61,728 bases of DNA from Mesobacillus persicus (GTDB lineage: Bacteria; Bacillota; Bacilli; Bacillales; Cytobacillaceae). The stretch covers positions 1 to 61,728 of the forward strand of contig NZ_FOBW01000020.1 in assembly GCF_900109925.1 (NCBI RefSeq), read 5' to 3'. Shown piece after piece: positions 1 through 61,728 of this stretch. Made by a program: the position numbers and the translations under genes. The stretch's first letter is position 1. Each line of letters begins with the position of its first letter. The notes beneath the pieces are model-generated. The model made no database searches. It had not been told where the DNA came from and saw only the letters and a program-made list of their open reading frames with translations.

Positions 1-450
1 CTTCAACAGGTCAGATTCTTGCTTATAATATATCAAATCGAATGACCATCGACTTAGCGACAGACACGCTTAAAAAGTTAAAGAAAAATAAAAATTTCAA
101 GAAAGTTAAAGATGCATTAATTCACTCGGATCAGGGAGTACACTACACCCATCCTGAATTCCAAAAAGCAGTAAAGAAATTAGGTTTACAACAATCTATG
201 TCAAGAAGAGGTAACTGTTGGGACAACGCCCCCCAAGAATCATTCTTTGGGCATCTAAAGGACGAGGCCTCTATTAAAGCATGTAAAACTCTAGATGAAT
301 TGAAACGAGAAATTAAGCAATATATGACCTATTATAATCACCATAGATATCAATGGAATTTAAATAAGATGACCCCTGTTCAATACAGAGATCATCTTCT
401 TAAAACTGCCTAGGCTTTTTTAAAATGTCCTTGACAAAGGGTACAGTTCA
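1..450 (+). mobile_element. IS3-family insertion sequence, 3' part (left end outside window)
   Basis: The element is defined by its transposase ORF and by a right end that reads GTCCTTGACAAAGGGTACAG and finishes at about 450; the reverse complement starts TGAACTGTACCC, an IS3-type terminal repeat. At exactly this point the reading frame of the neighbouring group II intron protein is interrupted, so the IS inserted into the intron. The left end and the target duplication lie outside the window. The family is clear from the transposase; the IS150-like subgroup is inferred. Confidence 0.85.
3..413 (+). CDS. IS3-family transposase OrfB, C-terminal part
   Basis: This is the C-terminal half of an rve-type DDE integrase. 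The frame is open to the window edge (STGQILAYNISNR precedes the first ATG at 42), so the gene starts upstream and the ATG at 42 is internal. Visible signatures are HSDQGVHYTH with the second catalytic Asp and a motif around QESFFGHLKDE with the catalytic Glu, followed by the usual YNHHRYQWNLNKMTPVQYR tail. It catalyses transposition of the element that carries it. Nothing in the visible part is broken. Confidence 0.9.
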   Translation, partial: STGQILAYNISNRMTIDLATDTLKKLKKNKNFKKVKDALIHSDQGVHYTHPEFQKAVKKLGLQQSMSRRGNCWDNAPQESFFGHLKDEASIKACKTLDELKREIKQYMTYYNHHRYQWNLNKMTPVQYRDHLLKTA

Positions 451-641
451 GGTTGAGGGTGGTATTTCCTTTGACGAATTTGAAAAATGATTTCTTCTTT
501 GTTCAACGCCATATATGCTCCTAAGTCCTTCACTGTCATTCCATCCACACCAGCGGCGCCCTTATTTCTTTCCACCCGCTTAAATGCTTGATTTAGATTA
601 TCTCTATCAAGAATTTTATCCAGTAGTTTTCCTTCATACAT
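420..641 (-). pseudogene. ltrA: Group II intron reverse transcriptase/maturase, N-terminal fragment
   Basis: About 63 codons of an LtrA-type intron-encoded protein remain. The N-terminal RT0 region is recognisable by KRVERNKGAAGVDGMTV and the following RQRKYHPQP. After that motif, at about position 450, the frame runs into the terminal repeat of the adjacent IS and ends after some ten foreign codons. The palm motifs, including YADD, are missing, so the protein cannot function. A ribosome binding site (GGAAGGAAA) precedes the ATG. Confidence 0.85.
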
Positions 642-1132
642 GCTTTGTTATTTCCTTCCTGTCTCGTAAAGTCGGTATCCACTATTCCGCTTGTCGCCAG
701 TGGTCTATTTCCGCTTCCAATCGAGATTTCTATAACGATGAAATTGTTCAGCCCTTCGCTCTCTCTAACTTTCGTTAGATGTCTTCACTACTACGGCTTC
801 TGCTGACTTCTCACTATCCAGTCTTGTATCACTACAAGATTTTGGAGTAGACCAGTGAGACCTCCCCAGTTAAGGTGCGAACTCTTTCCCTCCATCTATC
901 TGCCACATATACACCGTATGATTGCTGTAGCTATCGGATTTTAACTTCTTTTGCAGTTTTGTCCCCATACGTTGCCTCTTATATGATTTCTGTTCGTCAG
1001 ACCAGAGGTTTGCCTCAAGCTTCCTTCAGATTCCATGTCGCCATGGACACCCTTGCCATTAGCTATGTACTTACCGCTACAAGGTCGTACTCGGGACTTT
1101 CACCCGTTAGAGTTCGCCCATGCTGGGCGAAC
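451..1132 (-). mobile_element. Group II intron, 5' fragment (ribozyme domain I onward plus ORF start)
   Basis: On the minus strand the intron begins GTTCGCCCAGCATGGGCG and continues with the conserved GGGTGAAAGTCCCGAGTACG stretch and AGAGGCAACGTATGGGGAC, typical of bacterial group II intron domain I. The ORF follows at 641. The 3' half (rest of ltrA, domains V and VI) has been displaced or lost by the IS insertion. The first intron base directly follows the U-tract of an intrinsic terminator, the insertion preference known for class C introns; assignment to class C rests mainly on that. Confidence 0.85.
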
Positions 1133-1160
1133 AAAAAAAGGCCTGGTTCAGAACCAGGCC
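1133..1160 (-). terminator. Intrinsic terminator targeted by the group II intron
   Basis: A GC-rich palindrome GGCCTGG-TTCAGAA-CCAGGCC is followed on the minus strand by seven T residues and then immediately by the intron 5' end. It lies 130 bp downstream of the 173-codon gene at 1291-1812 and may end that transcript. Confidence 0.85.
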
Positions 1161-1290
1161 AAATATTTATTGGGAATATTATGTTAACCTATTTATCTAC
1201 CTGTACTGCCAATATTCTTGGCGAAACAATCTGACTTAAAAATAGATATTCCAATTGTCTCTTTAACTAAGCGGATTTGTTCCTGATTTC

Positions 1291-1812
1291 TTAAAATATG
1301 ATTTTGGTAGGGTAGTTAAATTTCCCTTCTGGTATATCCCTTTCATATTTAAATTCCACATCAAGAAACCCAAAGGTCGTTTGTATGTCCTCTTCTTTAG
1401 GGCCATTTCTCCTCTTTGTTCCAGGTTTTTCCTTTTTAGTATAAGGATTGCCTGTAACTTCACTTGTATCAGCACTCTCCATTAATTCAAGCTCAAGCTG
1501 GTAAGGATTGATCCATTTATGGAAAGGCTTTTTACTTTTTTTTTGTTCCCTTATATTATTCAGAAAATCCTTCTGTTTACAATCAAAAACAAACCGATAC
1601 AAATCATGCTCCTTAATGTAATAGTCCTTAGTGTTGCGATTTTCTTTGTTTTGACTGTTAGAAACCGCACTTTCCTCCTCATTAGAGGTCGCAGCGGCTG
1701 AGGACCCTAATTCACCCGCTTTTAGTTTCTTAAGTAAGTCATCCTTTTTTAAATGATCTATTCCTAACTTTTTAAGCTCGGTGATTGCATCAGTTATAGT
1801 AAAGTTCTTCAT
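1291..1812 (-). CDS. Uncharacterised 173-aa protein of the recombinase locus
   Basis: I do not recognise the family. The first 35 residues form a Lys/Leu-rich helical pair (LKKLGIDHLKKDDLLKKL) that could be a small DNA-binding or SAP-like domain. A Ser/Glu/Asn-rich linker follows (about residues 38-60), then a mixed alpha/beta region rich in aromatic and charged residues. A strong ribosome binding site (AAGGGGGGACG) precedes the ATG. It is codirectional with the two serine recombinases upstream but separated from them by about 470 bp of inverted repeats and two terminators, so it is probably transcribed independently. Confidence 0.6.
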   Translation of the reverse strand: MKNFTITDAITELKKLGIDHLKKDDLLKKLKAGELGSSAAATSNEEESAVSNSQNKENRNTKDYYIKEHDLYRFVFDCKQKDFLNNIREQKKSKKPFHKWINPYQLELELMESADTSEVTGNPYTKKEKPGTKRRNGPKEEDIQTTFGFLDVEFKYERDIPEGKFNYPTKIIF

Positions 1813-1889
1813 ATGTCGTCCCCCCTTGTCTTAATAACAATATATGAAGAAGGACGACCATTATTAAGGATCTCTGTGCCCAGTTCACG

Positions 1890-2130
1890 GGTTTTATCCA
1901 AACCGAGAAAAATGATGTCATTTATACACTTACCGAGATATGTCTTGTCGACTAATTTAAGTAGACAGGCTACGGATGGAAAAATTGCATACTTGTCCTA
2001 GAGCCCCATAGACCTTGCGATTACTGATGTCCATTTTCTCGGAACTGTTGATAAAAGGGATCCCTTTTATCCATTCCACCGAGAATTAGGACAAGGTTTT
2101 ATCAGCTACCGAGATAAAAGGACTTTCATT
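1890..2130. repeat. Intergenic tract dense in inverted repeats and CCGAGA motifs
   Basis: The 470 bp between the 173-aa gene and the recombinase terminators holds no credible gene. It contains a near-perfect palindrome ATAAAAGGGATCCCTTTTAT (about 2051-2072). An inverted pair CTTGTCCTA (from about 1993) and TAGGACAAG (to about 2095) surrounds that palindrome. CCGAGA recurs at least four times, once more as its complement TCTCGG. This symmetry next to two site-specific recombinases suggests a recombination site or protein-binding region; the function is inferred. Confidence 0.4.
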
Positions 2131-2175
2131 TTACGCATTTTGTCAGATCCCTTTATAAATTTACCTAGTAAAAAT

Positions 2176-2206
2176 GCAAAAAAGTCGAACTGTCATACAG
2201 TCCGAC
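2176..2206 (-). terminator. Intrinsic terminator
   Basis: The stem GTCGaACTGT/ACAGTcCGAC has a 3-nt loop and is followed on the minus strand by a T-rich run. It is the second of two terminators behind the serine recombinase pair. Confidence 0.7.
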
Positions 2207-2271
2207 ATTCTTTGCTCAAATATTCCCTGTACTAAAATCTTATCACGCCTTTTAAAGAAGCGGGAAAATAA

Positions 2272-2301
2272 AAAACCTGGAATTCAAGGATTCCAGGTTT
2301 T
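2272..2301 (-). terminator. Intrinsic terminator overlapping the end of the 554-aa recombinase gene
   Basis: A perfect 12-bp stem AAAACCTGGAAT/ATTCCAGGTTTT encloses a 6-nt loop that contains the stop codon of the recombinase gene. A T-run follows on the minus strand. Confidence 0.8.
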
Positions 2302-3948
2302 GGGATATATATCTTTGTGAAAAACTGGGGGCAGCGACCTAAGCTTCAGTTTAACCTCATGAGATTCGTTTAGTGAGCATTCCTCCACAAATAGTAAAGT
2401 AAGCGCTCTCCATTCTGAATTGGTTAACCTTGCCTCCTTCAAAAGTTTCTTAACCTTTAACTCTAACAGCTCTTTATTCAACATGAGTTCTTTTAATTTC
2501 TTATGCTCATATTCTTTTTTAGGGATTTCCTTTTCTAAATCATTTAACTTATCAATACTGTCATTCTTAGATATTAGGTAAGCAACGGTAAGTGGTTGGT
2601 CTGATTCATACAGAAGGATATCCTTAAAGAAAAGGTCAGGGTCTTCTTGCCTTAAAAGAGCTAAGTTATCCACTTCCATCTTCTTTTCAGCTCTCATCCG
2701 GGAAAGGACTTTTTCTTGCTCTTCATATGTAGTTTTTAGCAGTTCATGTGTTTTTTCAAGTATGACCTTATCTGGTCTTGAAAGCTGATCGATTGTCTTC
2801 TGCACCAGCTCCTCCAATTTGTCCGCATGAACTCTCCTTTCACAATATTCGCAGCGGTAGTACCTATAACCATAGACTTTTTCTTCCAATTGTTCCCTTT
2901 TCTTAATCTCAGTTCTTTGGTCAACCCCTTTTAAAAAGGATGGTTCATCTAGAGAATCCCCACAACAGCATTTAATAAGATTATTCAGGATAAAATTTGA
3001 TTTTGTAAAATGAGGGTTTTGCGGAAGAGAGGTGTACCTTTCATAGCAAAGCCACCAGAGTTTCTCACTAATAGGTGCTGGTTCTGTAGTATAAGGATTC
3101 TTAATCAGTTTCCATTCATTAATTGGTTTTAAAGAGTAACCGCCCTTTTTGTTTTTTAATCGGTCATATCCAAAGTACCCCATGTATATCGGATTAAGGA
3201 TAATCCCCTTGATTTTATTAGCCTTATATTTAATCTTCTCGTGTTTGTCTATGTACCTTTCATCAAGCTCCTTGGCAATGCTGTGGAAGGTGGCCCCTTC
3301 GGAATACATCTCATACATCTGTTTTACCCTTTGGATTTCTTCCGGAACGATTCTAAACTCAATATCTTTCGTGTCCTTTTTCCCTTTCTCTCCCCTTATG
3401 ATTGTTACATTATAACTGTATCCGTACGGTGGTCTTCCACCTATGTATTTATCTTTTTCCAAAAGAGTCCGTAACGCATGTCGGGTCCTAACCGAAATAT
3501 TATCTGACTCCAACCTTGACATCCCATCTTGTATCAAGGCTTTAATAAGATCATCTTGGCTATAAAGCTCATCCTTAGAAGCGATTATGACAGGAATATC
3601 CTCTAATTCTTCCTTTAATAATTCCCTCAATTTAAAATGTTCATCAACCTGCCTTGATAATCGATCCCAATCAGATACAACTATGGCATCATATTTCTTA
3701 TCTTTAACTGCTTCTAACAAAGTGGTGAAATTCTCCCTTTGTTCATAACTCAAGCTATAGGCAGACTTTTCATCTGTATATATATCCTCCTTTTCAAGAC
3801 TTTTTCCGAATCGTTTTAAATAATCTTCAACAACTTTTAACTGTTGTGATTCAACCCTTTGCTCAGTGGTAGAGACACGACCGTAAAAGGCAATTCTCTT
3901 TGCCTCATTTATTAGTTCTTGTACGCTTTTTTGGTTCTCTTTTTTCAC
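2284..3948 (-). CDS. Large serine recombinase (resolvase/invertase type), 554 aa
   Basis: This is a site-specific DNA recombinase of the large serine family. The N-terminal resolvase domain (about residues 15-165) has the catalytic serine in FYGRVSTTEQR and the downstream VSDWDRLSRQ motif. A recombinase domain (about 170-300) follows, then a zinc ribbon with two Cys pairs (KCCCGD and RCEYCERR, about 325-375). A long coiled-coil C-terminal arm completes the protein. It overlaps the upstream recombinase gene by 44 bp, so the two are cotranscribed and probably translationally coupled. The pairing of two different large serine recombinases recalls the ccrA/ccrB arrangement; whether they work as a pair is inference. 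Confidence 0.9.
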   Translation of the reverse strand: MKKENQKSVQELINEAKRIAFYGRVSTTEQRVESQQLKVVEDYLKRFGKSLEKEDIYTDEKSAYSLSYEQRENFTTLLEAVKDKKYDAIVVSDWDRLSRQVDEHFKLRELLKEELEDIPVIIASKDELYSQDDLIKALIQDGMSRLESDNISVRTRHALRTLLEKDKYIGGRPPYGYSYNVTIIRGEKGKKDTKDIEFRIVPEEIQRVKQMYEMYSEGATFHSIAKELDERYIDKHEKIKYKANKIKGIILNPIYMGYFGYDRLKNKKGGYSLKPINEWKLIKNPYTTEPAPISEKLWWLCYERYTSLPQNPHFTKSNFILNNLIKCCCGDSLDEPSFLKGVDQRTEIKKREQLEEKVYGYRYYRCEYCERRVHADKLEELVQKTIDQLSRPDKVILEKTHELLKTTYEEQEKVLSRMRAEKKMEVDNLALLRQEDPDLFFKDILLYESDQPLTVAYLISKNDSIDKLNDLEKEIPKKEYEHKKLKELMLNKELLELKVKKLLKEARLTNSEWRALTLLFVEECSLNESHEVKLKLRSLPPVFHKDIYPKTWNP

Positions 3949-5434
3949 GTAAAGTCACCTCCGGTGGGATGAACAACTTTATTGTTGTTTTATCTTTTGA
4001 AACAATGACTTTATCAATCAATCGAATGATATGAGTCAAGTGTGGCAGTTGTAACGCTTCTTTTTTTAAAGATTCTTCTTTTAATTCCCCTTTTAAATCT
4101 TTTTCTTTTAAAGATTTTAGCCAGCGAAAATACCCACTGTGATACTCATACTGCGGTTTAAAATTTGATAGGAATTGATTTAGGGAAAAATGCATTGAAC
4201 TAAGCTGCTCTTGTTCTTTGGATATATATTTATACCTTGTTACAGATTTCTCTAATATGTCGTCTTTCGAGCCCTCTTTTAAATACATTTGATAGTTCAT
4301 CTTTATTTGCTCTTCATTGTCTTTGATTGCTTTAGCTAACTCTTTTTGTTTTTTTTCCACAGGTGCGAGATAACGTCTTTTTACAATTTCATGTAATTTC
4401 GGCCAATCATTTGCTAACCTGGTCATAAATATTTCCAACACCGCTTGTATTACCTTTTCATCCAAGTGTTCCATATCTACATGTATGCTACATTGCTTAC
4501 ATTTGTATTTCTTTTTGGTAATGGTTAGTGTCACAGAGCAAGAACCACAGTGTATTTTATTCATTAGGAGTGGAGTATATCTTTCTTCTGAGTTTTCATG
4601 TTCATCATTATTGTCTGGGTTCAGAGTTTCTTCACCAAACATATTATTTAACATGTCATTGGCCAAATACCATTCATCATCGGTCACGATACGGAGGTCT
4701 TCTAACACTCCGGGAAATGGTATGGTTTTCCCATCAAGTCGTTGTATTAATGTCCCTTTATATATTGGATTGGAAATGATTTTTCTTAATTTCGTCACAG
4801 ATTTGCCCACAGTATCTTTAAGGGTTTTGTCGAGGTAGTCGGCATCAATGTCCCCCTTGCCAAAACGGATAAAGTTTTCAAATATCTCCCTGACCTTTAT
4901 TGAACTTTCATCGAATGAAAGGTCTCCGTTTTTCGAAGAGTATCCCAGGGGTGGGCTTCCCCCTCCCCACTTTCCTTGTAAAATCTTTGTTCTCCTGGCA
5001 TTAATGAGTCTGTTTACAATGTTTTCTCCTTCCTGCTCCGCAATCCCGCCTAATAGTGCCTCCACAAATTCACCAACCGGACCATTAAACACTGGGGGTT
5101 CATTATCTGCAGTAAAATACAGTTCAACACCCGCTGCTTGAAATGTTTTTAACGCTTCAATGTATTGTCCGGTATTACGAGCAATTCTGTCCCTTTTAAA
5201 AACTAAAACACGTGCAATTAACCCTTTCTTTGCTTCATCTAGTAGTCGACTTATTTCCCTCCGGTCTTCTATCTTGTTTAGTCGCGCGGAACACATCCCT
5301 TCATTAAAGATCTCATGGATCAGCCAACCATTTCTATGTGCAAATTCAAGGCAAGTAATTTGCTGCATCTCCAATGAGTTCTTTTGTTTGTCTTGATCTA
5401 ATGATTGCCGAATATAGATCACCGTTTTTTTCAT
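3905..5434 (-). CDS. Large serine recombinase, 509 aa
   Basis: This is the second large serine recombinase of the locus. The catalytic serine lies in VIYIRQSLDQ close to the N-terminus, with FKRDRIARN further on in the resolvase domain. A recombinase domain, a Cys-rich ribbon (HCGSCS and KCKQCS, about residues 320-345) and a coiled-coil tail follow. The ATG at 5434 is chosen because it overlaps the stop of the preceding 52-codon gene as ATGA (translational coupling). The frame is open for 25 more codons upstream, but those overlap that gene and do not resemble a resolvase. Confidence 0.9.
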   Translation of the reverse strand: MKKTVIYIRQSLDQDKQKNSLEMQQITCLEFAHRNGWLIHEIFNEGMCSARLNKIEDRREISRLLDEAKKGLIARVLVFKRDRIARNTGQYIEALKTFQAAGVELYFTADNEPPVFNGPVGEFVEALLGGIAEQEGENIVNRLINARRTKILQGKWGGGSPPLGYSSKNGDLSFDESSIKVREIFENFIRFGKGDIDADYLDKTLKDTVGKSVTKLRKIISNPIYKGTLIQRLDGKTIPFPGVLEDLRIVTDDEWYLANDMLNNMFGEETLNPDNNDEHENSEERYTPLLMNKIHCGSCSVTLTITKKKYKCKQCSIHVDMEHLDEKVIQAVLEIFMTRLANDWPKLHEIVKRRYLAPVEKKQKELAKAIKDNEEQIKMNYQMYLKEGSKDDILEKSVTRYKYISKEQEQLSSMHFSLNQFLSNFKPQYEYHSGYFRWLKSLKEKDLKGELKEESLKKEALQLPHLTHIIRLIDKVIVSKDKTTIKLFIPPEVTLREKREPKKRTRTNK

Positions 5435-5589
5435 ATATCGTCGATCCCCTGTTCTTTCAGACCCTCTTTTATTTGATGATGAAGAATGTTTGAAACAACT
5501 TCCGCCCATTCTTTCTCAAAACCTGGGCGGTATACAAATTCAATCGATTCAACTGCGATCTCAGAAACCTGTTTTCTTTTTCTGCCCAT
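5431..5589 (-). CDS. Small basic leader protein of the recombinase operon, 52 aa
   Basis: A short gene beginning MGRKRKQVSEIAVESIEF and ending in GIDDI is preceded by GGAGGAAC at a good distance. Its TGA overlaps the ATG of the 509-aa recombinase. The basic N-terminus fits a nucleic-acid-binding accessory factor, for example a directionality factor, but I recognise no family. A decayed homologue sits at 8611-8769, which argues that the frame is genuinely coding. Confidence 0.6.
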   Translation of the reverse strand: MGRKRKQVSEIAVESIEFVYRPGFEKEWAEVVSNILHHQIKEGLKEQGIDDI

Positions 5590-5745
5590 TATGTTCCTCC
5601 AATCCAATAATTAGTTAGATTAATTGGTGGAAAAGAGTTTCCTAATTAGACACTAATTTCCATCCCTTGTTATGTAAGCTTTGTAAATGATTAGATTTTT
5701 ATTCATGATAATGAACAACCTTTATTCTGATAAATAGAAAAACAT
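5590..5745. repeat. Recombinase-operon upstream region, repeated in diverged form at about 8770-8870
   Basis: This segment upstream of the leader gene matches the segment upstream of the decayed leader copy at 8770-8870. The 15-mer TTTTTATTCATGATA is shared (5696-5710 and 8821-8835), and the flanks (GTAAnCTTTG before, GTAAATAG/ATAAATAG after) match imperfectly. Attachment sites of serine recombinases often lie here, so a recombination-site role is possible. The rest of the gap to 5980 shows no other gene. Confidence 0.5.
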
Positions 5746-5980
5746 TGTTCTAAAGGGTGTTCCACTATAGACCTCCCTGTCCCGCTTAATGATAAATATG
5801 CGGAATATAAGGATTTTTGAACTAGTTCTGTTTTCCAGGATAAGCTTAAAGCAGCATATAACTAGAACGGTTGATTCCGCGGCCCTTCCCATATTTGATT
5901 TATAGGTCATAAGGGTTTTATAAAAAGTTAACTATATGGATAAAATTTCTAACATGAGCAATAAAATTGGGGGGGATTCA

Positions 5981-7483
5981 ATGTTTGAAAAGAATATAGC
6001 TAATCGTTTCCTTGGTGAAACAAAGACAATTAAAGCTAAAACAGAATATGAACTTCACGAAAAGGTTAGGAAGCAAAAGAAACAATGGAAAGAAAAAGAG
6101 AACATAGAGCGTATGAAAATCGATGCACATAAGCGGACCATCTCTGCCCTAAATGCGATTAGGGAATACCGGTCATTATTAGAGCAATCATTAACTGCAT
6201 CCCATATTATTGAATGGGAAAATTCATATGATAAATCTAGTTTCACTAAAGAAGAACCATTAAAAGAGACGTTTAATATTAGGGTAGGTGTCCCTAAGGA
6301 AGATAAGCTTTTTGAATTTTTCTTACCCTTTTTAAAGAAAAAGCGGGAGGAAAAACAACACGAGGCTGAAAAGATGTATCAGGAAGCATTGACACAGTAC
6401 CTTTATGAGAAAAACCAGTTCTTAAATGAACAGCAAACAAAAAACAGTAACATTGATTCCTATAGAACCGCTTTCGAGAATGGCGACCTTAATAATGTAG
6501 AAAGATATTTTACCATGGTGTTAAATTATGCCCCTTACCCCAGTGGATTTAGTAAAGAGTTTGTCCTTGAATATGATGAAACGATCCGCAATTTAATTAT
6601 CGAATATCGTCTACCACACCCAAGTGAGGTACCAAATCAAATAGAATTTAAGTTTATTCAATCAAGAAAAGAAATTGATGAAAAGAAGATGAAAAATATT
6701 GATTTCCAGGAATTTTATGATACTATTCTGTATCAAATCTGCTTAAGGTCCATTTACGAATGTTTTATTTCAGACTACCCACACCACCTTGAAACGATTG
6801 TCTTTAACGGCTGGGTACATGGAATTGATACAGCAACAGGTCAAGAATTTGATTCTTGTATCCTTAGTATTCACGCCGATAAAGAAGAGTTTATAAAATT
6901 AAACTTATCCCAAGTGATTCCTAAAGATTGTTTCAAAAAACTAAAAGGTTTATCAGCTGGGGCATTGCATCATTTCGCACCGGTTCGACCAATTTTAGAA
7001 TTGAATAGGCATGACAAACGGTTTATTGAAGGAAGAGAGATTTTAGCGGATATTAATTCCACCCCAAATTTAGCTCAAATGGATTGGGAAGACTTTGAAC
7101 ACCTAATCAGGGAATTATTTGAATTGTATTTTAAGGATATCGGTGGGGAGGTAAATGTAACACAACGCTCGAGAGAAGGTGGGGTGGATGCTGTCATATT
7201 GGATCCGGATCCTATACGTGGAGGCAAATACATAATACAAGCGAAAAGATATAATGATGTAGTCCCGCCTTCTGCAGTTCGAGAGTTAAATGGAATCATG
7301 AATGATGAAGGAGCAGCAAGGGGAATTTTAGTCACCACCGCCTATTTTGGAAAGGAATCAAGAGACTTTGTAAAAAACAAACCCATTTCACTTATAGATG
7401 GGCCGCAGTTAGTTTACATGTTAAATGAGCACGGTTATAAGGTTAAATGTGAAATAAATAAAGGAAAAAAAGAGACTTCATGA
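5981..7483 (+). CDS. Mrr-type restriction endonuclease-like protein, about 500 aa
   Basis: The C-terminal 130 residues form an Mrr/PD-(D/E)xK nuclease domain: MDWEDFEHLIRELFE leads in, then GGVDAVILDPDP with the catalytic Asp and KYIIQAKRY with the Gln-x-Lys pair, then GARGILVTTAYFG. The N-terminal part (about residues 15-140) is a highly charged coiled coil, and a middle domain precedes the nuclease. No methyltransferase gene is adjacent, so this fits a solitary type IV (modification-dependent) or other defence nuclease. The frame extends 15 codons upstream to 5936, but a GGGGGG ribosome binding site lies just before the ATG at 5981, which is preferred. Confidence 0.8.
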   Translation: MFEKNIANRFLGETKTIKAKTEYELHEKVRKQKKQWKEKENIERMKIDAHKRTISALNAIREYRSLLEQSLTASHIIEWENSYDKSSFTKEEPLKETFNIRVGVPKEDKLFEFFLPFLKKKREEKQHEAEKMYQEALTQYLYEKNQFLNEQQTKNSNIDSYRTAFENGDLNNVERYFTMVLNYAPYPSGFSKEFVLEYDETIRNLIIEYRLPHPSEVPNQIEFKFIQSRKEIDEKKMKNIDFQEFYDTILYQICLRSIYECFISDYPHHLETIVFNGWVHGIDTATGQEFDSCILSIHADKEEFIKLNLSQVIPKDCFKKLKGLSAGALHHFAPVRPILELNRHDKRFIEGREILADINSTPNLAQMDWEDFEHLIRELFELYFKDIGGEVNVTQRSREGGVDAVILDPDPIRGGKYIIQAKRYNDVVPPSAVRELNGIMNDEGAARGILVTTAYFGKESRDFVKNKPISLIDGPQLVYMLNEHGYKVKCEINKGKKETS

Positions 7484-7504
7484 AATGTTACCAATGAAGT
7501 CTCT
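7471..7504 (+). terminator. Hairpin at the end of the Mrr-type gene
   Basis: A perfect 11-bp stem AGAGACTTCAT/ATGAAGTCTCT spans the stop codon and is followed by a short T-rich stretch. The U-tract is weak. Confidence 0.6.
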
Positions 7505-8027
7505 TACTTCTACCAATTTAATTCAATAAGTTTCTATATGAATACTTGTAACCATATAACTCACTCTTAATTCATTTTTCCTGGTAAAGTTTTAAACATT
7601 TTAATGACTATCAGAGCCATAACTTCCGTCAGCTAACTTAAAAGCTTTACATGGTTGTAACCATCAACCTGTATGGAGAGGTCCTTCGAGTTTTTATATA
7701 AACCCCAGTTATTAAGCCTCAAACTGATACCTTCAGCGGTCTAAAGTTTGGATTGCATGTTTTTGTTTTCACAAAGCCTAAGCAGCTTGTATTTTGTTAA
7801 CTAAATGATATACGTCCAATGATTTTAATTTGTATCTTTATGTTTGTATTTTTACTTTGGTAAATTTACTGAGGTAAAGTTATTTATATAAAATTATTGC
7901 TACTCGCTAACCTCAGATTCAAATATTCCCATGAAAATCTTTGCGGTAGGTGAGCGCACCTGCCACATTTGTGGCGCTGATCTGGACTCCACAGGGTGGC
8001 TTTTATACTATGGGGACACAAGAAGAA
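7505..8027. other. Gap without a convincing gene
   Basis: This AT-rich stretch shows no supported gene. A 49-codon plus-strand frame (7931-8080) contains TCHICGAD, a Cys-x2-Cys motif, but lacks a ribosome binding site and runs through the terminator at 8028. A small hairpin (GGTAGGTG/CACCTGCC) lies near 7946-7963. Confidence 0.4.
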
Positions 8028-8050
8028 AGGCCATGTTCTATCATGGCCTA
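8028..8050 (-). terminator. Intrinsic terminator behind two small minus-strand genes
   Basis: The stem AGGCCATG/CATGGCCT has a 6-nt loop and is followed on the minus strand by TTTCTTCTT. Confidence 0.65.
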
Positions 8051-8091
8051 AAAATGATATTTGGGGATATATTTCCTTGACATATAATAAT

Positions 8092-8229
8092 TCAAGCTTC
8101 GGTCCCGCCTAATTTGTACGCTTTGATCACTCTGTTTGAAGTTTCATCGATCATCTCGTCATTATCTTCGTAAAAGCCCGTCTGACCAGCGATAAAACTT
8201 AAATCGTTTTTTCGCTTAATCAAAAACAT
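8092..8229 (-). CDS. Small protein, 45 aa, unknown function
   Basis: A short frame begins MFLIKRKNDLSFIAGQTGFY and continues in acidic, helix-like sequence to LGGTEA. It lies 36 bp behind the 94-aa gene on the same strand and just before a terminator, so it could be its operon partner. The ribosome binding site (GAGGAAAG) is rather far from the ATG. No family is recognised and the call is tentative. Confidence 0.35.
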   Translation of the reverse strand: MFLIKRKNDLSFIAGQTGFYEDNDEMIDETSNRVIKAYKLGGTEA

Positions 8230-8265
8230 TGGGCTATTTATTTCTCTTTCCTCGATTTAAATATG

Positions 8266-8550
8266 TTACTTACCTTCGTAATAGGTCTTATCGAGTTGAA
8301 TTTGCCTTTCGTAACATTGTTGAATCCTAGCTATCAAACGATCCATTTCAGAAACAGGCAACTCCGATACTTCCATCATGCTATCAAATAATAATTCAAT
8401 TAGATCTCGATCATGTATGTTCCTTAAACATTCTAACTGTTGGTTGAGCATGTTCCGAAAGACGTATTTAGTATATTTTTCAAATGCTGCTCTTTTTCCA
8501 TGTGCAATACCACTATACCAATCATCAAAATTTTCAATTTTCCTTCCCAT
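8266..8550 (-). CDS. Uncharacterised 94-aa protein
   Basis: This is a predicted all-helical, charged protein beginning MGRKIENFDDWYSG, with three putative amphipathic helices and no membrane segment. GAGGAAG precedes the ATG. It lies immediately downstream of the decayed recombinase leader, where a recombinase gene would be expected by comparison with the locus at 3.9-5.6 kb, so it may be cargo left after loss of that module. No family is recognised. Confidence 0.5.
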   Translation of the reverse strand: MGRKIENFDDWYSGIAHGKRAAFEKYTKYVFRNMLNQQLECLRNIHDRDLIELLFDSMMEVSELPVSEMDRLIARIQQCYERQIQLDKTYYEGK

Positions 8551-8610
8551 TTTTCCACTTCTTCCTCAACTGATTTTATTACTAGCATTGTTTTTCATCG
8601 GGTTTTCGTA

Positions 8611-8769
8611 TTATATCGTAGATTCGTTTGGCGCTAAGGTGACTGTCAATCTATGGCGATCAATACAAAAAACTCCCACCCATCCTTTCTCAAAACCTGT
8701 TTGGTAAACTAACTCAATTGAAACCATTTTGATATCAGAGATTTGATTTCTTTTCTTCCCTTTCGTTAC
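8611..8769 (-). pseudogene. Decayed second copy of the 52-aa recombinase leader gene
   Basis: The frame reads TKGKKRNQISDIKMVSIELV then YQTGFEKGWVG, aligning with GRKRKQVSEIAVESIEFVYR and PGFEKEWAE of the intact copy at 5431-5589. The start codon is gone (GTA in place of ATG) and similarity stops after EKGW, where the nucleotide alignment suggests a frameshift. The recombinase gene that should follow is absent. Confidence 0.7.
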
Positions 8770-8870
8770 TCCCCCACATATTTCGACCTCAATTGTTAAG
8801 TAATCTTTGCAATCATCAGCTTTTTATTCATGATATTAAACACTTTTTCACTATTGTAAATAGGAATTCA

Positions 8871-9125
8871 TTTCTACTGAATACAATCAGCAGGTATGAT
8901 TTGCATTTATTCTAACTAGGCAAAACCTGTATGTATTTAAGTATTCGAACCAATACTCTCCGTCCTTATTAAACTGCTTTTTAACACCGGGCACCACATT
9001 CGCTTGTGATTACAGCCACAAGAATGTACCATCTCTGCCATCATTTTTACCAGCAGTTGCCCCGGAATTTACCATTCGCCGCCAAAGTGTTTACCAAAAG
9101 AAGTAGGTCAACGGTTTTGAAGTGA
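8871..9125. other. Gap without a recognisable gene
   Basis: No open frame of interest and no strong structure was seen between the duplicated recombinase upstream segment and the terminator at 9126. Confidence 0.4.
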
Positions 9126-9166
9126 AAAAGCCTAATCCTCCTTATCTTTACCGAGGAATTAGGCTT
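9126..9166 (-). terminator. Intrinsic terminator behind the DUF3231 gene pair
   Basis: AAAGCCTAAT and ATTAGGCTT arms, extended by CCTCC/GAGG, form a stem followed on the minus strand by CTTTTTC. It stands left of a TACTGCGCAGCAA repeat, as at three other places in the window, though here about 50 bp away instead of about 30. Confidence 0.7.
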
Positions 9167-9214
9167 AGGTCTTCCACAATCGGGCTAATTATGGGTTATC
9201 AATTTCTATTGAAT

Positions 9215-9275
9215 AGTATTCTTGTACTGCGCAGCAAAGATCCGGTTATAAATGACAGTCCTTGTTCAACTAAAG
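9215..9275. repeat. Cassette-end repeat, long form, copy A
   Basis: It contains AGTATTCTTGTACTGCGCAG followed by CAA, and more weakly the CTTGTTCAACTAAAGCA inner part. It aligns with copies at 11061, 17671 and 18471. No matching short-form partner was found to its right before 11 kb. Confidence 0.6.
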
Positions 9276-9303
9276 CAGATAGTTGAAGATTAGAAAAGTT
9301 TCT

Positions 9304-9774
9304 TTAAGCCTTGTAGATAATAACCAATTTATAAATAATAAACCCTATTAAAAGCCCAGGGACTAAAGAGAGTATAGGTAAAAAAACGGGACCAATTGTC
9401 ACTCCAAATATTTTTATTGAGGTTGAATATATTAAGCCTATTGTAATAAAGAAGGCTCCAAATACAAAAGGTATGTAGGAAAAGCAGTTCACTTTTCCAT
9501 CTGCATTACGGTATGCATCCCACATGGCAAACATATATAAACAAGGATAAAACATAAGCCATTGAAAGTTTGTAACGTCAATGGCTTTTTGTATTTCTCC
9601 TGTAAATGAATAAAGAATCGCTAAATTGAACTTGCTTAAAACATTAACAAGAATCTCCAAAAAAATGAACACGCATCCTTTAAATAAACTTCCATTTAGA
9701 AACTGACCGAACCCTGGTAGAGCTATACTCCATAATAAAGCCTCATGTTTTTTAGGCTTTCTAAAATCCTTCAC
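9304..9774 (-). CDS. Polytopic membrane protein, 156 aa
   Basis: The N-terminus KKHEALLWSIALPGFGQFLN resembles the TM2-like PGxGQFxNG motif found in small Firmicute membrane proteins. Four or more hydrophobic segments follow (about residues 10-30, 35-52, 70-90, 98-120 and 125-150). It uses a GTG start 11 bp after the DUF3231 gene and is cotranscribed with it. The function is unknown. Confidence 0.65.
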   Translation of the reverse strand: MKDFRKPKKHEALLWSIALPGFGQFLNGSLFKGCVFIFLEILVNVLSKFNLAILYSFTGEIQKAIDVTNFQWLMFYPCLYMFAMWDAYRNADGKVNCFSYIPFVFGAFFITIGLIYSTSIKIFGVTIGPVFLPILSLVPGLLIGFIIYKLVIIYKA

Positions 9775-9784
9775 CTTGTATCAC

Positions 9785-10792
9785 TCAATTCAACATTTGA
9801 TTGCGTTCTTCCATTTGAGGTGGTTCTTCCATCCAACCATTTTTAATCATTATTTTTGCACCTTTATGAGCATATTCAAATATATCTTTCATAAAAATAG
9901 TCATTTTAGCTGGTAAATCATTTCGTAAACTGAAGGCGGTACCTAATGAGCCACTTCCCATAGAAAAACTGCAAAAAAGACTTGTGCAATACATCATCAA
10001 TTTATCGGAAAATGGCGCTATTGTTGAACGGGTTGCATTACCACCTGATGTCTGCGGAGTTTGTATACCGCCTTGAAGAAAGGTTTCACTTAATTCCTTT
10101 ACAATACTTTTAGCAATCTCTGCTCCATCATTAAAGTAGCTTTTAACCTCTGCTTCATTTGCACATTGAGCAAAACCTATAATCATTTGAAGCCCAGAGA
10201 CATTTGATTCAATTGAATGATGAAGTTGAGCAACTTCCACTGTATTTAATGAACGTTTTTCGCTAAACGGATTTATGGAGAGTCCACCCAAGTAGCTGTT
10301 ATCTTTAACAAATTCAACTGACTTTGGCATTGAAACATGAGGAGATTTAACAAGCAACCCCTTTTCAAGCAAATATTGTGTACAAAGGTTGTAATACTTT
10401 TGAGTAATGGCAGTTAGATCTTTAAAAATCAGTACAATATCTTCTCGATAACTCATAGTTATATTTAACGAGTGAAGTCCCATACTAATTTCTTTCAATA
10501 GGCGAACAAACATGATGTCAAAACCATTATCATATAACTTTGGCACCTCTTTGTTAACATCTTGAGCAGTAAATCCAACTGGTATTACAGCCCCTTCATT
10601 TTGTAAAGTTTCTGTGATTTTACCAACATAGTTATCAATCTCCCCATATAAATTAGTCATAATCTCATTAGCCTTTTCATCATCGGCTTTCTCTATTAAG
10701 TATTCTAATATACGTAAAATCATTGTCTTTTCCTGATACGTAAGCCATAATACACCTAATTCAGATGAAGTAATTGCTGATTTTTCTGGCAT
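9785..10792 (-). CDS. DUF3231 family protein, 335 aa
   Basis: This is a soluble, largely helical protein of the DUF3231 family, found widely in spore-forming Bacillaceae and often in multiple copies. The duplicated-domain character is visible: two related helical halves, each starting with a long amphipathic segment, and the signatures LLEKGLLVKSPHVSMPKSVE and TIAPFSDKLMMYC. AGGAGG precedes the ATG. A broken paralogue lies at 15608-16105. The biochemical role of the family is not known. Confidence 0.8.
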   Translation of the reverse strand: MPEKSAITSSELGVLWLTYQEKTMILRILEYLIEKADDEKANEIMTNLYGEIDNYVGKITETLQNEGAVIPVGFTAQDVNKEVPKLYDNGFDIMFVRLLKEISMGLHSLNITMSYREDIVLIFKDLTAITQKYYNLCTQYLLEKGLLVKSPHVSMPKSVEFVKDNSYLGGLSINPFSEKRSLNTVEVAQLHHSIESNVSGLQMIIGFAQCANEAEVKSYFNDGAEIAKSIVKELSETFLQGGIQTPQTSGGNATRSTIAPFSDKLMMYCTSLFCSFSMGSGSLGTAFSLRNDLPAKMTIFMKDIFEYAHKGAKIMIKNGWMEEPPQMEERNQMLN

Positions 10793-10956
10793 ATATATAT
10801 CCTCCTAAAATTTACTCATTTTAGGTTTAGCATAAACTGGTATCTTAATTCGGTATTTTTTATAGTATTTCACTCATTGTTCATGGCAGGCACACAACTC
10901 GCGGATATGGTGTGATTATGGTTGCAGTGGATAATTGATAACTACCTCCCCTTCTA

Positions 10957-10990
10957 AGAGACAGGTCAAGTCTTTGATCTGTCTCTTCTT
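10957..10990 (+). terminator. Hairpin in the 10.8-11.2 kb intergenic region
   Basis: A 9-bp stem AAGAGACAG/CTGTCTCTT is followed on the plus strand by CTTGTTTTG. No plus-strand gene lies directly upstream, so its transcript is unknown. The rest of 10793-11016 holds nothing recognisable. Confidence 0.5.
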
Positions 10991-11016
10991 GTTTTGCACT
11001 ATCAGTAAAATAAAAA

Positions 11017-11127
11017 AGACGATCACTTTGAATGCAATCGTCTCTTAGATGGTTTATCTATTACAAGTATCTTTGTACTATACAGCAAATGTTTTTTTAG
11101 TTACTCTTGTTCAATATAAAGCACCCG
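11017..11127. repeat. Cassette-end repeat, long form with terminator, copy B
   Basis: A minus-strand terminator hairpin (AGACGAT/ATCGTCT, then TTTTTT) is followed by ACAAGTATCTTTGTACTATA, CAGCAA, AGTTACTCTTGTTCAATATA and AAGCACCC. The conserved core is slightly degenerate here (TACTATACAGCAA). Confidence 0.7.
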
Positions 11128-11198
11128 CTAAAGAATACATAAACAATAAATAGCCCATTATAACTGTGAAAAGGTATTTTTCGAGGAGATATAACATA

Positions 11199-11786
11199 AT
11201 GTCTTTAGTTAAAATAGTAACAACCTTAAAATTATTTTCGATAACTCCTAATTGGGATGAAATAATCAGACTACGTAGGCAAATTAGAGATCTGCTTATG
11301 GACTATTGGCTCACTAATAGTTTATTTTCTTTTAATTGGTGGCTACTTTTAACCACAACAATTATCTTTTTAATAATATGGCTCATCGTTCTTGATAAAA
11401 CAAGAATAATTGAAATTGCTTCGTTTGGTCTTTTGATAGGAACCACAGGTTTTATTTTAGATATTATCGGTATTGCATTAGTTTTATGGTCTTATCCTGA
11501 CAGCATAGTACCAGTGATACCTCCAATAATTGAAATTCATCATGTTCATTTGCCTATTTTTTATATGATAATTTATCAATTCTTTGATACTTGGCAATCA
11601 TTTTTAACAGCTATGATAATTACTTCATTTATTTTTTCTTTTGTTTTTGAACCATTGACGGAGTGGTTAGGTATTTACGAAGTATATAACTGGAAATACA
11701 TATATTCCTTCCCTATTTACATTTTTGGTGGCTGGATATTTAGGTGGACAATAATTAAGGTCAAACAAATCGAAAACAGAAGATAA
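11199..11786 (+). CDS. CBO0543-like membrane protein, 195 aa
   Basis: A polytopic protein with about five hydrophobic segments (residues 45-70, 78-105, 118-135, 140-160 and 170-188). Tryptophan- and proline-rich loops such as WSYPDSIVPVIPP and a C-terminal YEVYNWKYIYSFPIYIFGGW fit the CBO0543 family of Bacillaceae and clostridial membrane proteins of unknown role. GAGGAG lies 10 nt before the ATG at 11199; the frame extends 11 codons upstream without a better signal. It is the only gene in its repeat bracket. Confidence 0.65.
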   Translation: MSLVKIVTTLKLFSITPNWDEIIRLRRQIRDLLMDYWLTNSLFSFNWWLLLTTTIIFLIIWLIVLDKTRIIEIASFGLLIGTTGFILDIIGIALVLWSYPDSIVPVIPPIIEIHHVHLPIFYMIIYQFFDTWQSFLTAMIITSFIFSFVFEPLTEWLGIYEVYNWKYIYSFPIYIFGGWIFRWTIIKVKQIENRR

Positions 11787-11818
11787 AGCACTTCCTTTTA
11801 TTAGCGAGTGCTTTTTTT
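11785..11818 (+). terminator. Intrinsic terminator of the CBO0543-like gene
   Basis: AAAGCACT/AGTGCTTT stem with a 14-nt loop, followed by a run of T. Confidence 0.8.
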
Positions 11819-11836
11819 GCTCCTTTAGCTTGATTA

Positions 11837-11890
11837 CATTCACAAAGTTACCAAAAGTAAAAACATTTAGTGCGCAATATTTAGTCTACT
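11837..11890. repeat. Cassette-end repeat, short form, copy 1
   Basis: It reads ATTCACAAAGTT, then AAAAACATTTAGTGCGCAAT and ATTTAGTCTAC, aligning with the short-form copies at 16459, 18371 and 20466. In reverse complement its core corresponds to the TACTGCGCAGCAA core of the long form. Confidence 0.6.
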
Positions 11891-12181
11891 TCGCGGGAGG
11901 ACATAGGGACAGTTCACTGTCCCTGTTCCCACATATATAAATCCCTTACCATTCTCACTCGGTAACAGTTCGGGAAAAACGGGGACCCCAAAATTTCCAG
12001 CGGTCTTTTACGATTCACTCTATTCCTAGTTAATCCTCGCTTAGCTTCTTGGACCCATTTGGAACCTCTCTACATATTTTTCCTTTCCGAGTAATCGCTC
12101 TCCTTTGTGACAAGCCACTGTTGTGACTTGTCACAAAAATTATTTACTTAATGGTTTATCTAGTAATGATTTAAATCAAAA
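11891..12181. other. Gap with two palindromes, no gene
   Basis: GGGACAGttcaCTGTCCC (about 11904-11921) and a long stem TTTGTGACAAG/CTTGTCACAAA around 12110-12139 are visible. Neither has a clear U-tract. The second may mark the end of the nrdDG transcript. Confidence 0.4.
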
Positions 12182-12670
12182 TTACTTCTGATAACTTGTT
12201 TTACGTAACCCGTTATCTAATTCTATTATTTCTTGATTACTACTCCCTCTAAATTGAAGCGATAAATCACGTTTATCTATTTCAAATCGCCCATCAACAA
12301 TTACATCAATGTAAGTAAGTAGTTCTAGTTTATCTTCATCTTTACTAGCCTGTAATTCCTCTAACGTCCAACCTGTATATGCCCATATATTTTTACCATG
12401 TTCTTTTAAATCTCTAGCTACTTGTTTAACAACAGGAGCTTGATAGAAAGGATCTCCACCACTGAGAGTAATATCTGTAATAGGGTTTAGTGCTTCCTTC
12501 ACTATTTCTTTGACTGTCATTTCGGTCCCATTTTGTATATTCCACGATTTAGGATTATGGCATCCTTTGCAGAAGTGCTCACAACCAGCAAAAAATATAA
12601 CCGTTCTAACCCCCTCCCCATCTACTACGGAATCATGGTAGATGGAAAGCACTTTTGCAGTATCGGTCAC
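12182..12670 (-). CDS. nrdG: Anaerobic ribonucleoside-triphosphate reductase activating protein
   Basis: This radical-SAM activase uses S-adenosylmethionine and a [4Fe-4S] cluster to install the glycyl radical in NrdD. The cluster motif is FFAGCEHFCKGCHNPKSW (CxxxCxxC, about residues 29-36), and TLSGGDPFYQAP is the glycine-rich SAM-binding segment. Length (162 aa) is normal. Its start overlaps the nrdD stop by 4 bp (translational coupling). Confidence 0.95.
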   Translation of the reverse strand: MTDTAKVLSIYHDSVVDGEGVRTVIFFAGCEHFCKGCHNPKSWNIQNGTEMTVKEIVKEALNPITDITLSGGDPFYQAPVVKQVARDLKEHGKNIWAYTGWTLEELQASKDEDKLELLTYIDVIVDGRFEIDKRDLSLQFRGSSNQEIIELDNGLRKTSYQK

Positions 12671-14550
12671 GAGTGTTTCACCCGGTCTTCTTCCTCACTC
12701 GCTTTTGCGGTGTTCCATTGTTTCATTGTTCCTACCAAATATCCAGTTATTCGTCTAATGCGGTCAATTTTCTCTTCATTATCATTCCCACATTTAGGAC
12801 ATTCATTGTCAATGACCCCTGTATAGTTACATTGGTGGCATCGATCTACAGGATGATTTATACTTCCGTACCCTATGCCATTATCAGCCATAGCTTTTAC
12901 AATTCTATCCATAGCCTTAATGTTTTTGCATACATCTCCATCGACTTCGATATAACTAATGTGTCCAGCGTTTGTATACTTGTGAAATACTCCTTCTTTT
13001 TTGATTTTATCAATGACGCGGATGTTATAGTAAACAGGAACGTGAAATGAGTTTGTATAATAATTACGACTTGTTATTCCATCTATCTCACCGAATTCTT
13101 TTTTGTCTTGTTTAACGAAGTGCCCGCTTAGACCTTCTGCTGGTGTTGCGATTAGTGAATAGTTTAAATCATACACTTCTGCAGCTTCATCACATTTTTG
13201 GCGTAGAAAAGAAACAATTTCTTCGCCAAATTTTTGAGCCTCATCGCATTCACCATGATGTTTACCAGTTAATGCCTTCAAACACTCAGCTAGCCCAATA
13301 AATCCAATACTCAAACTACCTTGTTTTAGAATTTTGCCTACTGTATCGTTCGGACCTAATTGTTCACTATTCTTCCACACCCCTTGTCCATATAAGAAAG
13401 AGAAATCTTTAGCTGATTTTTCTGATTGGAAGCACATTCTGTCGTACAATTGTCTAATAACAACATTAGTGTACTTTTCGAGTGTTTTATAGAATTCGGA
13501 AACAGAATTTGAGATTAATGCAATTTTCACTAAGTTAAGGCTGGTAAAAGATAAATTCCCTCTTTCTATACTGGTTTGTTCTCCATGTCGATTGGCCATA
13601 ATCCTTGTACGACAACCCATATAAGCGACTTCTGTATCAGGTTCTCCTTCTCTGTAAAACTCGTAATTAAATGGTGCATCAATGAAACTGAAATTAGGGA
13701 ATAATCTCTTTGCGGTTGTTTCTAGACCTAATTGATATAAGTCGTAGTTTGGATCCGCTTCATAAAAATTGAAACCCTTTTTCATTTTAAAAATTTGGAT
13801 TGGGAAGATTGGTGTTTCTCCGTTACCTAAACCCTTCTTTGTAGCTAGCAAGATGTTTTTAATAATCATCCGACCTTCTTTACTGGTATCTGTTCCGTAA
13901 TTGATGGATGTGAATGGAACCTGCCCACCAGACCGTGAATGCATAGTATTTAAATTATGGATAAATGCCTCGCTCGCTTGATAGCATTGCTTGTCAGTTT
14001 CATCCCATGCTATCTCTTTCATTCTTTCTTCACTAATCGGTAGGTCGTATGACTTTAGTGTATCTAGTTCCTTTTCAAATGTTTTATTTACATAAGGTGC
14101 TAAATCAAAATCAAAAGCTTGGAAACTTTGACCTCCATGTTGTTGATTTTGGTTACTTTGAAAGATAATAGCCGCTAACGCCATAGCACTACTGATGGTT
14201 TTGGGTTCACGCATGTATCCGTGTCCTGTATTAAACCCATTTTTTAATATTTTCCCTAATGGTATCTGAGCACATGTGGTTGTTCCTGTGGCCATAAAAT
14301 CAAGGTCATGAATGTGGATAAAATTATCATCCATAGCTTCTAGAGCTTCATTTGAAAGTAGATATTCTTTTGCATAAGCTTTTGCACTTTCGCTTGCGAA
14401 TTTATTCATTTGTCCTAATGGAGAACGTCCATCTACATTTGCGTTTTCTAGTGTTAAATCTTGGTTGGAGTTTGAAACAATTTCGTGAAAAGAAGAGAAT
14501 AAAGTTTGGGAGGGATTCTCTCTTTTCTTTTCTAAGTGTTGAGTTGTCAT
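12667..14550 (-). CDS. nrdD: Anaerobic (class III) ribonucleoside-triphosphate reductase
   Basis: The catalytic subunit reduces ribonucleoside triphosphates to deoxy forms without oxygen. The C-terminus carries the zinc site (CHQCNYTG and CPKCGND) and the glycyl-radical loop RRITGYLVGT. The body has NrdD signatures such as TGTTTCAQIPLGK and HGGQSFQAFDFDLAPY. The ATG at 14550 follows AAGGGTGA and matches the usual N-terminus; a start 13 codons upstream has no better support. Expression is predicted to be controlled by NrdR and by a cobalamin riboswitch in the leader. Confidence 0.95.
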   Translation of the reverse strand: MTTQHLEKKRENPSQTLFSSFHEIVSNSNQDLTLENANVDGRSPLGQMNKFASESAKAYAKEYLLSNEALEAMDDNFIHIHDLDFMATGTTTCAQIPLGKILKNGFNTGHGYMREPKTISSAMALAAIIFQSNQNQQHGGQSFQAFDFDLAPYVNKTFEKELDTLKSYDLPISEERMKEIAWDETDKQCYQASEAFIHNLNTMHSRSGGQVPFTSINYGTDTSKEGRMIIKNILLATKKGLGNGETPIFPIQIFKMKKGFNFYEADPNYDLYQLGLETTAKRLFPNFSFIDAPFNYEFYREGEPDTEVAYMGCRTRIMANRHGEQTSIERGNLSFTSLNLVKIALISNSVSEFYKTLEKYTNVVIRQLYDRMCFQSEKSAKDFSFLYGQGVWKNSEQLGPNDTVGKILKQGSLSIGFIGLAECLKALTGKHHGECDEAQKFGEEIVSFLRQKCDEAAEVYDLNYSLIATPAEGLSGHFVKQDKKEFGEIDGITSRNYYTNSFHVPVYYNIRVIDKIKKEGVFHKYTNAGHISYIEVDGDVCKNIKAMDRIVKAMADNGIGYGSINHPVDRCHQCNYTGVIDNECPKCGNDNEEKIDRIRRITGYLVGTMKQWNTAKASEEEDRVKHS

Positions 14551-14620
14551 AAAAATCACCCTTCTTTTTGGTATTGGATTGACATTCATCTAATGCATTA
14601 CAATCAGAATTTCCAGGGAA

Positions 14621-14649
14621 TTAAAAATCCACTCATTAACTGAGTGGAT
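14621..14649 (-). terminator. Riboswitch expression-platform terminator of nrdDG
   Basis: A perfect 9-bp stem ATCCACTCA/TGAGTGGAT with a 5-nt loop is followed on the minus strand by TTTTTAA. It lies between the cobalamin aptamer and nrdD. A second hairpin (AAAAGGTA/TACCTTTT, about 14663-14684) lies between the two and may take part in switching. Confidence 0.8.
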
Positions 14650-14730
14650 GAATGAACAACTTAAAAAGGTACACAAATACCTTTTACGGCCATCGATTCA
14701 CCTTCCCAACTCCCGAGGAATTTGAAATAC

Positions 14731-14843
14731 TTCATAATGAGACAGGTATCTGACTTATGCTTATTAAGCAATTACAGTTGCGGGTACAGTTCCGGACTCT
14801 AACCGGATTCCCTTAAAAGCCAATCGGCATCTCATTATAAGGC
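14731..14843 (-). promoter_or_regulatory. Cobalamin riboswitch
   Basis: The minus-strand RNA contains the cobalamin-aptamer hallmarks in order: AAGGGAATCCGGT, AGTCCGGAACTGTACCCGC, AACTGTAA, and AAGTCAGATACCTG (B12-box region). The outer P1 helix pairs ATAATGAGA with TCTCATTAT. It precedes an intrinsic terminator and nrdD, so cobalamin binding should lower expression of nrdDG. Confidence 0.92.
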
Positions 14844-14846
14844 TAA

Positions 14847-14894
14847 ACACAATATGTAGTTGTCCTCCGATATTCAACACACAATATACAGAAC
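14847..14894 (-). promoter_or_regulatory. Tandem NrdR boxes
   Basis: Two sites, ACACAATATGTAGT (from 14847) and ACACAATATACAGA (from 14879), match the NrdR consensus and start 32 bp apart, the three-turn spacing typical of NrdR operators. They lie just upstream of the riboswitch, where the promoter of the leader is expected. Confidence 0.8.
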
Positions 14895-15207
14895 GATTTA
14901 ATAGTACATGTAATTAGTAGTAATATCAATTACTATTCATGTGGCGATTTTATGAACATAATTCATGTAAAGCATGACCAGAATTAAAAAAGTCATTAAA
15001 ATTACGTAACATAAAACCAAAAATCTTTGCTGTTTCATTCACCCTCTATTATTAAAAGAGGTGTTTTTGCAACTCTCCAGATTATAACTTTATTCTACTT
15101 TGGAAACCCTTCTTCCATAAAAGTGCCTGTTAACTCCATAAGGAATTTAACAAAAGCCCGTTAATCCTTACTGAATCAAACACACTTAAATAAGGAAATC
15201 CTTAAAA
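14895..15207. other. Intergenic region with one plus-strand hairpin
   Basis: No gene is seen. A TTGATA/TATTAA-like promoter for the nrd leader is possible on the minus strand near 14905-14935. A hairpin CACCCTCT...AGAGGTG followed by TTTTT (15040-15068) looks like a plus-strand terminator, but no plus-strand gene precedes it. Confidence 0.4.
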
Positions 15208-15405
15208 CTAATCATATCGTTTTGGTTTAAAATTTTTGACAATTATTCTTGTCAAGATAACCGATATTAAAATAGGAGATGTAGTAATTGCATTCTTAAG
15301 ATATTCATTTAGAGATGGATTAAAATACCAAAGTAACGCTTCAATTAATAGTGCAGAAACTGCATAAATTGTTAATGCTAATATTATCTGTTTACCTATC
15401 CCCAT
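15208..15405 (-). CDS. Small membrane protein, 65 aa
   Basis: Two hydrophobic helices (about residues 5-28 and 38-55) are separated by a short polar loop, with a basic C-terminus KNFKPKRYD. GGGGAGGCAAT precedes the ATG. No family is recognised. Confidence 0.55.
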   Translation of the reverse strand: MGIGKQIILALTIYAVSALLIEALLWYFNPSLNEYLKNAITTSPILISVILTRIIVKNFKPKRYD

Positions 15406-15607
15406 ATTGCCTCCCCATTTGAGCAGTAAAGTTTCAACTTTATTAGTTGTATCAAATCTTTAGTAAATGCTTATTCATACACAGATAGGTAAGGGTCTGA
15501 AGTTATCGGTCCCTTTTCCCCCTGTTCACACCGTACATAAAAATTTCGAATCTACGGAGTTCCAACTAATCCAATTCATTCTTTACTTGTTCACAATATG
15601 ACAAAGC

Positions 15608-16105
15608 ATGGCTCGAACGGAAGTGTTGGATCTCTTTTCAAATACGATTGACCTTACACGACAGTTATATAACAAATCGTTAAATGTATTATTAGAAAAA
15701 GGGTTATATTCAAGAGCTGCTTCTATTCCGATACCAAAGAAAGTTGATTTAATAGAAAAACAAGGGTATTTAACTGGTTGGTGTGGGGAGCGCCGCCCAA
15801 TAAATGCAATTGAAATTATGCACTTTTATAAAAATATGAAACGAAATGCTATTGGTAAATCGTTATTGCTAGGTTTTGGACAAACTGCTGGTTAACAAGA
15901 GGTGCGGAATTATATGGCTAGAGGATCTCAAATAGCGAGTAAAGTCGTGGAGTTTATGCCTCACATTTTATCAGAAGAAAACATTTCTGAAACACCAACT
16001 ATGGATTCCGAGATTCTCAAAACAACAACAGCCCCTTTTTCGGAAAAGCTAATGATGCAGGTGTCACAAATTGTTCACAATCAATTCTTCATCCATTACC
16101 ATTAA
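15608..16105 (+). pseudogene. DUF3231 family pseudogene
   Basis: The frame aligns with the intact DUF3231 protein at 9785-10792: LLEKGLYSRAASIPIPKKVD matches LLEKGLLVKSPHVSMPKSVE, and TAPFSEKLMM matches IAPFSDKLMM. It is broken by an in-frame TAA at 15893-15895, replacing a Glu codon of the intact copy. The N-terminal half is missing and the C-terminus is truncated after LMM. It is oriented opposite to the intact copy. Confidence 0.8.
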
Positions 16106-16157
16106 GTTGGTAAAATTGACTTTGCGTTTGTATTTTAATGCAAGGGGAAGAGTAATT

Positions 16158-16331
16158 ATGGAAACAACCCTACCATCTGTTTTAAATCCAAATGAACTCC
16201 TTAGTTATATCGAATTTTTGAGAAAAGACCTTATTAACAAAGGTTTACATTTCGGATTTAATGACGAACGAACAATACAGGCTAGTCAGGAACTAGATTA
16301 CTTTATATTTGAGTACCAAAGAATAACTTAG
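16158..16331 (+). CDS. Spo0E-family aspartyl-phosphate phosphatase, 57 aa
   Basis: Small Spo0E-like proteins dephosphorylate Spo0A-phosphate and delay sporulation. The family signature is complete: two helices, LLSYIEFLRKDLINKG and TIQASQELDYFIFEYQ, the latter with the catalytic SQELD motif. GGGGAAG precedes the ATG at 16158. The frame can be read 29 codons further upstream, but that part overlaps the DUF3231 remnant. Confidence 0.85.
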   Translation: METTLPSVLNPNELLSYIEFLRKDLINKGLHFGFNDERTIQASQELDYFIFEYQRIT

Positions 16332-16458
16332 TATTGCCACTAATCTTTTTAGGAATAATGATCAAATGGGAAATCACTGCCAATTTCATTTAACAGCAAA
16401 AAAGCCAACGAAATATCAGGTTGATCTTGCGGGAAAGCCTCCGTTCGCTTAAGTACAT

Positions 16459-16515
16459 CATTCCACAAACTCACCTAAAAATAAGGCTATTGTTACGCAG
16501 TATTAAGTCAAATAG
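16459..16515. repeat. Cassette-end repeat, short form, copy 2
   Basis: It contains TTCCACAAAC, CTAAAAATAAGGCTATTGTT and ACGCAGTATTAAGTCAAAT. It lies 33 bp beyond the end of the tyrosine recombinase gene. No long-form partner was found to its left before copy B at 11 kb. Confidence 0.55.
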
Positions 16516-16547
16516 ACAGCAACTTACTGAATCAAATACTTTTTATG

Positions 16548-17522
16548 CTACTCTCGCTTTCGCTCATGAGTAATTTTTGCATACCTAAGTGTCGTATCTG
16601 GTGAACTATGTCCTAAGAGCTCTTGAATAGCAACCAATTCAGCACCATTATTTAATGTTAAAGTAGCAAAGGTATGTCTTAAAACATGGGGACTTACTTT
16701 GTCTTGTAATCCTGCCCTTTGAGCGATTATTCCTATTTCTCTTTGTATTCCTCGTTTAGATAATCTTCTAAAAGGTTTTCTCTCTGTAATCATCAAGGCT
16801 TCACAATTGTCATTTCTTCCTTTTAAATATTTATCCAAATGATACATTGCTCTAATCGAAAAATAGACTTCCCTTTGTTTATCACCTTTACCTATAACTA
16901 ATGTGCTCATATTCTGTTGATTGATATCAGCTTTTTCTAATCCATGAACTTCAGATAATCGACAGCCCGTTGCATACAATACTTCTAGAAAAGCACGCTG
17001 TCTTACTGTATCACAGGATTCTCTTAACATTTCTAGTTCTTCGATTGATAAGGATTTAGGAAGTCGGTATTCATCTTTTGGAGCTTTTAATTTATTAGTT
17101 GGATCACGTTTAATATATTCTTCTGAAACTAACCAACTAAAAAAACTTTTTATAATCGATAATTTCTTTCTAATTGTGCTCATTTTTAAGGACCCATCTT
17201 GACTTAAGTACATTCGAACATCTGCTGCAGCTATGTCCTCAGCCTACTTTTTTACGATATCAGCAAACACATTTAATTCCATGAGGTAGTTGTCTAGAGT
17301 AATAGAACTTAAACCTTCTAGTTTTTTTGCCGAGATGAACAATAGTATTTTATCCTCAAGATCAGGATGTACTTCACCTAACTCAACTCTGTGAATATAA
17401 TACTCTGATAGAACAGTAGATAATTTATTCTTTGTATTTTCCACTTCAATATTAGGATACAAATCTTTTAAAGCAGCCACTAAAGCTGATAATACTTGTT
17501 CTCCTAGATTCATAATAATCAA
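16548..17522 (-). pseudogene. Tyrosine recombinase/integrase interrupted by one in-frame stop
   Basis: Read through one TAG (17244-17246), the frame encodes a 324-codon XerC/D-like integrase. The N-terminal core-binding domain contains LEGLSSITLDNYLMELNVFA. The catalytic domain has all expected residues: Arg in GCRLSEVHG, the beta-hairpin Lys in GKGDKQREV, HVLRHTFAT, LGHSSPDTTLRY and its Tyr. The stop falls at the domain boundary (IVKK*AEDIAAADVRMYL). A downstream ATG (17213) could yield only the catalytic part, so activity is doubtful unless the stop is read through or is a sequencing error. Confidence 0.85.
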
Positions 17523-17623
17523 CTCTCCTTAGTTCATATTAGTAACTAAGGATTACCTATTCAAACAGCAAAAATACCAACTGAGTGAGTATGGACCGCT
17601 TTTTTGATCCTTTGAATAAGAAA

Positions 17624-17735
17624 GAGACGATTACTTTTGGGGTAATCGTCTCATAATGGTTGTGTATAGCTAGTATCTTTGCACTGCGCAGTAATTGACT
17701 TGTTTTGTTAGTTGTTCTTCTCAAAATACGCTCAC
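17624..17735. repeat. Cassette-end repeat, long form with terminator, copy C
   Basis: A hairpin GAGACGATTAC/GTAATCGTCTC with a minus-strand T-rich tail is followed by AGTATCTTTGCACTGCGCAG, TAA and then TTAGTTGTTCTTCTCAAAAT. Spacing between hairpin and core matches copies B and D. Confidence 0.75.
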
Positions 17736-17803
17736 ATTACTTGAATAACAAAAAACAATTATCCTCTTTAATCACTCTCCCTAGTTGAGAAATAATATAG
17801 CAT

Positions 17804-18250
17804 TTATTTAATTCTTTTTATTAACAACTGATATCCATAAATAACTAGAGCGAAAGTAATAAATGAAAAAAATATGTGTTTAGGCCTAAAGTTAACTAGT
17901 TTAAAAAGTCTTAACTTTTGAAATAGATAGCTCAGTGGGAAAGAAAAAAGAATATCCATTATTAGGTTAAGACCTAAATACCGTTTTAAATTTCCAAAGG
18001 TTAAATGAAAAATCCATAATGTTCCTACAAGAAAAGGTCCCAAAATAAAGCTACCATCGTTTAATAGTTTAACTTTCCATCCCCCTTTAACAACCCACCA
18101 CTTATATGGGACTGCCAACAAACACATTCCTGTTACAAGAAGTGATGCAAAAAGAGAAACGGGTAAATAAAGTTTAAATGACTTTTTAGGAAGAAAAATG
18201 ATAGAAATCCAAGGCAATATAAGCTGAATGATTCTAATGATATTAGGCAT
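17804..18250 (-). CDS. Polytopic membrane protein, 148 aa
   Basis: There are four hydrophobic segments (about residues 5-20, 28-45, 68-88 and 95-140) and a WW pair in YKWWVVKGGW. AGGGGGAATC precedes the ATG. It is similar in character to small Bacillaceae membrane proteins of the CBO0543 type, but I cannot place it firmly. It is the only gene in its repeat bracket and reads toward the long-form repeat and its terminator. Confidence 0.6.
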   Translation of the reverse strand: MPNIIRIIQLILPWISIIFLPKKSFKLYLPVSLFASLLVTGMCLLAVPYKWWVVKGGWKVKLLNDGSFILGPFLVGTLWIFHLTFGNLKRYLGLNLIMDILFSFPLSYLFQKLRLFKLVNFRPKHIFFSFITFALVIYGYQLLIKRIK

Positions 18251-18370
18251 ATAAATTGATTCCCCCTTTTCATCTTAATTTCCCCTCTTATTTGGGAATA
18301 ATTCACAGGGAAATCACTAATTATGTGTTTCTTATTGAACCATACTGCCCGGTTCAGCTTATATACATTT

Positions 18371-18422
18371 ATTCACAAGTGCTTTAAAATGAAGAACTTT
18401 GCTGCGCAGTATAAGTCCAATA
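18371..18422. repeat. Cassette-end repeat, short form, copy 3
   Basis: It contains ATTCACAAGTGC, TTTAAAATGAAGAACTTTGC and TGCGCAGTATAAGTCCAATA. It gives the clearest inverted match (TTGCTGCGCAGTA) to the long-form core TACTGCGCAGCAA. Confidence 0.7.
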
Positions 18423-18431
18423 CGAAAAAAA

Positions 18432-18545
18432 GATCACCCTAAAAGAGTGATCGCCTGACATGATTTTTTAATTACAAGTATGGTTGTACTGCTCAGCAAC
18501 TGACATTGTATTGCTAGTTGTTCTTCTTCAAAATAAGCCCCCATT
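18432..18545. repeat. Cassette-end repeat, long form with terminator, copy D
   Basis: A GATCAC/GTGATC hairpin with TTTTTTT on the minus strand is followed by ATTACAAGTATGGTTGTACT, GCTCAGCAA, and then AGTTGTTCTTCTTCAAAATA and AGCCCCC. It serves as the terminator of the reverse transcriptase gene. Confidence 0.75.
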
Positions 18546-18680
18546 TGTATGAAAAAGAGATTCAAAAATGCAATAATATTTACTATCTTTTTATAAAGGG
18601 AAGAAGCTCAAGGAAGCCATATGCTTATCAATACACTTGCATACTCTAAAAGACCATGCTTTTGTCATTGATTAAACCAC

Positions 18681-20246
18681 TTATATATCCATATCTTCAG
18701 CTTCAAAGCCGTCTTCCATTTCCTTTATTTTCAATGCTAAATACTCTTCAATTTCATTAAGAACCTCTGGAATATCTCTAATGATGGGAAGCTCTGATGT
18801 TATGTTTGCTCTATAAAACTCCAAATAACTGCTCACTTTTTCCATACGTGATTGCTCTTTTCTTACCTCGAATACCTTTTTGGGAATTAGATATTTTACA
18901 ATGCTACCTTCTAAATCAGCTTTTAAGTCAGCAGAATACAGTATCAGGTGATAATTTTGAAACCAGTATTGTTCACCATCATTTTCTTTTAATTTATCCA
19001 ATTCTTCTTTTTCAAAATACCCATCTTTTAGGTAATACGAAATTAATACTTGATTGCTTGTTTCCATTACTCTATTTTTATTTTCAATCAATACATCTGT
19101 AAAATCAAATATTTTTATTGCGTAATAAAAATACAACTGCTCTTCATTAAATGAAGTTTTAAGCACTTCTCTATACCTAACATGGAAAAATTTATGTAAT
19201 CTATTTTTGTCAAAATTACTCATATCATTAAATTTATCGACTGTATACAACATAGTCTCAGGAGATAAGTTAAATAGAAAACATAATTGGTGATAATCAT
19301 AATTCTTAACTTGATAACTCTCTAGGTCTAACTCTCTAAAATATTTCGTCTTAAAAAAATTATTTATAAAAACCTTCTTAAGTTTATCATCTTCTAAGTT
19401 TGAGACTCTAAAAACAAGTTGGTTAATAAAATATAGCTTGTTATTATCTTTTTCCTTATCGAATCTTACATTACAATGGGCAATTAATTTTTTCCAATAT
19501 CTCGCAACTAAATTGTAATTATTGAAAGTTTCATATGTCCAAACCTCTTTTTTGCTATCATTTCTTTCTAATTCATATTTTTCCAACACCTTATCAAAAA
19601 TCCTTGTTATTTCAACAACATCATCCTTATTACAGAAAAAGTAAAAGTCATCGGAAAAATAGGAAAACTCGCAGTCAATCTTTGCTCTTCTAATTTCTCC
19701 TGCTATTTCATTACTGATATTTTTTAAGTTACTTTCTGCGAAATATAATGACAAATAATTTCCCATTATTAATCCATTTGTTTTTCCCTGATTCATATTG
19801 GATAAAAATCGTTCTTCATGTTCTTCGTAGTCTATTAAATGAGTATAGATCCTCCCGTAGTATTCCTTTATATCCATTTTAATAAGTTGATCATAAACGC
19901 ATAACCTGTTAAAATCCTCCTCTAATTGCCTTTCGTATTCACCTGATACAAAATCCCCAGTATCAATATTTGCTGATAAGCGTTTATGTAGTGGATCTAA
20001 ATTTTGAATGCTATCAAAATTTGATAAATCCTTAAAATGTTCATATGCAACTATAAAATTCAAAATATTTGGCATTTTAAGGGTTCGATACTTATCTTCT
20101 TGCTTTTTAACTCTAAAATTAATAGGTTCAACCCAGACCAACTTACTAATATCAAATGAGGATATATCAGTTGGGAATTTAAGAATATCAATGTCCAGAA
20201 AATGCTTGACTGAATTCTTGAAATTGTACAAATTATTAAGTTTCAT
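18681..20246 (-). CDS. Defence-type reverse transcriptase (DRT/Abi-like), 521 aa
   Basis: An RT palm is recognisable near the N-terminus. Motif A is IKMDIKEYYGRIYTHLI with its Asp at about residue 125, the next motif is NGLIMGNYLSLYFAES, and the catalytic motif is YFSDDFYFF (SDD at about 198-200). The C-terminal 300 residues are helical with no recognised domain, as in Abi and defence-associated RTs, which act by protein-primed or untemplated DNA synthesis in phage-infected cells. No maturase/HNH domain is present, so this is not a group II intron protein. The ATG at 20246 follows AAGGTGG. The exact DRT/UG subtype cannot be assigned here. It is the sole gene of its repeat bracket and lies 0.7 kb from a Kiwa pair. 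Confidence 0.75.
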   Translation of the reverse strand: MKLNNLYNFKNSVKHFLDIDILKFPTDISSFDISKLVWVEPINFRVKKQEDKYRTLKMPNILNFIVAYEHFKDLSNFDSIQNLDPLHKRLSANIDTGDFVSGEYERQLEEDFNRLCVYDQLIKMDIKEYYGRIYTHLIDYEEHEERFLSNMNQGKTNGLIMGNYLSLYFAESNLKNISNEIAGEIRRAKIDCEFSYFSDDFYFFCNKDDVVEITRIFDKVLEKYELERNDSKKEVWTYETFNNYNLVARYWKKLIAHCNVRFDKEKDNNKLYFINQLVFRVSNLEDDKLKKVFINNFFKTKYFRELDLESYQVKNYDYHQLCFLFNLSPETMLYTVDKFNDMSNFDKNRLHKFFHVRYREVLKTSFNEEQLYFYYAIKIFDFTDVLIENKNRVMETSNQVLISYYLKDGYFEKEELDKLKENDGEQYWFQNYHLILYSADLKADLEGSIVKYLIPKKVFEVRKEQSRMEKVSSYLEFYRANITSELPIIRDIPEVLNEIEEYLALKIKEMEDGFEAEDMDI

Positions 20247-20465
20247 CTTCTCCACCTTGTTTCACTTATTAGTTTTTCTAACTTAAACTTTGCTCTCTAG
20301 CAATTCATTTCCATTTGTAAAAAATATCCAATTTTATTAAAAAATCTTTTAAACACATTCTACACTTACCTTTGAACCATCATAGTGTAAAATATTAATG
20401 CTTTTTATTTACATCTATATATTACCATTAAATTGCAATTAGTTTTGAAGAGCTCTGCTTGTTAG

Positions 20466-20520
20466 TTCACACAAAACCAACTAAAATGAAGAAAATTATT
20501 ACGCAGTATAGGTCTACTAC
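20466..20520. repeat. Cassette-end repeat, short form, copy 4
   Basis: It contains GTTCACACAAAACC, then AAAATGAAGAAAATTATTAC and GCAGTATAGGTCTACTAC. It closes the reverse transcriptase bracket. Confidence 0.6.
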
Positions 20521-20869
20521 ACAATACATTATTTAGTCTTGCCCGTTTGTAAACAGTCTGTAATTCTTTGGTACACTTTTTGTCATTCGGTGGTAAATGC
20601 TATGTCAGAGCTGGTACAAACATTTTAATTACTTGTAATCAAAATTCATTTAATCGTAGTTTGGCTATGCCTTTTACCTCTTCCTTCACTTTGTAGTTTC
20701 AAGCACCACTGTCGTAAAGCCTGTGCTTTTGCGACTTGGTTTTGTCCCAACCTTTATTAACAATTCCTATAAGGTGATGAATACACCAAATCCAGCAAAC
20801 GAACATGTCTTGAATATTCATAGGTATTAACCCTTTCATTTCTACATATGTCTCCTATTTTACAACATA
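20521..20869. other. Gap between the reverse transcriptase and Kiwa modules
   Basis: No firm gene is seen. A 46-codon minus-strand frame (20699-20839) starts MKGLIPMNIQDMFVCWIWCI behind an AGGAGAC and contains HHLIGIVNKGWDKTK. It might be a remnant of a larger gene but is unrecognised. Confidence 0.3.
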
Positions 20870-20899
20870 AAAAAAAGCATCCTTGTAGGAAGCTTTTTT
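20870..20899 (-). terminator. Intrinsic terminator behind kwaA
   Basis: AAAAAAGC/GCTTTTTT arms surround a 13-nt loop, with the T-run on the minus strand formed by the stem and its flank. Confidence 0.65.
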
Positions 20900-20951
20900 A
20901 CTAATTAAACAATTAAAGCAGTCCAATTAGTTTGTGATAGTATTAAATCTA

Positions 20952-21581
20952 TTATAGATATAAGTCATCTGAACGACTTGTTTGTAGAGGTACTTCGGTT
21001 ATAACATATATATCTCCTATAAGATTAACTTTTTTTACCTCAAGGTTTCTCTTTGCTATCTTTTTTAATTTAGTTTTACTAATTCTAGTTATATAAATAT
21101 ATTCTTCTGCAGAAAAAACATTATAACCACAAATATTATATAACGGATTCATAAATAACTGATCATTCTTTACATAAAAAGTTCCAATGATAAAAAATAA
21201 TATAAAGTTTATTAGTAAACTTCTCCCGCTATGTATATCCATTGATATTAGTGGAACAATATACGTTACAATATACCCCATTGTATCCTCTCTAACAAAT
21301 TCAGTATCCTTTATTGTACCTATTCTTCCCTCTGTTTTTGTATATACACGAAAAAACAAAAATACACCGAACAATGACAATATAAAAAAAATCAATAAAC
21401 CTATCCAAAATATAGACACAGAAGTGCTTATATTAAGAAATTGATTAAAAAAACATTTAAGGGTAAGAAGACGGCCATTGTCATCAAAAAGCTGTATATT
21501 TTGTACTATGAGCAACAAATATAAGGGGATAAAAGATGATAAATAAAAGAGAATTTTTTGTAACGATCTAGTGAATTTCAT
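20952..21581 (-). CDS. kwaA: Kiwa-like membrane protein KwaA, 209 aa
   Basis: Four hydrophobic segments (about residues 9-28, 53-76, 103-118 and 121-138) sit in the N-terminal two thirds, starting with ILFYLSSFIPLYLLLIVQN, followed by a cytoplasmic beta-rich tail. This architecture matches KwaA, the four-helix membrane sensor of the Kiwa anti-phage system. Assignment is strengthened by the DUF4868 (KwaB) gene ending 20 bp upstream. In the original Escherichia coli system kwaA comes first; here the order is B then A. Confidence 0.7.
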   Translation of the reverse strand: MKFTRSLQKILFYLSSFIPLYLLLIVQNIQLFDDNGRLLTLKCFFNQFLNISTSVSIFWIGLLIFFILSLFGVFLFFRVYTKTEGRIGTIKDTEFVREDTMGYIVTYIVPLISMDIHSGRSLLINFILFFIIGTFYVKNDQLFMNPLYNICGYNVFSAEEYIYITRISKTKLKKIAKRNLEVKKVNLIGDIYVITEVPLQTSRSDDLYL

Positions 21582-21601
21582 ATATATTCCCTTCTTTAGA
21601 T

Positions 21602-22522
21602 TTATTGCGTAACATCCTCACCTATACGACCTAAAATTAATGATAAATAATATGCATCTGCAATACAGAAAAGTATTTGACTTCTAACTTGTCTATTTCT
21701 TGTATATACAATTTGACCGTGTTGATTTAATTCAATATCTAAATCTGCTTCAGCAATCACATTGGGAAGTAAATTACGATTTTGTATAAACCCTTCAATT
21801 CTCCCAGGAGTGTTTAAAATCTTAGTGATTCTCTTAGATGCTTGTCTATCATTTAAACAATCATCTCTAAATTCATCAAAGTTAGTTATAATATTACCTT
21901 CCTCAATATGGCTTAGGGCTTCTGTTGCTCTTTCTGAAAAATAATCCTGTAAATTGAAAATTGTTTGTAATGCAAATCGATTGATTATTAACATTTCATT
22001 TTGAAATACTAATATATCTATATCTCTATCCAAACCAATAAAAAGTTCGTTATCAAACTTCCTTAAAGTATTATCTTCTAAAATACCCAAGATTCCACTT
22101 CGAATTTTTTTCATTTTTGTAAACCTGCGAAATATATACATGGATTCATCATTAGTATTAGTAAATTTAATGCAGTAAAAATTTATATCATTAAGATCCA
22201 TTTCGCCCATATCACCATGTATATTTTCTTCTGAATCTATTTCCACTATGGTATTAGCCACACGTGCTACATCTAGAGTTGCCACAGATAGATACCCATC
22301 TTGGCCTACATTAGGGTTGTAAATCTCTTGCGGTAAATCGTACAATCTTGTTTGGAAAACCTCATTATATAGATCTTTTAAATCTTGACGCATTTGTGGC
22401 CTTATAGTAGGTTGGTAAACTTCATAGGCTTCCATTATCTTTTGGACAAATTTAACTGATACAGCATTCGGTTGATTAATGTCAAGATTATTCACAAATT
22501 GTCTAAGGTAATTAATATTCAA
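21602..22522 (-). CDS. kwaB: Kiwa-like protein KwaB (DUF4868), 306 aa
   Basis: The central and C-terminal parts fit DUF4868: INFYCIKFTNTNDES, FRRFTKMKKI, then FDNELFIGLDRDIDILVFQN and LIINRFALQTIFNLQDYF. KwaB is the cytoplasmic partner that binds phage-related DNA and works with KwaA. The frame is open to a GTG at 22627, but the best signal is GAGGGATAACA before a TTG at 22522, giving 306 aa, close to the usual KwaB length. The extra 35 N-terminal codons are hydrophobic and basic and lack a good ribosome binding site. Confidence 0.75.
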   Translation of the reverse strand: MNINYLRQFVNNLDINQPNAVSVKFVQKIMEAYEVYQPTIRPQMRQDLKDLYNEVFQTRLYDLPQEIYNPNVGQDGYLSVATLDVARVANTIVEIDSEENIHGDMGEMDLNDINFYCIKFTNTNDESMYIFRRFTKMKKIRSGILGILEDNTLRKFDNELFIGLDRDIDILVFQNEMLIINRFALQTIFNLQDYFSERATEALSHIEEGNIITNFDEFRDDCLNDRQASKRITKILNTPGRIEGFIQNRNLLPNVIAEADLDIELNQHGQIVYTRNRQVRSQILFCIADAYYLSLILGRIGEDVTQ

Positions 22523-22740
22523 TGTTATCCCTCTTCTCGATAAAATTATAATAACAAAATTCGACAAGAAAGACGGAATACCTCTCAACCAACCGCATAT
22601 TTTTCCAATTCTCCTAAATAAACCCACGCCTTGATGCTTATTCCTCTAAGTTAAAACTCTCTTTGCATCCATTTACAACCTATATTTCTTTATTTAGATT
22701 TTTGCATATTTGGGAGGGGACGGAGACCTTTTCCCTATAC

Positions 22741-22818
22741 AATTTGTATTACGATACGTACTGCACTAGGGCGATTTTGTACACTATATGTACGCGCGTG
22801 CAGTTGTACATCAATTAC
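22741..22818. promoter_or_regulatory. Cluster of TGTAC/GTACG motifs upstream of kwaB
   Basis: TGTACACTATATGTAC, GATACGTAC and TTGTACATC occur within 80 bp in otherwise non-coding sequence between the recombinase operon and kwaB. They could be an operator or a recombinase-binding region; no known consensus is matched. Confidence 0.3.
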
Positions 22819-22996
22819 GATTAGTAAAGGTGCCACCATTTACTTTAGCCAGCAACAGACCGCCAATCCAATCCATTCCTTGGATAGCTATATTAATGCT
22901 TTCCAGGGAGAGTTTCAATTGAGGGGAGTGGCGGGGATGATTGGCGCATGTTCGTGGCTCTTCTATGTTCAATACCCAACACACCTTTACAGCCAT
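22811..22996 (-). CDS. Small protein of the recombinase operon, 61 aa
   Basis: The ATG overlaps the last codons of the serine recombinase gene, so it could be translationally coupled. The sequence (start MAVKVCWVLNIEEPRTCANH, end AKVNGGTFTNRN) is not recognised. Such small genes behind large serine recombinases sometimes encode accessory factors, but nothing in the sequence proves this. Confidence 0.35.
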   Translation of the reverse strand: MAVKVCWVLNIEEPRTCANHPRHSPQLKLSLESINIAIQGMDWIGGLLLAKVNGGTFTNRN

Positions 22997-24462
22997 TCAA
23001 TTTCAATAGTAACCTCTGGAACTTCTCTTCTTGTATTATGATCCACTCTTGAATTAGTTGAAAACCAAATTTTCTTTATAAAAGTCTTAAGAAAAGTATT
23101 ACAAACTTCAGGTTCAATATTATCAATCTTGTTTAAAGTTTCAATGCATCGTGCTAACCGGCTTTGTTCTTCTTCTGTATTATTAAGGTTTTCTAATTGA
23201 ATGTTTATTAGTTCTATTTGCTGCTTAACATTTTTGATTTGCCTTTCATTCTCCTCGCTTAATTCCAGGAATTCAGCCTTTGTAATTTCTCCATCCATTC
23301 TCATTACCTTTAGATTCTTTTGTCTATTATCAAACTTTCCTATTTGCCTAATAAGTGATTCCTTTTGAGAATTAAGTTTATTTTCCTCTTCAGAAGTGTC
23401 ATGAGTTTTTAATTTTTCAAGCGCAATTTCAAAATCCGCTTTTTTATCTTTTACCTTCTGCAAAACATATACTTCAACAGGTAAATATTTATGACCTCTA
23501 TCTTTGCATGTATTATTGCTAATTTTATATGAACAAGATTTAATGTAATCAATATCGGTTCCATCCGTTTGGATATATCTCTTTCTTCCGCAACAATAAC
23601 AGTACAGAAGGTTTTGTAGTCTCCGGTTCGCCTTCTTTTTATTAAAATAACTACCACTCTTGTTTTCTTCTAATATTTTTTGAACTTCTAAGAAAGTTTG
23701 TTTACTTACAATCGGTTCATGTGCATTCTCAACAAATACTTCATCAACCACTCTTCCGTTAACCCTCCTACAAGCTTGAACCACTCCATAATAAACAACA
23801 TTTTTTCGTATACTGGATATGTGAGATGTTGTTAGAATTTTGCCGCTTCTGCTCCTCCATCCGTATGTATCTAGCTCTTTTGCGATTTCATTGGCACTTA
23901 CTCTTTGTACGGTTCTCTGAAAGATATGTCTAATAATTGTTGCCTCGTCTTCAACGATAACTAATCTTTGATTTTCGTCCTTTTTATAACCTAGTGGTGC
24001 TTTATTACTCATTACCCATCTTCCTTGTTCTGCGGCAGCTAAGCGACCTCTACCTAACCGTTTCCGTATTTGCTTGTACTCAAAGTTCGCCATCATTGCT
24101 TGGAACGAAAAAAGCATTTCATTGCTTTCCTGGGCTAAATCAATTGCACCATGTGGAGTTAAGATTTTTATGTCGTGTGCAATCAACATCGTCTTGATTT
24201 GTTCAGCATAGGCGTTGTCACGGGAAATCCGATCTATATCCATTACTAAGAGATAATCATATTCATCTAATTTATTTAGCAGAAGATTTAATTGGGGTCT
24301 AACATTATTTACACCACTCGAAATTTCCTGATACACGTCATATGTTAAATTATTTTGTTTAGCAAGTTTAATTAGTGCATTTCGATGACTTCCTAATATT
24401 TCATCAATGTTTAGCTGTTCCTCATTTCTAGATAGTCGTAAATAAATAGCGGCGAGGGCCAT
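22987..24462 (-). CDS. Large serine recombinase, 491 aa
   Basis: The N-terminal resolvase domain has the catalytic Ser in AIYLRLSRNEE and MDIDRISRDNAYAE. A recombinase domain follows, then a zinc ribbon (YCYCCGRKR with later Cys in SCSYKISNNTC, about residues 300-340) and a coiled coil (about 380-450). AGGAG lies about 11 nt before the ATG at 24462, preferred to the GTG at 24474 that overlaps the ribosome binding site. It is codirectional with kwaB-kwaA downstream and is the likely integrase of the element carrying them. Confidence 0.9.
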   Translation of the reverse strand: MALAAIYLRLSRNEEQLNIDEILGSHRNALIKLAKQNNLTYDVYQEISSGVNNVRPQLNLLLNKLDEYDYLLVMDIDRISRDNAYAEQIKTMLIAHDIKILTPHGAIDLAQESNEMLFSFQAMMANFEYKQIRKRLGRGRLAAAEQGRWVMSNKAPLGYKKDENQRLVIVEDEATIIRHIFQRTVQRVSANEIAKELDTYGWRSRSGKILTTSHISSIRKNVVYYGVVQACRRVNGRVVDEVFVENAHEPIVSKQTFLEVQKILEENKSGSYFNKKKANRRLQNLLYCYCCGRKRYIQTDGTDIDYIKSCSYKISNNTCKDRGHKYLPVEVYVLQKVKDKKADFEIALEKLKTHDTSEEENKLNSQKESLIRQIGKFDNRQKNLKVMRMDGEITKAEFLELSEENERQIKNVKQQIELINIQLENLNNTEEEQSRLARCIETLNKIDNIEPEVCNTFLKTFIKKIWFSTNSRVDHNTRREVPEVTIEIEWL

Positions 24463-24496
24463 GTTTAAGATCACTCCTATGTTTTACAAAATTCCA

Positions 24497-24619
24497 TTAT
24501 GAACCCAGTAAAAATAGAAAATTAACATTTGTTACCTTTCCTACAGTACCATAGATTGTGATCACGACTGTATCACCGATATTATATTTCGGTTCTTTAC
24601 GGTTTTCCATTTCCTCCAT
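24497..24619 (-). pseudogene. N-terminal stub of a gene truncated at the recombinase border
   Basis: The frame has a good start region (GGATGGAGGAAATGG) and encodes KYNIGDTVVITIYGTVGKVT, a compact beta-rich start like those of Bacillaceae proteins of around 200 residues. It then breaks into low-complexity FLFLLGS and stops. The break lies about 50-70 bp upstream of the serine recombinase gene, where attachment sites usually lie. The missing C-terminal part was not found elsewhere in the window. Confidence 0.5.
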
Positions 24620-24698
24620 CCTCTCAATGATGCGTCGTGAGTTTATTAACACATTATATGCGGAGGGTGGCTAATTCGACACGCCCAATAAAAGAAAA

Positions 24699-24731
24699 GA
24701 GGCCTAAACCCGATAGCTTATCGGTGGCCTC
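24699..24731 (-). terminator. Intrinsic terminator behind yozE
   Basis: GAGGCC/GGCCTC arms with an inner CCGATA/TATCGG stem, followed on the minus strand by TTTTCTTTT. Confidence 0.8.
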
Positions 24732-24757
24732 AATAAAAAATTATATTTAAGTAATAC

Positions 24758-24979
24758 TTACCCTTCTGTCTGCAAGTAAATCTCCCATGCTTCATCAAAA
24801 ATGGCCATACTCTCAAGGTATTGCCCATTAAACTCAAGGTAGGAGCTAACCTCATCATAATCCTCCGAGTTCTTTGGAAAGCTATGGTCTTCGTATGCGT
24901 TATTCGCAAATCGACTGATATCATCCTTTGGCTTCGGATGCCGATATTTCATTAAGAAATGATAAAAACTCTTGTACAT
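24758..24979 (-). CDS. yozE: YozE family protein (UPF0346), 73 aa
   Basis: A small helical sterile-alpha-motif-like protein conserved in Bacillales. The diagnostic stretches SFYHFLMKYRHPKPKDDISR and DEVSSYLEFNGQYLESM are present and the length is typical. GGAAGG precedes the ATG. The function is unknown. Confidence 0.9.
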   Translation of the reverse strand: MYKSFYHFLMKYRHPKPKDDISRFANNAYEDHSFPKNSEDYDEVSSYLEFNGQYLESMAIFDEAWEIYLQTEG

Positions 24980-25062
24980 ATTGAACGCCTTCCTATAGTT
25001 AAATGTTTGTCCTTAACTATAAACGAAAGCTCCGATTCAGTACAAGAGTTTTAGTTAGTTTT

Positions 25063-25842
25063 TTACCTATTCATGAACTCTGGTTTTCTTTTTTCAGTAA
25101 AGGCCGCTGTCCCCTCATTTTTATCTTCGGTTGCAAAGAGAACGGCCTGTGCAAGCTTTTCAATAATCAAACCTGTTTTTTGATCCGTTTCGAACCCAGA
25201 ATGAACTGCAAGCTTTGCCAATTTTACAGCAAGCGGACCTTTGGCTAAAATTTTCTCCGCTACTTCTACCGTCTTTTCTTCGAGTTCGTCCGGTGGAACA
25301 ACCTCCGACACTAAGCCAATTCGGTGGGCTTGTTCTCCATCAAGCATCTTCCCGGTAAGTATCATATCGAGCGCAATCCCTTTTCCTACCACTCTTGCCA
25401 GACGCTGGGTACCACCTGCTCCAGGAATGATGGATAAATTCAATTCAGGAAGTCCGAACTTTGCATTCGAGGATGCAACCCTAATATCACAAGAAAGCGC
25501 TAGTTCACATCCACCTCCAAGTGCAAACCCGTTTACCATCGCAATTGTAGGCTTATCGTACATTTCAATCTTATCGTAGACCTCTTGCATGCTGTTTGGA
25601 TTAAAAACATCGAGGAACGTTTTTTCCTTTAACTGGGCAATGTCCGCTCCTGCAGCAAACGACTTTGCCCCTTTTCCTGTAAAAACAACACATCCAACAG
25701 AATCATCTCGTTGCAGCAAATCGAGTGCACCTGCTATTTCCTGTAGCGTCTCCGTATTTAACGCGTTTCGAAGTTCAGGTCGATTAATCACAATATAAGC
25801 CAGTTTCCCATTTTGGGTGATTTCAATATTTTCAAACTTCAT
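25063..25842 (-). CDS. Enoyl-CoA hydratase, 259 aa
   Basis: A crotonase-fold enzyme that hydrates trans-2-enoyl-CoA to 3-hydroxyacyl-CoA. The oxyanion-hole segment [10 protein letters not shown] and the catalytic region [13 protein letters not shown] with [19 protein letters not shown] (two Glu residues) are intact. GAGGAG precedes the ATG at 25842; the frame starts 7 codons earlier at 25863, overlapping the thiolase stop. It is the last gene of the beta-oxidation operon. Confidence 0.9.
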
Positions 25843-25859
25843 ACGCTCACAACTCCTCA

Positions 25860-27056
25860 TCACTCAATAATATTTTCAATCAAAATTGCCATTCCTTGGC
25901 CACCACCGACACAAAGTGTCGCAATTCCATATCGCTGTTTACGTCGCTTTAATTCATACAATAAAGTTGTTACGATTCGAGCACCAGTGGCTCCAACCGG
26001 ATGCCCAAGGGCAATTGCGCCACCATTAACATTGACTTTTTCTTGATCAAGGCCAAGTTCACGAATCACCGCTAAAGCTTGGGATGCAAAGGCTTCATTC
26101 AACTCAAATAAATCAATTTCTTCAATGCTTTTACCAGTACGTTCAAGCAACTTTTTCACAGCAGGAACTGGACCAATTCCCATAATTTCTGGTGATACCC
26201 CAACAGCTGCCCAATCGACGATTCGAGCTAACGGTTTTACCCCTTTTGCTTCGGCTGTTTCCGCTGTCATTAACACAACTGCAGCGGCACCATCATTACG
26301 GCCACATGCGTTACCAGCTGTTACGCTTCCACCTTTTCTGAATGCAGGCTTTAAGGTAGCTAGCTTTTCAATCGTCGTATCCGGGCGCGGGTGCTCATCC
26401 GTATCCACAACAGTTGAACCTTTTTTTGTTTTAACCTCAAACGGAGCAATTTCTTCCTTAAACTTCCCTTCCTCGATGGCCAAGCTTGCTCGACGCTGAC
26501 TTTCAATTGCAAACGCATCCTGGTCTTCGCGAGAAACCTGATATTTCTCGGCTACATTTTCTGCGGTTATCCCCATTCCAAGGCTATCACCGTAAATCTC
26601 TTTTGGCTGCTGCCCCGCTTCTGTATTAGAATCGACTAGATGGGTCCGGTCGCCACCAAACCTTGATCCGCGAAGATAAATGGGTGAACAACTCATGCTT
26701 TCTGTTCCACCTGCAACAACAACCTCCGCTTGACCTGATTGGATTTGTTGAACACCTGAGGCGATTGCCTGCATCCCCGAAGCACACAGTCGATTAATCG
26801 TAAACGCAGGAACAGTTTCAGGAATTCCCGCTCTTAAAGCTGCAACCCTCGCGACATTCGATGATTCCGTGCTCTGTCTTACCTCTCCTAAAATCACTTC
26901 GTTCACTTGATCACTCGAAATGTTCGCACGATTTACCGCTTCCTTGACAACGTGGCTCGCTAAAAACCCCGAGTTGATCTCCTTAAATGAGCCTCCGTAA
27001 CGACCGATTGGTGTACGGACCGCACTAACGATGACAATGTTATCCTTATTGACCAT
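25860..27056 (-). CDS. Acetyl-CoA C-acyltransferase (thiolase), 398 aa
   Basis: Thiolytic cleavage of 3-ketoacyl-CoA (or its reverse). The nucleophilic Cys91 is in [10 protein letters not shown], with [16 protein letters not shown] and the second Cys in [11 protein letters not shown] near the C-terminus. Full length. A short 18-bp spacer separates it from the acyl-CoA dehydrogenase upstream. Confidence 0.93.
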
Positions 27057-27074
27057 AAATCCTGCTCCCCTCTA

Positions 27075-28229
27075 TTAATCTAATTTATATTCCTTCTTCA
27101 ATTGACCAGCGATAATATTCTTTTGAATCTCAGACGTTCCTTCATAAATCCTCGTAATCCGCGCATCCCGGAAGAAACGCTCAATCGGATAATCTGAAAT
27201 ATAGCCAATACCTCCATGCACCTGAACAGCTTTATCGGCTACGCGGTTATAAACCTCAGAACCGTATAACTTTAACATCGCTGCCTCTTTGATCACTTTC
27301 ATTCCTTGGTCCACCATCCAAGCAACACGGTAAGTAAACGAACGCAGAGCTTCAATTTCCATCGCCATTTCAGCTAACATATGGCCAACTGCCTGGTGGT
27401 CAATGATTGGGACCCCAAATTGGACCCGTTCATTTGCATAAGTCGCCGACATATCAAGCAGCTTTTGGCATGAACCTAAATTCCTTGCTGCCAAACCAGC
27501 GCGACCATTGGCAAGGATTTTAAGGGCGTTGACATAACCTTGGCCCTCTACCCCTAGGACGTTTTCAACTGGAACCTCACAATCTTCCATAATTACTTCG
27601 GCCGAGTGTGACCCTCTTAACCCCATTTTCCGCTCAACAGCACCGACTTGGAAACCAGGAAAATCTTTTTCAATGATAAAAGAAGTAATCCCTTTTGACC
27701 CCTTCGATGGATCAGTTACAGCCATCACGGTAAAAACATCCGCCTCGGTCGCATTTGTAATATAATGCTTCGTTCCATTTAAAATATATTTATCGCCTTT
27801 TTTCACGGCAGTTGTTTTCAAATTCGTCGCATTTGATCCCGCTGCTGGTTCAGTTAAGGCAAACGCTCCAATCTTTTCCCCGGCAGCCATATCAGGGAGA
27901 TATTTACGCTTTTGTGCTTCATTGCCCATTTCAACAATACCGACAGTCCCAATTCCTGTATGGGCACCTATTAATGTCGTGAAACCGTTATGAGTTGCGC
28001 CAATCTCTTCATAAAGGGCACATTTGCCGACCATTCCGATCCCAAGGCCACCATATTCCTCTGGAATGCTTAAGCCAAACAAGCCCATTTCCTTGGACAT
28101 ATCGATAATTTTCTGTGGAATTTTATTTTCTTCTTCGATTTGCATCGCGACTGCTTCTACTTCCGTCTGAACGAAGTCACGGACACCTTTTTTCAAAAAT
28201 TCAATATCCTCGTCTAAGCGAAAATCCAT
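27075..28229 (-). CDS. Acyl-CoA dehydrogenase, 384 aa
   Basis: A FAD-dependent alpha,beta-dehydrogenase that passes electrons to EtfAB. Signatures: [15 protein letters not shown] (flavin/substrate region), [10 protein letters not shown], and the active-site Glu in [12 protein letters not shown] near the C-terminus. The length is that of short/medium-chain enzymes. It is about as similar in layout to the paralogue at 33447 as to other family members, suggesting different chain-length preference within one pathway. Confidence 0.92.
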
Positions 28230-28240
28230 TATACATCCCC

Positions 28241-29089
28241 CTATTCACTATAGTTATAGAATCCTCTGCCACTCTTTTTCCCTAGCCACCCAGCCTTTAC
28301 GTATTTAACAAGGATTGGACATGGTCGGTATTTCTCGCCTAATGTTTTGTGAAGATATTCCATATTTCGAAGTCGAGTATCAAGTCCGACTAAATCAGCC
28401 AACTCTAGAGGACCCATTGGATGGTTAAGCCCAAGCTTCATCGCCTTATCGATGTCTTCAACGCTTCCGACGCCTTCCATTACCATGTTCATCGCTTCAT
28501 TCCCGATTAAACAGTTCATGCGGCTCACAGCGAATCCTGGGTATTCATTGATTTTCACACACTCTTTCCCAAGTGTCTTTCCAAATTCAAAGCTCTTTTG
28601 AATCGTTTCTTCTGAGGTTTCTAGACCACAAATCACTTCGATTAATTTCATCTTTGGAACAGGATTAAAGAAATGTAGGGCAATACATTGACTTGGTCTG
28701 TTCGTTTGCGCCGCAATTTCAGTTGGGCTCATCGTCGAAGTATTCGTCGCTAAGATGGCATGGGGCGGAGCAAACTGATCCAGTTGCTTAAAGATCTCGA
28801 TTTTTAAATCCATTAGTTCTAAAACTGCCTCAATAACTAGATCTGCCTCCTCGGCAGCTTCTTCTATGCTTGTTGTATATTGGATACGTTCTCTCGCAGC
28901 ATCAGCTTCCTCTACCGTCAATAGCCCCTTATCAACTGAACGTCCCAATTGTTTTTCAATATAGGTACGGCAGGTTTCTAATGAGCTTTCAGATATATCC
29001 TGAACCACGGTCAGAAATTCTGATGTCGCACAAGAGAACGCAATTCCTCGTCCCATCGTTCCAGACCCGATGACACTCACCTTTTCCAT
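28241..29089 (-). CDS. 3-hydroxyacyl-CoA (3-hydroxybutyryl-CoA) dehydrogenase, 282 aa
   Basis: NAD-binding Rossmann domain with VIGSGTMGRGIA at the N-terminus, HFFNPVPKMKLIEVI around the catalytic His, and the C-terminal helical domain with NHPMGPLELADLVGLD. It oxidises 3-hydroxyacyl-CoA. It is the second such gene in the operon (the first is at 30927). A small GC hairpin (CCCCG/CGGGG, 29122-29137) lies between etfA and this gene and might modulate downstream expression. Confidence 0.92.
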   Translation of the reverse strand: MEKVSVIGSGTMGRGIAFSCATSEFLTVVQDISESSLETCRTYIEKQLGRSVDKGLLTVEEADAARERIQYTTSIEEAAEEADLVIEAVLELMDLKIEIFKQLDQFAPPHAILATNTSTMSPTEIAAQTNRPSQCIALHFFNPVPKMKLIEVICGLETSEETIQKSFEFGKTLGKECVKINEYPGFAVSRMNCLIGNEAMNMVMEGVGSVEDIDKAMKLGLNHPMGPLELADLVGLDTRLRNMEYLHKTLGEKYRPCPILVKYVKAGWLGKKSGRGFYNYSE

Positions 29090-29147
29090 GTAAATCCCCC
29101 TTCTGATAAGCGGAATTAAGCCCCCGCCTAAACGGGGACTCTTCTTT

Positions 29148-30125
29148 TTATGCCTTTACTAGTAAACTTTTAAACTCTTCAACTAACAGTGGTACCACTT
29201 CAAATAAATCTCCAACAATCCCGTAGTCCGCTACTTTGAAAATATTCGCTTCAGGATCTTTATTAATTGCAACGATGACCTTTGAGTTAGACATACCCGC
29301 AAGATGCTGGATGGCTCCGGAAATTCCACAAGCGATATAGAGGTCTGGTGTAACCACCTTCCCTGTCTGCCCGATTTGTAGCGAGTAATCACAATACTCG
29401 GCGTCGCATGCTCCACGCGAGGCACCGACAGCTCCGCCTAGTAGATTAGCAAGCTCTTGTAGGGGTTCAAATCCTTCTTCACTCTTGACGCCACGCCCTC
29501 CAGCAACAATGACCTTTGCTTCAGAAAGATCCACTCCTTGAGTCGCTTTTTTCGCTACTTCCCGTACAATTGTGCGCAGGTCTTTGATTTCAGCAGAGAC
29601 TTCCGAAACCTCACCGGTACGTGAAGCATCTTTTTCTAATGGTGGAATGTTATTCGGACGAATCGTCGCAAAAATAACACCATCGGTAACAATTTTCTTT
29701 TCAAATGCTTTACCCGAATAGATTGGACGGGTAAAGACAACGTTTCCGCCCTCAACCTCTACGTTCACAGCGTCAGAAACAAGACCACAGCCTAGTTTGC
29801 TTGCAATTTTAGGAGATAAATCTTTTCCAAGGGCTGTATGACCAAAAAGAATTGCTTCTGGATTTTCTTGTTCCACAACTGCTAACAAGGCTTGTGCATA
29901 TCCGTCAGACGTATAGCCAGCTAATTTCTCGTCTTCAACAACGACAGCCCGGTCTGCACCCGCAACAATCATTTCTTGAGCTAAATCTTTAACAGCAGAC
30001 CCTAGAAGGACAGCAACAACTTCTCCGTCTTCTGCAATTTTTCTTGCGGCTGCTACTCCCTCAAAAGATACGTTCCTTAATGCTCCATCACGTACTTCAC
30101 CTAAAACTGTAACTTTTTTCCCCAT
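29148..30125 (-). CDS. etfA: Electron transfer flavoprotein, alpha subunit
   Basis: EtfA carries the FAD that accepts electrons from acyl-CoA dehydrogenases. The C-terminal FAD domain shows [52 protein letters not shown] and [16 protein letters not shown], all diagnostic. Length 325 aa is normal. It lies 16 bp behind etfB. Confidence 0.96.
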
Positions 30126-30141
30126 TATACTTTATCCCCCT

Positions 30142-30915
30142 TTAAATAACTTTTGCTTCTTTATGAAGTAGGTTCACAAGTTCTTTTACCTGTGCATCAA
30201 GCTCTCCTTCAAGAACACGACCTGCTTCTTTTGTTGGTGGAAGGAAGATTTCGACCACCTTTGTTTTTGCTTCAACATCGTCTTCATCAAGATCCAAATC
30301 ATCTAGCTCTAACTCTTCAAGTGGCTTTTTCTTTGCCTTCATAATCCCAGGAAGGGAAGGGTAACGTGGTTCATTCAACCCTTGTTGTGCAGTTACGAGT
30401 ACTGGTAACTTCGTTTCAATCGTTTCAGAGTCCCCTTCCACATCGCGCACAACTGTAACTGTTTCTCCTGAGATTTCTAGATTTGTAATCGTTGTTACGT
30501 ATGGAATATCTAATAGATCGGCAACACGCGGTCCAACTTGACCACTGCCACTATCAATCGCGACGTTTCCAGCGAGAATGATGTCTGCTTCTTTGTCCTT
30601 TAGGTATTCGGCTAGAATTTTAGCGGTCGTGAATTGGTCTCCTGATTCGAGATCGTCTTCTGTATTGATTAATACCGCTTTGTCCGCGCCCATCGCTAAA
30701 GCTGTGCGGAGTTGTTTTTCTGCTTCTTCATTGCCAACCGTTACGACCGTTACTTCACCGCCATGGTTATCGCGAAGTTGGATCGCTTCTTCGACCGCAT
30801 ACTCGTCATAAGGATTGATAATAAATTCAGCGCCCTCTTCATTGATTGCACCTTTGGCGATTGTAATTTTTTCTTCTGTATCAAATGTCCTTTTTAATAA
30901 AACAAAAATGTTCAT
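30142..30915 (-). CDS. etfB: Electron transfer flavoprotein, beta subunit
   Basis: EtfB pairs with EtfA. The NPYDEYAVEEAIQLRD motif, GADKAVLI, AGNVAIDSGSGQVGP and TAQQGLNEPRYPSLPGIMKA are conserved in the family. AGGAGG precedes the ATG. The Asp/Glu-rich stretch near residues 200-215 is a normal linker. Confidence 0.96.
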   Translation of the reverse strand: MNIFVLLKRTFDTEEKITIAKGAINEEGAEFIINPYDEYAVEEAIQLRDNHGGEVTVVTVGNEEAEKQLRTALAMGADKAVLINTEDDLESGDQFTTAKILAEYLKDKEADIILAGNVAIDSGSGQVGPRVADLLDIPYVTTITNLEISGETVTVVRDVEGDSETIETKLPVLVTAQQGLNEPRYPSLPGIMKAKKKPLEELELDDLDLDEDDVEAKTKVVEIFLPPTKEAGRVLEGELDAQVKELVNLLHKEAKVI

Positions 30916-30926
30916 CTTTTTTCCTC

Positions 30927-31808
30927 CTAAACTTTTGCTGGTGCAGAATCGTACGTATAGAATCCTTTGCCTGTTTTTCTCCCAAGCTCGCCTTTTTCAA
31001 CCTTTTCTTGAACGATTTTAGCTGGCTTATCTTTCTCATCTCCAGATTCTTGATACCGTTGCATGCGAACAAGATAATTGACATCAATTCCAGTTAAATC
31101 CATTAATGCAAATGGTCCAATCGGGTGATTAAGCGCTTTTTTACAAACGATATCAATGTCTTCATGACTAGCAATGCCGTTTTCAAGTAAATACACCGCT
31201 TCATCCATTAGTTTTCCGAGAATCCGGTTGGCTACAAATCCGGAAATCTCTTTGTTTAGTAAAACCGGATACTTATCGATTGATTTGACAAACGCCATTG
31301 CCATTTCCGCCGTTTCTGCCGATGTATGTGGTCCACGAACGACTTCAACTAATTCCATCACAAGAGCCGGGTTAAAAAAGTGGACATTGCAGACTTGCTC
31401 TGGTCGATTCGTCGCATCCGCAAGCTTCGAGCTAACAATGGTCGAGCTATTTGTTGCAAGAATCGCATGCTTCGGTGTAAACCGATCAAGCTTTTCAAAT
31501 AGGTCTCTTTTAATCTCCAATTTCTCTACAATAGCCTCAATCACAAAATCCGTCTGTTTTAAATCCTCTAAAGCGGTGGTAAACCTAATTTTTTCAAACG
31601 CGGCACAGACTTCTTCTCGAGTTAATCGCCCTTTTTGGACCCTTTTCTCCATTTGCTCATCGAGAATTTTCCTTCCATTTACTAGACTTTCGGCGCTCAC
31701 GTCTTGAAGCACAACCGAGTAGCCCGCCATTGCACAAACCATCGCAATCTGCGCACCCATTGTACCCGCGCCGATTACAGCGACTTCATTTATGTTCTCA
31801 ATCGGCAT
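30927..31808 (-). CDS. 3-hydroxyacyl-CoA dehydrogenase, 293 aa
   Basis: Rossmann motif VIGAGTMGAQIAMVCAMAGY, catalytic HFFNPALVMELVEVVRG and C-terminal NHPIGPFALMDLTGIDVNYL. It overlaps the acyl-CoA ligase stop by 11 bp. It is paralogous to 28241-29089, and the two may differ in chain length or in a branched-substrate step. Confidence 0.92.
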   Translation of the reverse strand: MPIENINEVAVIGAGTMGAQIAMVCAMAGYSVVLQDVSAESLVNGRKILDEQMEKRVQKGRLTREEVCAAFEKIRFTTALEDLKQTDFVIEAIVEKLEIKRDLFEKLDRFTPKHAILATNSSTIVSSKLADATNRPEQVCNVHFFNPALVMELVEVVRGPHTSAETAEMAMAFVKSIDKYPVLLNKEISGFVANRILGKLMDEAVYLLENGIASHEDIDIVCKKALNHPIGPFALMDLTGIDVNYLVRMQRYQESGDEKDKPAKIVQEKVEKGELGRKTGKGFYTYDSAPAKV

Positions 31809-33420
31809 TTTTATTTGCCTCCTTCTCTAATTCTTCTTTTACAAGCAGGCGTTTTAGTAGTTTACCGACTGTATTCCTTGGTAAAGACTCTCTGATTTCA
31901 AATGACTTTGGAACCTTATAAGGGGTTAATTTCGAATAGCAATAACCCTTTAGCTCATCTAAGTCAATTTGACTTCCCTTTTTCGGAACGACATATGCCT
32001 TAACGATTTCACCATGCTTCTCGTGAGGTATTCCTGCTACCGCAGCCTCTTGGATGTCAGGATATTCATATAAGACACCTTCAATTTCTTGAGGGTAAAT
32101 ATTAAAACCGCCAACAATAATCATTTCCTTTTTCCGGCCAACGATATAGAAATAACCATCATCATCCATCATCGCAAGGTCACCCGTATGAAGCCAACCA
32201 TTCTGTAAGCTAGCTTTCGTCTCTTCCTCGTTTCTCCAGTACCCTTTCATTACTTGAGGTCCTTTAATTAATAATTCACCAACTGATTTCGTGCCCAATT
32301 CATTTCCCTGATCGTCGATAATTTTACAATCTGTATCTGGCATTGGAATCCCGATACTTCCAACCTTTCTTGCTGCAAACGGCGGATTTCTGTGTGTTGT
32401 TGGTGACGCTTCTGATAATCCAAATCCTTCACCAATACTTGCTCCTGTCAACTCTTCAAACCGCTTTAACACTTCAACAGGAAGAGGTGCCGATCCAGAC
32501 GTACAAGTTTTAAAGGAGTCTAAGCCGTATTCCTTGACCTTTGGATGGTGAAGAAAAGCAATATACATTTGCGGAACGCCCGGAAAGAAAGTAGGTTGAT
32601 ATTTTTTAATTTTCTCCAACACATCAGTCACATCGAACTTTCGAATCAAGAGAAGCCTAGCTCCGATATAGATACCTAGATTCATCCCGCTCGTCATCGC
32701 GTAAACATGGTATAAAGGCGTTGCGGCAAGAACGGTTTCTTCCCCTTTAACCATAATGTCCCCATACATTGCATGGCTTTGAACTACATTGGATACAAGA
32801 TTATAGTGGGTTAGCATTGCGCCTTTCATTTTTCCAGTTGTACCACCCGTGTACTGAATAACAGCAACATCTTCATGAACATCCAATCTTGCGCACTCCT
32901 TTAAAGGAGTGGAAAACAAGATTAGCTCATCCAAACTCTTAAACTCGTTGGAACCCCAAGACTCAATTTGGGAACCGACTAGGTATTTGAACCCATATAT
33001 CTCATGCACTTCTTCAATCGTCTTCCGTGCTACAGGGTCCCCAACTATATAGGAAACAGTAGAATCATTGACAATTTGTAATAGCTCCCGAGGTGTGTAC
33101 ATTGGGTTGATTTGAACAACAGTTAGCCCCAACGCTTGAGTCGCATAATAGCAAATGACATAATCTGGGTGGTTAGCAAGCATCAATCCGATCCGTTCGC
33201 CCTTTTGAAAACCGAGTTGCTTCCAAGCTCCAGCAAGAAGGTCTACCTGTTCCTTTAACTGACGATAACTTGTTTTTTCGTCATCATAAATGATTGCGGT
33301 CTTATCGCCGTAATCCGCTACGGCTTGTTCAAGCATCTGATAAAGCGAAATCTCAGGAATCATTAGATTATTTATTTCTTTGTAATATTTCGTCCAAGGC
33401 CGATTTTCTACATTTTGCAA
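31798..33420 (-). CDS. Long-chain fatty acid--CoA ligase, about 540 aa
   Basis: An ANL-superfamily AMP-forming ligase that activates fatty acids. Signatures: VIQYTGGTTGKMKGAMLTH (P-loop, about residue 190), GFGLSEASPTTH, WLHTGDLAMMDDDGYFYIVG and a C-terminal Lys in LPRNTVGKLLKR. A TTG at 33420 with GAGGTGG 6 nt upstream is preferred; a GTG at 33435 overlaps that site. ENRPWTKYY soon after the start matches the family. Confidence 0.9.
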   Translation of the reverse strand: MQNVENRPWTKYYKEINNLMIPEISLYQMLEQAVADYGDKTAIIYDDEKTSYRQLKEQVDLLAGAWKQLGFQKGERIGLMLANHPDYVICYYATQALGLTVVQINPMYTPRELLQIVNDSTVSYIVGDPVARKTIEEVHEIYGFKYLVGSQIESWGSNEFKSLDELILFSTPLKECARLDVHEDVAVIQYTGGTTGKMKGAMLTHYNLVSNVVQSHAMYGDIMVKGEETVLAATPLYHVYAMTSGMNLGIYIGARLLLIRKFDVTDVLEKIKKYQPTFFPGVPQMYIAFLHHPKVKEYGLDSFKTCTSGSAPLPVEVLKRFEELTGASIGEGFGLSEASPTTHRNPPFAARKVGSIGIPMPDTDCKIIDDQGNELGTKSVGELLIKGPQVMKGYWRNEEETKASLQNGWLHTGDLAMMDDDGYFYIVGRKKEMIIVGGFNIYPQEIEGVLYEYPDIQEAAVAGIPHEKHGEIVKAYVVPKKGSQIDLDELKGYCYSKLTPYKVPKSFEIRESLPRNTVGKLLKRLLVKEELEKEANKNAD

Positions 33421-33446
33421 TCGCTTCCACCTCACTTAAAAATAGT

Positions 33447-34595
33447 TTAATTCTCTTCTAAAACTCGTCTTGCGATGATTAATCGTTGAATCTCATTTGT
33501 TCCTTCATAAATCTTCGTAATCCGTGCATCACGGTAAAAACGTTCGACTGGATAATCAGAAACATAGCCCATACCACCATGAATTTGAACAGCCTTATCT
33601 GCCACACGGTTGAATACTTCAGAGGCGAATAATTTTGCCATGGAAGCCTCTTTAATAACCGTTTTGCCTTCATCAATCATATTGGCCGCTTTTAACGTCA
33701 GCATTCTAGCTGCTTCCGTTTCCGTTGCCATATCGGCTAGCATCCATTGAATCGCTTGGTTATCAGCAATAGGCTTACCGAACTGAACTCTTTCCTTTGC
33801 ATAGGACGCTGATAATTCAATTAATTTATCGCAGGAACCAACTGCACGTGCTGCAAGTCCTACACGCCCTTCACCGAGAATCTTCAGCGCGTTCATATAG
33901 CCCATACCAACTTCACCAATGACGTTTTCCTCAGGTACGATACAATCTTCAAAAATCAGTTGAGCAGTATAGGAACCTCTCAATCCCATTTTTTTATCTT
34001 TCTTGCCAATAGTAAAACCCGGGAAATCCTTTTCAACTAAAAATGCTGTAATCCCACCTTTTGCACCTTTCGCCTTGTCTGTTAAAGCAAAAACAGTAAA
34101 CACATCAGCAACAGGAGCATTTGTAATAAAATGCTTCGTGCCATTTAAGATCCAATTGTTGCCCACTTTTTCCGCACGAGTAGCCAAATTCGTCGCATCT
34201 GAGCCAGCTCCTGGTTCAGAAAGGGCAAATGCACCGATTTTGCGTCCAGCTGCCATATCCGGTAAGTATTTTTGTTTTAAATAATCTGAAGCTAGCTTAA
34301 CTAGGCCTGTGCTGCCAATCCCCGTATGTGCACTTATGAGACTGACAAAGCCATTATGAGTCCGACCCAATTGTTCTAAGACGACAGCTTTCCCGACTGC
34401 ATTTAAACCAATCCCACCGTATTCCTCTGGAATGCTGATTCCAAACAAACCTAGATCCTTCGCTTGTTCAACTAAATGCTGAGGTAGCATGTCCTCATCT
34501 TCAATTTGTTGTGAATAAGGGTCAACTTCCTTGTCAGCAAAGTTTTTAACCATTTGCTTCATTTGTTCAATTTCCTGTGGCAAAGTTACAAACAT
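33447..34595 (-). CDS. Acyl-CoA dehydrogenase, 382 aa (first gene of the operon)
   Basis: Same family as 27075-28229, with LSEPGAGSDATNLATRAEKV, GLRGSYTAQLIFEDC and the catalytic Glu in KIYEGTNEIQRL. AGGAGG precedes the ATG. It is the promoter-proximal gene, 39 bp downstream of a strong -24/-12 promoter, and starts a run of nine tightly packed genes ending at 25063. Confidence 0.92.
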   Translation of the reverse strand: MFVTLPQEIEQMKQMVKNFADKEVDPYSQQIEDEDMLPQHLVEQAKDLGLFGISIPEEYGGIGLNAVGKAVVLEQLGRTHNGFVSLISAHTGIGSTGLVKLASDYLKQKYLPDMAAGRKIGAFALSEPGAGSDATNLATRAEKVGNNWILNGTKHFITNAPVADVFTVFALTDKAKGAKGGITAFLVEKDFPGFTIGKKDKKMGLRGSYTAQLIFEDCIVPEENVIGEVGMGYMNALKILGEGRVGLAARAVGSCDKLIELSASYAKERVQFGKPIADNQAIQWMLADMATETEAARMLTLKAANMIDEGKTVIKEASMAKLFASEVFNRVADKAVQIHGGMGYVSDYPVERFYRDARITKIYEGTNEIQRLIIARRVLEEN

Positions 34596-34634
34596 GGCAG
34601 ATTGCCTCCTTTAATTTTATCTATCAGTTATTAA

Positions 34635-34651
34635 TGCAAGATGCGTGCCAA
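34635..34651 (-). promoter_or_regulatory. Sigma-54 (-24/-12) promoter of the beta-oxidation operon
   Basis: The minus strand reads TTGGCACGCATCTTGCA, a full match to the sigma-54 consensus (GG at -24, GC at -12, correct 10-bp spacing). It lies 39 bp before the first acyl-CoA dehydrogenase start codon, and a sigma-54 activator gene lies directly upstream. Confidence 0.93.
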
Positions 34652-34759
34652 TATTAAAAAGCCATCTATATCAACAATGCCAAGCGAAGCAGTAGAAGGT
34701 TTGATTCATTTTTGAATTTTTTTGGAGTGAATTTTATGAGAAAACACGTTTTAACATAG

Positions 34760-34795
34760 GATTCACTATTGAATCAAATAATTCACATTTGAATC
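34760..34795. promoter_or_regulatory. Probable upstream activator sites for the sigma-54 regulator
   Basis: Two adjacent dyads, GATTCActatTGAATC (34760-34775) and ATTCACATTTGAAT (from 34781), about 110-145 bp upstream of the -24 element. Position and repetition fit binding sites of the adjacent activator; binding is inferred. Confidence 0.6.
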
Positions 34796-34851
34796 GCACA
34801 AACATCAGGGTCAAACAACTGTGGTTTTTCAAAATCCTGATATCATGAAAA

Positions 34852-34879
34852 AAACCACTTTTACAAAAAAAGTGGGTTT
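34852..34879 (-). terminator. Intrinsic terminator of the sigma-54 regulator gene
   Basis: AAACCCACTTTT/AAAAGTGGTTT stem followed by a T-run on the minus strand. It separates the regulator transcript from the operon it controls. Confidence 0.8.
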
Positions 34880-34921
34880 CCCTGCTAACCTATTAGGTTC
34901 TCTACTCAAAACGAGTATTAT

Positions 34922-36595
34922 TTAAAATCTTAAATTATATTTTTTCAATTTCCTTACAATCGTGGGTTGACTACTATTTAGGGCTTCTGCGATCTCGTAT
35001 GTGGTTGTATATTTTTTTATCGCTAAGCGCAGTATTCTTTCTTCGGCAAGTTCTGTTGCTTCTTTTAATGTCATCATCTCATTTACCTCTACAGCCAACG
35101 CTTTTGTGGGTCGGTACTCAGCAGGAAGATGATCAATGGTTAACAGATCATCCTCCGTTACAAGAACGATTCTTTCAATTAAATTAGCTAGTTCTCGGAC
35201 GTTACCAGGCCATTGGTATTGATAAAAAAATTCATTAAGACTAGAGGTCGCTTGTTTTTGCTTTTGATATTTTGTATTCATCACTTCCAAATAGGAATCA
35301 ACAAGCGGAAGAATATCATCTTTTCGATCTGCAAGGCGCGGGAGCGAAATAGGCACGACATTTAACCTGTAAAATAAGTCTTCACGAAAATCTCCTATTG
35401 CGACCATCTCTTTTAAATTCCGATTGGTTGCTGCAATCACTCGGACATTCAATTTAATTGGCTTTGTCCCGCCAATCCTTTGAACTTCCATTTCCTGTAG
35501 AACTCGAAGTAATTTCACCTGGAGCGAAACCGGAAGCTCACCCACTTCATCGAGGAATAAGACTCCATTATTGGCAAGCTCAAACATCCCTGGCTTCCCC
35601 TTAGCGTTCGCTCCCGTAAACGCTCCACCTTCGTACCCGAACAATTCAGATTCGAGTAAATCAGGTGGGATTGCGCCACAATTCAATTTAATAAAGTCTC
35701 CAGTCTTCTTACGTTCACTATTCTCATAGATAAACCGTGCTAATACATCCTTACCGGTTCCCGTTTCACCTAGAATCAGCACTGTCGCATCCACATTGGC
35801 AACCCTTAACGCCGTATCGTAAATTTTTTTCATCTCTGGACTGCGCACAATTACCCCATTCGGACGAATCATCTTTCCTCTGAGCCGCTCGATTTCCTTT
35901 TTAAAATGATCATTCAATTGATTGGCTTTTTTCAGCGCGGATTGAAGCTCATTCAATTCGGACAAATCCCGAATATTGGTGACGATACTTTCAATTTCCC
36001 CTTTTTCGTTCATAACCGGGTTCCCGGTCAACAAGGTTTCTCTACCTAAGTGATTCTCTTGAACGAGAGACACCGGGCGCTTTTTCTCTAAAACTCGATG
36101 GGTGACCGATTTTTGTAAAATTCCTCTCTTCATTAATTGATCGACATTTTTCCCGATATAGTATTCTTTCGGAATTCCAGTTAATCTTTCAATTGCCGAA
36201 TTGGTTTTAACGGTTATTCCGTTTTTATCCGTAATATAAATGCCGTCATACGAATTTTCAATGATTGCATCGAGCTCGCGGTTTACCCGTTTAGCTTCTT
36301 CAAGCTCCTCTACAAGTGAGATCAATTCAGAGGAAAAAGTACCAATATAAACAAGTTCATCTGAGGAAGGCAAATGTTCATTTAAGAAAATGCAGTTTTT
36401 CCCCTGGAAACTAGCGTAGATAATCTTTCCACTACGCAATTCTTCCCAGCGGTCAAAAACATGGGATATCTTTTTATTCGTTACGTCTGTTAGTTGAATA
36501 TGTTGCAGCAAAACATCATTGCAATACCGAATGGACCCGTCAGACGAAGCAATGAAATAAGAGAATGGAAGTTTATCGGTCAGTACGGCTTGCAT
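34922..36595 (-). CDS. PAS-domain sigma-54-dependent transcriptional activator, 557 aa
   Basis: Domains in order: an N-terminal PAS-like sensor, a second PAS domain (about residues 105-215, DAIIENSYDGIYITDKNG), the AAA+ sigma-54 interaction domain (Walker A GETGTGKDVLA, GAFTGA loop in GGAFTGANAKGK, Walker B GVLFLDEVGEL) and a C-terminal Fis/TyrR-like helix-turn-helix (TYEIAEALNSSQPTIVRKLK). It opens sigma-54 promoters on sensing a ligand, probably an acyl-CoA or fatty acid given its neighbours. GAGGTG precedes the ATG at 36595. Confidence 0.93.
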   Translation of the reverse strand: MQAVLTDKLPFSYFIASSDGSIRYCNDVLLQHIQLTDVTNKKISHVFDRWEELRSGKIIYASFQGKNCIFLNEHLPSSDELVYIGTFSSELISLVEELEEAKRVNRELDAIIENSYDGIYITDKNGITVKTNSAIERLTGIPKEYYIGKNVDQLMKRGILQKSVTHRVLEKKRPVSLVQENHLGRETLLTGNPVMNEKGEIESIVTNIRDLSELNELQSALKKANQLNDHFKKEIERLRGKMIRPNGVIVRSPEMKKIYDTALRVANVDATVLILGETGTGKDVLARFIYENSERKKTGDFIKLNCGAIPPDLLESELFGYEGGAFTGANAKGKPGMFELANNGVLFLDEVGELPVSLQVKLLRVLQEMEVQRIGGTKPIKLNVRVIAATNRNLKEMVAIGDFREDLFYRLNVVPISLPRLADRKDDILPLVDSYLEVMNTKYQKQKQATSSLNEFFYQYQWPGNVRELANLIERIVLVTEDDLLTIDHLPAEYRPTKALAVEVNEMMTLKEATELAEERILRLAIKKYTTTYEIAEALNSSQPTIVRKLKKYNLRF

Positions 36596-36644
36596 GGTAA
36601 TCACCTCGGAAAACGTTTCTATATTTATATATTCTTTGATTATC

Positions 36645-38054
36645 TTATAATCCCTTTTTCACTTCGTGAAATGGAATATTTTTCGAGCGCTGTTTCTTGT
36701 TAAGAGTGTAATATAAAACCCCTGCAACCACAGCAATGAAACATAGAACTAAATAGGTTTGACTAAATTCATTCCCACTATGATGCCAAAAAGGATTAAG
36801 GGCTTTAGATAATACAAACTGGTCGAGTACCATGCCAGATACGGTTACACCAAAGGCACCACCTATATATTGGCAAAGCTGTAGCGTGCCGATGGCTGTG
36901 TTCGCCTGGTCAGGAGGCAAGTGTTCCGAAATTATATTAGGGACTCCAGTGGTAATACAAACAAAACCAGAGCTGCCAATAATAAACGCTATTAACACAA
37001 TGACGATGGATTGGTACCCGAATGCCGAAAAGCTGAAAGTAGCTAGAAACAAACAGCTAATCCCAGCAAGAATGACTTTCATTGCCCCGAATCGGTCAAC
37101 GGCCCTACCAATTAAATTAGAAGCAAGCGACGAGAGGATCGCTGCTGGAAATAAAATCAAACCTAGTTTTGCTACATTGGTTATATGAAAGATTTCAACC
37201 AACAGTAGAGGCGTTACAAACATGATGGCAAAATTAATGAAGAAGGTTATAAAGACAATTCCAAACAAGTAGGCAATTGTACGATTTTTTAATGTATCTG
37301 GTTGAATAAACGGTGTTTCCGCTTTTTCAATATGCTTCCAGAACAGCCATAGACAGAGAATTCCTGGGATGAAGAGACCATTTTTAGTCGCTAGTAATAA
37401 CAACAGGGAGACAATGCCTCCAACTAACCAAAGAAGACCAAGTACATCCATCTTGTTGCCATAACTAGCCTCTCGTGGGAGCAGATATTGATAAACAGGA
37501 ATGGTTAGAATCGCTAGGATCGAAATCGCAAATAAATTTTCCCATCCTGTATATTCTGTTATGACGCCGCCCAACAATGGCCCTAATCCAAACCCCAAGG
37601 TAACTGCAGCTGCTACCCTTGCCATGGCAGCCCCTCTACGGTAAAAAGGAATGTATCTTGTTGTAATAATAATTCCCAAAGCTGAGATGCTTGACGCTCC
37701 TGCTGCTTGAATCACTCTAGCTAGGACCAGCAAATAAAAGGCATTTGAAAACATTCCAAGCAAAGAACCAACAGCAAGGCACAGCATGCCAAAGGTTAGT
37801 AAATTTTTTAATTGAAAACTGTTTGAAAGTTTACTATAAAGGACGGCACTAATGGCGAATACCGTGGAATAGCTACTGACAATAAGTGAAGAGGCTCCCG
37901 GTGACAAGTTAAAATCATCGGCAATAGAAGGTAAAGCTACATTAAACATCGAGGTGTTCACAACAACAATCAATGTATTTAAGAAGATAGCACTATATAG
38001 CAAGTATTCATGTTTTATTTGGAGGTTCTCCTCCTGATGCTCTTTCCTCAACAA
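36645..38054 (-). CDS. MFS drug/metabolite transporter (DHA2-like), about 470 aa
   Basis: Some 12-14 transmembrane helices. Motif A-like segments LYSKLSNSFQLKNLL and a conserved start TLIVVVNTSMFNVALPSIADDF place it among proton-driven MFS exporters. The frame is open to 38138, but a TTG at 38054 follows GGAGG at 8 nt and yields a normal N-terminus; the upstream 28 codons are basic and unlike an MFS start. It may export compounds connected with the neighbouring fatty-acid genes, which is only a guess. Confidence 0.85.
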   Translation of the reverse strand: MLRKEHQEENLQIKHEYLLYSAIFLNTLIVVVNTSMFNVALPSIADDFNLSPGASSLIVSSYSTVFAISAVLYSKLSNSFQLKNLLTFGMLCLAVGSLLGMFSNAFYLLVLARVIQAAGASSISALGIIITTRYIPFYRRGAAMARVAAAVTLGFGLGPLLGGVITEYTGWENLFAISILAILTIPVYQYLLPREASYGNKMDVLGLLWLVGGIVSLLLLLATKNGLFIPGILCLWLFWKHIEKAETPFIQPDTLKNRTIAYLFGIVFITFFINFAIMFVTPLLLVEIFHITNVAKLGLILFPAAILSSLASNLIGRAVDRFGAMKVILAGISCLFLATFSFSAFGYQSIVIVLIAFIIGSSGFVCITTGVPNIISEHLPPDQANTAIGTLQLCQYIGGAFGVTVSGMVLDQFVLSKALNPFWHHSGNEFSQTYLVLCFIAVVAGVLYYTLNKKQRSKNIPFHEVKKGL

Positions 38055-38220
38055 AAGGATTTCCTCCCTTTTATGTTTGTTAAAACACAGGATTTTAACA
38101 ACAGTCCTAACGATAACAGCCTTTTTTAAAACAACCATGCATCTACTAAAGACCCAGTAGCTTTCAGTCCTATGTTCGGACCAATCGCTGCTGGGTCTTT
38201 TAGATGATGGACTACCAACA

Positions 38221-38544
38221 CTATACTTGAGCCTTTTGCTTTATTTGTTGAAATTGATAATGTAGATCAGCTAGTGCAGCGGTAATGGCATTTGTTGCTT
38301 TTCCATAGTAGTTCTGCTTGACTGCTTCAACAATTTCATCTACACCATGAAGGATACTATAGCCCCTTAATAATCTACCAATATAGTCACGACCATGTTC
38401 AGTTGCGAGTGTACATGAAGCTTCAAGGATAACCCCGAACTTTTTTTCAATTTCCACCGTTATCGTTAGAGTTTCATATACATTTTTTGCAGCCATTCCA
38501 GCCGGTAAGCGCGAATGACCAGCGATAAACATCGTTTCAACCAT
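38221..38544 (-). CDS. DUF3870 family protein, 107 aa
   Basis: A small soluble protein with GHSRLPAGMAAKNVYETLTI near the start and GVILEASCTLATEHGRDYIG, conserved in DUF3870. It lies 73 bp behind an acyl-CoA dehydrogenase gene and is probably cotranscribed. The role is unknown. Confidence 0.85.
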   Translation of the reverse strand: MVETMFIAGHSRLPAGMAAKNVYETLTITVEIEKKFGVILEASCTLATEHGRDYIGRLLRGYSILHGVDEIVEAVKQNYYGKATNAITAALADLHYQFQQIKQKAQV

Positions 38545-38617
38545 AACTTTTCACCTCAGCGAACATATTCGCCTTTGTGAAGATAGACTCCTGCTTTTCT
38601 TGTATTCTCGGAACCAA

Positions 38618-39829
38618 TTAGTTTTTAACCGTTTCTTGCTCATATGGCCAAGCCGGAAGCGGGTTGCTAAGTGCTTTATCTTCCCTATAGCCAAGTAAGT
38701 ACTCAGCCTGCATGACGGTATGAATTTCCCGCGTTCCTTCATAAATAACAGGCGCTTTACTGTTTCGTAAAAATCTTTCAACTGGGTACTCATTCGAGAA
38801 CCCATATGCACCATGAATTTGAACTGCATCATTTGCTGCTTCATTGGCAAAATCACAAGCCTGCCACTTCGCTAGAGAAGTTTCACGAGTATTGCGCTTC
38901 CCTTCATTTTTTAAGCAGCCTGCACGGAAAACAAGTAGCCTTGACATCTGGTATCCAGCTTCCATTTTCGCAATCATCTGCTGTACCAATTGATGTTTCC
39001 CAATTTCCTTACCAAATGTTTTCCGTTCATGACAATATTTCACACTCTCTTCGATACAAGCACGAATCTGTCCAACAGCACCAGCCGCAACAGTAAATCT
39101 TCCATTATCTAGGGCAGACATCGCAATTTTAAAGCCTTCCCCTTCTTGACCAAGTAAGTTTTCCTTAGGTACTCGAACATTATCAAAGAAAAGTTCCCCG
39201 GTATTACCAGCACGAATCCCAAGCTTCCCTTTTATCGCCTTTGAGGAGAACCCAGGCATTGTCCGCTCAACGATAAAAGCAGATATCCCAGCATGTTTTT
39301 TGCTTTTATCCGTGTAAGCGAATACTAGGAAATGGTCAGCAAAATCACAAAGTGAAATCCATGTCTTCTGACCGTTCAGTATGTAGTGGTCGCCGTCTAG
39401 TACCGCCGAAGTTTGCATTGCGGCAACGTCAGAACCAGCATTGGGTTCCGTCAAACCGAAGGCTCCTACCTTTAATCCTTTCGCTTGCGGCACTAGGTAC
39501 TTCTGCTTTTGTACTTCTGATCCCCATTGAAGTAGTGTCATGCTATTCAAGCCCGTATGTACGGAAACAGCAGTACGAAATGCCGTATCGCCACGCTCAA
39601 GTTCCTCACAAACAATCGCTAGCGTATTATAATCCATTCCACTCCCGCCGTACTCCTCAGGAATACAAACTCCCATTAGTCCCAGTTCCGCAAGTCGACC
39701 TAAAATCGAAGATTCAAAATGTCCCTTCTCATCCCATTCACGAATATAAGGGTTGATTTCTTTATCAACAAATTCCTTTACCATTTTTTGAACCGCTAAT
39801 TGCTCATCACTTAAGTTAAAATCCAACAT
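38618..39829 (-). CDS. Acyl-CoA dehydrogenase, 403 aa
   Basis: A third FAD acyl-CoA dehydrogenase with LTEPNAGSDVAAMQT, GIRAGNTGELFFDNV and the catalytic Glu in IYEGTREIHTVMQAEYLLGY. The C-terminal variant differs from the two operon paralogues, suggesting a distinct substrate. GAGGAG precedes the ATG. It is outside the sigma-54 operon. Confidence 0.9.
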   Translation of the reverse strand: MLDFNLSDEQLAVQKMVKEFVDKEINPYIREWDEKGHFESSILGRLAELGLMGVCIPEEYGGSGMDYNTLAIVCEELERGDTAFRTAVSVHTGLNSMTLLQWGSEVQKQKYLVPQAKGLKVGAFGLTEPNAGSDVAAMQTSAVLDGDHYILNGQKTWISLCDFADHFLVFAYTDKSKKHAGISAFIVERTMPGFSSKAIKGKLGIRAGNTGELFFDNVRVPKENLLGQEGEGFKIAMSALDNGRFTVAAGAVGQIRACIEESVKYCHERKTFGKEIGKHQLVQQMIAKMEAGYQMSRLLVFRAGCLKNEGKRNTRETSLAKWQACDFANEAANDAVQIHGAYGFSNEYPVERFLRNSKAPVIYEGTREIHTVMQAEYLLGYREDKALSNPLPAWPYEQETVKN

Positions 39830-40437
39830 TTCTCCATCTCCTCTTTTTAAAGTTTTGCTCTGTTAACCGGGATGTTAATTTTACTCTAAGCTTTCGCTTT
39901 CCACGGGCGTGTAGGGAACCTAGTCCCGCCCTCTCGCAAGAGTCAAGTGCTTTCCGCACCAATCAAAGATTGGAAAGAAACAGAGCTTAAAAATAAAAGC
40001 CAGTTGCACAGAAAATGCAACCGGCTCTTGTCTGTGTTTTCAGACTAGACAGTCAAAAATCTAGTTACTTGGATTCAATAACACCTTTAGACCATTTACG
40101 GATCCTAAGAGGGCTAACTCTTTAGAAGTATTTGGCTATTAATAAAATTATACAATGAGGAATAAATAAGCGCAATATTATTTATTGAAAATTTAGAACA
40201 TTATTTTAATATAGCATACTGCAAAGTTCATACAACCCTGGAACTTGCCCATCTACTTTTTCTTTATTAGCGAAGGCATCGCTGAGGGAAATGTTTGGTA
40301 CGAACATATAGAGAACCAAGTGTCTGAATGGACCTTAATTAAGACATTGGTGAGGGTCACCTTGCATATACATTGGTAACGATGCAGAATTTTCGTTTGA
40401 GTGATTAGTCAACTTAAATATCTTGGAAGGAGGAATC
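39830..40437. other. Intergenic region, no gene
   Basis: A tract TAAGCTTTCGCTTTCCACGG (about 39887-39906) resembles the GCTTTCGCTTTCC repeats scattered in Bacillaceae. A hairpin AGCCAGTTGCA/TGCAACCGGCT (about 39998-40026) has a T-rich tail on the minus strand. The remainder is AT-rich and shows nothing recognisable. Confidence 0.4.
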
Positions 40438-40935
40438 ATGAAACATTACTTCATCATTGGCTCTATTTTTATCGTTCTGGCCATTGGATCCCTTTTCCTC
40501 TTTACCAAACGAACAGCAGAGATTGAAACGATTCATTATAGTATGAATGAAATAGATGAAGCCTTGAAGGCATTGGAGTTTGATATTAAACTCCCAACCT
40601 ATCTCCCTAGGGAGATGACAATGAAAGAAGCTACCATTAGCCTTGTCGACAAAAAGCAAATCATGATTGGATTTCGTTATTCTAACCTAGATAATACCTA
40701 TAGTTACGAATTCTCTGCAACAAAAAGCAACGAATCATTAAAAGACATCGCTTCTAACAATCAGTACTGGCGTTGGACTGAAACAGAGGTGAATGAAAAT
40801 AAGGCACTTATTGGAATAAATGAAAAGACAATGGATCTCAACATCGTCTTTAGAAAAGATAAAATATTATATCGGTTTTACACAAAGAAAATTGAAGAAA
40901 GCACCCTTTTAAAAATCGCCGCAAGTCTTGAATAA
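40438..40935 (+). CDS. Membrane-anchored uncharacterised protein, 165 aa
   Basis: One N-terminal transmembrane helix (about residues 4-22, no lipobox Cys) followed by an extracytoplasmic domain with LPTYLPREMTMKEATISL, reminiscent of DUF4367-type domains. GGAAGGAGG lies 6 nt before the ATG at 40438. Isolated gene on the plus strand; the function is unknown. Confidence 0.7.
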   Translation: MKHYFIIGSIFIVLAIGSLFLFTKRTAEIETIHYSMNEIDEALKALEFDIKLPTYLPREMTMKEATISLVDKKQIMIGFRYSNLDNTYSYEFSATKSNESLKDIASNNQYWRWTETEVNENKALIGINEKTMDLNIVFRKDKILYRFYTKKIEESTLLKIAASLE

Positions 40936-41028
40936 ATCACGGTTGGCTGTGACCTTAGGGAGTTAGTCCATACCTAAGTACCGCTTTTAATTTAGATGAG
41001 CTATTGAGGGCGCAATGATGAGAAAAAG

Positions 41029-41052
41029 AGCTAGGGGAAATCCTAGCCTTTT
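41029..41052 (+). terminator. Intrinsic terminator between convergent genes
   Basis: GCTAGG/CCTAGC stem followed by CTTTTTC on the plus strand and AAAAAG on the other side, so it may act in both directions. Confidence 0.65.
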
Positions 41053-41074
41053 TCTGTTTGCCGAGATATACTTC

Positions 41075-42688
41075 CTACACGATTTCCTGTAATGCTACTG
41101 ATTGATATGCTTTAAAAAACGATTCGCAAAACGCATCCCACTCTTCAGCTGCCTCTATCGAAGCTTCACTCACCTCTCCTAGGACAGGCCTTTGAAGTAG
41201 GTCGGCCAACTGCATGGAAAATCGTTCAACTGTCTCTCTAGACGCTCCATCAAGGACATTTTTGACAAAGTCCTCAGCTGGATACCAATCGGCTACCCTT
41301 TGAAGGTCACGATAGATTTGCGTTAATAATAGATTCCGAGGACCTTCCCATTGTTCATTGACCACTATATCTCGGAAAATGCGCGGAAGTGACGAGAACT
41401 CTTCCATAACCCCATGGCCACCAAAGATAGAAATCGCTTCACGAAGAACCTCTGCCCCTTCCTTTGTTGTACCTATTTTTTGCAATAACACCAATTCTCT
41501 CAAATTGAATAATTGCTTCCTGGTCTCCAACGGTTGATCCGAGTTAATCCCTGGATTCAGTGGCTTTTCCAGCTCTAGGAAAAGATTATAAATCTTAAAA
41601 GCACCGGCGGTTGTCCGTTGAGCAGCATTTTCAATAGATTTTAACTTACTCGCTGATAGCGGATAGTCCTTAACCTTTTTACCAAAAACCGTCCGAAAAT
41701 CACTGTAAAGGCTCGCTTCCCTAAAAGCACGAAGCATGAAACCTGCACAAGCAATTCCGATTTCAAGACGAGATAATGTGAGAACGATCCCTACTGCAAC
41801 GGCAATTCCCCTATCCTTAGGGCCGATCGGATAGGCAATAGCCCCATTATATTGAAATTCACCTGTAGGTAATTCCGCAGTGCCCATTTTCCATTTGATT
41901 CGGTTAATCTCAAACCCATTCCGCTTTTCTTGTTCTTTGTTACCCGGTAGCCACGAAGGAACAATAAAGGTCGAGACTTTATCGGTACCAGAAATTTTAG
42001 CTGTTACCACCGCATAATCAGCATGTGCGACTGAGCAGAAAAATTTGTTTCCATATAAATGATAGCGCTTACCATTTGGGACAGCCTCTAAAAGATTGGC
42101 AGGAAGGTCAGATCCTCCCTGGATTTCAGACATAAACTGGGCACCGATAGCGAATTCACCAGCAATCCCTTCTTTGGTATGTAGGAGTATCTCTTGAAGT
42201 TCAGGCAAATCTTCATCAGGAAATTCATCGAGAAGAGCTATGAGTCCATGGGTACATGTTAGAGGACAGGTGATGCCTGCTTCTCCTAATTGATGAATTA
42301 ACAAACGTTTCACAAAGCTTTCCCAAGGTTCCATTTTACTAGCAAACAGACCCTCACCAAAAACAAGTTGTTCTAGTTGAAGAGTCTCCATTGGTCGAAC
42401 GACACGATCTATCCGTTTGTTAAACGCATCAAAGTGTAGCATGTAAGGGCGGTTCTCTGGGCGTGCTGCTTGTTCGGCCAATTTATTCATTTTTTTAGAA
42501 ACCATCGGAGAAAACGCTATTAAAGCTTTTTCAACTTGGTCAAACCTCTCACTCGTATACTTTTGCACTACCTTTCGTAAAAAAACGTCATCCCGGTACC
42601 AGTCCAGGTTCTCTCTTTCCAATACAAACTTTTCAAATGTATAGGGATTTTCCCCTCGTGTTTTATTCTCTTGGGAAGCTAAGTTCAT
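41075..42688 (-). CDS. Acyl-CoA dehydrogenase family protein (AidB/acyl-CoA oxidase-like), 537 aa
   Basis: Longer than ordinary acyl-CoA dehydrogenases, with an N-terminal extension (first 100 residues). The flavin domain shows EIQGGSDLPANLLEAVPNG, and the C-terminal catalytic segment is NEQWEGPRNLLLTQIYRDL, the pattern of AidB-like and related deviating members. The substrate is unknown. GGGAGTGATG precedes the ATG. Confidence 0.8.
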   Translation of the reverse strand: MNLASQENKTRGENPYTFEKFVLERENLDWYRDDVFLRKVVQKYTSERFDQVEKALIAFSPMVSKKMNKLAEQAARPENRPYMLHFDAFNKRIDRVVRPMETLQLEQLVFGEGLFASKMEPWESFVKRLLIHQLGEAGITCPLTCTHGLIALLDEFPDEDLPELQEILLHTKEGIAGEFAIGAQFMSEIQGGSDLPANLLEAVPNGKRYHLYGNKFFCSVAHADYAVVTAKISGTDKVSTFIVPSWLPGNKEQEKRNGFEINRIKWKMGTAELPTGEFQYNGAIAYPIGPKDRGIAVAVGIVLTLSRLEIGIACAGFMLRAFREASLYSDFRTVFGKKVKDYPLSASKLKSIENAAQRTTAGAFKIYNLFLELEKPLNPGINSDQPLETRKQLFNLRELVLLQKIGTTKEGAEVLREAISIFGGHGVMEEFSSLPRIFRDIVVNEQWEGPRNLLLTQIYRDLQRVADWYPAEDFVKNVLDGASRETVERFSMQLADLLQRPVLGEVSEASIEAAEEWDAFCESFFKAYQSVALQEIV

Positions 42689-42780
42689 CGAATCATCACT
42701 CCCTTAATTATTGTATTGAATATTCAGAATTATTATAAAACTAGTCGTCCCTTATTGTCAACTTGAAGCAGAAAACATCA

Positions 42781-43155
42781 TCAGTTTACCCCATTTAAAC
42801 TATGCAGTAGTTCTTCTCTCAAAACTACAGCATGATTATGAACAGAATCCTTTGCCCCATAAAGAAGAGTAAGTTTTTGGGATTTTCCTAACTCTACTAA
42901 TTCTATTATCTTCTCCCTTTTCCTTTCATCTGAACGCAACTCTTCAAGATACAAACGTTTGAACTCTTCGAATCGATCCGGCCTGTGACCAAACCATTTT
43001 CTAAGGTCGTTACTAGGGGAGATATCCTTTGCCCAACCATTCAGATTAGCTTTTGCTTTCGTTACCCCTCTTGGCCAAAAGCGGTCAACTAAGACGCGAT
43101 ATCCGTCCTCTTCGTTTAACACATCATATATCCTTTTCACGACTATATCAGGCAT
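42781..43155 (-). CDS. DUF488 family protein (YeaO-like), 124 aa
   Basis: The YeaO signatures are visible: VLVDRFWPRGVTKAKANL and LRKWFGHRPDRFEEFKRLY, with TLLYGAKDSVHNHAVVLREEL at the end. AAAGGTGA precedes the ATG at 43155; a GTG three codons upstream is part of that site. The biochemical function is not established. Confidence 0.88.
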   Translation of the reverse strand: MPDIVVKRIYDVLNEEDGYRVLVDRFWPRGVTKAKANLNGWAKDISPSNDLRKWFGHRPDRFEEFKRLYLEELRSDERKREKIIELVELGKSQKLTLLYGAKDSVHNHAVVLREELLHSLNGVN

Positions 43156-43211
43156 TTTTGTCACCTTTCTGTTTTTATTTTCTTACTAACAAAAAAAACT
43201 GCCGCAGGCAG

Positions 43212-43784
43212 CTAATCTTGATGATATAAGTTTGAAAGAACAATTTCGTTATTTACTAAAGCATATTTATGGCATTTCATCAATTTTGTTTCAAGTGATT
43301 CTGGTACTCTCTCCTTATCGTAGGCACACACTAGGTACATTCCTTGTTCAGTAACCACACGGTCTGCTTCGTTTTCAAACTCTTCTAAAATAGGAATGAT
43401 TCCTTCCTGTTCACCCCATTCAACATGTGCCCAGATCCGAAATGGGATATTGTTTTCTATAAAGGGTTCTAAGGTTTTGCCAAGATGCTCGAATATGACT
43501 GCAGGTTGGAAACTACCACTTGAACAATAATAGTCAAAGTTATTAATAGTATGTATCGTTTTAAGTTGTTCTGCTGTTAAGACTTTAGCCAACTCTATTT
43601 TTATTTGTGGTAAAATCCTTTCACTTTCAATTACCAAAATACTGTCACCTTGTTCAACACCTGATTGAATGTACGCAACAAGATTGTTAATGTAGGCTTG
43701 TGAGTCGGTAATATTATAGTAGATATGTACACCTTTACTCTCTTCTTTTACCAGTTGGTTTAGCTCAGAAAAAGTCCCTTTCAT
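43212..43784 (-). CDS. MEDS-domain protein, 190 aa
   Basis: The MEDS (DcmR-type sensory) fold is suggested by GVHIYYNITDSQAYINNLVA, then SGVEQGDSILVIES and FRIWAHVEWGEQEG. Such proteins act as sensors or as partners of signalling systems. GGAGGG lies before the ATG at 43784, 14 codons inside the longest frame. No DNA-binding domain is fused. Confidence 0.7.
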   Translation of the reverse strand: MKGTFSELNQLVKEESKGVHIYYNITDSQAYINNLVAYIQSGVEQGDSILVIESERILPQIKIELAKVLTAEQLKTIHTINNFDYYCSSGSFQPAVIFEHLGKTLEPFIENNIPFRIWAHVEWGEQEGIIPILEEFENEADRVVTEQGMYLVCAYDKERVPESLETKLMKCHKYALVNNEIVLSNLYHQD

Positions 43785-44091
43785 TCTGTCCCTCCTAAGT
43801 CTATTCGAGGTAATGTAAAAAACCATTCGTATATTAGAAGGTTAGTTGTCTTTATTATGTAATTCTACTTTTTAGTACATCATACTTTTCTAAAAAATAG
43901 TAACAACTACGTTCATGTTCAAATCATTACCATATTCTAAATATTAACACAGAAAATAGATGACCACATATCATTTTTTTAGACCTTTTGATTGAACAAA
44001 ATTGGTTGCAACTCTCCTCGATGAATTGCCATTTTTTCATGCGTGGACTTATTAAAGAATACAACAGGGCAAGGGAGATCCCACAGCGCAT

Positions 44092-44249
44092 CTTATGAAG
44101 ATGATTTTTTGCCAGGTTCACTCTCGGTTTCATCTTCGTCAGGCTTATGAAGATGATTTCTTGCCAGGTTCCTCCTTAATTTCATCATCAAGCGGCCTTA
44201 TGAAGATAATTCATTCCTGGTTTCCCTCGGTTTCATCTTCATCAAGCGC
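44092..44249. repeat. Three tandem 52-53-bp units, each a hairpin
   Basis: Units start at 44092, 44144 and 44197. Each begins CTTATGAAGATGAT and ends around TCATCTTCATCAAG, so the ends of a unit pair with each other, enclosing a CCAGGTTC-containing loop. The sequences are close but not identical. The rest of the 43785-44381 gap has no supported gene; a 68-codon minus frame overlapping the array lacks coding character. Confidence 0.8.
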
Positions 44250-44381
44250 CGATGAGGCTCCCTAGCACCTCCTACTTGAGCGGACAATCAACATACTGTT
44301 TTAACAGAGCCAATTCAAAAAAGATGCTCCATCTTAAAGCTTCTAGCAACCTGTCTTATGACCATATCAAACATGTAATGT

Positions 44382-44693
44382 TTACTCAATTACCACTGCC
44401 GTACCATATCCTATCAATTCTGATGTTCCTTGGCCTGCGGAAAGTTCAAACCTTACTGCTATTATTGCGTTACCCCCAGCTTGTTCCGCTTGTTGTATCA
44501 AGCGCTTTTTAACGGTTACTTTAGAATCCTCAAGCATTTCGGTATAGCTTTTCAGTTCACCACCAACAATGGACTTTAATCCTGAGAGGATGTCCTTGCC
44601 AATATTCCTCGATTGGACGATGCTACTCGTTACTAGCCCTTTAACCTCTATGACATTTTTGTTAGGAATTGTTTCCGTCGTGACCATAATCAT
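44382..44693 (-). CDS. YbjQ/UPF0145 family protein, 103 aa
   Basis: Conserved features: VTTETIPNKNVIEVKGLV, SRNIGKDILSGLKSIVGGEL, and AGGNAIIAVRFELS near the C-terminus, all typical of the pentamer-forming YbjQ family (putative heavy-metal-binding domain). AAGGAGG lies 7 nt before the ATG at 44693. Confidence 0.9.
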   Translation of the reverse strand: MIMVTTETIPNKNVIEVKGLVTSSIVQSRNIGKDILSGLKSIVGGELKSYTEMLEDSKVTVKKRLIQQAEQAGGNAIIAVRFELSAGQGTSELIGYGTAVVIE

Positions 44694-44816
44694 GTTCATT
44701 CCTCCTTTCATATAGTTAAACTCCCCTCTATTATAAAATTTTTCAAGAAAAGAACATTTCCTTGTCCTAAGAAAGTTTTCTAAGATTCTCTCATGTATAA
44801 AGGCGAGTTATTTAAA

Positions 44817-44861
44817 TGGAAGATAACTAGAAGGTGCCAGGCACCCTCCAGCTATCTTCCA
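44817..44861 (-). terminator. Long hairpin behind the aminotransferase gene
   Basis: A 22-bp imperfect stem with the apex GGTGCCaGGCACC, located 7 bp beyond the stop codon. The U-tract is poor. The same apex recurs in the hairpin at 52876, so this is a repeated hairpin type. Confidence 0.6.
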
Positions 44862-44867
44862 TCACAC

Positions 44868-46220
44868 TCATGTTATTTTTGTTATTTCCTCGTTGATCGT
44901 TTGGATGATAAAGTGGATTTCTTCTCTCGAGATATTTAATGGTGGTGCTAGGGTCAACACATTATTATATCCAGCGACGGTAGCACCGTTTTTGCCAATG
45001 ATGAGTCCTTTTTGTTTGCAACCACCAATCACTTGATTAACCAATTCAACCGCTAGTGGTTCTTTCGTTTTCTTATCACGGACAAGTTCAATTCCTACTA
45101 ATAGTCCTTTTCCACGCACATCTCCAACAAATGGATGATCACATAGGGCAGTATTCAATCCTTGCCTTAAATATTCGCCCGATGACTTAGACTGAGAATA
45201 TAGATTTTCAGTTTCCATGATTTCTAGGTTTTTTAATGCAAGTGCACAGGCAGCTGGATTCCCTCCAAATGTATTAACATGACGGAAATAATCGTATTCT
45301 TCCGTCCCTTTGAAGGCTTCATAGATTTCCTTCTTCACAGCCGTGGCCGATAATGGTAGATAAGCGCTTGTAATTCCTTTCGCCATTGTAATTACATCTG
45401 GTTTAACCCCGTAATTCATAAAGCCAAACGGTTCACCTGTCCGCCCGAAGCCACAGATTACCTCATCAACAATTAGCAAAGCTCCATGTTTTTCACAAAC
45501 TTCCTTTACCCCTGCTAAATAAGCATCAGGAGGAATTAAAATCCCACCACCAGTGATAATCGGCTCCATTATAACACCAGCGATGGTTTCGCTTAATTCC
45601 CATGTCATCACATTGTCTATATCCTTAACAGATTGCAACTCCTCTGGTTTTGCTTCCTTTTCATCAGATGAACGATACAAATCAGGAGGCGCGACATGAA
45701 TAAATCCTGGTGCCAATGGTTCATATTTATATTTTCGTTGCGCTTGGCCTGTTGCTGCTAAGGCCCCAATTGAATTTCCATGGTAACCCCGATACCTTGA
45801 GATAAATTTATAACGGTTAGCATCTCCCTTTTGCTGATGGTATTGCCTAACAATTTTAAAGGCCGTTTCATTGGCTTCCGAGCCACTATTGGAAAAGAAG
45901 ATAACATACTCTTCCCCTAGCATTTCGTTTAACTTTTCAGCCAGCTCAATGGCAGGACGATGACTTTGAGTAAGGGGAAAATAAGCCATGTTTTTTAGCT
46001 GCTCGTAAGCAGCCTCTGCCAATTCTGTCCTCCCGTATCCAATATTTACACACCACAGCCCGGCCATTGCATCCAAATAACGTTTCCCACTTTGATCAAC
46101 CACCCAAGCTCCCTCCGCCTTTTCAACCATCATGGTGGTGTCCGGACTGTAGGGCTTCATCGAATGCCAAAGGTAATCTTTATCTTTCTTCAAGAGGTCG
46201 GCATCTTTTCTAATCTCCAT
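44868..46220 (-). CDS. Class III PLP-dependent aminotransferase, 450 aa
   Basis: Omega-amino-acid/beta-alanine-type transaminase. Signatures: YLDAMAGLWCVNIGYGR, FFSNSGSEANETAFK, the PLP-phosphate region and the PLP-binding Lys in VITMAKGITSAYLPLSA (about residue 286), and HVNTFGGNPAACALAL. Together with the NCS1 permease upstream it may serve pyrimidine or beta-amino-acid catabolism; the substrate is inferred. GGGGGGTAAG precedes the ATG. Confidence 0.9.
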   Translation of the reverse strand: MEIRKDADLLKKDKDYLWHSMKPYSPDTTMMVEKAEGAWVVDQSGKRYLDAMAGLWCVNIGYGRTELAEAAYEQLKNMAYFPLTQSHRPAIELAEKLNEMLGEEYVIFFSNSGSEANETAFKIVRQYHQQKGDANRYKFISRYRGYHGNSIGALAATGQAQRKYKYEPLAPGFIHVAPPDLYRSSDEKEAKPEELQSVKDIDNVMTWELSETIAGVIMEPIITGGGILIPPDAYLAGVKEVCEKHGALLIVDEVICGFGRTGEPFGFMNYGVKPDVITMAKGITSAYLPLSATAVKKEIYEAFKGTEEYDYFRHVNTFGGNPAACALALKNLEIMETENLYSQSKSSGEYLRQGLNTALCDHPFVGDVRGKGLLVGIELVRDKKTKEPLAVELVNQVIGGCKQKGLIIGKNGATVAGYNNVLTLAPPLNISREEIHFIIQTINEEITKIT

Positions 46221-46414
46221 TTACTTACCCCCTAGACTAAAAATTGGCTGTGTACCCTTACTGTAATCGCTCATCCCAAAATGCTATTTGGATTTCACAC
46301 AAACAATACAAGAAAAGACTGGCTAGCTCACTTACGCTTTACCAGTCCTTTCCATATTCATATTTAAGAAATCAAATGGCTAGAACCGTTCCGTGAGGGA
46401 CATGAAAAACTATT

Positions 46415-46657
46415 CTAGCTTCCTTTCTCGCTAGGGCTGACCCCTATGGCTTGCCTTTGTTGTCTAATAAGTAAGATTGAAAAATATTTACGTCCATCGG
46501 GAGATAACACCCTTAAACTTTTACGATCCCCATTCCCTTTTTCAAATTCTACTGTTGCACCACTTAAATTCTCAATGATTGATTTGATTTTGTACCCTTT
46601 TCCAACCAAACCATCTATCTGCTCGCGTTCTTGTAAAAACTGTTTATAGTCCGACAT
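46415..46657 (-). CDS. Uncharacterised 80-aa protein
   Basis: A small soluble protein with predicted beta structure (GYKIKSIIENLSGATVEFEK). It lies 18 bp behind the permease gene and before the aminotransferase, all on the same strand, so it is probably part of this transport/catabolic operon. A ribosome binding site (AAGGGGAG) is present. The family is not recognised. Confidence 0.6.
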   Translation of the reverse strand: MSDYKQFLQEREQIDGLVGKGYKIKSIIENLSGATVEFEKGNGDRKSLRVLSPDGRKYFSILLIRQQRQAIGVSPSEKGS

Positions 46658-46675
46658 CCTCTTGCTCCCCTTTTT

Positions 46676-48148
46676 TTAAATTCTTTCACTTACAGTCTCG
46701 GGAACAACGACTACCTCTTCCTCTACAGGAATCTTCCAATCACGTCCAACGGTAATTCCTAAATATTTTTCATCACTTGGATTCTCAATTTCAGCCTGCT
46801 TATATTTTGCAAACCACCAGTTTTTCGCTAAGAAATAGTAGACTACCGCACCGACTGCAAACCCAACGATTGAGGAGTATGTCGGAAGTAGATTTGCTGC
46901 AACACCACCGATGATCCAAGCGATCATACCAGCAAGGTTGAAACCACCTAAATACTTGTATTGGCCTTCCGTTTCATACAGTTCCTCTACATTGACCCGT
47001 CTCTTCCGTATAACATAATAATCAACAAAGAGAATTCCGACAATTGAAGACAAGATGCCACCAATGATAAGGAGTGCTGAATTTAAAACACCGAATAAGC
47101 TCCATGGCTGAGCTAGGATCCCTATAATTCCCGCAACGATAACCCCAACCCAAAACGGAACCTTTGGTCCACCTACATTCGAAAAAATCGTCGCTGCCGG
47201 AATGACATTCGCTGATGTATTCGTTGACCATTGTGCCAAAACAATCATTAATAAAAGAATTCCTAATATAAAACCACCAGCTGCTTCTTGAAGAGCGACA
47301 ACAGGATCGGCATTTGAAACAGCTATATATGAAACTGCTCCGATAACAACCATAAAAGTATTAAAGATTGGCATAACAATCAAGCTACCAATAAGTTGTG
47401 TTTTATTTCGTTTAAACCAATTCCGTTCATGCTTTGGAGCTTTGAAAAATCTCGATAACGAAGGCATATCTGCAGCAAGTGTTGCCCAGAAGCCCATATT
47501 TGCCATTATGACAACCATGAATGCTGTAAACGCAGAGCCCCCTGCCACAGGCGTTTCCACCCATGACCAAATGTCTTTCCCTTGTGTTGCTGCTTTATCT
47601 GATAAAGTCACGTACATCCAACAAGAGATTAAGATGATAATTGGTGCTGCCAAGTCTGCAAAGCGTTCGATGGATTTAATCCCAAGGGATGTATTGAATA
47701 ACTGTAACGCGGCAAAGATTAGAAAACAAACAAACCAATTATCAAACCCAAATAATAAATTCAATATTGCATTCATAGCCGTTGAACCAAAATAGGTATT
47801 AATACCAAACCAACATGAAGCCGTTACCCCACGGACCACAGAGGGTATATGGGTACCTATCGTACCAAATGGGGCCCTCATATAAACAGGAAAGGAAAGA
47901 CCGTGTTCCACCCCAATGTCCCCAATGACGACCATGAAAATTCCAATTGCAACAGAACCGATAATCGTTGCTAGTATGACCATATCTAGCGGTAGATTGA
48001 TAATACCGCCTCCACCAATGGCAAACGCTGCTAAAACAATAGCCATCCCAACCCAGATGACTGCAAATCCGAATGGTCCGATTTTTCGTTCACCGTGAGT
48101 AATCGGGAGTAAATCTGGTGATTTTAAATAATTGCTCGCTTTTTTCAT
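46676..48148 (-). CDS. NCS1-family nucleobase/cytosine permease, 490 aa
   Basis: About 12 transmembrane helices. The N-terminal DLLPITHGERKIGPFGFAV, the FPVYMRAPFGTIG loop and NMGFWATLAADMPSLSRFFK are characteristic of NCS1 symporters for purines, pyrimidines or related ring compounds. AAAGGAGTG precedes the ATG at 48148; the longer frame (to 48232) lacks such a site. The substrate is not predictable in detail. Confidence 0.88.
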   Translation of the reverse strand: MKKASNYLKSPDLLPITHGERKIGPFGFAVIWVGMAIVLAAFAIGGGGIINLPLDMVILATIIGSVAIGIFMVVIGDIGVEHGLSFPVYMRAPFGTIGTHIPSVVRGVTASCWFGINTYFGSTAMNAILNLLFGFDNWFVCFLIFAALQLFNTSLGIKSIERFADLAAPIIILISCWMYVTLSDKAATQGKDIWSWVETPVAGGSAFTAFMVVIMANMGFWATLAADMPSLSRFFKAPKHERNWFKRNKTQLIGSLIVMPIFNTFMVVIGAVSYIAVSNADPVVALQEAAGGFILGILLLMIVLAQWSTNTSANVIPAATIFSNVGGPKVPFWVGVIVAGIIGILAQPWSLFGVLNSALLIIGGILSSIVGILFVDYYVIRKRRVNVEELYETEGQYKYLGGFNLAGMIAWIIGGVAANLLPTYSSIVGFAVGAVVYYFLAKNWWFAKYKQAEIENPSDEKYLGITVGRDWKIPVEEEVVVVPETVSERI

Positions 48149-48931
48149 AAAAACACTCCTTTTGGTGTAATTTATCAAAGTATTCAGAATAGAAAAGACG
48201 CAAAGACTTGATATTTTTGTATTACTAAGCATTTCAATCTCACTGTAAGTTGGAAAGGCTTAGTTACTGAAAACGAATTGAACTTTTAAAGTCATCCTTT
48301 GTTTTTTTCTAAAATTGGAATTTCTTATTTGAGTATGTGAATCAGTCCCCCCTCGTAAAAAGGTATTGACCTTTTTTTTCGTTACTTAGCTCCTGAAACG
48401 ATTTTTAGAGTAATCCTCCATTTTCCAACAGGGCAACCGCTCTAATATGTATCGGTTACGCGTGACAAATGTACGATTTTTAATTATGTTCTTCATAAGT
48501 TTTGTTAAATCCTCCTCATATTACAGAATATTCAGATATTTACTAAAAATATAGTTCCATTAGTAAAATATTCCCCCCTGTTCTTATCCCACCCTCTATC
48601 TTTTCTATTTCTACCTGTTTTTACTTCTTCCTAGTCCTTCAACGATCATCCTGTTAGATGTGCTAAACAATGCTTTATAACGAACGAGCACACCTAGCCT
48701 TTAAGAACAAAGTTGTAGTACACATTTCCGATGATGCTTCCAAAACTAACTTTAAGAAAAGCGTATAACAGTTTGACAGGGGGTTCCTCTGTTTTGTTAT
48801 TATTTCTAACATATTTTTTGAAAATTAAAAAAATACGTTAGAAATAGAGAAAAGTTTTGCGCCTAGGCCAATTAGCCACCAACATAATCTTCTAGAAATA
48901 AGAAAAGAATATAATTTGGAGGTGATTTATT
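48149..48931. other. Long intergenic region with hairpins
   Basis: No gene is recognised. On the minus strand, which would be the leader of the permease gene, a hairpin AAAAAGGT/ACCTTTTT at 48358-48381 could act as an attenuator. A strong inverted repeat lies at 48801-48846. No known riboswitch motif (purine, preQ1 or similar) was found. Confidence 0.4.
48801..48846. repeat. 19-bp inverted repeat with one mismatch
   Basis: The arms TATTTCTAACATATTTTTT and AAAAAATACGTTAGAAATA are separated by 8 nt. AT-rich, with no terminator-like tail beyond the stem itself. Confidence 0.65.
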
Positions 48932-49048
48932 GTGAATGAAAAAGAAACTAGCTATCCCAATGTTCAATTAAAAGGAAAGTTGAATAAACAAAAAGGGGAA
49001 AAGGAAGCCGGACAAACAAGATACGGACAAACAAAGCAATCAAAATAA
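48932..49048 (+). CDS. Small hydrophilic protein, 38 aa
   Basis: GTG start, 6 nt behind a perfect GGAGGTGA ribosome binding site, and a good terminator after the stop. The sequence (NEKETSYPNVQLKGKLNKQK to RYGQTKQSK) is very Lys/Gln/Gly-rich and likely disordered, in style like small acid-soluble spore or stress proteins, but no family is recognised. Confidence 0.6.
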   Translation: MNEKETSYPNVQLKGKLNKQKGEKEAGQTRYGQTKQSK

Positions 49049-49057
49049 ACGTGAAAT

Positions 49058-49090
49058 AGGCATCGGCCGTATGCCGATGCCTTTAAATTT
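49058..49090 (+). terminator. Intrinsic terminator of the 38-aa gene
   Basis: AGGCATCGGC/GCCGATGCCT perfect stem with a 5-nt loop, followed by TTTAAATTTT. Confidence 0.85.
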
Positions 49091-49117
49091 TACAGTTTTC
49101 AAACCTGCGAGTTTTCT

Positions 49118-49903
49118 TTATCCTAACTTCTCTAACAATGGATAAAGCTCTTCAAGATGCTGAATCTCATACGTTGGAATGACCTCGTTCCGCTCTTTTT
49201 GGTGACGATTAATCCAAACTGATTTCATCCCGACCCTATTTGCCCCGAGGATATCGGTCATTAGGTTATCCCCAACCATAATTGCTTCGTTTTTGTCTAC
49301 CTTCATGAGATCCAATGCGTGTTCAAAGATACCTGGGTCTGGCTTCCCTTTGCCATAGTCACCTGAAATGACAATTTGATTAAAATAAGGAACAAGTTCT
49401 GAAGTTATCTTCAGCTTTGTTTGCTGAAGATCCGGAGAGCCATTTGTTAGCAGCAATAGTTGGTAGTTTTCCTTTAATGCATCCAAGACCTGAAACGTTT
49501 CCTCGTAAACAAACGGGAGCCTTTTTCGTTCTTCAGGGAATGTTTCAGCTAATTCGAAGCCGAACTCGCAGTCATCAACCCCCAGTTTTTTCAACCCTAT
49601 TGTCCAGGCATCTTTACGATACGCAGGAACAATCTCTTTCATTTTCCTAAACTCTTCGTGGTCATCTGGAAAATTACCCCAAAGCCCTTCGAATGGGTTG
49701 ATTCCAATCATCTGTGTGAAAGAGTAAGTTTCATACGAAGCGTATAGCTCCCTTGCAGCTTGCCGAACAGCCACTTCTAATTTTTCTGGATTTACGCCAT
49801 AGCGTTCCTCCGCTATTTTACAAGTAGCAATAAAGGCTTCTTGGATACTTTTCTGATCCCAAAGGAGTGTATCATCTAAATCAAAAAAAATTGCTTTTAT
49901 CAT
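49118..49903 (-). CDS. HAD-superfamily hydrolase, 261 aa
   Basis: A phosphatase-type HAD fold: motif [12 protein letters not shown], motif [11 protein letters not shown], the conserved Lys in [10 protein letters not shown] and motif [15 protein letters not shown]. The helical cap is of C1 type, as in YjjG-like nucleotidases. GAGGAAG precedes the ATG at 49903. The substrate is unknown. Confidence 0.88.
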
Positions 49904-50064
49904 ATTCTTCCTCACTTATCTCATTTTAATTTGTTTAATAGTTTACCATTTTTTTAATAGAAAGAATATATGAATAAAATATTTATCTGATTTTTCTACA
50001 ATATTCAATTCGTTATAATAAGAACAGAAGACATTAGTCAATTTCTTACATGAGGAGAACTTTT

Positions 50065-51012
50065 ATGGGGAAGCAAAAGAAGCCAAAAAAGGACACAAAA
50101 AAGAAAAAGATTAAAATGGTGGGTCACAAACCTTTGGAACGAATAGATTTAAAAAAACAATTGGCTTTTTTAAAAGCGAACAAAAGAAGAATCCAGCAAA
50201 ATCAGGAGCTCTATTATAACGAACAACAAAACCAATGCGATCTCAATCACTATTATGGTTCTATTTTTGAAGAATCAACTAATTTAAGTTCATCACTAAC
50301 TAAACTACTAATGAAATCGCATAAAAATCAAGTTCCATATTTTATTAGCAAGGATTTATATTTATATACTTGGGTCGACTTGTACCCAGATGGAACAGTG
50401 AAAAGTATCTACTCAGGGGAAGAAAAAGATCCTGCTAGCCTAATCGTCAATGACCAAGAAATCATCCGAATAAAGTACGAGGAATTTCTAAAGTATTTCC
50501 ACGAGGTTGGTCAGGATGAATATGTTTCATTAAAGAAGTTAAAATCAATCGATTGGAAATTCAGATTTAACACCGAACATATCGTTCCACAATCCTGGTT
50601 TGGTGCCTTGGAGCCAATGAAAGGTGATTTACACCACCTGTTTACCTGTCAACCTGACTGTAATATATCAAGGTCAAATTTCCCTTATGCCGATTTCACC
50701 TTTTATACGCCCGAGTCTGTATATGAACCTATCCAAAATCATTGCGGGGTAGCTATTAATGAAAAGTTCGAGCCAGAACATGGCAAAGGAAAAAGTGCCC
50801 GTGCGATGCTCTATTTTTTATTAAGGTATCCTGATGCGATTAAACGTAGCTTTCGAAATTCGATTGACCTACCCCTGCTTAAACGCTGGAATCAACAATT
50901 TCCCGTCACACTATATGAAAAACACCGAAACCAATCCATCTATATGATTCAAGGCAACAGAAATCCATTCATTGATTTTCCGGACTTAGCGGAGGAGATA
51001 AGCTTTCTTTAG
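50065..51012 (+). CDS. Endonuclease I-like nuclease (beta-beta-alpha metal type), 315 aa
   Basis: The core NTEHIVPQSWFGALEPMKGD followed by LHHLFTCQPDCNISRSNF carries the catalytic His, metal-binding Asn and surrounding residues of the EndA/NucM/Bsn family. Unlike secreted members, the N-terminus is a Lys-rich stretch (GKQKKPKKDTKKKKIKM) without a signal peptide, so it may act inside the cell or on bound nucleic acid. GAGGAG precedes the ATG at 50065. Confidence 0.85.
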   Translation: MGKQKKPKKDTKKKKIKMVGHKPLERIDLKKQLAFLKANKRRIQQNQELYYNEQQNQCDLNHYYGSIFEESTNLSSSLTKLLMKSHKNQVPYFISKDLYLYTWVDLYPDGTVKSIYSGEEKDPASLIVNDQEIIRIKYEEFLKYFHEVGQDEYVSLKKLKSIDWKFRFNTEHIVPQSWFGALEPMKGDLHHLFTCQPDCNISRSNFPYADFTFYTPESVYEPIQNHCGVAINEKFEPEHGKGKSARAMLYFLLRYPDAIKRSFRNSIDLPLLKRWNQQFPVTLYEKHRNQSIYMIQGNRNPFIDFPDLAEEISFL

Positions 51013-51041
51013 CTTGACTTAACGTCCTCTCTCTACAACAA

Positions 51042-51075
51042 AAGGTATGGACTCGAAAATAGCCCATACCTTCTT
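51042..51075 (+). terminator. Intrinsic terminator between convergent genes
   Basis: AAGGTATGG/CCATACCTT stem with a 13-nt loop and TTCTTTC on the plus strand. Confidence 0.7.
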
Positions 51076-51101
51076 TCGGTTGTCTTAGCTCAATTTCGTA
51101 C

Positions 51102-51641
51102 CTATTTTCTAATCATACCTGTCCACACAATATAATGAAACTCGATTACAGCCTTTGTAAGCCCTGTCCAATAGGTGAGGCAAGGAGATCTATATCTTTT
51201 ATATCTTTGTAAAGATGGTTCCTCTTTTATGGTTGTTTTAATTTCATTATCCTTTTCAACCGACTTCTGACGGGGTGAGTCTTCCTGAATTGTCTCTTCC
51301 TGAACGGAAAGCGTTTCGATTGGTTCTTCCTGAATGTCTGTTGTGGTAGAAAGCATTGACTTCATTGCCTCGGTAATGACGTTTTCTAACTCCTCTATCG
51401 AGAATTCCTTAATAGAAATCCACCCCCGGGAGTCCACCGTGAACCCATTCTTCTTAATGGTTTCCTCGGACATATACTTCCCCACAACATACCCATTTCC
51501 GGTGGAATGCAATTGCGTTGCCAACACTTGGCCCCTTTGCTTGCTCTCAGGATAATGAAAACTTACTTTGCCATTACTCATTTGCTTTTCTTCAAGTTTA
51601 AACGAATGGAATATCGCCTTTTTTTCTTCAAAAGATAACAT
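51102..51641 (-). CDS. Uncharacterised 179-aa protein
   Basis: The N-terminal half (SFEEKKAIFHSFKLEEKQMS, then NGYVVGKYM) looks like a compact alpha/beta domain. The middle (about residues 95-140) is Glu/Gln/Thr-rich and disordered. The C-terminus is basic, then aromatic. No membrane helix is certain. GGGGGACT precedes the ATG. The family is not recognised. Confidence 0.6.
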   Translation of the reverse strand: MLSFEEKKAIFHSFKLEEKQMSNGKVSFHYPESKQRGQVLATQLHSTGNGYVVGKYMSEETIKKNGFTVDSRGWISIKEFSIEELENVITEAMKSMLSTTTDIQEEPIETLSVQEETIQEDSPRQKSVEKDNEIKTTIKEEPSLQRYKRYRSPCLTYWTGLTKAVIEFHYIVWTGMIRK

Positions 51642-51907
51642 TTTTAATAGTCCCCCTCCCGGTAGAAATAGATTATGATTGATTGCACTACTAATTATAT
51701 GGATGCTACTTTAATAAAAACCTCTCTATATAACACTTCCTTTTAAATTAAAAAATCCCTGCATTCTTTTTTAAAATAGCTTCAAAATTATTAGATAACT
51801 AATAATAGTCTTACAAATAATCTTCATTGGGATTGTTTGTCCTTTTCGGAAAAGGTATAGTGAAGAAAAAAGATTAACTGTTGTTACACATTTACGGAGG
51901 GATGAAT

Positions 51908-52867
51908 TTGCGAAAAAGGAAATTACTTATCACTCATAATGTAGATCAAAGTCTTATAGAGTCCGTTAAAAGAATTGTCCCTGATTGGGAGCTTATTACT
52001 GGAAGAGATGCCTCGATTTGGCAGGGGCACTTACAGGATGCTGAAGTTATTGTCGGTTGGAAAAAGGAAATGAAGGACCTTTTCGAACAAGATTCAAAGT
52101 TGCGCTGGCTTCAGTCATGGAGTGCAGGAGTGAACAGTATGCCGTTAGAGATCATGCAATCTAGAGGAATTTACCTAACAAGTGCAAATGGGGTACATAC
52201 TTTTCCAATCTCCGAAACCATCTTTGCACTGATGCTGGGCTTAACCCGAAAAATACATACATATGTTAGAAATCAAACCAAGAAAACCTGGGAGGCCTCC
52301 GGGCTTAAGTTAGAAATACACGGTAAGACCATTGGCATCATCGGTGTTGGAGCGATTGGAAAGGAGACAGCCAAAATAGCTAAAGCATTTGGTATGAAAG
52401 TATTAGGGATCCGGCATTCTGGGAAACCTGATCTGTCAGTAAACAAAATGTATAAGCCTGACGCTTTAAATGAGGTTTTACCACAATGCGATTATGTCGT
52501 CGTTACTCTACCGCTCACTGAGGAAACTCATCGAATGTTTGGCTCAAATGAGTTTAAGCAGATGAAACAGACTGCCTTCTTCATCAATATCGGACGCGGC
52601 CCCATTGTTGATGAAAAGGCACTTATTACTGCTTTAGAGGAAAAACAAATTGCTGGAGCCGGACTTGATGTTTTCGAAAAAGAACCTTTGAATGAGCAGA
52701 GCCCATTATGGGAAATGGAGAATGTCATCGTTACCCCACATACCGCTGGTGCCACAGAGGACTACGCAAAAAGAGTAGTAGAGGATATCTTTATCCCAAA
52801 TCTCAAACAGTATTTAAACAATCAACCACCAACACTCAACCTAGTCGACTACAAAAAAGGTTATTAA
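51908..52867 (+). CDS. D-2-hydroxyacid dehydrogenase, 319 aa
   Basis: NAD(P)-dependent dehydrogenase of the D-isomer-specific family. The Rossmann motif TIGIIGVGAIGKETAKIA, catalytic Arg in NIGRGPIVDEKALI, Glu in DVFEKEPL and His in VTPHTAGATEDY are intact. A TTG at 51908 lies 7 nt behind GGAGG and is the likely start; upstream ATGs lie on or before that site. Confidence 0.88.
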   Translation: MRKRKLLITHNVDQSLIESVKRIVPDWELITGRDASIWQGHLQDAEVIVGWKKEMKDLFEQDSKLRWLQSWSAGVNSMPLEIMQSRGIYLTSANGVHTFPISETIFALMLGLTRKIHTYVRNQTKKTWEASGLKLEIHGKTIGIIGVGAIGKETAKIAKAFGMKVLGIRHSGKPDLSVNKMYKPDALNEVLPQCDYVVVTLPLTEETHRMFGSNEFKQMKQTAFFINIGRGPIVDEKALITALEEKQIAGAGLDVFEKEPLNEQSPLWEMENVIVTPHTAGATEDYAKRVVEDIFIPNLKQYLNNQPPTLNLVDYKKGY

Positions 52868-52875
52868 GTTAATAA

Positions 52876-52920
52876 GGAAACAACTGGAAGGTGCCAGGCG
52901 CCTTCCAGTTGTTTCCTTTT
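52876..52920. terminator. Long hairpin terminator between convergent genes
   Basis: A 20-bp nearly perfect stem GGAAACAACTGGAAGG.../...CCTTCCAGTTGTTTCC with the apex GGTGCCAGGCGCC, and TTTTCTCC on the plus strand. It has the same apex as the hairpin at 44817. Confidence 0.8.
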
Positions 52921-52936
52921 CTCCATCTCACCTTTG

Positions 52937-53461
52937 TTATTTTCTTCGGGCATCTAAAAAATCCTGTATTTGCTTTTTACTGTTTAGAATAATAATGTTT
53001 TTATTCGCTTCCGTTTCTTGAAATGAACGGAATCTTTCTTTCATCTTCTTTTTCCTAGAGTAGAAGGTAGTATAAATGAATTTTATAAACTCCCAATCTA
53101 GCTTCTCCTCGCAGCCTTCTCCCATATCTGGGCGCGTCTTCCCGATATTGGTCACCCACCGTTTAACGACGCGATATAAACATACATATAGTGGAAGTTC
53201 TAAGTAGATGATTGTATCCGCATATTGTATGCGAAGATCAAAAGTGTTGCCATAATTACCTTCAATAATCCACTCTTCTCCCTCCATGATTTTCTTTTGG
53301 GCGTCGGCGAACTCTTCAAGAGGTGTTTCAATCCAACCGGGCTTCCAATACAATTTATCCAGATGATGTACCTGTATCTGCAAAGCTTCCCCTAACGTAC
53401 GGGCAAATGTCGTTTTCCCAACTCCTGGAGAAACTCCAATCACCATAATGCGCTTCACCAA
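52937..53461 (-). CDS. P-loop kinase-like protein (topology-modulation/FlaR-type), 174 aa
   Basis: An adenylate-kinase-like NTPase with Walker A VIGVSPGVGKTTFA and the family segments HHLDKLYWKPGW and WIIEGNYGNTFDLR. Such proteins are annotated as DNA topology modulation proteins, but the activity is unproven. A TTG start at 53461 lies 7 nt behind GGAGG. Confidence 0.82.
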   Translation of the reverse strand: MVKRIMVIGVSPGVGKTTFARTLGEALQIQVHHLDKLYWKPGWIETPLEEFADAQKKIMEGEEWIIEGNYGNTFDLRIQYADTIIYLELPLYVCLYRVVKRWVTNIGKTRPDMGEGCEEKLDWEFIKFIYTTFYSRKKKMKERFRSFQETEANKNIIILNSKKQIQDFLDARRK

Positions 53462-53540
53462 ATGCCCACCTCCCGCTCAAATTGCTTATCCATTATAAAC
53501 GATTCCGCAAAAGGATAGTTGAAGATAATCAGAAATAAAT

Positions 53541-53575
53541 AAAAGGCAACTACTTTAGAAAGCAGTTACCTTTTC
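53541..53575 (-). terminator. Intrinsic terminator of psuKG
   Basis: AAAAGGCAACT/AGTTACCTTTT stem with the U-tract supplied on the minus strand. Confidence 0.7.
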
Positions 53576-53581
53576 ATCTAA

Positions 53582-54496
53582 TTAACTTTGTGAATGAAAG
53601 CTAACAGCGATTTGCGCACCTACCACTGCGTTATTTTTTACTAGCTCGATATTTGATTCGAGGCTCTTTCCACCCGTCAACTCTTTTACCTTCGCTAATA
53701 AAAATGGTGTTACCTCTTTGCCACTGATATGGTTCTCTTCGGCCTCTTGTAATGCTGTTTCAATTACATTTTTAATCATTTGCTCATCCATCGCATGCTC
53801 TTCGGGAATTGGATTAGCGATTACCGCGCCTCCCTTTAAATTTAGATCCCATTTTGTTTTTAACGTAGAAGCTACTGTTTCCACGTCATCTGCTCTGAAA
53901 TTAACAGCAAATTCACTCGTTCTCGTATAGAAAGCAGGAAGAACATCCGTTTGATAACCAATGACAGGGACACCTTTTGTTTCAAGATATTCCATTGTTA
54001 AACCTAAATCCAAGATGGACTTCGCTCCCGCACAGATGACGGCAACATTTGTTTGAGCTAACTCCTCTAAGTCTGCAGAAATATCCATGGATGTTTCTGC
54101 TCCTCTGTGGGCACCACCAATTCCTCCGGTAACAAAAATATTAATTCCAGCTAGTTCCGCACAGATCATTGTCGCCGCAACCGTTGTTGCACCAAGCTGT
54201 TTCGTAGCAATCAAATAAGGTAAATCACGTCGTGACGCTTTAGCCACATTCGAGCTCTTCCCAAACATTTCAAGTTCCTCATCTGATAAACCAATCTTGA
54301 TTTTACCATCCACAATCGCAATTGTAGCGGGTACCGCACCGTAATCACGGATGATTTGCTCCACCTCACGTGCCGTTTTCACATTTTGCGGATACGGCAT
54401 TCCATGAGAGATGATGGTTGATTCCAAGGCAACGATTGGCTTTCCCTGCTCTCTTGCTTCAAGTACTTCTTCAGAATAAGTAATATATTGTTCCAT
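53582..54496 (-). CDS. psuG: Pseudouridine-5'-phosphate glycosidase
   Basis: Splits pseudouridine 5'-phosphate into uracil and ribose 5-phosphate. Diagnostic stretches: [51 protein letters not shown] and [12 protein letters not shown]. Length 304 aa is normal. It overlaps the kinase gene by one base. Confidence 0.95.
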
Positions 54497-55602
54497 TATA
54501 ATTCCTCCATGTCTTTTATTAGTTGGGTAGCTGATAAATCTTGGCGAACTGTATAAGATGATTGAAGAGTTTTTGATGCATTGACGGTCCCAGCTTTAGC
54601 AATACTTTGTAAAGGTTTTCCTTCCAACCAGCTAAAAATCACAGCCGAACTAAAGGCATCGCCCGCTCCTGTCACATCGACAACTTGTTCCGTTTCTATG
54701 GCAGGCTGATGAAAAATCCCTTCTTCCTTATTTCCAAACATTGCACCTTCCTTACCATTTGTAACCACGACATTTGAAATACCAAGAGCAAGCCACTTCT
54801 CCACGATTTGTATCCATTCTTCTTTACTCTCCACTTTGCAGTTAAAAAAAGTTTCCGATTCATCACGATTTGTAATCAGCCATGTAACACCCGATAGCTC
54901 ATCTGGGAGTCGATTCATTTTTGGAGACGAAACCGGAATAAAAGCAAGCGGTACATCATGAGCATTTGCAAACTGCGCAATAAATTGAAGGGTTTCTTTA
55001 GGACAGTTTAAATCTGCAACAATACATTTGGCGTTACTGAGCAAACGCTCTTGTTGTTGAACCACTTCTGTTGAGATTGAATCATATACATCCATATCAG
55101 CAAGGGCAATGATTAAGTCTCCTGACGAATCTAATACAGCCGAATAGGACCCTGTTGCCATTCCCGAAATCTGAGCGACAGAATTCAAATCCATGTACAA
55201 GGAAGAAGAATCTTCAATAAACTTCCAATCAGAATCCCCTCCACAAGCCGTTAGCAATACGGATTCCATTCCTAAGCGACCTAGGTTTTCAGCGATATTT
55301 CTCGCCACTCCACCAGGGCTCTGATTGGATTTAACTGGGTTAGAAGTGCCTAATTGAGCTTTATCCTTCAGATAAAACTTCCGGTCAATATTGGCTCCGC
55401 CTATACAGATAATCGGTTGGGATTCTTTTAAAATATAAGCTCGTCCAACAATATAACCCTTTTTCGTCAACCCAGATATTAAATTCGCAATCGATGGACG
55501 TGATAAGCCTAGCGCTTCCGCTACTTCTTGTTGAGAGACATAAGGGTTCTTTCGAATCATATCTAGTAGAAAGTGTTCTTTCTCTGAAATATTCCCAGAC
55601 AC
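54496..55602 (-). CDS. psuK: Pseudouridine kinase with N-terminal winged helix (PfkB family)
   Basis: The PfkB domain shows [38 protein letters not shown] and [15 protein letters not shown]. The first 55 residues are a MarR/Lrp-like helix-turn-helix ([20 protein letters not shown]), a fusion seen in some Bacillales sugar/nucleoside kinases that may self-regulate. A GTG at 55602 lies 7 nt behind GGGGTG; a TTG at 55617 is the alternative. The partner psuG confirms the substrate class. Confidence 0.9.
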
Positions 55603-55854
55603 AGACCCACACCCCAAACTTTTGTTTATTTTTAAAACTTATGTTTAGATTATAACTTACATAATCGATTTCGTCTAGCCTAGCTTTTACCTATTTTTGT
55701 TTTATTAAAATTACTATCGTTAAACAAGGAGTTACTTTTCCTCAAATCAACTTCATATCCTCCTTACGGGGGATTAACAGCGTTACTGATTTACAGCCTT
55801 TGGGAAATTAAATTATTGTGACGGTTCTTATTAGTGTTTTCACTCTTCCTCCAT

Positions 55855-55885
55855 AAAAAAAAGCAACCAGCTTAGCACCGGTTAC
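55855..55885 (-). terminator. Intrinsic terminator of the nitroreductase gene
   Basis: Stem GTAACCGGT pairing with GCTGGTTGC (with wobbles), followed by TTTTTTT on the minus strand. Confidence 0.65.
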
Positions 55886-55900
55886 TCGAGGATGTATCTA

Positions 55901-56653
55901 TTATTTATAATCGAATCCTTGTTTTTTTATCGCTGGTGCAACTGCCCTCTCATAAGCTTCAAATCCTTTATCATAGAAAGATGCTATTTTGGATGACCAG
56001 TTTGATGAATCTTGTCCATTCGTACGTTTGCTCATATATGTAGATATTTCGTTATCATATTTGTTTATTAGAGTATTCTGTCTATCTAAATCATATTTTT
56101 CCCTATGAAGAACAGCTTCAAGTGGAAGACGAGGCTTTTGTTCAGGTACATTCCTTGGATATCCAACAACGAGACCGGAGATTGGGAAAACATATTCAGG
56201 TAAACCTAATGCCTCTATAAAGACATCTGGATTTCTTCGGATTCCACCAATTGGAACAATTCCGAGACCCATAGACTCTGCTGCCGTCGTTGCATTGGCT
56301 AAGGCAATTCCAACATCTGTAGAACCAATGATTACAGCCTCGATATTGTCTGCAATGCGAAATCCTGCCTCATTTTTCTCCGAAGCTAGCTTTGCCCGAT
56401 AAAAGTCAATGCAAAACACAAAAAATACAGGTGCCTCATCAATCCATGTTTGATTCCCGGCAGCCATCGCTAACTTTGCCTTTCTCTCTTTGTCACGTAC
56501 TTCTATTACACTTACCTGCTGACCATTGATCCAATTTGGAGCAGCCATTGCAGCTTCAATAATTGTCTTTGATTGTTTTTCCGTAACCTCCCTATCCGTT
56601 GAAAACTCTCGAATAGAACGGTGGTCTTTTAATAACCGTATCATTTCATTCAT
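55901..56653 (-). CDS. NADPH-dependent nitroreductase (NfsA-like), 250 aa
   Basis: FMN-binding oxidoreductase with the N-terminal LLKDHRSIREF, AAMAAPNWINGQQVSVIEVR, GSTDVGIALANATTAAESMG and GLGIVPIGGIRRNPD, as in NfsA/FRP enzymes. GGGAGTGATC precedes the ATG. The physiological substrate is not evident. Confidence 0.88.
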   Translation of the reverse strand: MNEMIRLLKDHRSIREFSTDREVTEKQSKTIIEAAMAAPNWINGQQVSVIEVRDKERKAKLAMAAGNQTWIDEAPVFFVFCIDFYRAKLASEKNEAGFRIADNIEAVIIGSTDVGIALANATTAAESMGLGIVPIGGIRRNPDVFIEALGLPEYVFPISGLVVGYPRNVPEQKPRLPLEAVLHREKYDLDRQNTLINKYDNEISTYMSKRTNGQDSSNWSSKIASFYDKGFEAYERAVAPAIKKQGFDYK

Positions 56654-56729
56654 ATGATCACTCCCTACTAGATACCTTACATACTTTCAGGAATTAATTC
56701 AAATGATGTCTATTTTGAACGCCCTATAT

Positions 56730-56765
56730 AAAATGGCTTGGATAGGAGTCCTTCCAAGCCATTTT
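56730..56765. terminator. Bidirectional hairpin terminator
   Basis: AAAATGGCTTGG/CCAAGCCATTTT stem with a 12-nt loop; A/T tails are present on both sides. Confidence 0.65.
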
Positions 56766-56939
56766 ACATTCATTTCAAATTTGGAGCAAAACGGTAATTA
56801 TCCTAGTAGGAATCTTATCTCAACTTTAGCGTTACTAAAAGAGAGACAAAGTTGGATTAATTTAAGTAATTGAGGATTTTTCAGGTAGGGATAGAAAGTT
56901 TAATTAAATGAGCTTCAATAAAAAAGTACTTTTTCGTGG

Positions 56940-57050
56940 TTATTTATGAGTGTTGATTTCAATCTCAACAACTTCATCATGGCCACATTGGTCACACTTT
57001 TGTGTTTCTTTTGTAAAGCCCATACATTGTTTACAGTAATGCTTTGTCAT
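56940..57050 (-). CDS. Small zinc-ribbon protein, 36 aa
   Basis: MTKHYCKQCMGFTKETQKCD is followed by QCGHDE, giving two CxxC knuckles of a zinc ribbon, with an acidic tail. GGAGGAAATATC precedes the ATG. Below the usual ORF length limit but convincing. The function is unknown. The surrounding gap (56654-57389) holds nothing else apart from the hairpin at 56730. Confidence 0.65.
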   Translation of the reverse strand: MTKHYCKQCMGFTKETQKCDQCGHDEVVEIEINTHK

Positions 57051-57389
57051 GATATTTCCTCCTTATAAAAAGAATGTGCAAATTTAATTTGACATGAAGG
57101 AGTATTTTTCCTGCATCAAATACAGATTTTTATAAGATATTAGCCAAAGAAAAAGTTCACCAGTACCTTTCTGCTCTTTTCCCCTATCCTTAACTTTGTA
57201 AACCAACTAAAAAATTCAGAATTTTTATATACAAACAAAAGAAAGTTCATTATAATAGTTCGAATACCTATACTTTTTCCATTAATTTACCTAGGCTGTG
57301 TTAAACGAGTATAGATTGGTTGTCATAAATCTATAATGATTTATCCTTAACACGGTTCACATAAAAACGTGGAGGTAGCAAACAAACGT

Positions 57390-58607
57390 ATGAAAGATTC
57401 TATTTATCGAGGAAAATGGCTCTTAATTATTGGAATTATATTTGTTGCCTTTAACTTACGGCCTGCAATTACATCAGTTGGACCACTAGTAGGCTTTATC
57501 CGTGAAGATACAGGAGTTTCAAATTCACTAGCAGGTCTATTAACGACTCTACCGCTCTTAGCATTCGCTTTAATCTCTCCATTTGCACCAAAAATTGCAT
57601 CCCGGTTTGGAACTGAACGAAGCATATTCATTGGTCTATGTTTGTTAGGAGTGGGGATTCTTATCCGGTCCATTGGACTTTTATTTCCCATCTACCTAGG
57701 AACAATCCTTGTTGGCTTAGGAATTGCTATTTGCAATGTATTGCTTCCAGGTCTTGTAAAACAAAACTTCCCTGGAAAAGTTGGTTTGCTCACAGGAAGT
57801 TATACGTTCTCAATGGCTATCTGGGCTGGATTGGCTCCAGGACTAAGTGTCCCATTAGCCAGTACCTTGGACCTGGGCTGGCAAATGTCCTTAGCTGTAT
57901 GGGTGCTCTTATTGTTTACGGCCATCCTAATCTGGGTCCCTCAAATCCAAAGGAATAAAAAAGAGCTTATAAAAACAAAATTAAAAACACCAAGTGCATC
58001 TTTATGGTCATCGCCCATCGCTTGGCAAGTAACCTTTTTTATGGGACTTCAATCAATGATATACTTTAGTTTAACCGCGTGGTTACCAGAGATTGTTCAC
58101 AGCCAAGGAATTAGCATCGCCACTGCGGGATGGATGGTATCCTTGATGCAATTTTCCGGACTTCCGGCAAATTTCCTAATTCCAATTCTTGCAGACCGGC
58201 TTCCCAACCAAAAAGGAATTGCCCTTGGGATTGGTCTCTTTTGTTTAACAGGTTTGCTCGGACTTCTTTCCGGAGGCAACACCCTAGTCCTTACTGTCAG
58301 TATCATCTTGATTGGCATTGCCCTCGGAGCAGCTATTAGTCATGCACTCACGCTTATTAGTTTACGTGCATCCAACCACTCACAAGCTTCCGAATTATCC
58401 GGAATGGCGCAATCTGTCGGGTATATGCTAGCATCCATAGGTCCGTTTATCCTTGGATACCTTTATGATTTGTATGCAAATTGGACGTTTCCCCTTATTC
58501 TTCTCGCGATTGTAACGATATTGTTCACATTTGCCGGTATAGGAGCAGGTCGGAATCAATACGTTCTTCAAGAAAATAAAGAAGCAATATCGACGAATTC
58601 ACTTTAG
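57390..58607 (+). CDS. MFS transporter, CynX/NimT family, 405 aa
   Basis: Twelve predicted helices. NLRPAITSVGPLVGFIREDT in the first helix and the loop PKIASRFGTERS are typical of the cyanate/nitroimidazole transporter family (YycB/CynX). The ATG at 57390 is behind GGAGGT, at a somewhat long spacing; a GTG at 57369 lies before that site. The substrate is unknown. Confidence 0.87.
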   Translation: MKDSIYRGKWLLIIGIIFVAFNLRPAITSVGPLVGFIREDTGVSNSLAGLLTTLPLLAFALISPFAPKIASRFGTERSIFIGLCLLGVGILIRSIGLLFPIYLGTILVGLGIAICNVLLPGLVKQNFPGKVGLLTGSYTFSMAIWAGLAPGLSVPLASTLDLGWQMSLAVWVLLLFTAILIWVPQIQRNKKELIKTKLKTPSASLWSSPIAWQVTFFMGLQSMIYFSLTAWLPEIVHSQGISIATAGWMVSLMQFSGLPANFLIPILADRLPNQKGIALGIGLFCLTGLLGLLSGGNTLVLTVSIILIGIALGAAISHALTLISLRASNHSQASELSGMAQSVGYMLASIGPFILGYLYDLYANWTFPLILLAIVTILFTFAGIGAGRNQYVLQENKEAISTNSL

Positions 58608-58638
58608 AAACAAAAGATGTATTTGAGGTGGGATGAAC

Positions 58639-59313
58639 ATGTGTGGTCGTTTTACACTGACGGCAAGTTTTGAAGAGTTAATTGACCGCTTTAATATAGA
58701 ATCTTTTTTACCAGAAGAAGACTATCTACCTAATTACAATGTCGCTCCTTCTCAATCTGTTTTAGCAGTAATCAATAACGGCTCCATTAATAAAATGGGG
58801 TATTTACGTTGGGGGCTTATTCCACCATGGGCGAAAGACATGAAAATAGGCTATAAAATGATCAATGCACGGGCAGAATCACTCTCGGAAAAACCAAGCT
58901 TTCGTAATGCCTACCATAACAAACGCTGCCTAATTATCGCTGATAGTTTTTATGAATGGAAACGTCAAGATGATCAGACGAAGATTCCCATGCGCATTAA
59001 ACTGAAAACAAATGAAGTATTTTCGATGGCAGGATTATGGGAAAAATGGGAATCGCCTGAGGGAAAATCAATTTTTTCATGTACAGTTATTACGACTGAA
59101 GCAAATGAATTAGTCAAGGATATCCATAATCGAATGCCTGTTATTCTTAGACCTGAAGAAGAAAAAATTTGGCTAAACCCTGATACTAAATATAATGAAT
59201 TGAACCCGTTGCTCAAACCATTCAACCTGGAGCTAATGGAGGCATATGAAGTAAGTGCAATGGTTAACTCTCCTAAAAATAACTCAGTTGAACTGATTCA
59301 AAAAATATGTTAG
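58639..59313 (+). CDS. SRAP domain protein (YedK/HMCES family), 224 aa
   Basis: This autopeptidase-fold protein covalently binds abasic sites in single-stranded DNA. Cys2 directly after Met (MCGRFTL), the NARAE motif, SFYEWKR and HNRMPVILR with its His are all present. GAGGTG sits before the ATG at 58639; only this start exposes Cys2, which settles the choice over 58633. Confidence 0.93.
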   Translation: MCGRFTLTASFEELIDRFNIESFLPEEDYLPNYNVAPSQSVLAVINNGSINKMGYLRWGLIPPWAKDMKIGYKMINARAESLSEKPSFRNAYHNKRCLIIADSFYEWKRQDDQTKIPMRIKLKTNEVFSMAGLWEKWESPEGKSIFSCTVITTEANELVKDIHNRMPVILRPEEEKIWLNPDTKYNELNPLLKPFNLELMEAYEVSAMVNSPKNNSVELIQKIC

Positions 59314-59323
59314 CTTAACAAGA

Positions 59324-59355
59324 AAACAGCCTGGTAATCCACGGCTGTTTTTTCG
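59324..59355 (+). terminator. Intrinsic terminator of the SRAP gene
   Basis: AAACAGCC/GGCTGTTT stem with an 11-nt loop, followed by TTTTC. Confidence 0.8.
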
Positions 59356-59374
59356 GTTAAACATTTGGTGATAT

Positions 59375-60496
59375 TTATTTTGTTTTATCCTCTGTAAAAC
59401 GAACTGTGGAATTTCCCTTTTTACTCTTTGCCCTTGCCTGGTCCAACATCATATCTTTAATTGACAACTTTTCCAACTTCTCTAATTCACCACTCAGAGT
59501 GGTTTCCAATTGACGGTATGCTTTTGAAAGAGAAGCTACATTAACCCTGTATTTTTCAGCTAAATCCTTTTGGCTATAAATTCCTAAGCCTGGTATATTC
59601 AAATCAACGAAATAGTGTAGGGCAGCCGCATATATCTCTGGCTTTCTAATAATGGGCTTTTGTTTTAGACAGTAGATATTCCACATAACTACTCCAAGCT
59701 CAAGTAGTTGTACCGAAAACTTAGGATCCTCTACTGCCATTTCACCATAGATATCAACGACTTCTAGATAGTATGGATCTTCCCAATGCATATCATCAAT
59801 TGCATTCGAGTCAAACAGAACCCAATTTACAATATAAGGGAAATCGTTTGCCAAAAACTCAGAGAAGTCACTAAACTCACTTTCAGCATATATATCAGAC
59901 AAGAATTCCGCCAGTATATCCCCATCTTCTTCATCAAAATGAAGAGCGAATAAAAAATAAGAATAATACGTTCCATAAGGAAGTAAAAACCCTAAAAGGG
60001 ACATGCCCACTTCTAATTTAGGAGCATTTTCAAAGACCTTTACTTTTTGGATTTCTTTAGTAGCAAAATCTTCAACTTCCATCCAGTTTCCATCAGTTAG
60101 TTTCGTAATGGTTGAGTAGCTAGGTGAAACAGTATCCCACTTCTCTAGCTGACTCATGACAGCCGGGCGCAATTTCTTTCCAGCGCGCTTCTCTTCTATA
60201 AATTGTTCAGTAAGAGTCTTTGTCATAAAAGGCTTTGCCAAAGTAGCCCATAAAATCAGGAGCGTTGTAAGCAAAATCCCCTCTTCTTCCGTTATCTCGT
60301 CTTCTGGGAAATAATTATCTAAGATGGCATAAAAGGGTTCTGGATTCTTCTTTTCAAAGAAACCGTAAAGTTGTTCTTGAAGTTGATTAAGTTCCTTGCT
60401 AATAATTTCATCCATGGAAATGACCTTATTTAAACAGCATTTCTTGTATTTTCTTCCACTGCCACATAGGCATTCTTCATTGCGACCTATAATCAT
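59375..60496 (-). CDS. SEC-C motif protein, 373 aa
   Basis: The N-terminal zinc motif RNEECLCGSGRKYKKCC (SEC-C) is followed by about 340 residues of acidic, helical sequence with no recognised domain. Toward the C-terminus LAEKYRVNVASLSKAYRQLE resembles a helix-turn-helix. A good AAAGGAT site precedes the ATG. Many such proteins of unknown role exist in Bacillaceae. Confidence 0.75.
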   Translation of the reverse strand: MIIGRNEECLCGSGRKYKKCCLNKVISMDEIISKELNQLQEQLYGFFEKKNPEPFYAILDNYFPEDEITEEEGILLTTLLILWATLAKPFMTKTLTEQFIEEKRAGKKLRPAVMSQLEKWDTVSPSYSTITKLTDGNWMEVEDFATKEIQKVKVFENAPKLEVGMSLLGFLLPYGTYYSYFLFALHFDEEDGDILAEFLSDIYAESEFSDFSEFLANDFPYIVNWVLFDSNAIDDMHWEDPYYLEVVDIYGEMAVEDPKFSVQLLELGVVMWNIYCLKQKPIIRKPEIYAAALHYFVDLNIPGLGIYSQKDLAEKYRVNVASLSKAYRQLETTLSGELEKLEKLSIKDMMLDQARAKSKKGNSTVRFTEDKTK

Positions 60497-60584
60497 ATTT
60501 CTATCCTTTCTGGGATGCTATGTTAATAAGTTTCTAACATTATCTATCCGTCTGTCAAGAAAACAACAAATTTTCTAAAAGCGA

Positions 60585-60612
60585 GAGGGCACACTGTATC
60601 CAGTGTGCCCTT
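60585..60612 (-). terminator. Hairpin behind the 99-aa membrane protein gene
   Basis: AGGGCACACTG/CAGTGTGCCCT perfect stem; the tail on the minus strand is only moderately T-rich. Confidence 0.65.
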
Positions 60613-60624
60613 TCGTTCTATTGA

Positions 60625-60924
60625 TTAGCTTATTTGTGCTTTAGATCTATAGGCATCAATTAACAGAACCAACCCTGTTAACATATGCAAAATCATACCT
60701 ACAAAAGGAATCCAAGCAAGTAAAGAAGTAATAATTCCTAGAATGCTTCCATGCTTATTTTGATAATGATTTACTGAAAAAACAAGAGTCACAATATGCA
60801 AAACGAGCATGACTAGCAAAGGAGTCCAACCAAACCCAATAACTATTGACCCACCGAGAATTGGGATTCCAAGAAAAGCCTCAAGACCACCCGTTACCCA
60901 TTTTAAAGTCGTAGATGTCCCCAT
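60625..60924 (-). CDS. Small membrane protein, 99 aa
   Basis: Three hydrophobic helices (about residues 10-30, 33-52 and 62-90). GGGGGA precedes the ATG at 60924; a further in-frame ATG lies five codons upstream. The family is not recognised. Confidence 0.6.
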   Translation of the reverse strand: MGTSTTLKWVTGGLEAFLGIPILGGSIVIGFGWTPLLVMLVLHIVTLVFSVNHYQNKHGSILGIITSLLAWIPFVGMILHMLTGLVLLIDAYRSKAQIS

Positions 60925-61077
60925 ACTTTTATCCCCCATTTCAAACTTTATCTTATTAACTCACTCTTTATTCTAACATGCTTTATCCAATTTGTGTTTC
61001 CGCTACCTTCCTTTTGCTAAGTAGTTGCTACAAATCATCTAGTTGGGCTGCCCTCTTCTCAGTCTCTTACTTGTATT

Positions 61078-61265
61078 AATAGGCGGAGAATTTCCGGTTA
61101 TGTATATAGAGGAAGCTAAAAAAGCGAAAATAAGCGAAGATTTTCCGATTAACTGCTCTAAATAAGACAAAATTCAAAAACTTGGATAATATAAGCGGAA
61201 AAACTCCCCTTATTTTAAGGAAAATATGGATATTTCCCAATTTAGCCGGAATTCTTCCGTTTATT
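61078..61265. repeat. Intergenic tract with recurring GCGGA...TTCCG motifs
   Basis: GGCGGAGAATTTCCGG, AGCGAAGATTTTCCG, AAGCGGAAAAACTCC and GCCGGAATTCTTCCG follow each other within 190 bp. No gene is seen here. The style is like the dispersed intergenic repeats of Bacillaceae; copies elsewhere in this window were not found. Confidence 0.4.
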
Positions 61266-61278
61266 TATCATACCATTT

Positions 61279-61385
61279 GCATGGCAACGTCCTACTCTCA
61301 CAGGGCAAACCCCCAACTACCATCGGCGTCGAGGCTAAACTCCCATGTTCGGCCTCGGGTTGCCATGACCGGCGGAAACGAAATG
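61279..61385 (-). pseudogene. Degenerate 5S rRNA copy
   Basis: The 3' part (61279-61335) is almost the same as the 5S gene end at 61668-61728: TGGCAACGTCCTACTCTCAC, ACCCCCAACTACCATCGGCG. Further in it diverges (GTTCGGCCTCGGG where GTTCGGNATGGG is expected) and then merges into GC-rich sequence (61386-61600) that I do not recognise. It cannot be a functional 5S. Confidence 0.7.
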
Positions 61386-61639
61386 CGGAAGCGCCTCGAA
61401 CAGCCCGACAGAATGCGTTTTTTCCTCTCGAATCGATTGGCTTATGACTCGGGGCTAGGCGCTGATGCTTGACATCTCTTCGTCAGCCTCAGGCTTTCCA
61501 GTCCTCACGTACATCGTACGTTCCGGGCTTCATTCCTTCGCTTCCTCGACCTCCTTGGTCCTGACGACCGACCCTCGGGTTTCTGCATATCAATCTGTTA
61601 CTCAATCATTGTCCTAACGGACATTATAAAATCAAAAAA

Positions 61640-61661
61640 ACAACCAAAAGTTTGGTTGTTT
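61640..61661 (-). terminator. Terminator of an rRNA operon
   Basis: ACAACCAAAA/TTTGGTTGTT stem followed on the minus strand by TTTTTTTGATTTT, just beyond the 5S 3' end. Confidence 0.85.
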
Positions 61662-61667
61662 TAAAGT

Positions 61668-61728
<61 letters not shown>

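Follow-up and report, generated by a model that had tools for sequence, protein, structure and literature searches.

Introduction

The 61.7-kb stretch of Mesobacillus persicus DNA analysed here (the window) raises the question of why single accessory genes stand between recurring repeats beside a tyrosine recombinase gene, and whether these repeats are the places at which the genes are exchanged. In a preliminary description two readings were offered, namely insertion cassettes mobilized in trans and cassettes made by a recombinase. Both appear to fit, as two layers: IS21-like ends outside, and units of the form L-gene-S, edged by core sites, inside. The locus is thus interpreted as a probable two-layer gene-exchange system, in which an IS21-like carrier holds cassettes bounded by the tyrosine-recombinase sites L and S.

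Sites and Cargo of the Array

Four L sites at 9213, 11066, 17671, and 18477 (E-values 6.5e-9 to 6.6e-6) and four S sites at 11842, 16465, 18377, and 20472 (9e-10 to 1.2e-6) were found in the window with HMMs rebuilt after removal of the rows of its own genome (56 L and 31 S rows remaining), and the four long and four short repeats noticed earlier at about these positions were thereby confirmed. The row sets had originally been collected with window-seeded models. The E-values are optimistic, since iterative training of the L/S models drew on these same loci. All other matches in the window had E-values of at least 9e-4 and were L/S cross-matches or chance, and with the full models the true sites scored 23–39 bits, while the highest score reached in 200 dinucleotide-shuffled versions of the 8.9–20.8 kb region was 12.1 bits.

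L and S share a core of two inverted arms flanking a 6-7 bp spacer, which in array direction reads arm-AGTA, spacer, TACT-arm. The cargo-facing arm is identical in both (TTGCTGCGCAGTA / TACTGCGCAGCAA), while the outward arms are platform arms; the idea that a single terminal inverted repeat, present in two orientations, accounts for both repeat forms was rejected, because only the cassette-facing arm is common to them and the outer arms and spacers differ. The spacer ended in TTG in all 57 L matches and carried GAC (GTC in array direction) in 32 of the 36 S-model matches, the others being three variants and one misassigned L site, with the spacer itself forming part of these models; an arms-only scan gave 65 TTG, 17 GAC, and 25 other spacers, some of the latter by chance. 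Among the 32 S spacers with GAC the length was 6 bp in 20, 7 bp in 11, and 5 bp in one. Such an arm-spacer-arm core resembles tyrosine-recombinase sites, and L and S look like core sites of an enzyme of this kind.

Copy A begins with a minus-strand terminator-like hairpin in the left platform arm (9128–9166, by sequence reading and alignments), followed by site L-A (9209–9237, plus strand; platform arm TTGAATAGTA, spacer TTCTTG, cassette arm TACTGCGCAGCAA, putative crossover after 9218) and by a 156-aa membrane protein and a DUF3231 protein (9304–10792, minus strand), a gene pair that also lies behind an L site in locus L103; the profile search of the window gave no S match for copy A ahead of copy B. 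Copy B comprises a hairpin (11017–11043, by sequence reading and alignment), site L-B (11060–11088, plus strand; putative crossover after 11069), a CBO0543-family membrane protein (11166–11786, plus strand; NCBIfam NF041644, 1.1e-14), and site S-B (11841–11893, minus strand; putative crossover after 11879), whose right arm is platform-type (GTCTACTTCG). Further to the right the order is S-int-hairpin-L: site S-X (16464–16514, minus strand; putative crossover after 16502), which corresponds to the short repeat noticed at 16459, stands directly beyond the end of the recombinase gene, as in other arrays, and is followed by the Xer-like tyrosine recombinase gene (16548–17522, minus strand), split by one in-frame stop into ORFs 16548–17213 and 17244–17522, by a hairpin (17624–17652, by sequence reading and alignment), and by site L-C (17666–17694, plus strand; putative crossover after 17675).

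Cargo C is a 148-aa membrane-type protein (17804–18250, minus strand) with 33% and 29% identical relatives in L104 and L174 and no family match, and it is closed by site S-C (18377–18424, minus strand; putative crossover after 18411). The 69-bp module M (18412–18480), a linker with a hairpin that has S-M-L counterparts in other arrays, connects it to site L-D (18471–18499, plus strand; putative crossover after 18480), a UG31-type defence reverse transcriptase (18681–20255, minus strand; PADLOC RT_UG31, 7.5e-99), and site S-D (20470–20520, minus strand; putative crossover after 20508). Each of the three L..S intervals holds a single ORF of at least 70 aa, as had been described, and the earlier naming of a CBO0543-like protein and a defence-type reverse transcriptase among them holds. 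The hairpin reported to the left of each long repeat, farther away in copy A, ends about 51 bp before the L crossover in copy A and 23–28 bp before it in the other three copies. Brackets C and D do stand end to end, but the 10 bp given as their gap is the distance to the hairpin, the crossovers being 69 bp apart (18411 to 18480). At gathering scores, the only Rfam match in the 8.9–21.0 kb region was a cobalamin riboswitch.

L sites are present in 100 of 193 genomes of the family. The cargo genes that were scanned encode, among other products, defence reverse transcriptases, DarT, a HerA-type ATPase, and OLD/Gabija-like and NucC-like proteins; genes of metabolism and regulation also occur among them. 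In 44 L..S intervals, defined by sites to E 0.1 and in the longer cases possibly concealing undetected sites, 75 cargo ORFs were directed toward L and 27 opposite, as counted from greedy ORFs and not from gene calls. The cassette count excludes L178 and L181, which equal contigs G128 and G003, and L190, presumed to be a copy of G028 but, with a contig of another length, possibly an independent genome; G014 and L171 are one contig, were both kept, and contributed no counted cassettes.

Probable Exchange of Cassettes between Platforms

In relatives one cassette is found next to unrelated flanks, and the homology stops at the core. Ten pairs with common cassettes were compared, hand-picked for matching cassette ends and in two cases with near-identical partners; the best ungapped break fell at -11 to +2 of the TACT arm in nine, while an indel makes the ungapped test unusable for the remaining pair. 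In three of the nine, indels lower the inside identity and the break was seen in gapped alignments. A cassette with an AraC regulator and a membrane protein occurs in two genera with a break at either end, being 92.9% identical over 2130 columns and unrelated past both ends. With score thresholds chosen by the analyst, the outside was common in 411 of 1830 L-site pairs, the inside also in 5 of these 411, and the corresponding figures for 741 S-site pairs were 84 and 0.

The reverse situation, one platform with different cargo, occurs on two contigs of one genome, and two species (G161 and G183) have 1.16 kb of left flank, the left end, and the L core in common and carry different cargo; their right-hand flanks differ, which counts against exchange. 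The hairpin was considered as a part of the cassette and rejected, since it differs between the two sides compared for a common cassette. Because cassettes cross flanks with breaks at the core and one platform carries different cargo, comparison shows L-gene-S as the apparent unit of exchange between platforms, the hairpin apparently remaining with the platform, and places the probable crossover at or beside the AGTA/spacer border. Relatives of the reverse transcriptase of the window count against this, as in two genomes their common segment has ends away from the L/S cores.

No complete platform minus its cassette was found among the 193 genomes with a joined-platform query, which matched in 58 of them at E <= 1e-15, the best three candidates per genome being scored; at the re-checked loci, right-half matches reaching across the junction terminate in a cassette arm. 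The sole candidate empty platform, decayed, lies on contig C8 of G155, where an L spacer (TCGTTG) is joined to a right arm of the platform type and some 50 bp resembling the right side (score 22, compared with 15 in shuffles). This candidate joint would count against a strict L/S spacer rule, as do three linker-free joints with cassette arms on both sides (contig C21 of the own genome, L193, and L115); a GTC spacer stands in one of the three and a TTG spacer in the others. The absence of complete cassette-free platforms is explained by exchange and would also be explained by immobility. On account of the G155 candidate our confidence in the more far-reaching reading given below, an undescribed natural cassette-exchange system with poorly compatible sites, was lowered from evenly balanced to a little below that.

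The Tyrosine Recombinase

The recombinase of the window has a phage-integrase domain (PF00589, 3.2e-33), and the residues R, K, HxxR, H, and Y, which we take to be the catalytic set, were seen by eye in the intact protein of G178. Its closest solved relative is XerD, and the NCBIfam XerC, XerD, and XerA models matched under their cut-offs. In-frame stops occur also in G161, G098, and G003, and in G161 an istA/istB-like pair was seen by eye within the gene.

In the preliminary description the link between repeats and recombinase was positional only; the comparison now points to an association across the clade. In the tree, from which L190 and L193 were left out as too short, 17 of 18 array rows form a single clade (100/100), and the remaining one, L182, a broken gene represented by its longest match, has a long branch outside that is taken as an artefact. 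An L or S site adjoins the gene in 15 of 16 loci with at least 75% identity, the exception being L180, versus 0 of 7 loci with at most 66% (Fisher, 3e-5). Divergent recombinases (53–69%) have phage-like neighbours in several cases (by eye) and no L/S site under E 0.1 in the profile searches. The relatives in the phage and plasmid collections are all below 60% identity, while those in viral_contigs are 58–70% identical, and the arm-arm pattern had no match in viral_contigs.

Among family genomes, L sites are present in all seven with the array recombinase versus 93 of 186 others, so that 93 of the 100 L-bearing genomes lack it, two of them (G157 and G197) retaining 5' remnants found with a 60-bp query. 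Another enzyme may act there, or the copies may be relics. These genomes, together with the Xer-like 6-bp spacer, would agree with true recombinase sites served by host XerC/XerD or another unrelated recombinase. Such a reading is considered unlikely, as a dedicated recombinase clade sits inside the arrays; the cassette arms also seem unlike the B. subtilis dif arms, and in a weak test a B. subtilis dif pattern had no match in this genome with three mismatches allowed. The model case is Acinetobacter, where, according to the available part of PMC13141974, host XerCD can move dif modules. Both there and here, genes are enclosed by tyrosine-recombinase sites in inverse arrangement whose spacers measure 6 bp; the present arrays differ in a dedicated phage-related recombinase (in some arrays), IS21-like carrier ends, the hairpin linker M between cassettes, and Bacillaceae hosts, with arms unlike the pdif arms given in the available part of the same source. 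A literature search for dif modules in connection with Firmicutes and Xer turned up no paper.

The IS21-Like Carrier

Outside the cassettes, the two-layer reading places a transposon. The IS21-family-like terminal regions E-left (9007–9097, plus strand; E profile, 8e-24) and E-right (20547–20641, minus strand; 5e-12, and by alignment) are inverted to each other, and such ends are about 92 bp long with repeated motifs beginning TGATTAC. In other genomes the same ends bound istA/istB elements, so that full elements with a transposase, for which a search had been suggested, do exist: L137 has two long ORFs within these ends (IstB_IS21, 1.7e-56; Mu-transpos_C_2, 3.7e-20), and L138 is similarly arranged by eye. 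From 9007 to 20641 no istA/istB-like ORF was seen by eye, in agreement with the earlier statement that no transposase lies inside. Target duplications, also proposed as a check, were at least 5 bp long in 10 of 16 end pairs versus 2.9% of mismatched pairs, and in 5 of 9 cassette-bearing pairs with offsets allowed (2 of 9 without offsets), while the window's own pair has none. At the insertion site of one carrier the host gene is uninterrupted in all seven other matching genomes, which span the empty junction, and the cassette idea stands in this respect.

The anatomy thus shows the outer layer as a non-autonomous IS21-family-like transposon with the order left end, hairpin, L, cargo, S, right end, which has the ends, the short target duplications, and the istA/istB relatives of the IS21 family and differs from it in that cargo and recombinase sites take the place of istA/istB. 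In the Bacillus cereus group, mobile insertion cassettes (MICs) likewise have transposon ends around transposase-free cargo; these ends are of the IS4 family (IS231-like), and the MICs, unlike the elements here, are not known to have recombinase core sites.

If the elements were IS21-type mobile insertion cassettes only, with L and S as conserved inner transposon ends and the cargo spread by ordinary transposition, then the ends, duplications, and empty insertion site would be explained, as well as the many genomes with sites and without recombinase. This is quite unlikely, since the same cassettes recur in differing outer contexts and their homology breaks off at the core, S-M-L linkers connect cassettes without an intervening IS21 end, and the recombinase sits between sites with an arm-spacer-arm core. 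A similarly low probability is given to gene shuffling by homologous recombination between the repeats with the recombinase as a bystander: the repeats are common to many loci and many genomes have several L matches, but the tract conserved at one core is short and the breaks in the selected pairs nevertheless fall there, the spacer triplet segregates by side, and the sites accompany nearly all recombinase loci of the array type.

Proposed Mechanism

According to the two-layer reading, L spacers (NNNTTG) would pair mainly with L and S spacers (NNNGTC) mainly with S. Recombination of L with L plus S with S would swap the cargo with the platform never emptied, and excision by L x S would seldom occur. 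In tandem cassettes, L x L or S x S would free a circle of one cassette and linker M, which could enter another array. The catalyst would be the present or former Xer-like recombinase between S and L, kin to phage-borne recombinases; as the copy in the window has an in-frame stop, help in trans would be needed today.

In laboratory recombinase-mediated cassette exchange with mismatched lox or FRT sites, two incompatible sites flank the cassette and the locus stays occupied through the exchange; the system considered here would be a natural example, as we infer. With slightly more doubt than confidence, we propose an undescribed, natural recombinase-mediated cassette exchange of Gram-positive bacteria, in which two poorly compatible sites keep a slot on a transposon nearly always full and a phage-related Xer-like recombinase swaps accessory genes, including anti-phage defence genes, across slots, genomes, and genera. 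No earlier description of an L/S cassette system was found in our literature searches.

Relation to Integrons and Significance

As in integrons (IntI, attI, attC), accessory genes are arrayed beside a tyrosine recombinase as cassettes that are exchangeable, as inferred by comparison; integron arrays can also lie on transposons and integrase-free site clusters occur. The present arrays differ from integrons in a recombinase that fails the IntI models, in sites that are double-arm cores and flank the gene at either end, and in the predominant cargo direction toward L. A true integron (IntI and attC) in a Gram-positive host, suggested by the array of varied genes, the likeness of gene plus M linker to gene plus attC, and the XerA/'integron integrase' NCBIfam model, whose score narrowly misses the cut-off (216.3 of 220), is practically ruled out by integron-integrase models far under theirs (TIGR02249, 88.4 of 265 bits; NF011946, 51.6 of 435), besides XerD as best solved relative and inverted-arm sites at both gene ends.

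Shuffling of single accessory genes in Firmicutes is little known because integrons are rare there, one complete integron being reported for them in the available part of the IntegronFinder 2.0 survey. The repeats of the window look like the cut-and-join sites of an integron-like gene-swapping system of spore-formers, which carries accessory genes, including virus-defence genes, within a jumping element. The L/S cassettes are a widespread candidate route for single-gene shuffling in Bacillaceae, and core-site profiles list cassettes, and hence uncharacterised accessory genes, by position. The data suggest natural cassette exchange at heterospecific sites; if true, this would be the Bacillaceae counterpart of mobile integrons, with enzyme, sites, and exchange logic all different.

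Core Sites and the Array Recombinase

The eight repeats reported in the preliminary description are real and beyond chance: profiles rebuilt without the rows of this genome found exactly four long (L) and four short (S) sites in the window. L and S are two versions of a single core, and the "inverted core" of that description corresponds to the cassette-facing arm. In the array direction (window + strand) L is composed of the platform arm ..GAATAGTA, the spacer NNNTTG, and the cassette arm TACTGCGCAGCAA, and S of the cassette arm TTGCTGCGCAGTA, the spacer NNNGTC, and the platform arm TACTACGTAAT, the platform being the slot that holds the L-gene-S cassette. Typical sites of tyrosine recombinases are two arms around a 6-7 bp spacer, and with their arms and 6-7 bp spacers L and S thus have the form of such sites. 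The profiles were iterated on loci from recombinase searches of 41 genomes and of 193 family genomes, the latter giving 15 matches at E <= 1e-60. All 57 L had the spacer triplet TTG. Of the 36 S-model hits, 32 had GTC, which reads GAC on the opposite strand, the rest being three variants and one misassigned L; the spacer itself was included in both models.

In eight loci of the array recombinase with both sites adjacent to the gene, S is located at its 3' end and L at its 5' end. The scan of named genomes returned 24 recombinase loci: L or S adjoins the gene in 15 of 16 loci with at least 75% identity (the exception is L180) versus 0 of 7 with at most 66% (Fisher test, 3e-5), where three of the close loci come from one genome, as do two of the distant ones, and the 24th locus (L194), a weak 88-residue match, was left out of the count. 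A single genome of Halalkalibacter alkalisediminis contains three such loci, L174, L182, and L186, each with sites next to the recombinase gene. In the tree 17 of 18 array rows form one 100/100 clade with short branches, which spans Mesobacillus, Neobacillus, Aquibacillus, Oceanobacillus, Gracilibacillus, Halalkalibacter, and others, with viral-contig and prophage-like relatives outside it. Judged by its scores against protein models, the array recombinase is Xer-like rather than an IntI integrase.

Probable Exchange of Cargo at the Core

The cassette with AraC and membrane-protein genes common to genomes G003 and G161 (92.9% identity, 2130 columns) stops being homologous at AGTA/spacer at one end and at CGCAGTA at the opposite end, and flanks and hairpin sequences differ beyond these breaks. 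Core breaks were also found in cassettes shared by G098 and G157 (L134), by locus L127 with L111 and L120, by Aquibacillus loci L173 and L179, and by L177 and G178, as well as in a duplication within L175. Among ten cassette pairs, selected for matching cassette ends, the best ungapped break lies at -11 to +2 of the TACT arm in nine, the test of the tenth being spoiled by an indel; in three of the nine, indels lower the identity measured inside the cassette without gaps to 0.54-0.71.

The same outside with a different inside is common among site pairs. The outside was common to 411 of 1830 L-site pairs and in five of those the inside also (nine share the inside overall), while for 741 S-site pairs the outside was common to 84, the inside to two, and both to none. 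For example, G161 and G183, which belong to one genus, agree over 1.16 kb of left flank and in the left end and the L core, after which the cargo differs, their right ends being alike and their right flanks unlike, and two contigs of G179 have flank and left end in common but not cargo. The window's own genome has a second place where small genes lie among L and S sites, at about 188-190 kb of contig C21 (L040, 8.2-10.3 kb).

Separately, a 96.8% identical segment with a UG31-like reverse transcriptase (RT) is common to L051 (G161, about 11811-13629) and L133 (5693-7518), but it does not end at L/S cores. In G161 it carries CGCCCGATTGTTG at both ends beside hairpins, perhaps representing another repeat-based system.

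Linkers, Joints, and Cassette-Free Platforms

Neighbouring cassettes in arrays are divided by a short linker with a variable hairpin sequence, and the 13 listed S-to-L linkers are mostly 65-79 bp, three appearing longer owing to a border misplaced in the script. Direct arm-arm joints were present in L193 and L194. In the latter (about 11091-11166, Metabacillus litoralis) the cassette arms form a nearly perfect palindrome, TTACTGCACAGTA, 6 bp, TACTGTGCAGTAA, resembling the joint predicted for a circle or for two cassettes. One joint on contig C21 has cassette arms on both sides and the GTC spacer, and such joints occur with either spacer type (C21, L193, and L115).

The joined cargo-free platform, used as query with the three best candidates per genome scored, matched in 58 of 193 genomes, each match covering left halves or right halves, and no complete empty platform was found among these candidates; where a right-half match extends across the junction, it terminates in a cassette arm. 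On contig C8 of G155 (L101, about 16820-16880) a left platform end with an L-type spacer is followed by a right arm of platform type, and the next 50 bp or so resemble right sides (score 22 versus the best 15 of 100 shuffles), though a right end was not found there. This stretch may be an emptied platform in a decayed state.

Given the difference in spacer triplets, L would recombine with L and S with S, by which cargo would be swapped and the slot would stay occupied; such exchange fits the finding that no complete empty platform turned up. The candidate in G155 and the joints with either spacer suggest that this rule is leaky or was broken at times. The system would work like dif modules and integrons but does not pass every test that defines either. 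No earlier description of it was found in a search of open-licence PMC papers.

IS21-Like Carriers

Outside L and S lie inverted ends that are about 92 bp long, start with TGATTAC, and contain repeated motifs. Elements with the same ends and a transposase, which the preliminary description proposed to look for, do exist: in G074 and G121 such ends bound istA/istB-like ORF pairs, with the G074 products matching IstB_IS21 and Mu-transpos_C_2. The carriers are thus IS21-family-like, and the one in the window (9007-20641) appears to have no transposase of its own. Target duplications of at least 5 bp were present in 10 of 16 end pairs versus 2.9% of mismatched pairs when end offsets up to 2 bp are allowed; none was detected for the window's own pair. 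For end pairs with a called cassette the number is 5 of 9, or 2 of 9 without offsets. The carrier of G123 (L106) splits a peptidase-like gene and is bordered by a 7-bp duplication, and here an empty insertion site was confirmed, as its joined flanks match 7 other genomes of 61 searched, 7/7 across the junction. In the G161 array (L051/L052) an istA/istB-like pair was noticed by eye within the recombinase gene.

Distribution, Cargo, and Surroundings

At E <= 0.01 the L model has matches in 100 of the 193 family genomes, and L sites are present in 7/7 genomes with the array recombinase versus 93/186 others. The genome of the window itself has 11 matches at E <= 0.05, at least one of them an S cross-match. 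The 44 L..S intervals have a median length of 1.85 kb and contain 75 ORFs directed toward L versus 27 toward S. Scanning a subset of cargo proteins chosen by the author gave defence-type matches that include UG31 RT, Drt9, DarT, HerA, PDC-M09, GajA/OLD-like, and NucC-like proteins; other cargo includes AraC, a beta-lactamase-fold protein, DNA alkylation repair, VanZ, a cation exchanger, LysE, isochorismatase, and DUF3231, and several of the proteins scanned had no match. Also between the carrier ends, a cobalamin riboswitch (14724-14849, minus strand, 65 bits) is located upstream of an apparent anaerobic ribonucleotide reductase pair nrdD/nrdG (12182-14589, minus strand, by eye).

Two serine-recombinase-type ORFs on the minus strand, at 3905-5509 (by eye) and at 22987-24474 (XisF/CcrB models matched below the cut-off), flank the region and possibly represent a larger island boundary. 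With the KwaA/KwaB (Kiwa) genes directly right of the carrier (20952-22627, minus strand) and a type IV methyl-directed restriction-like protein on its left (5936-7483, plus strand), the window resembles a defence island.
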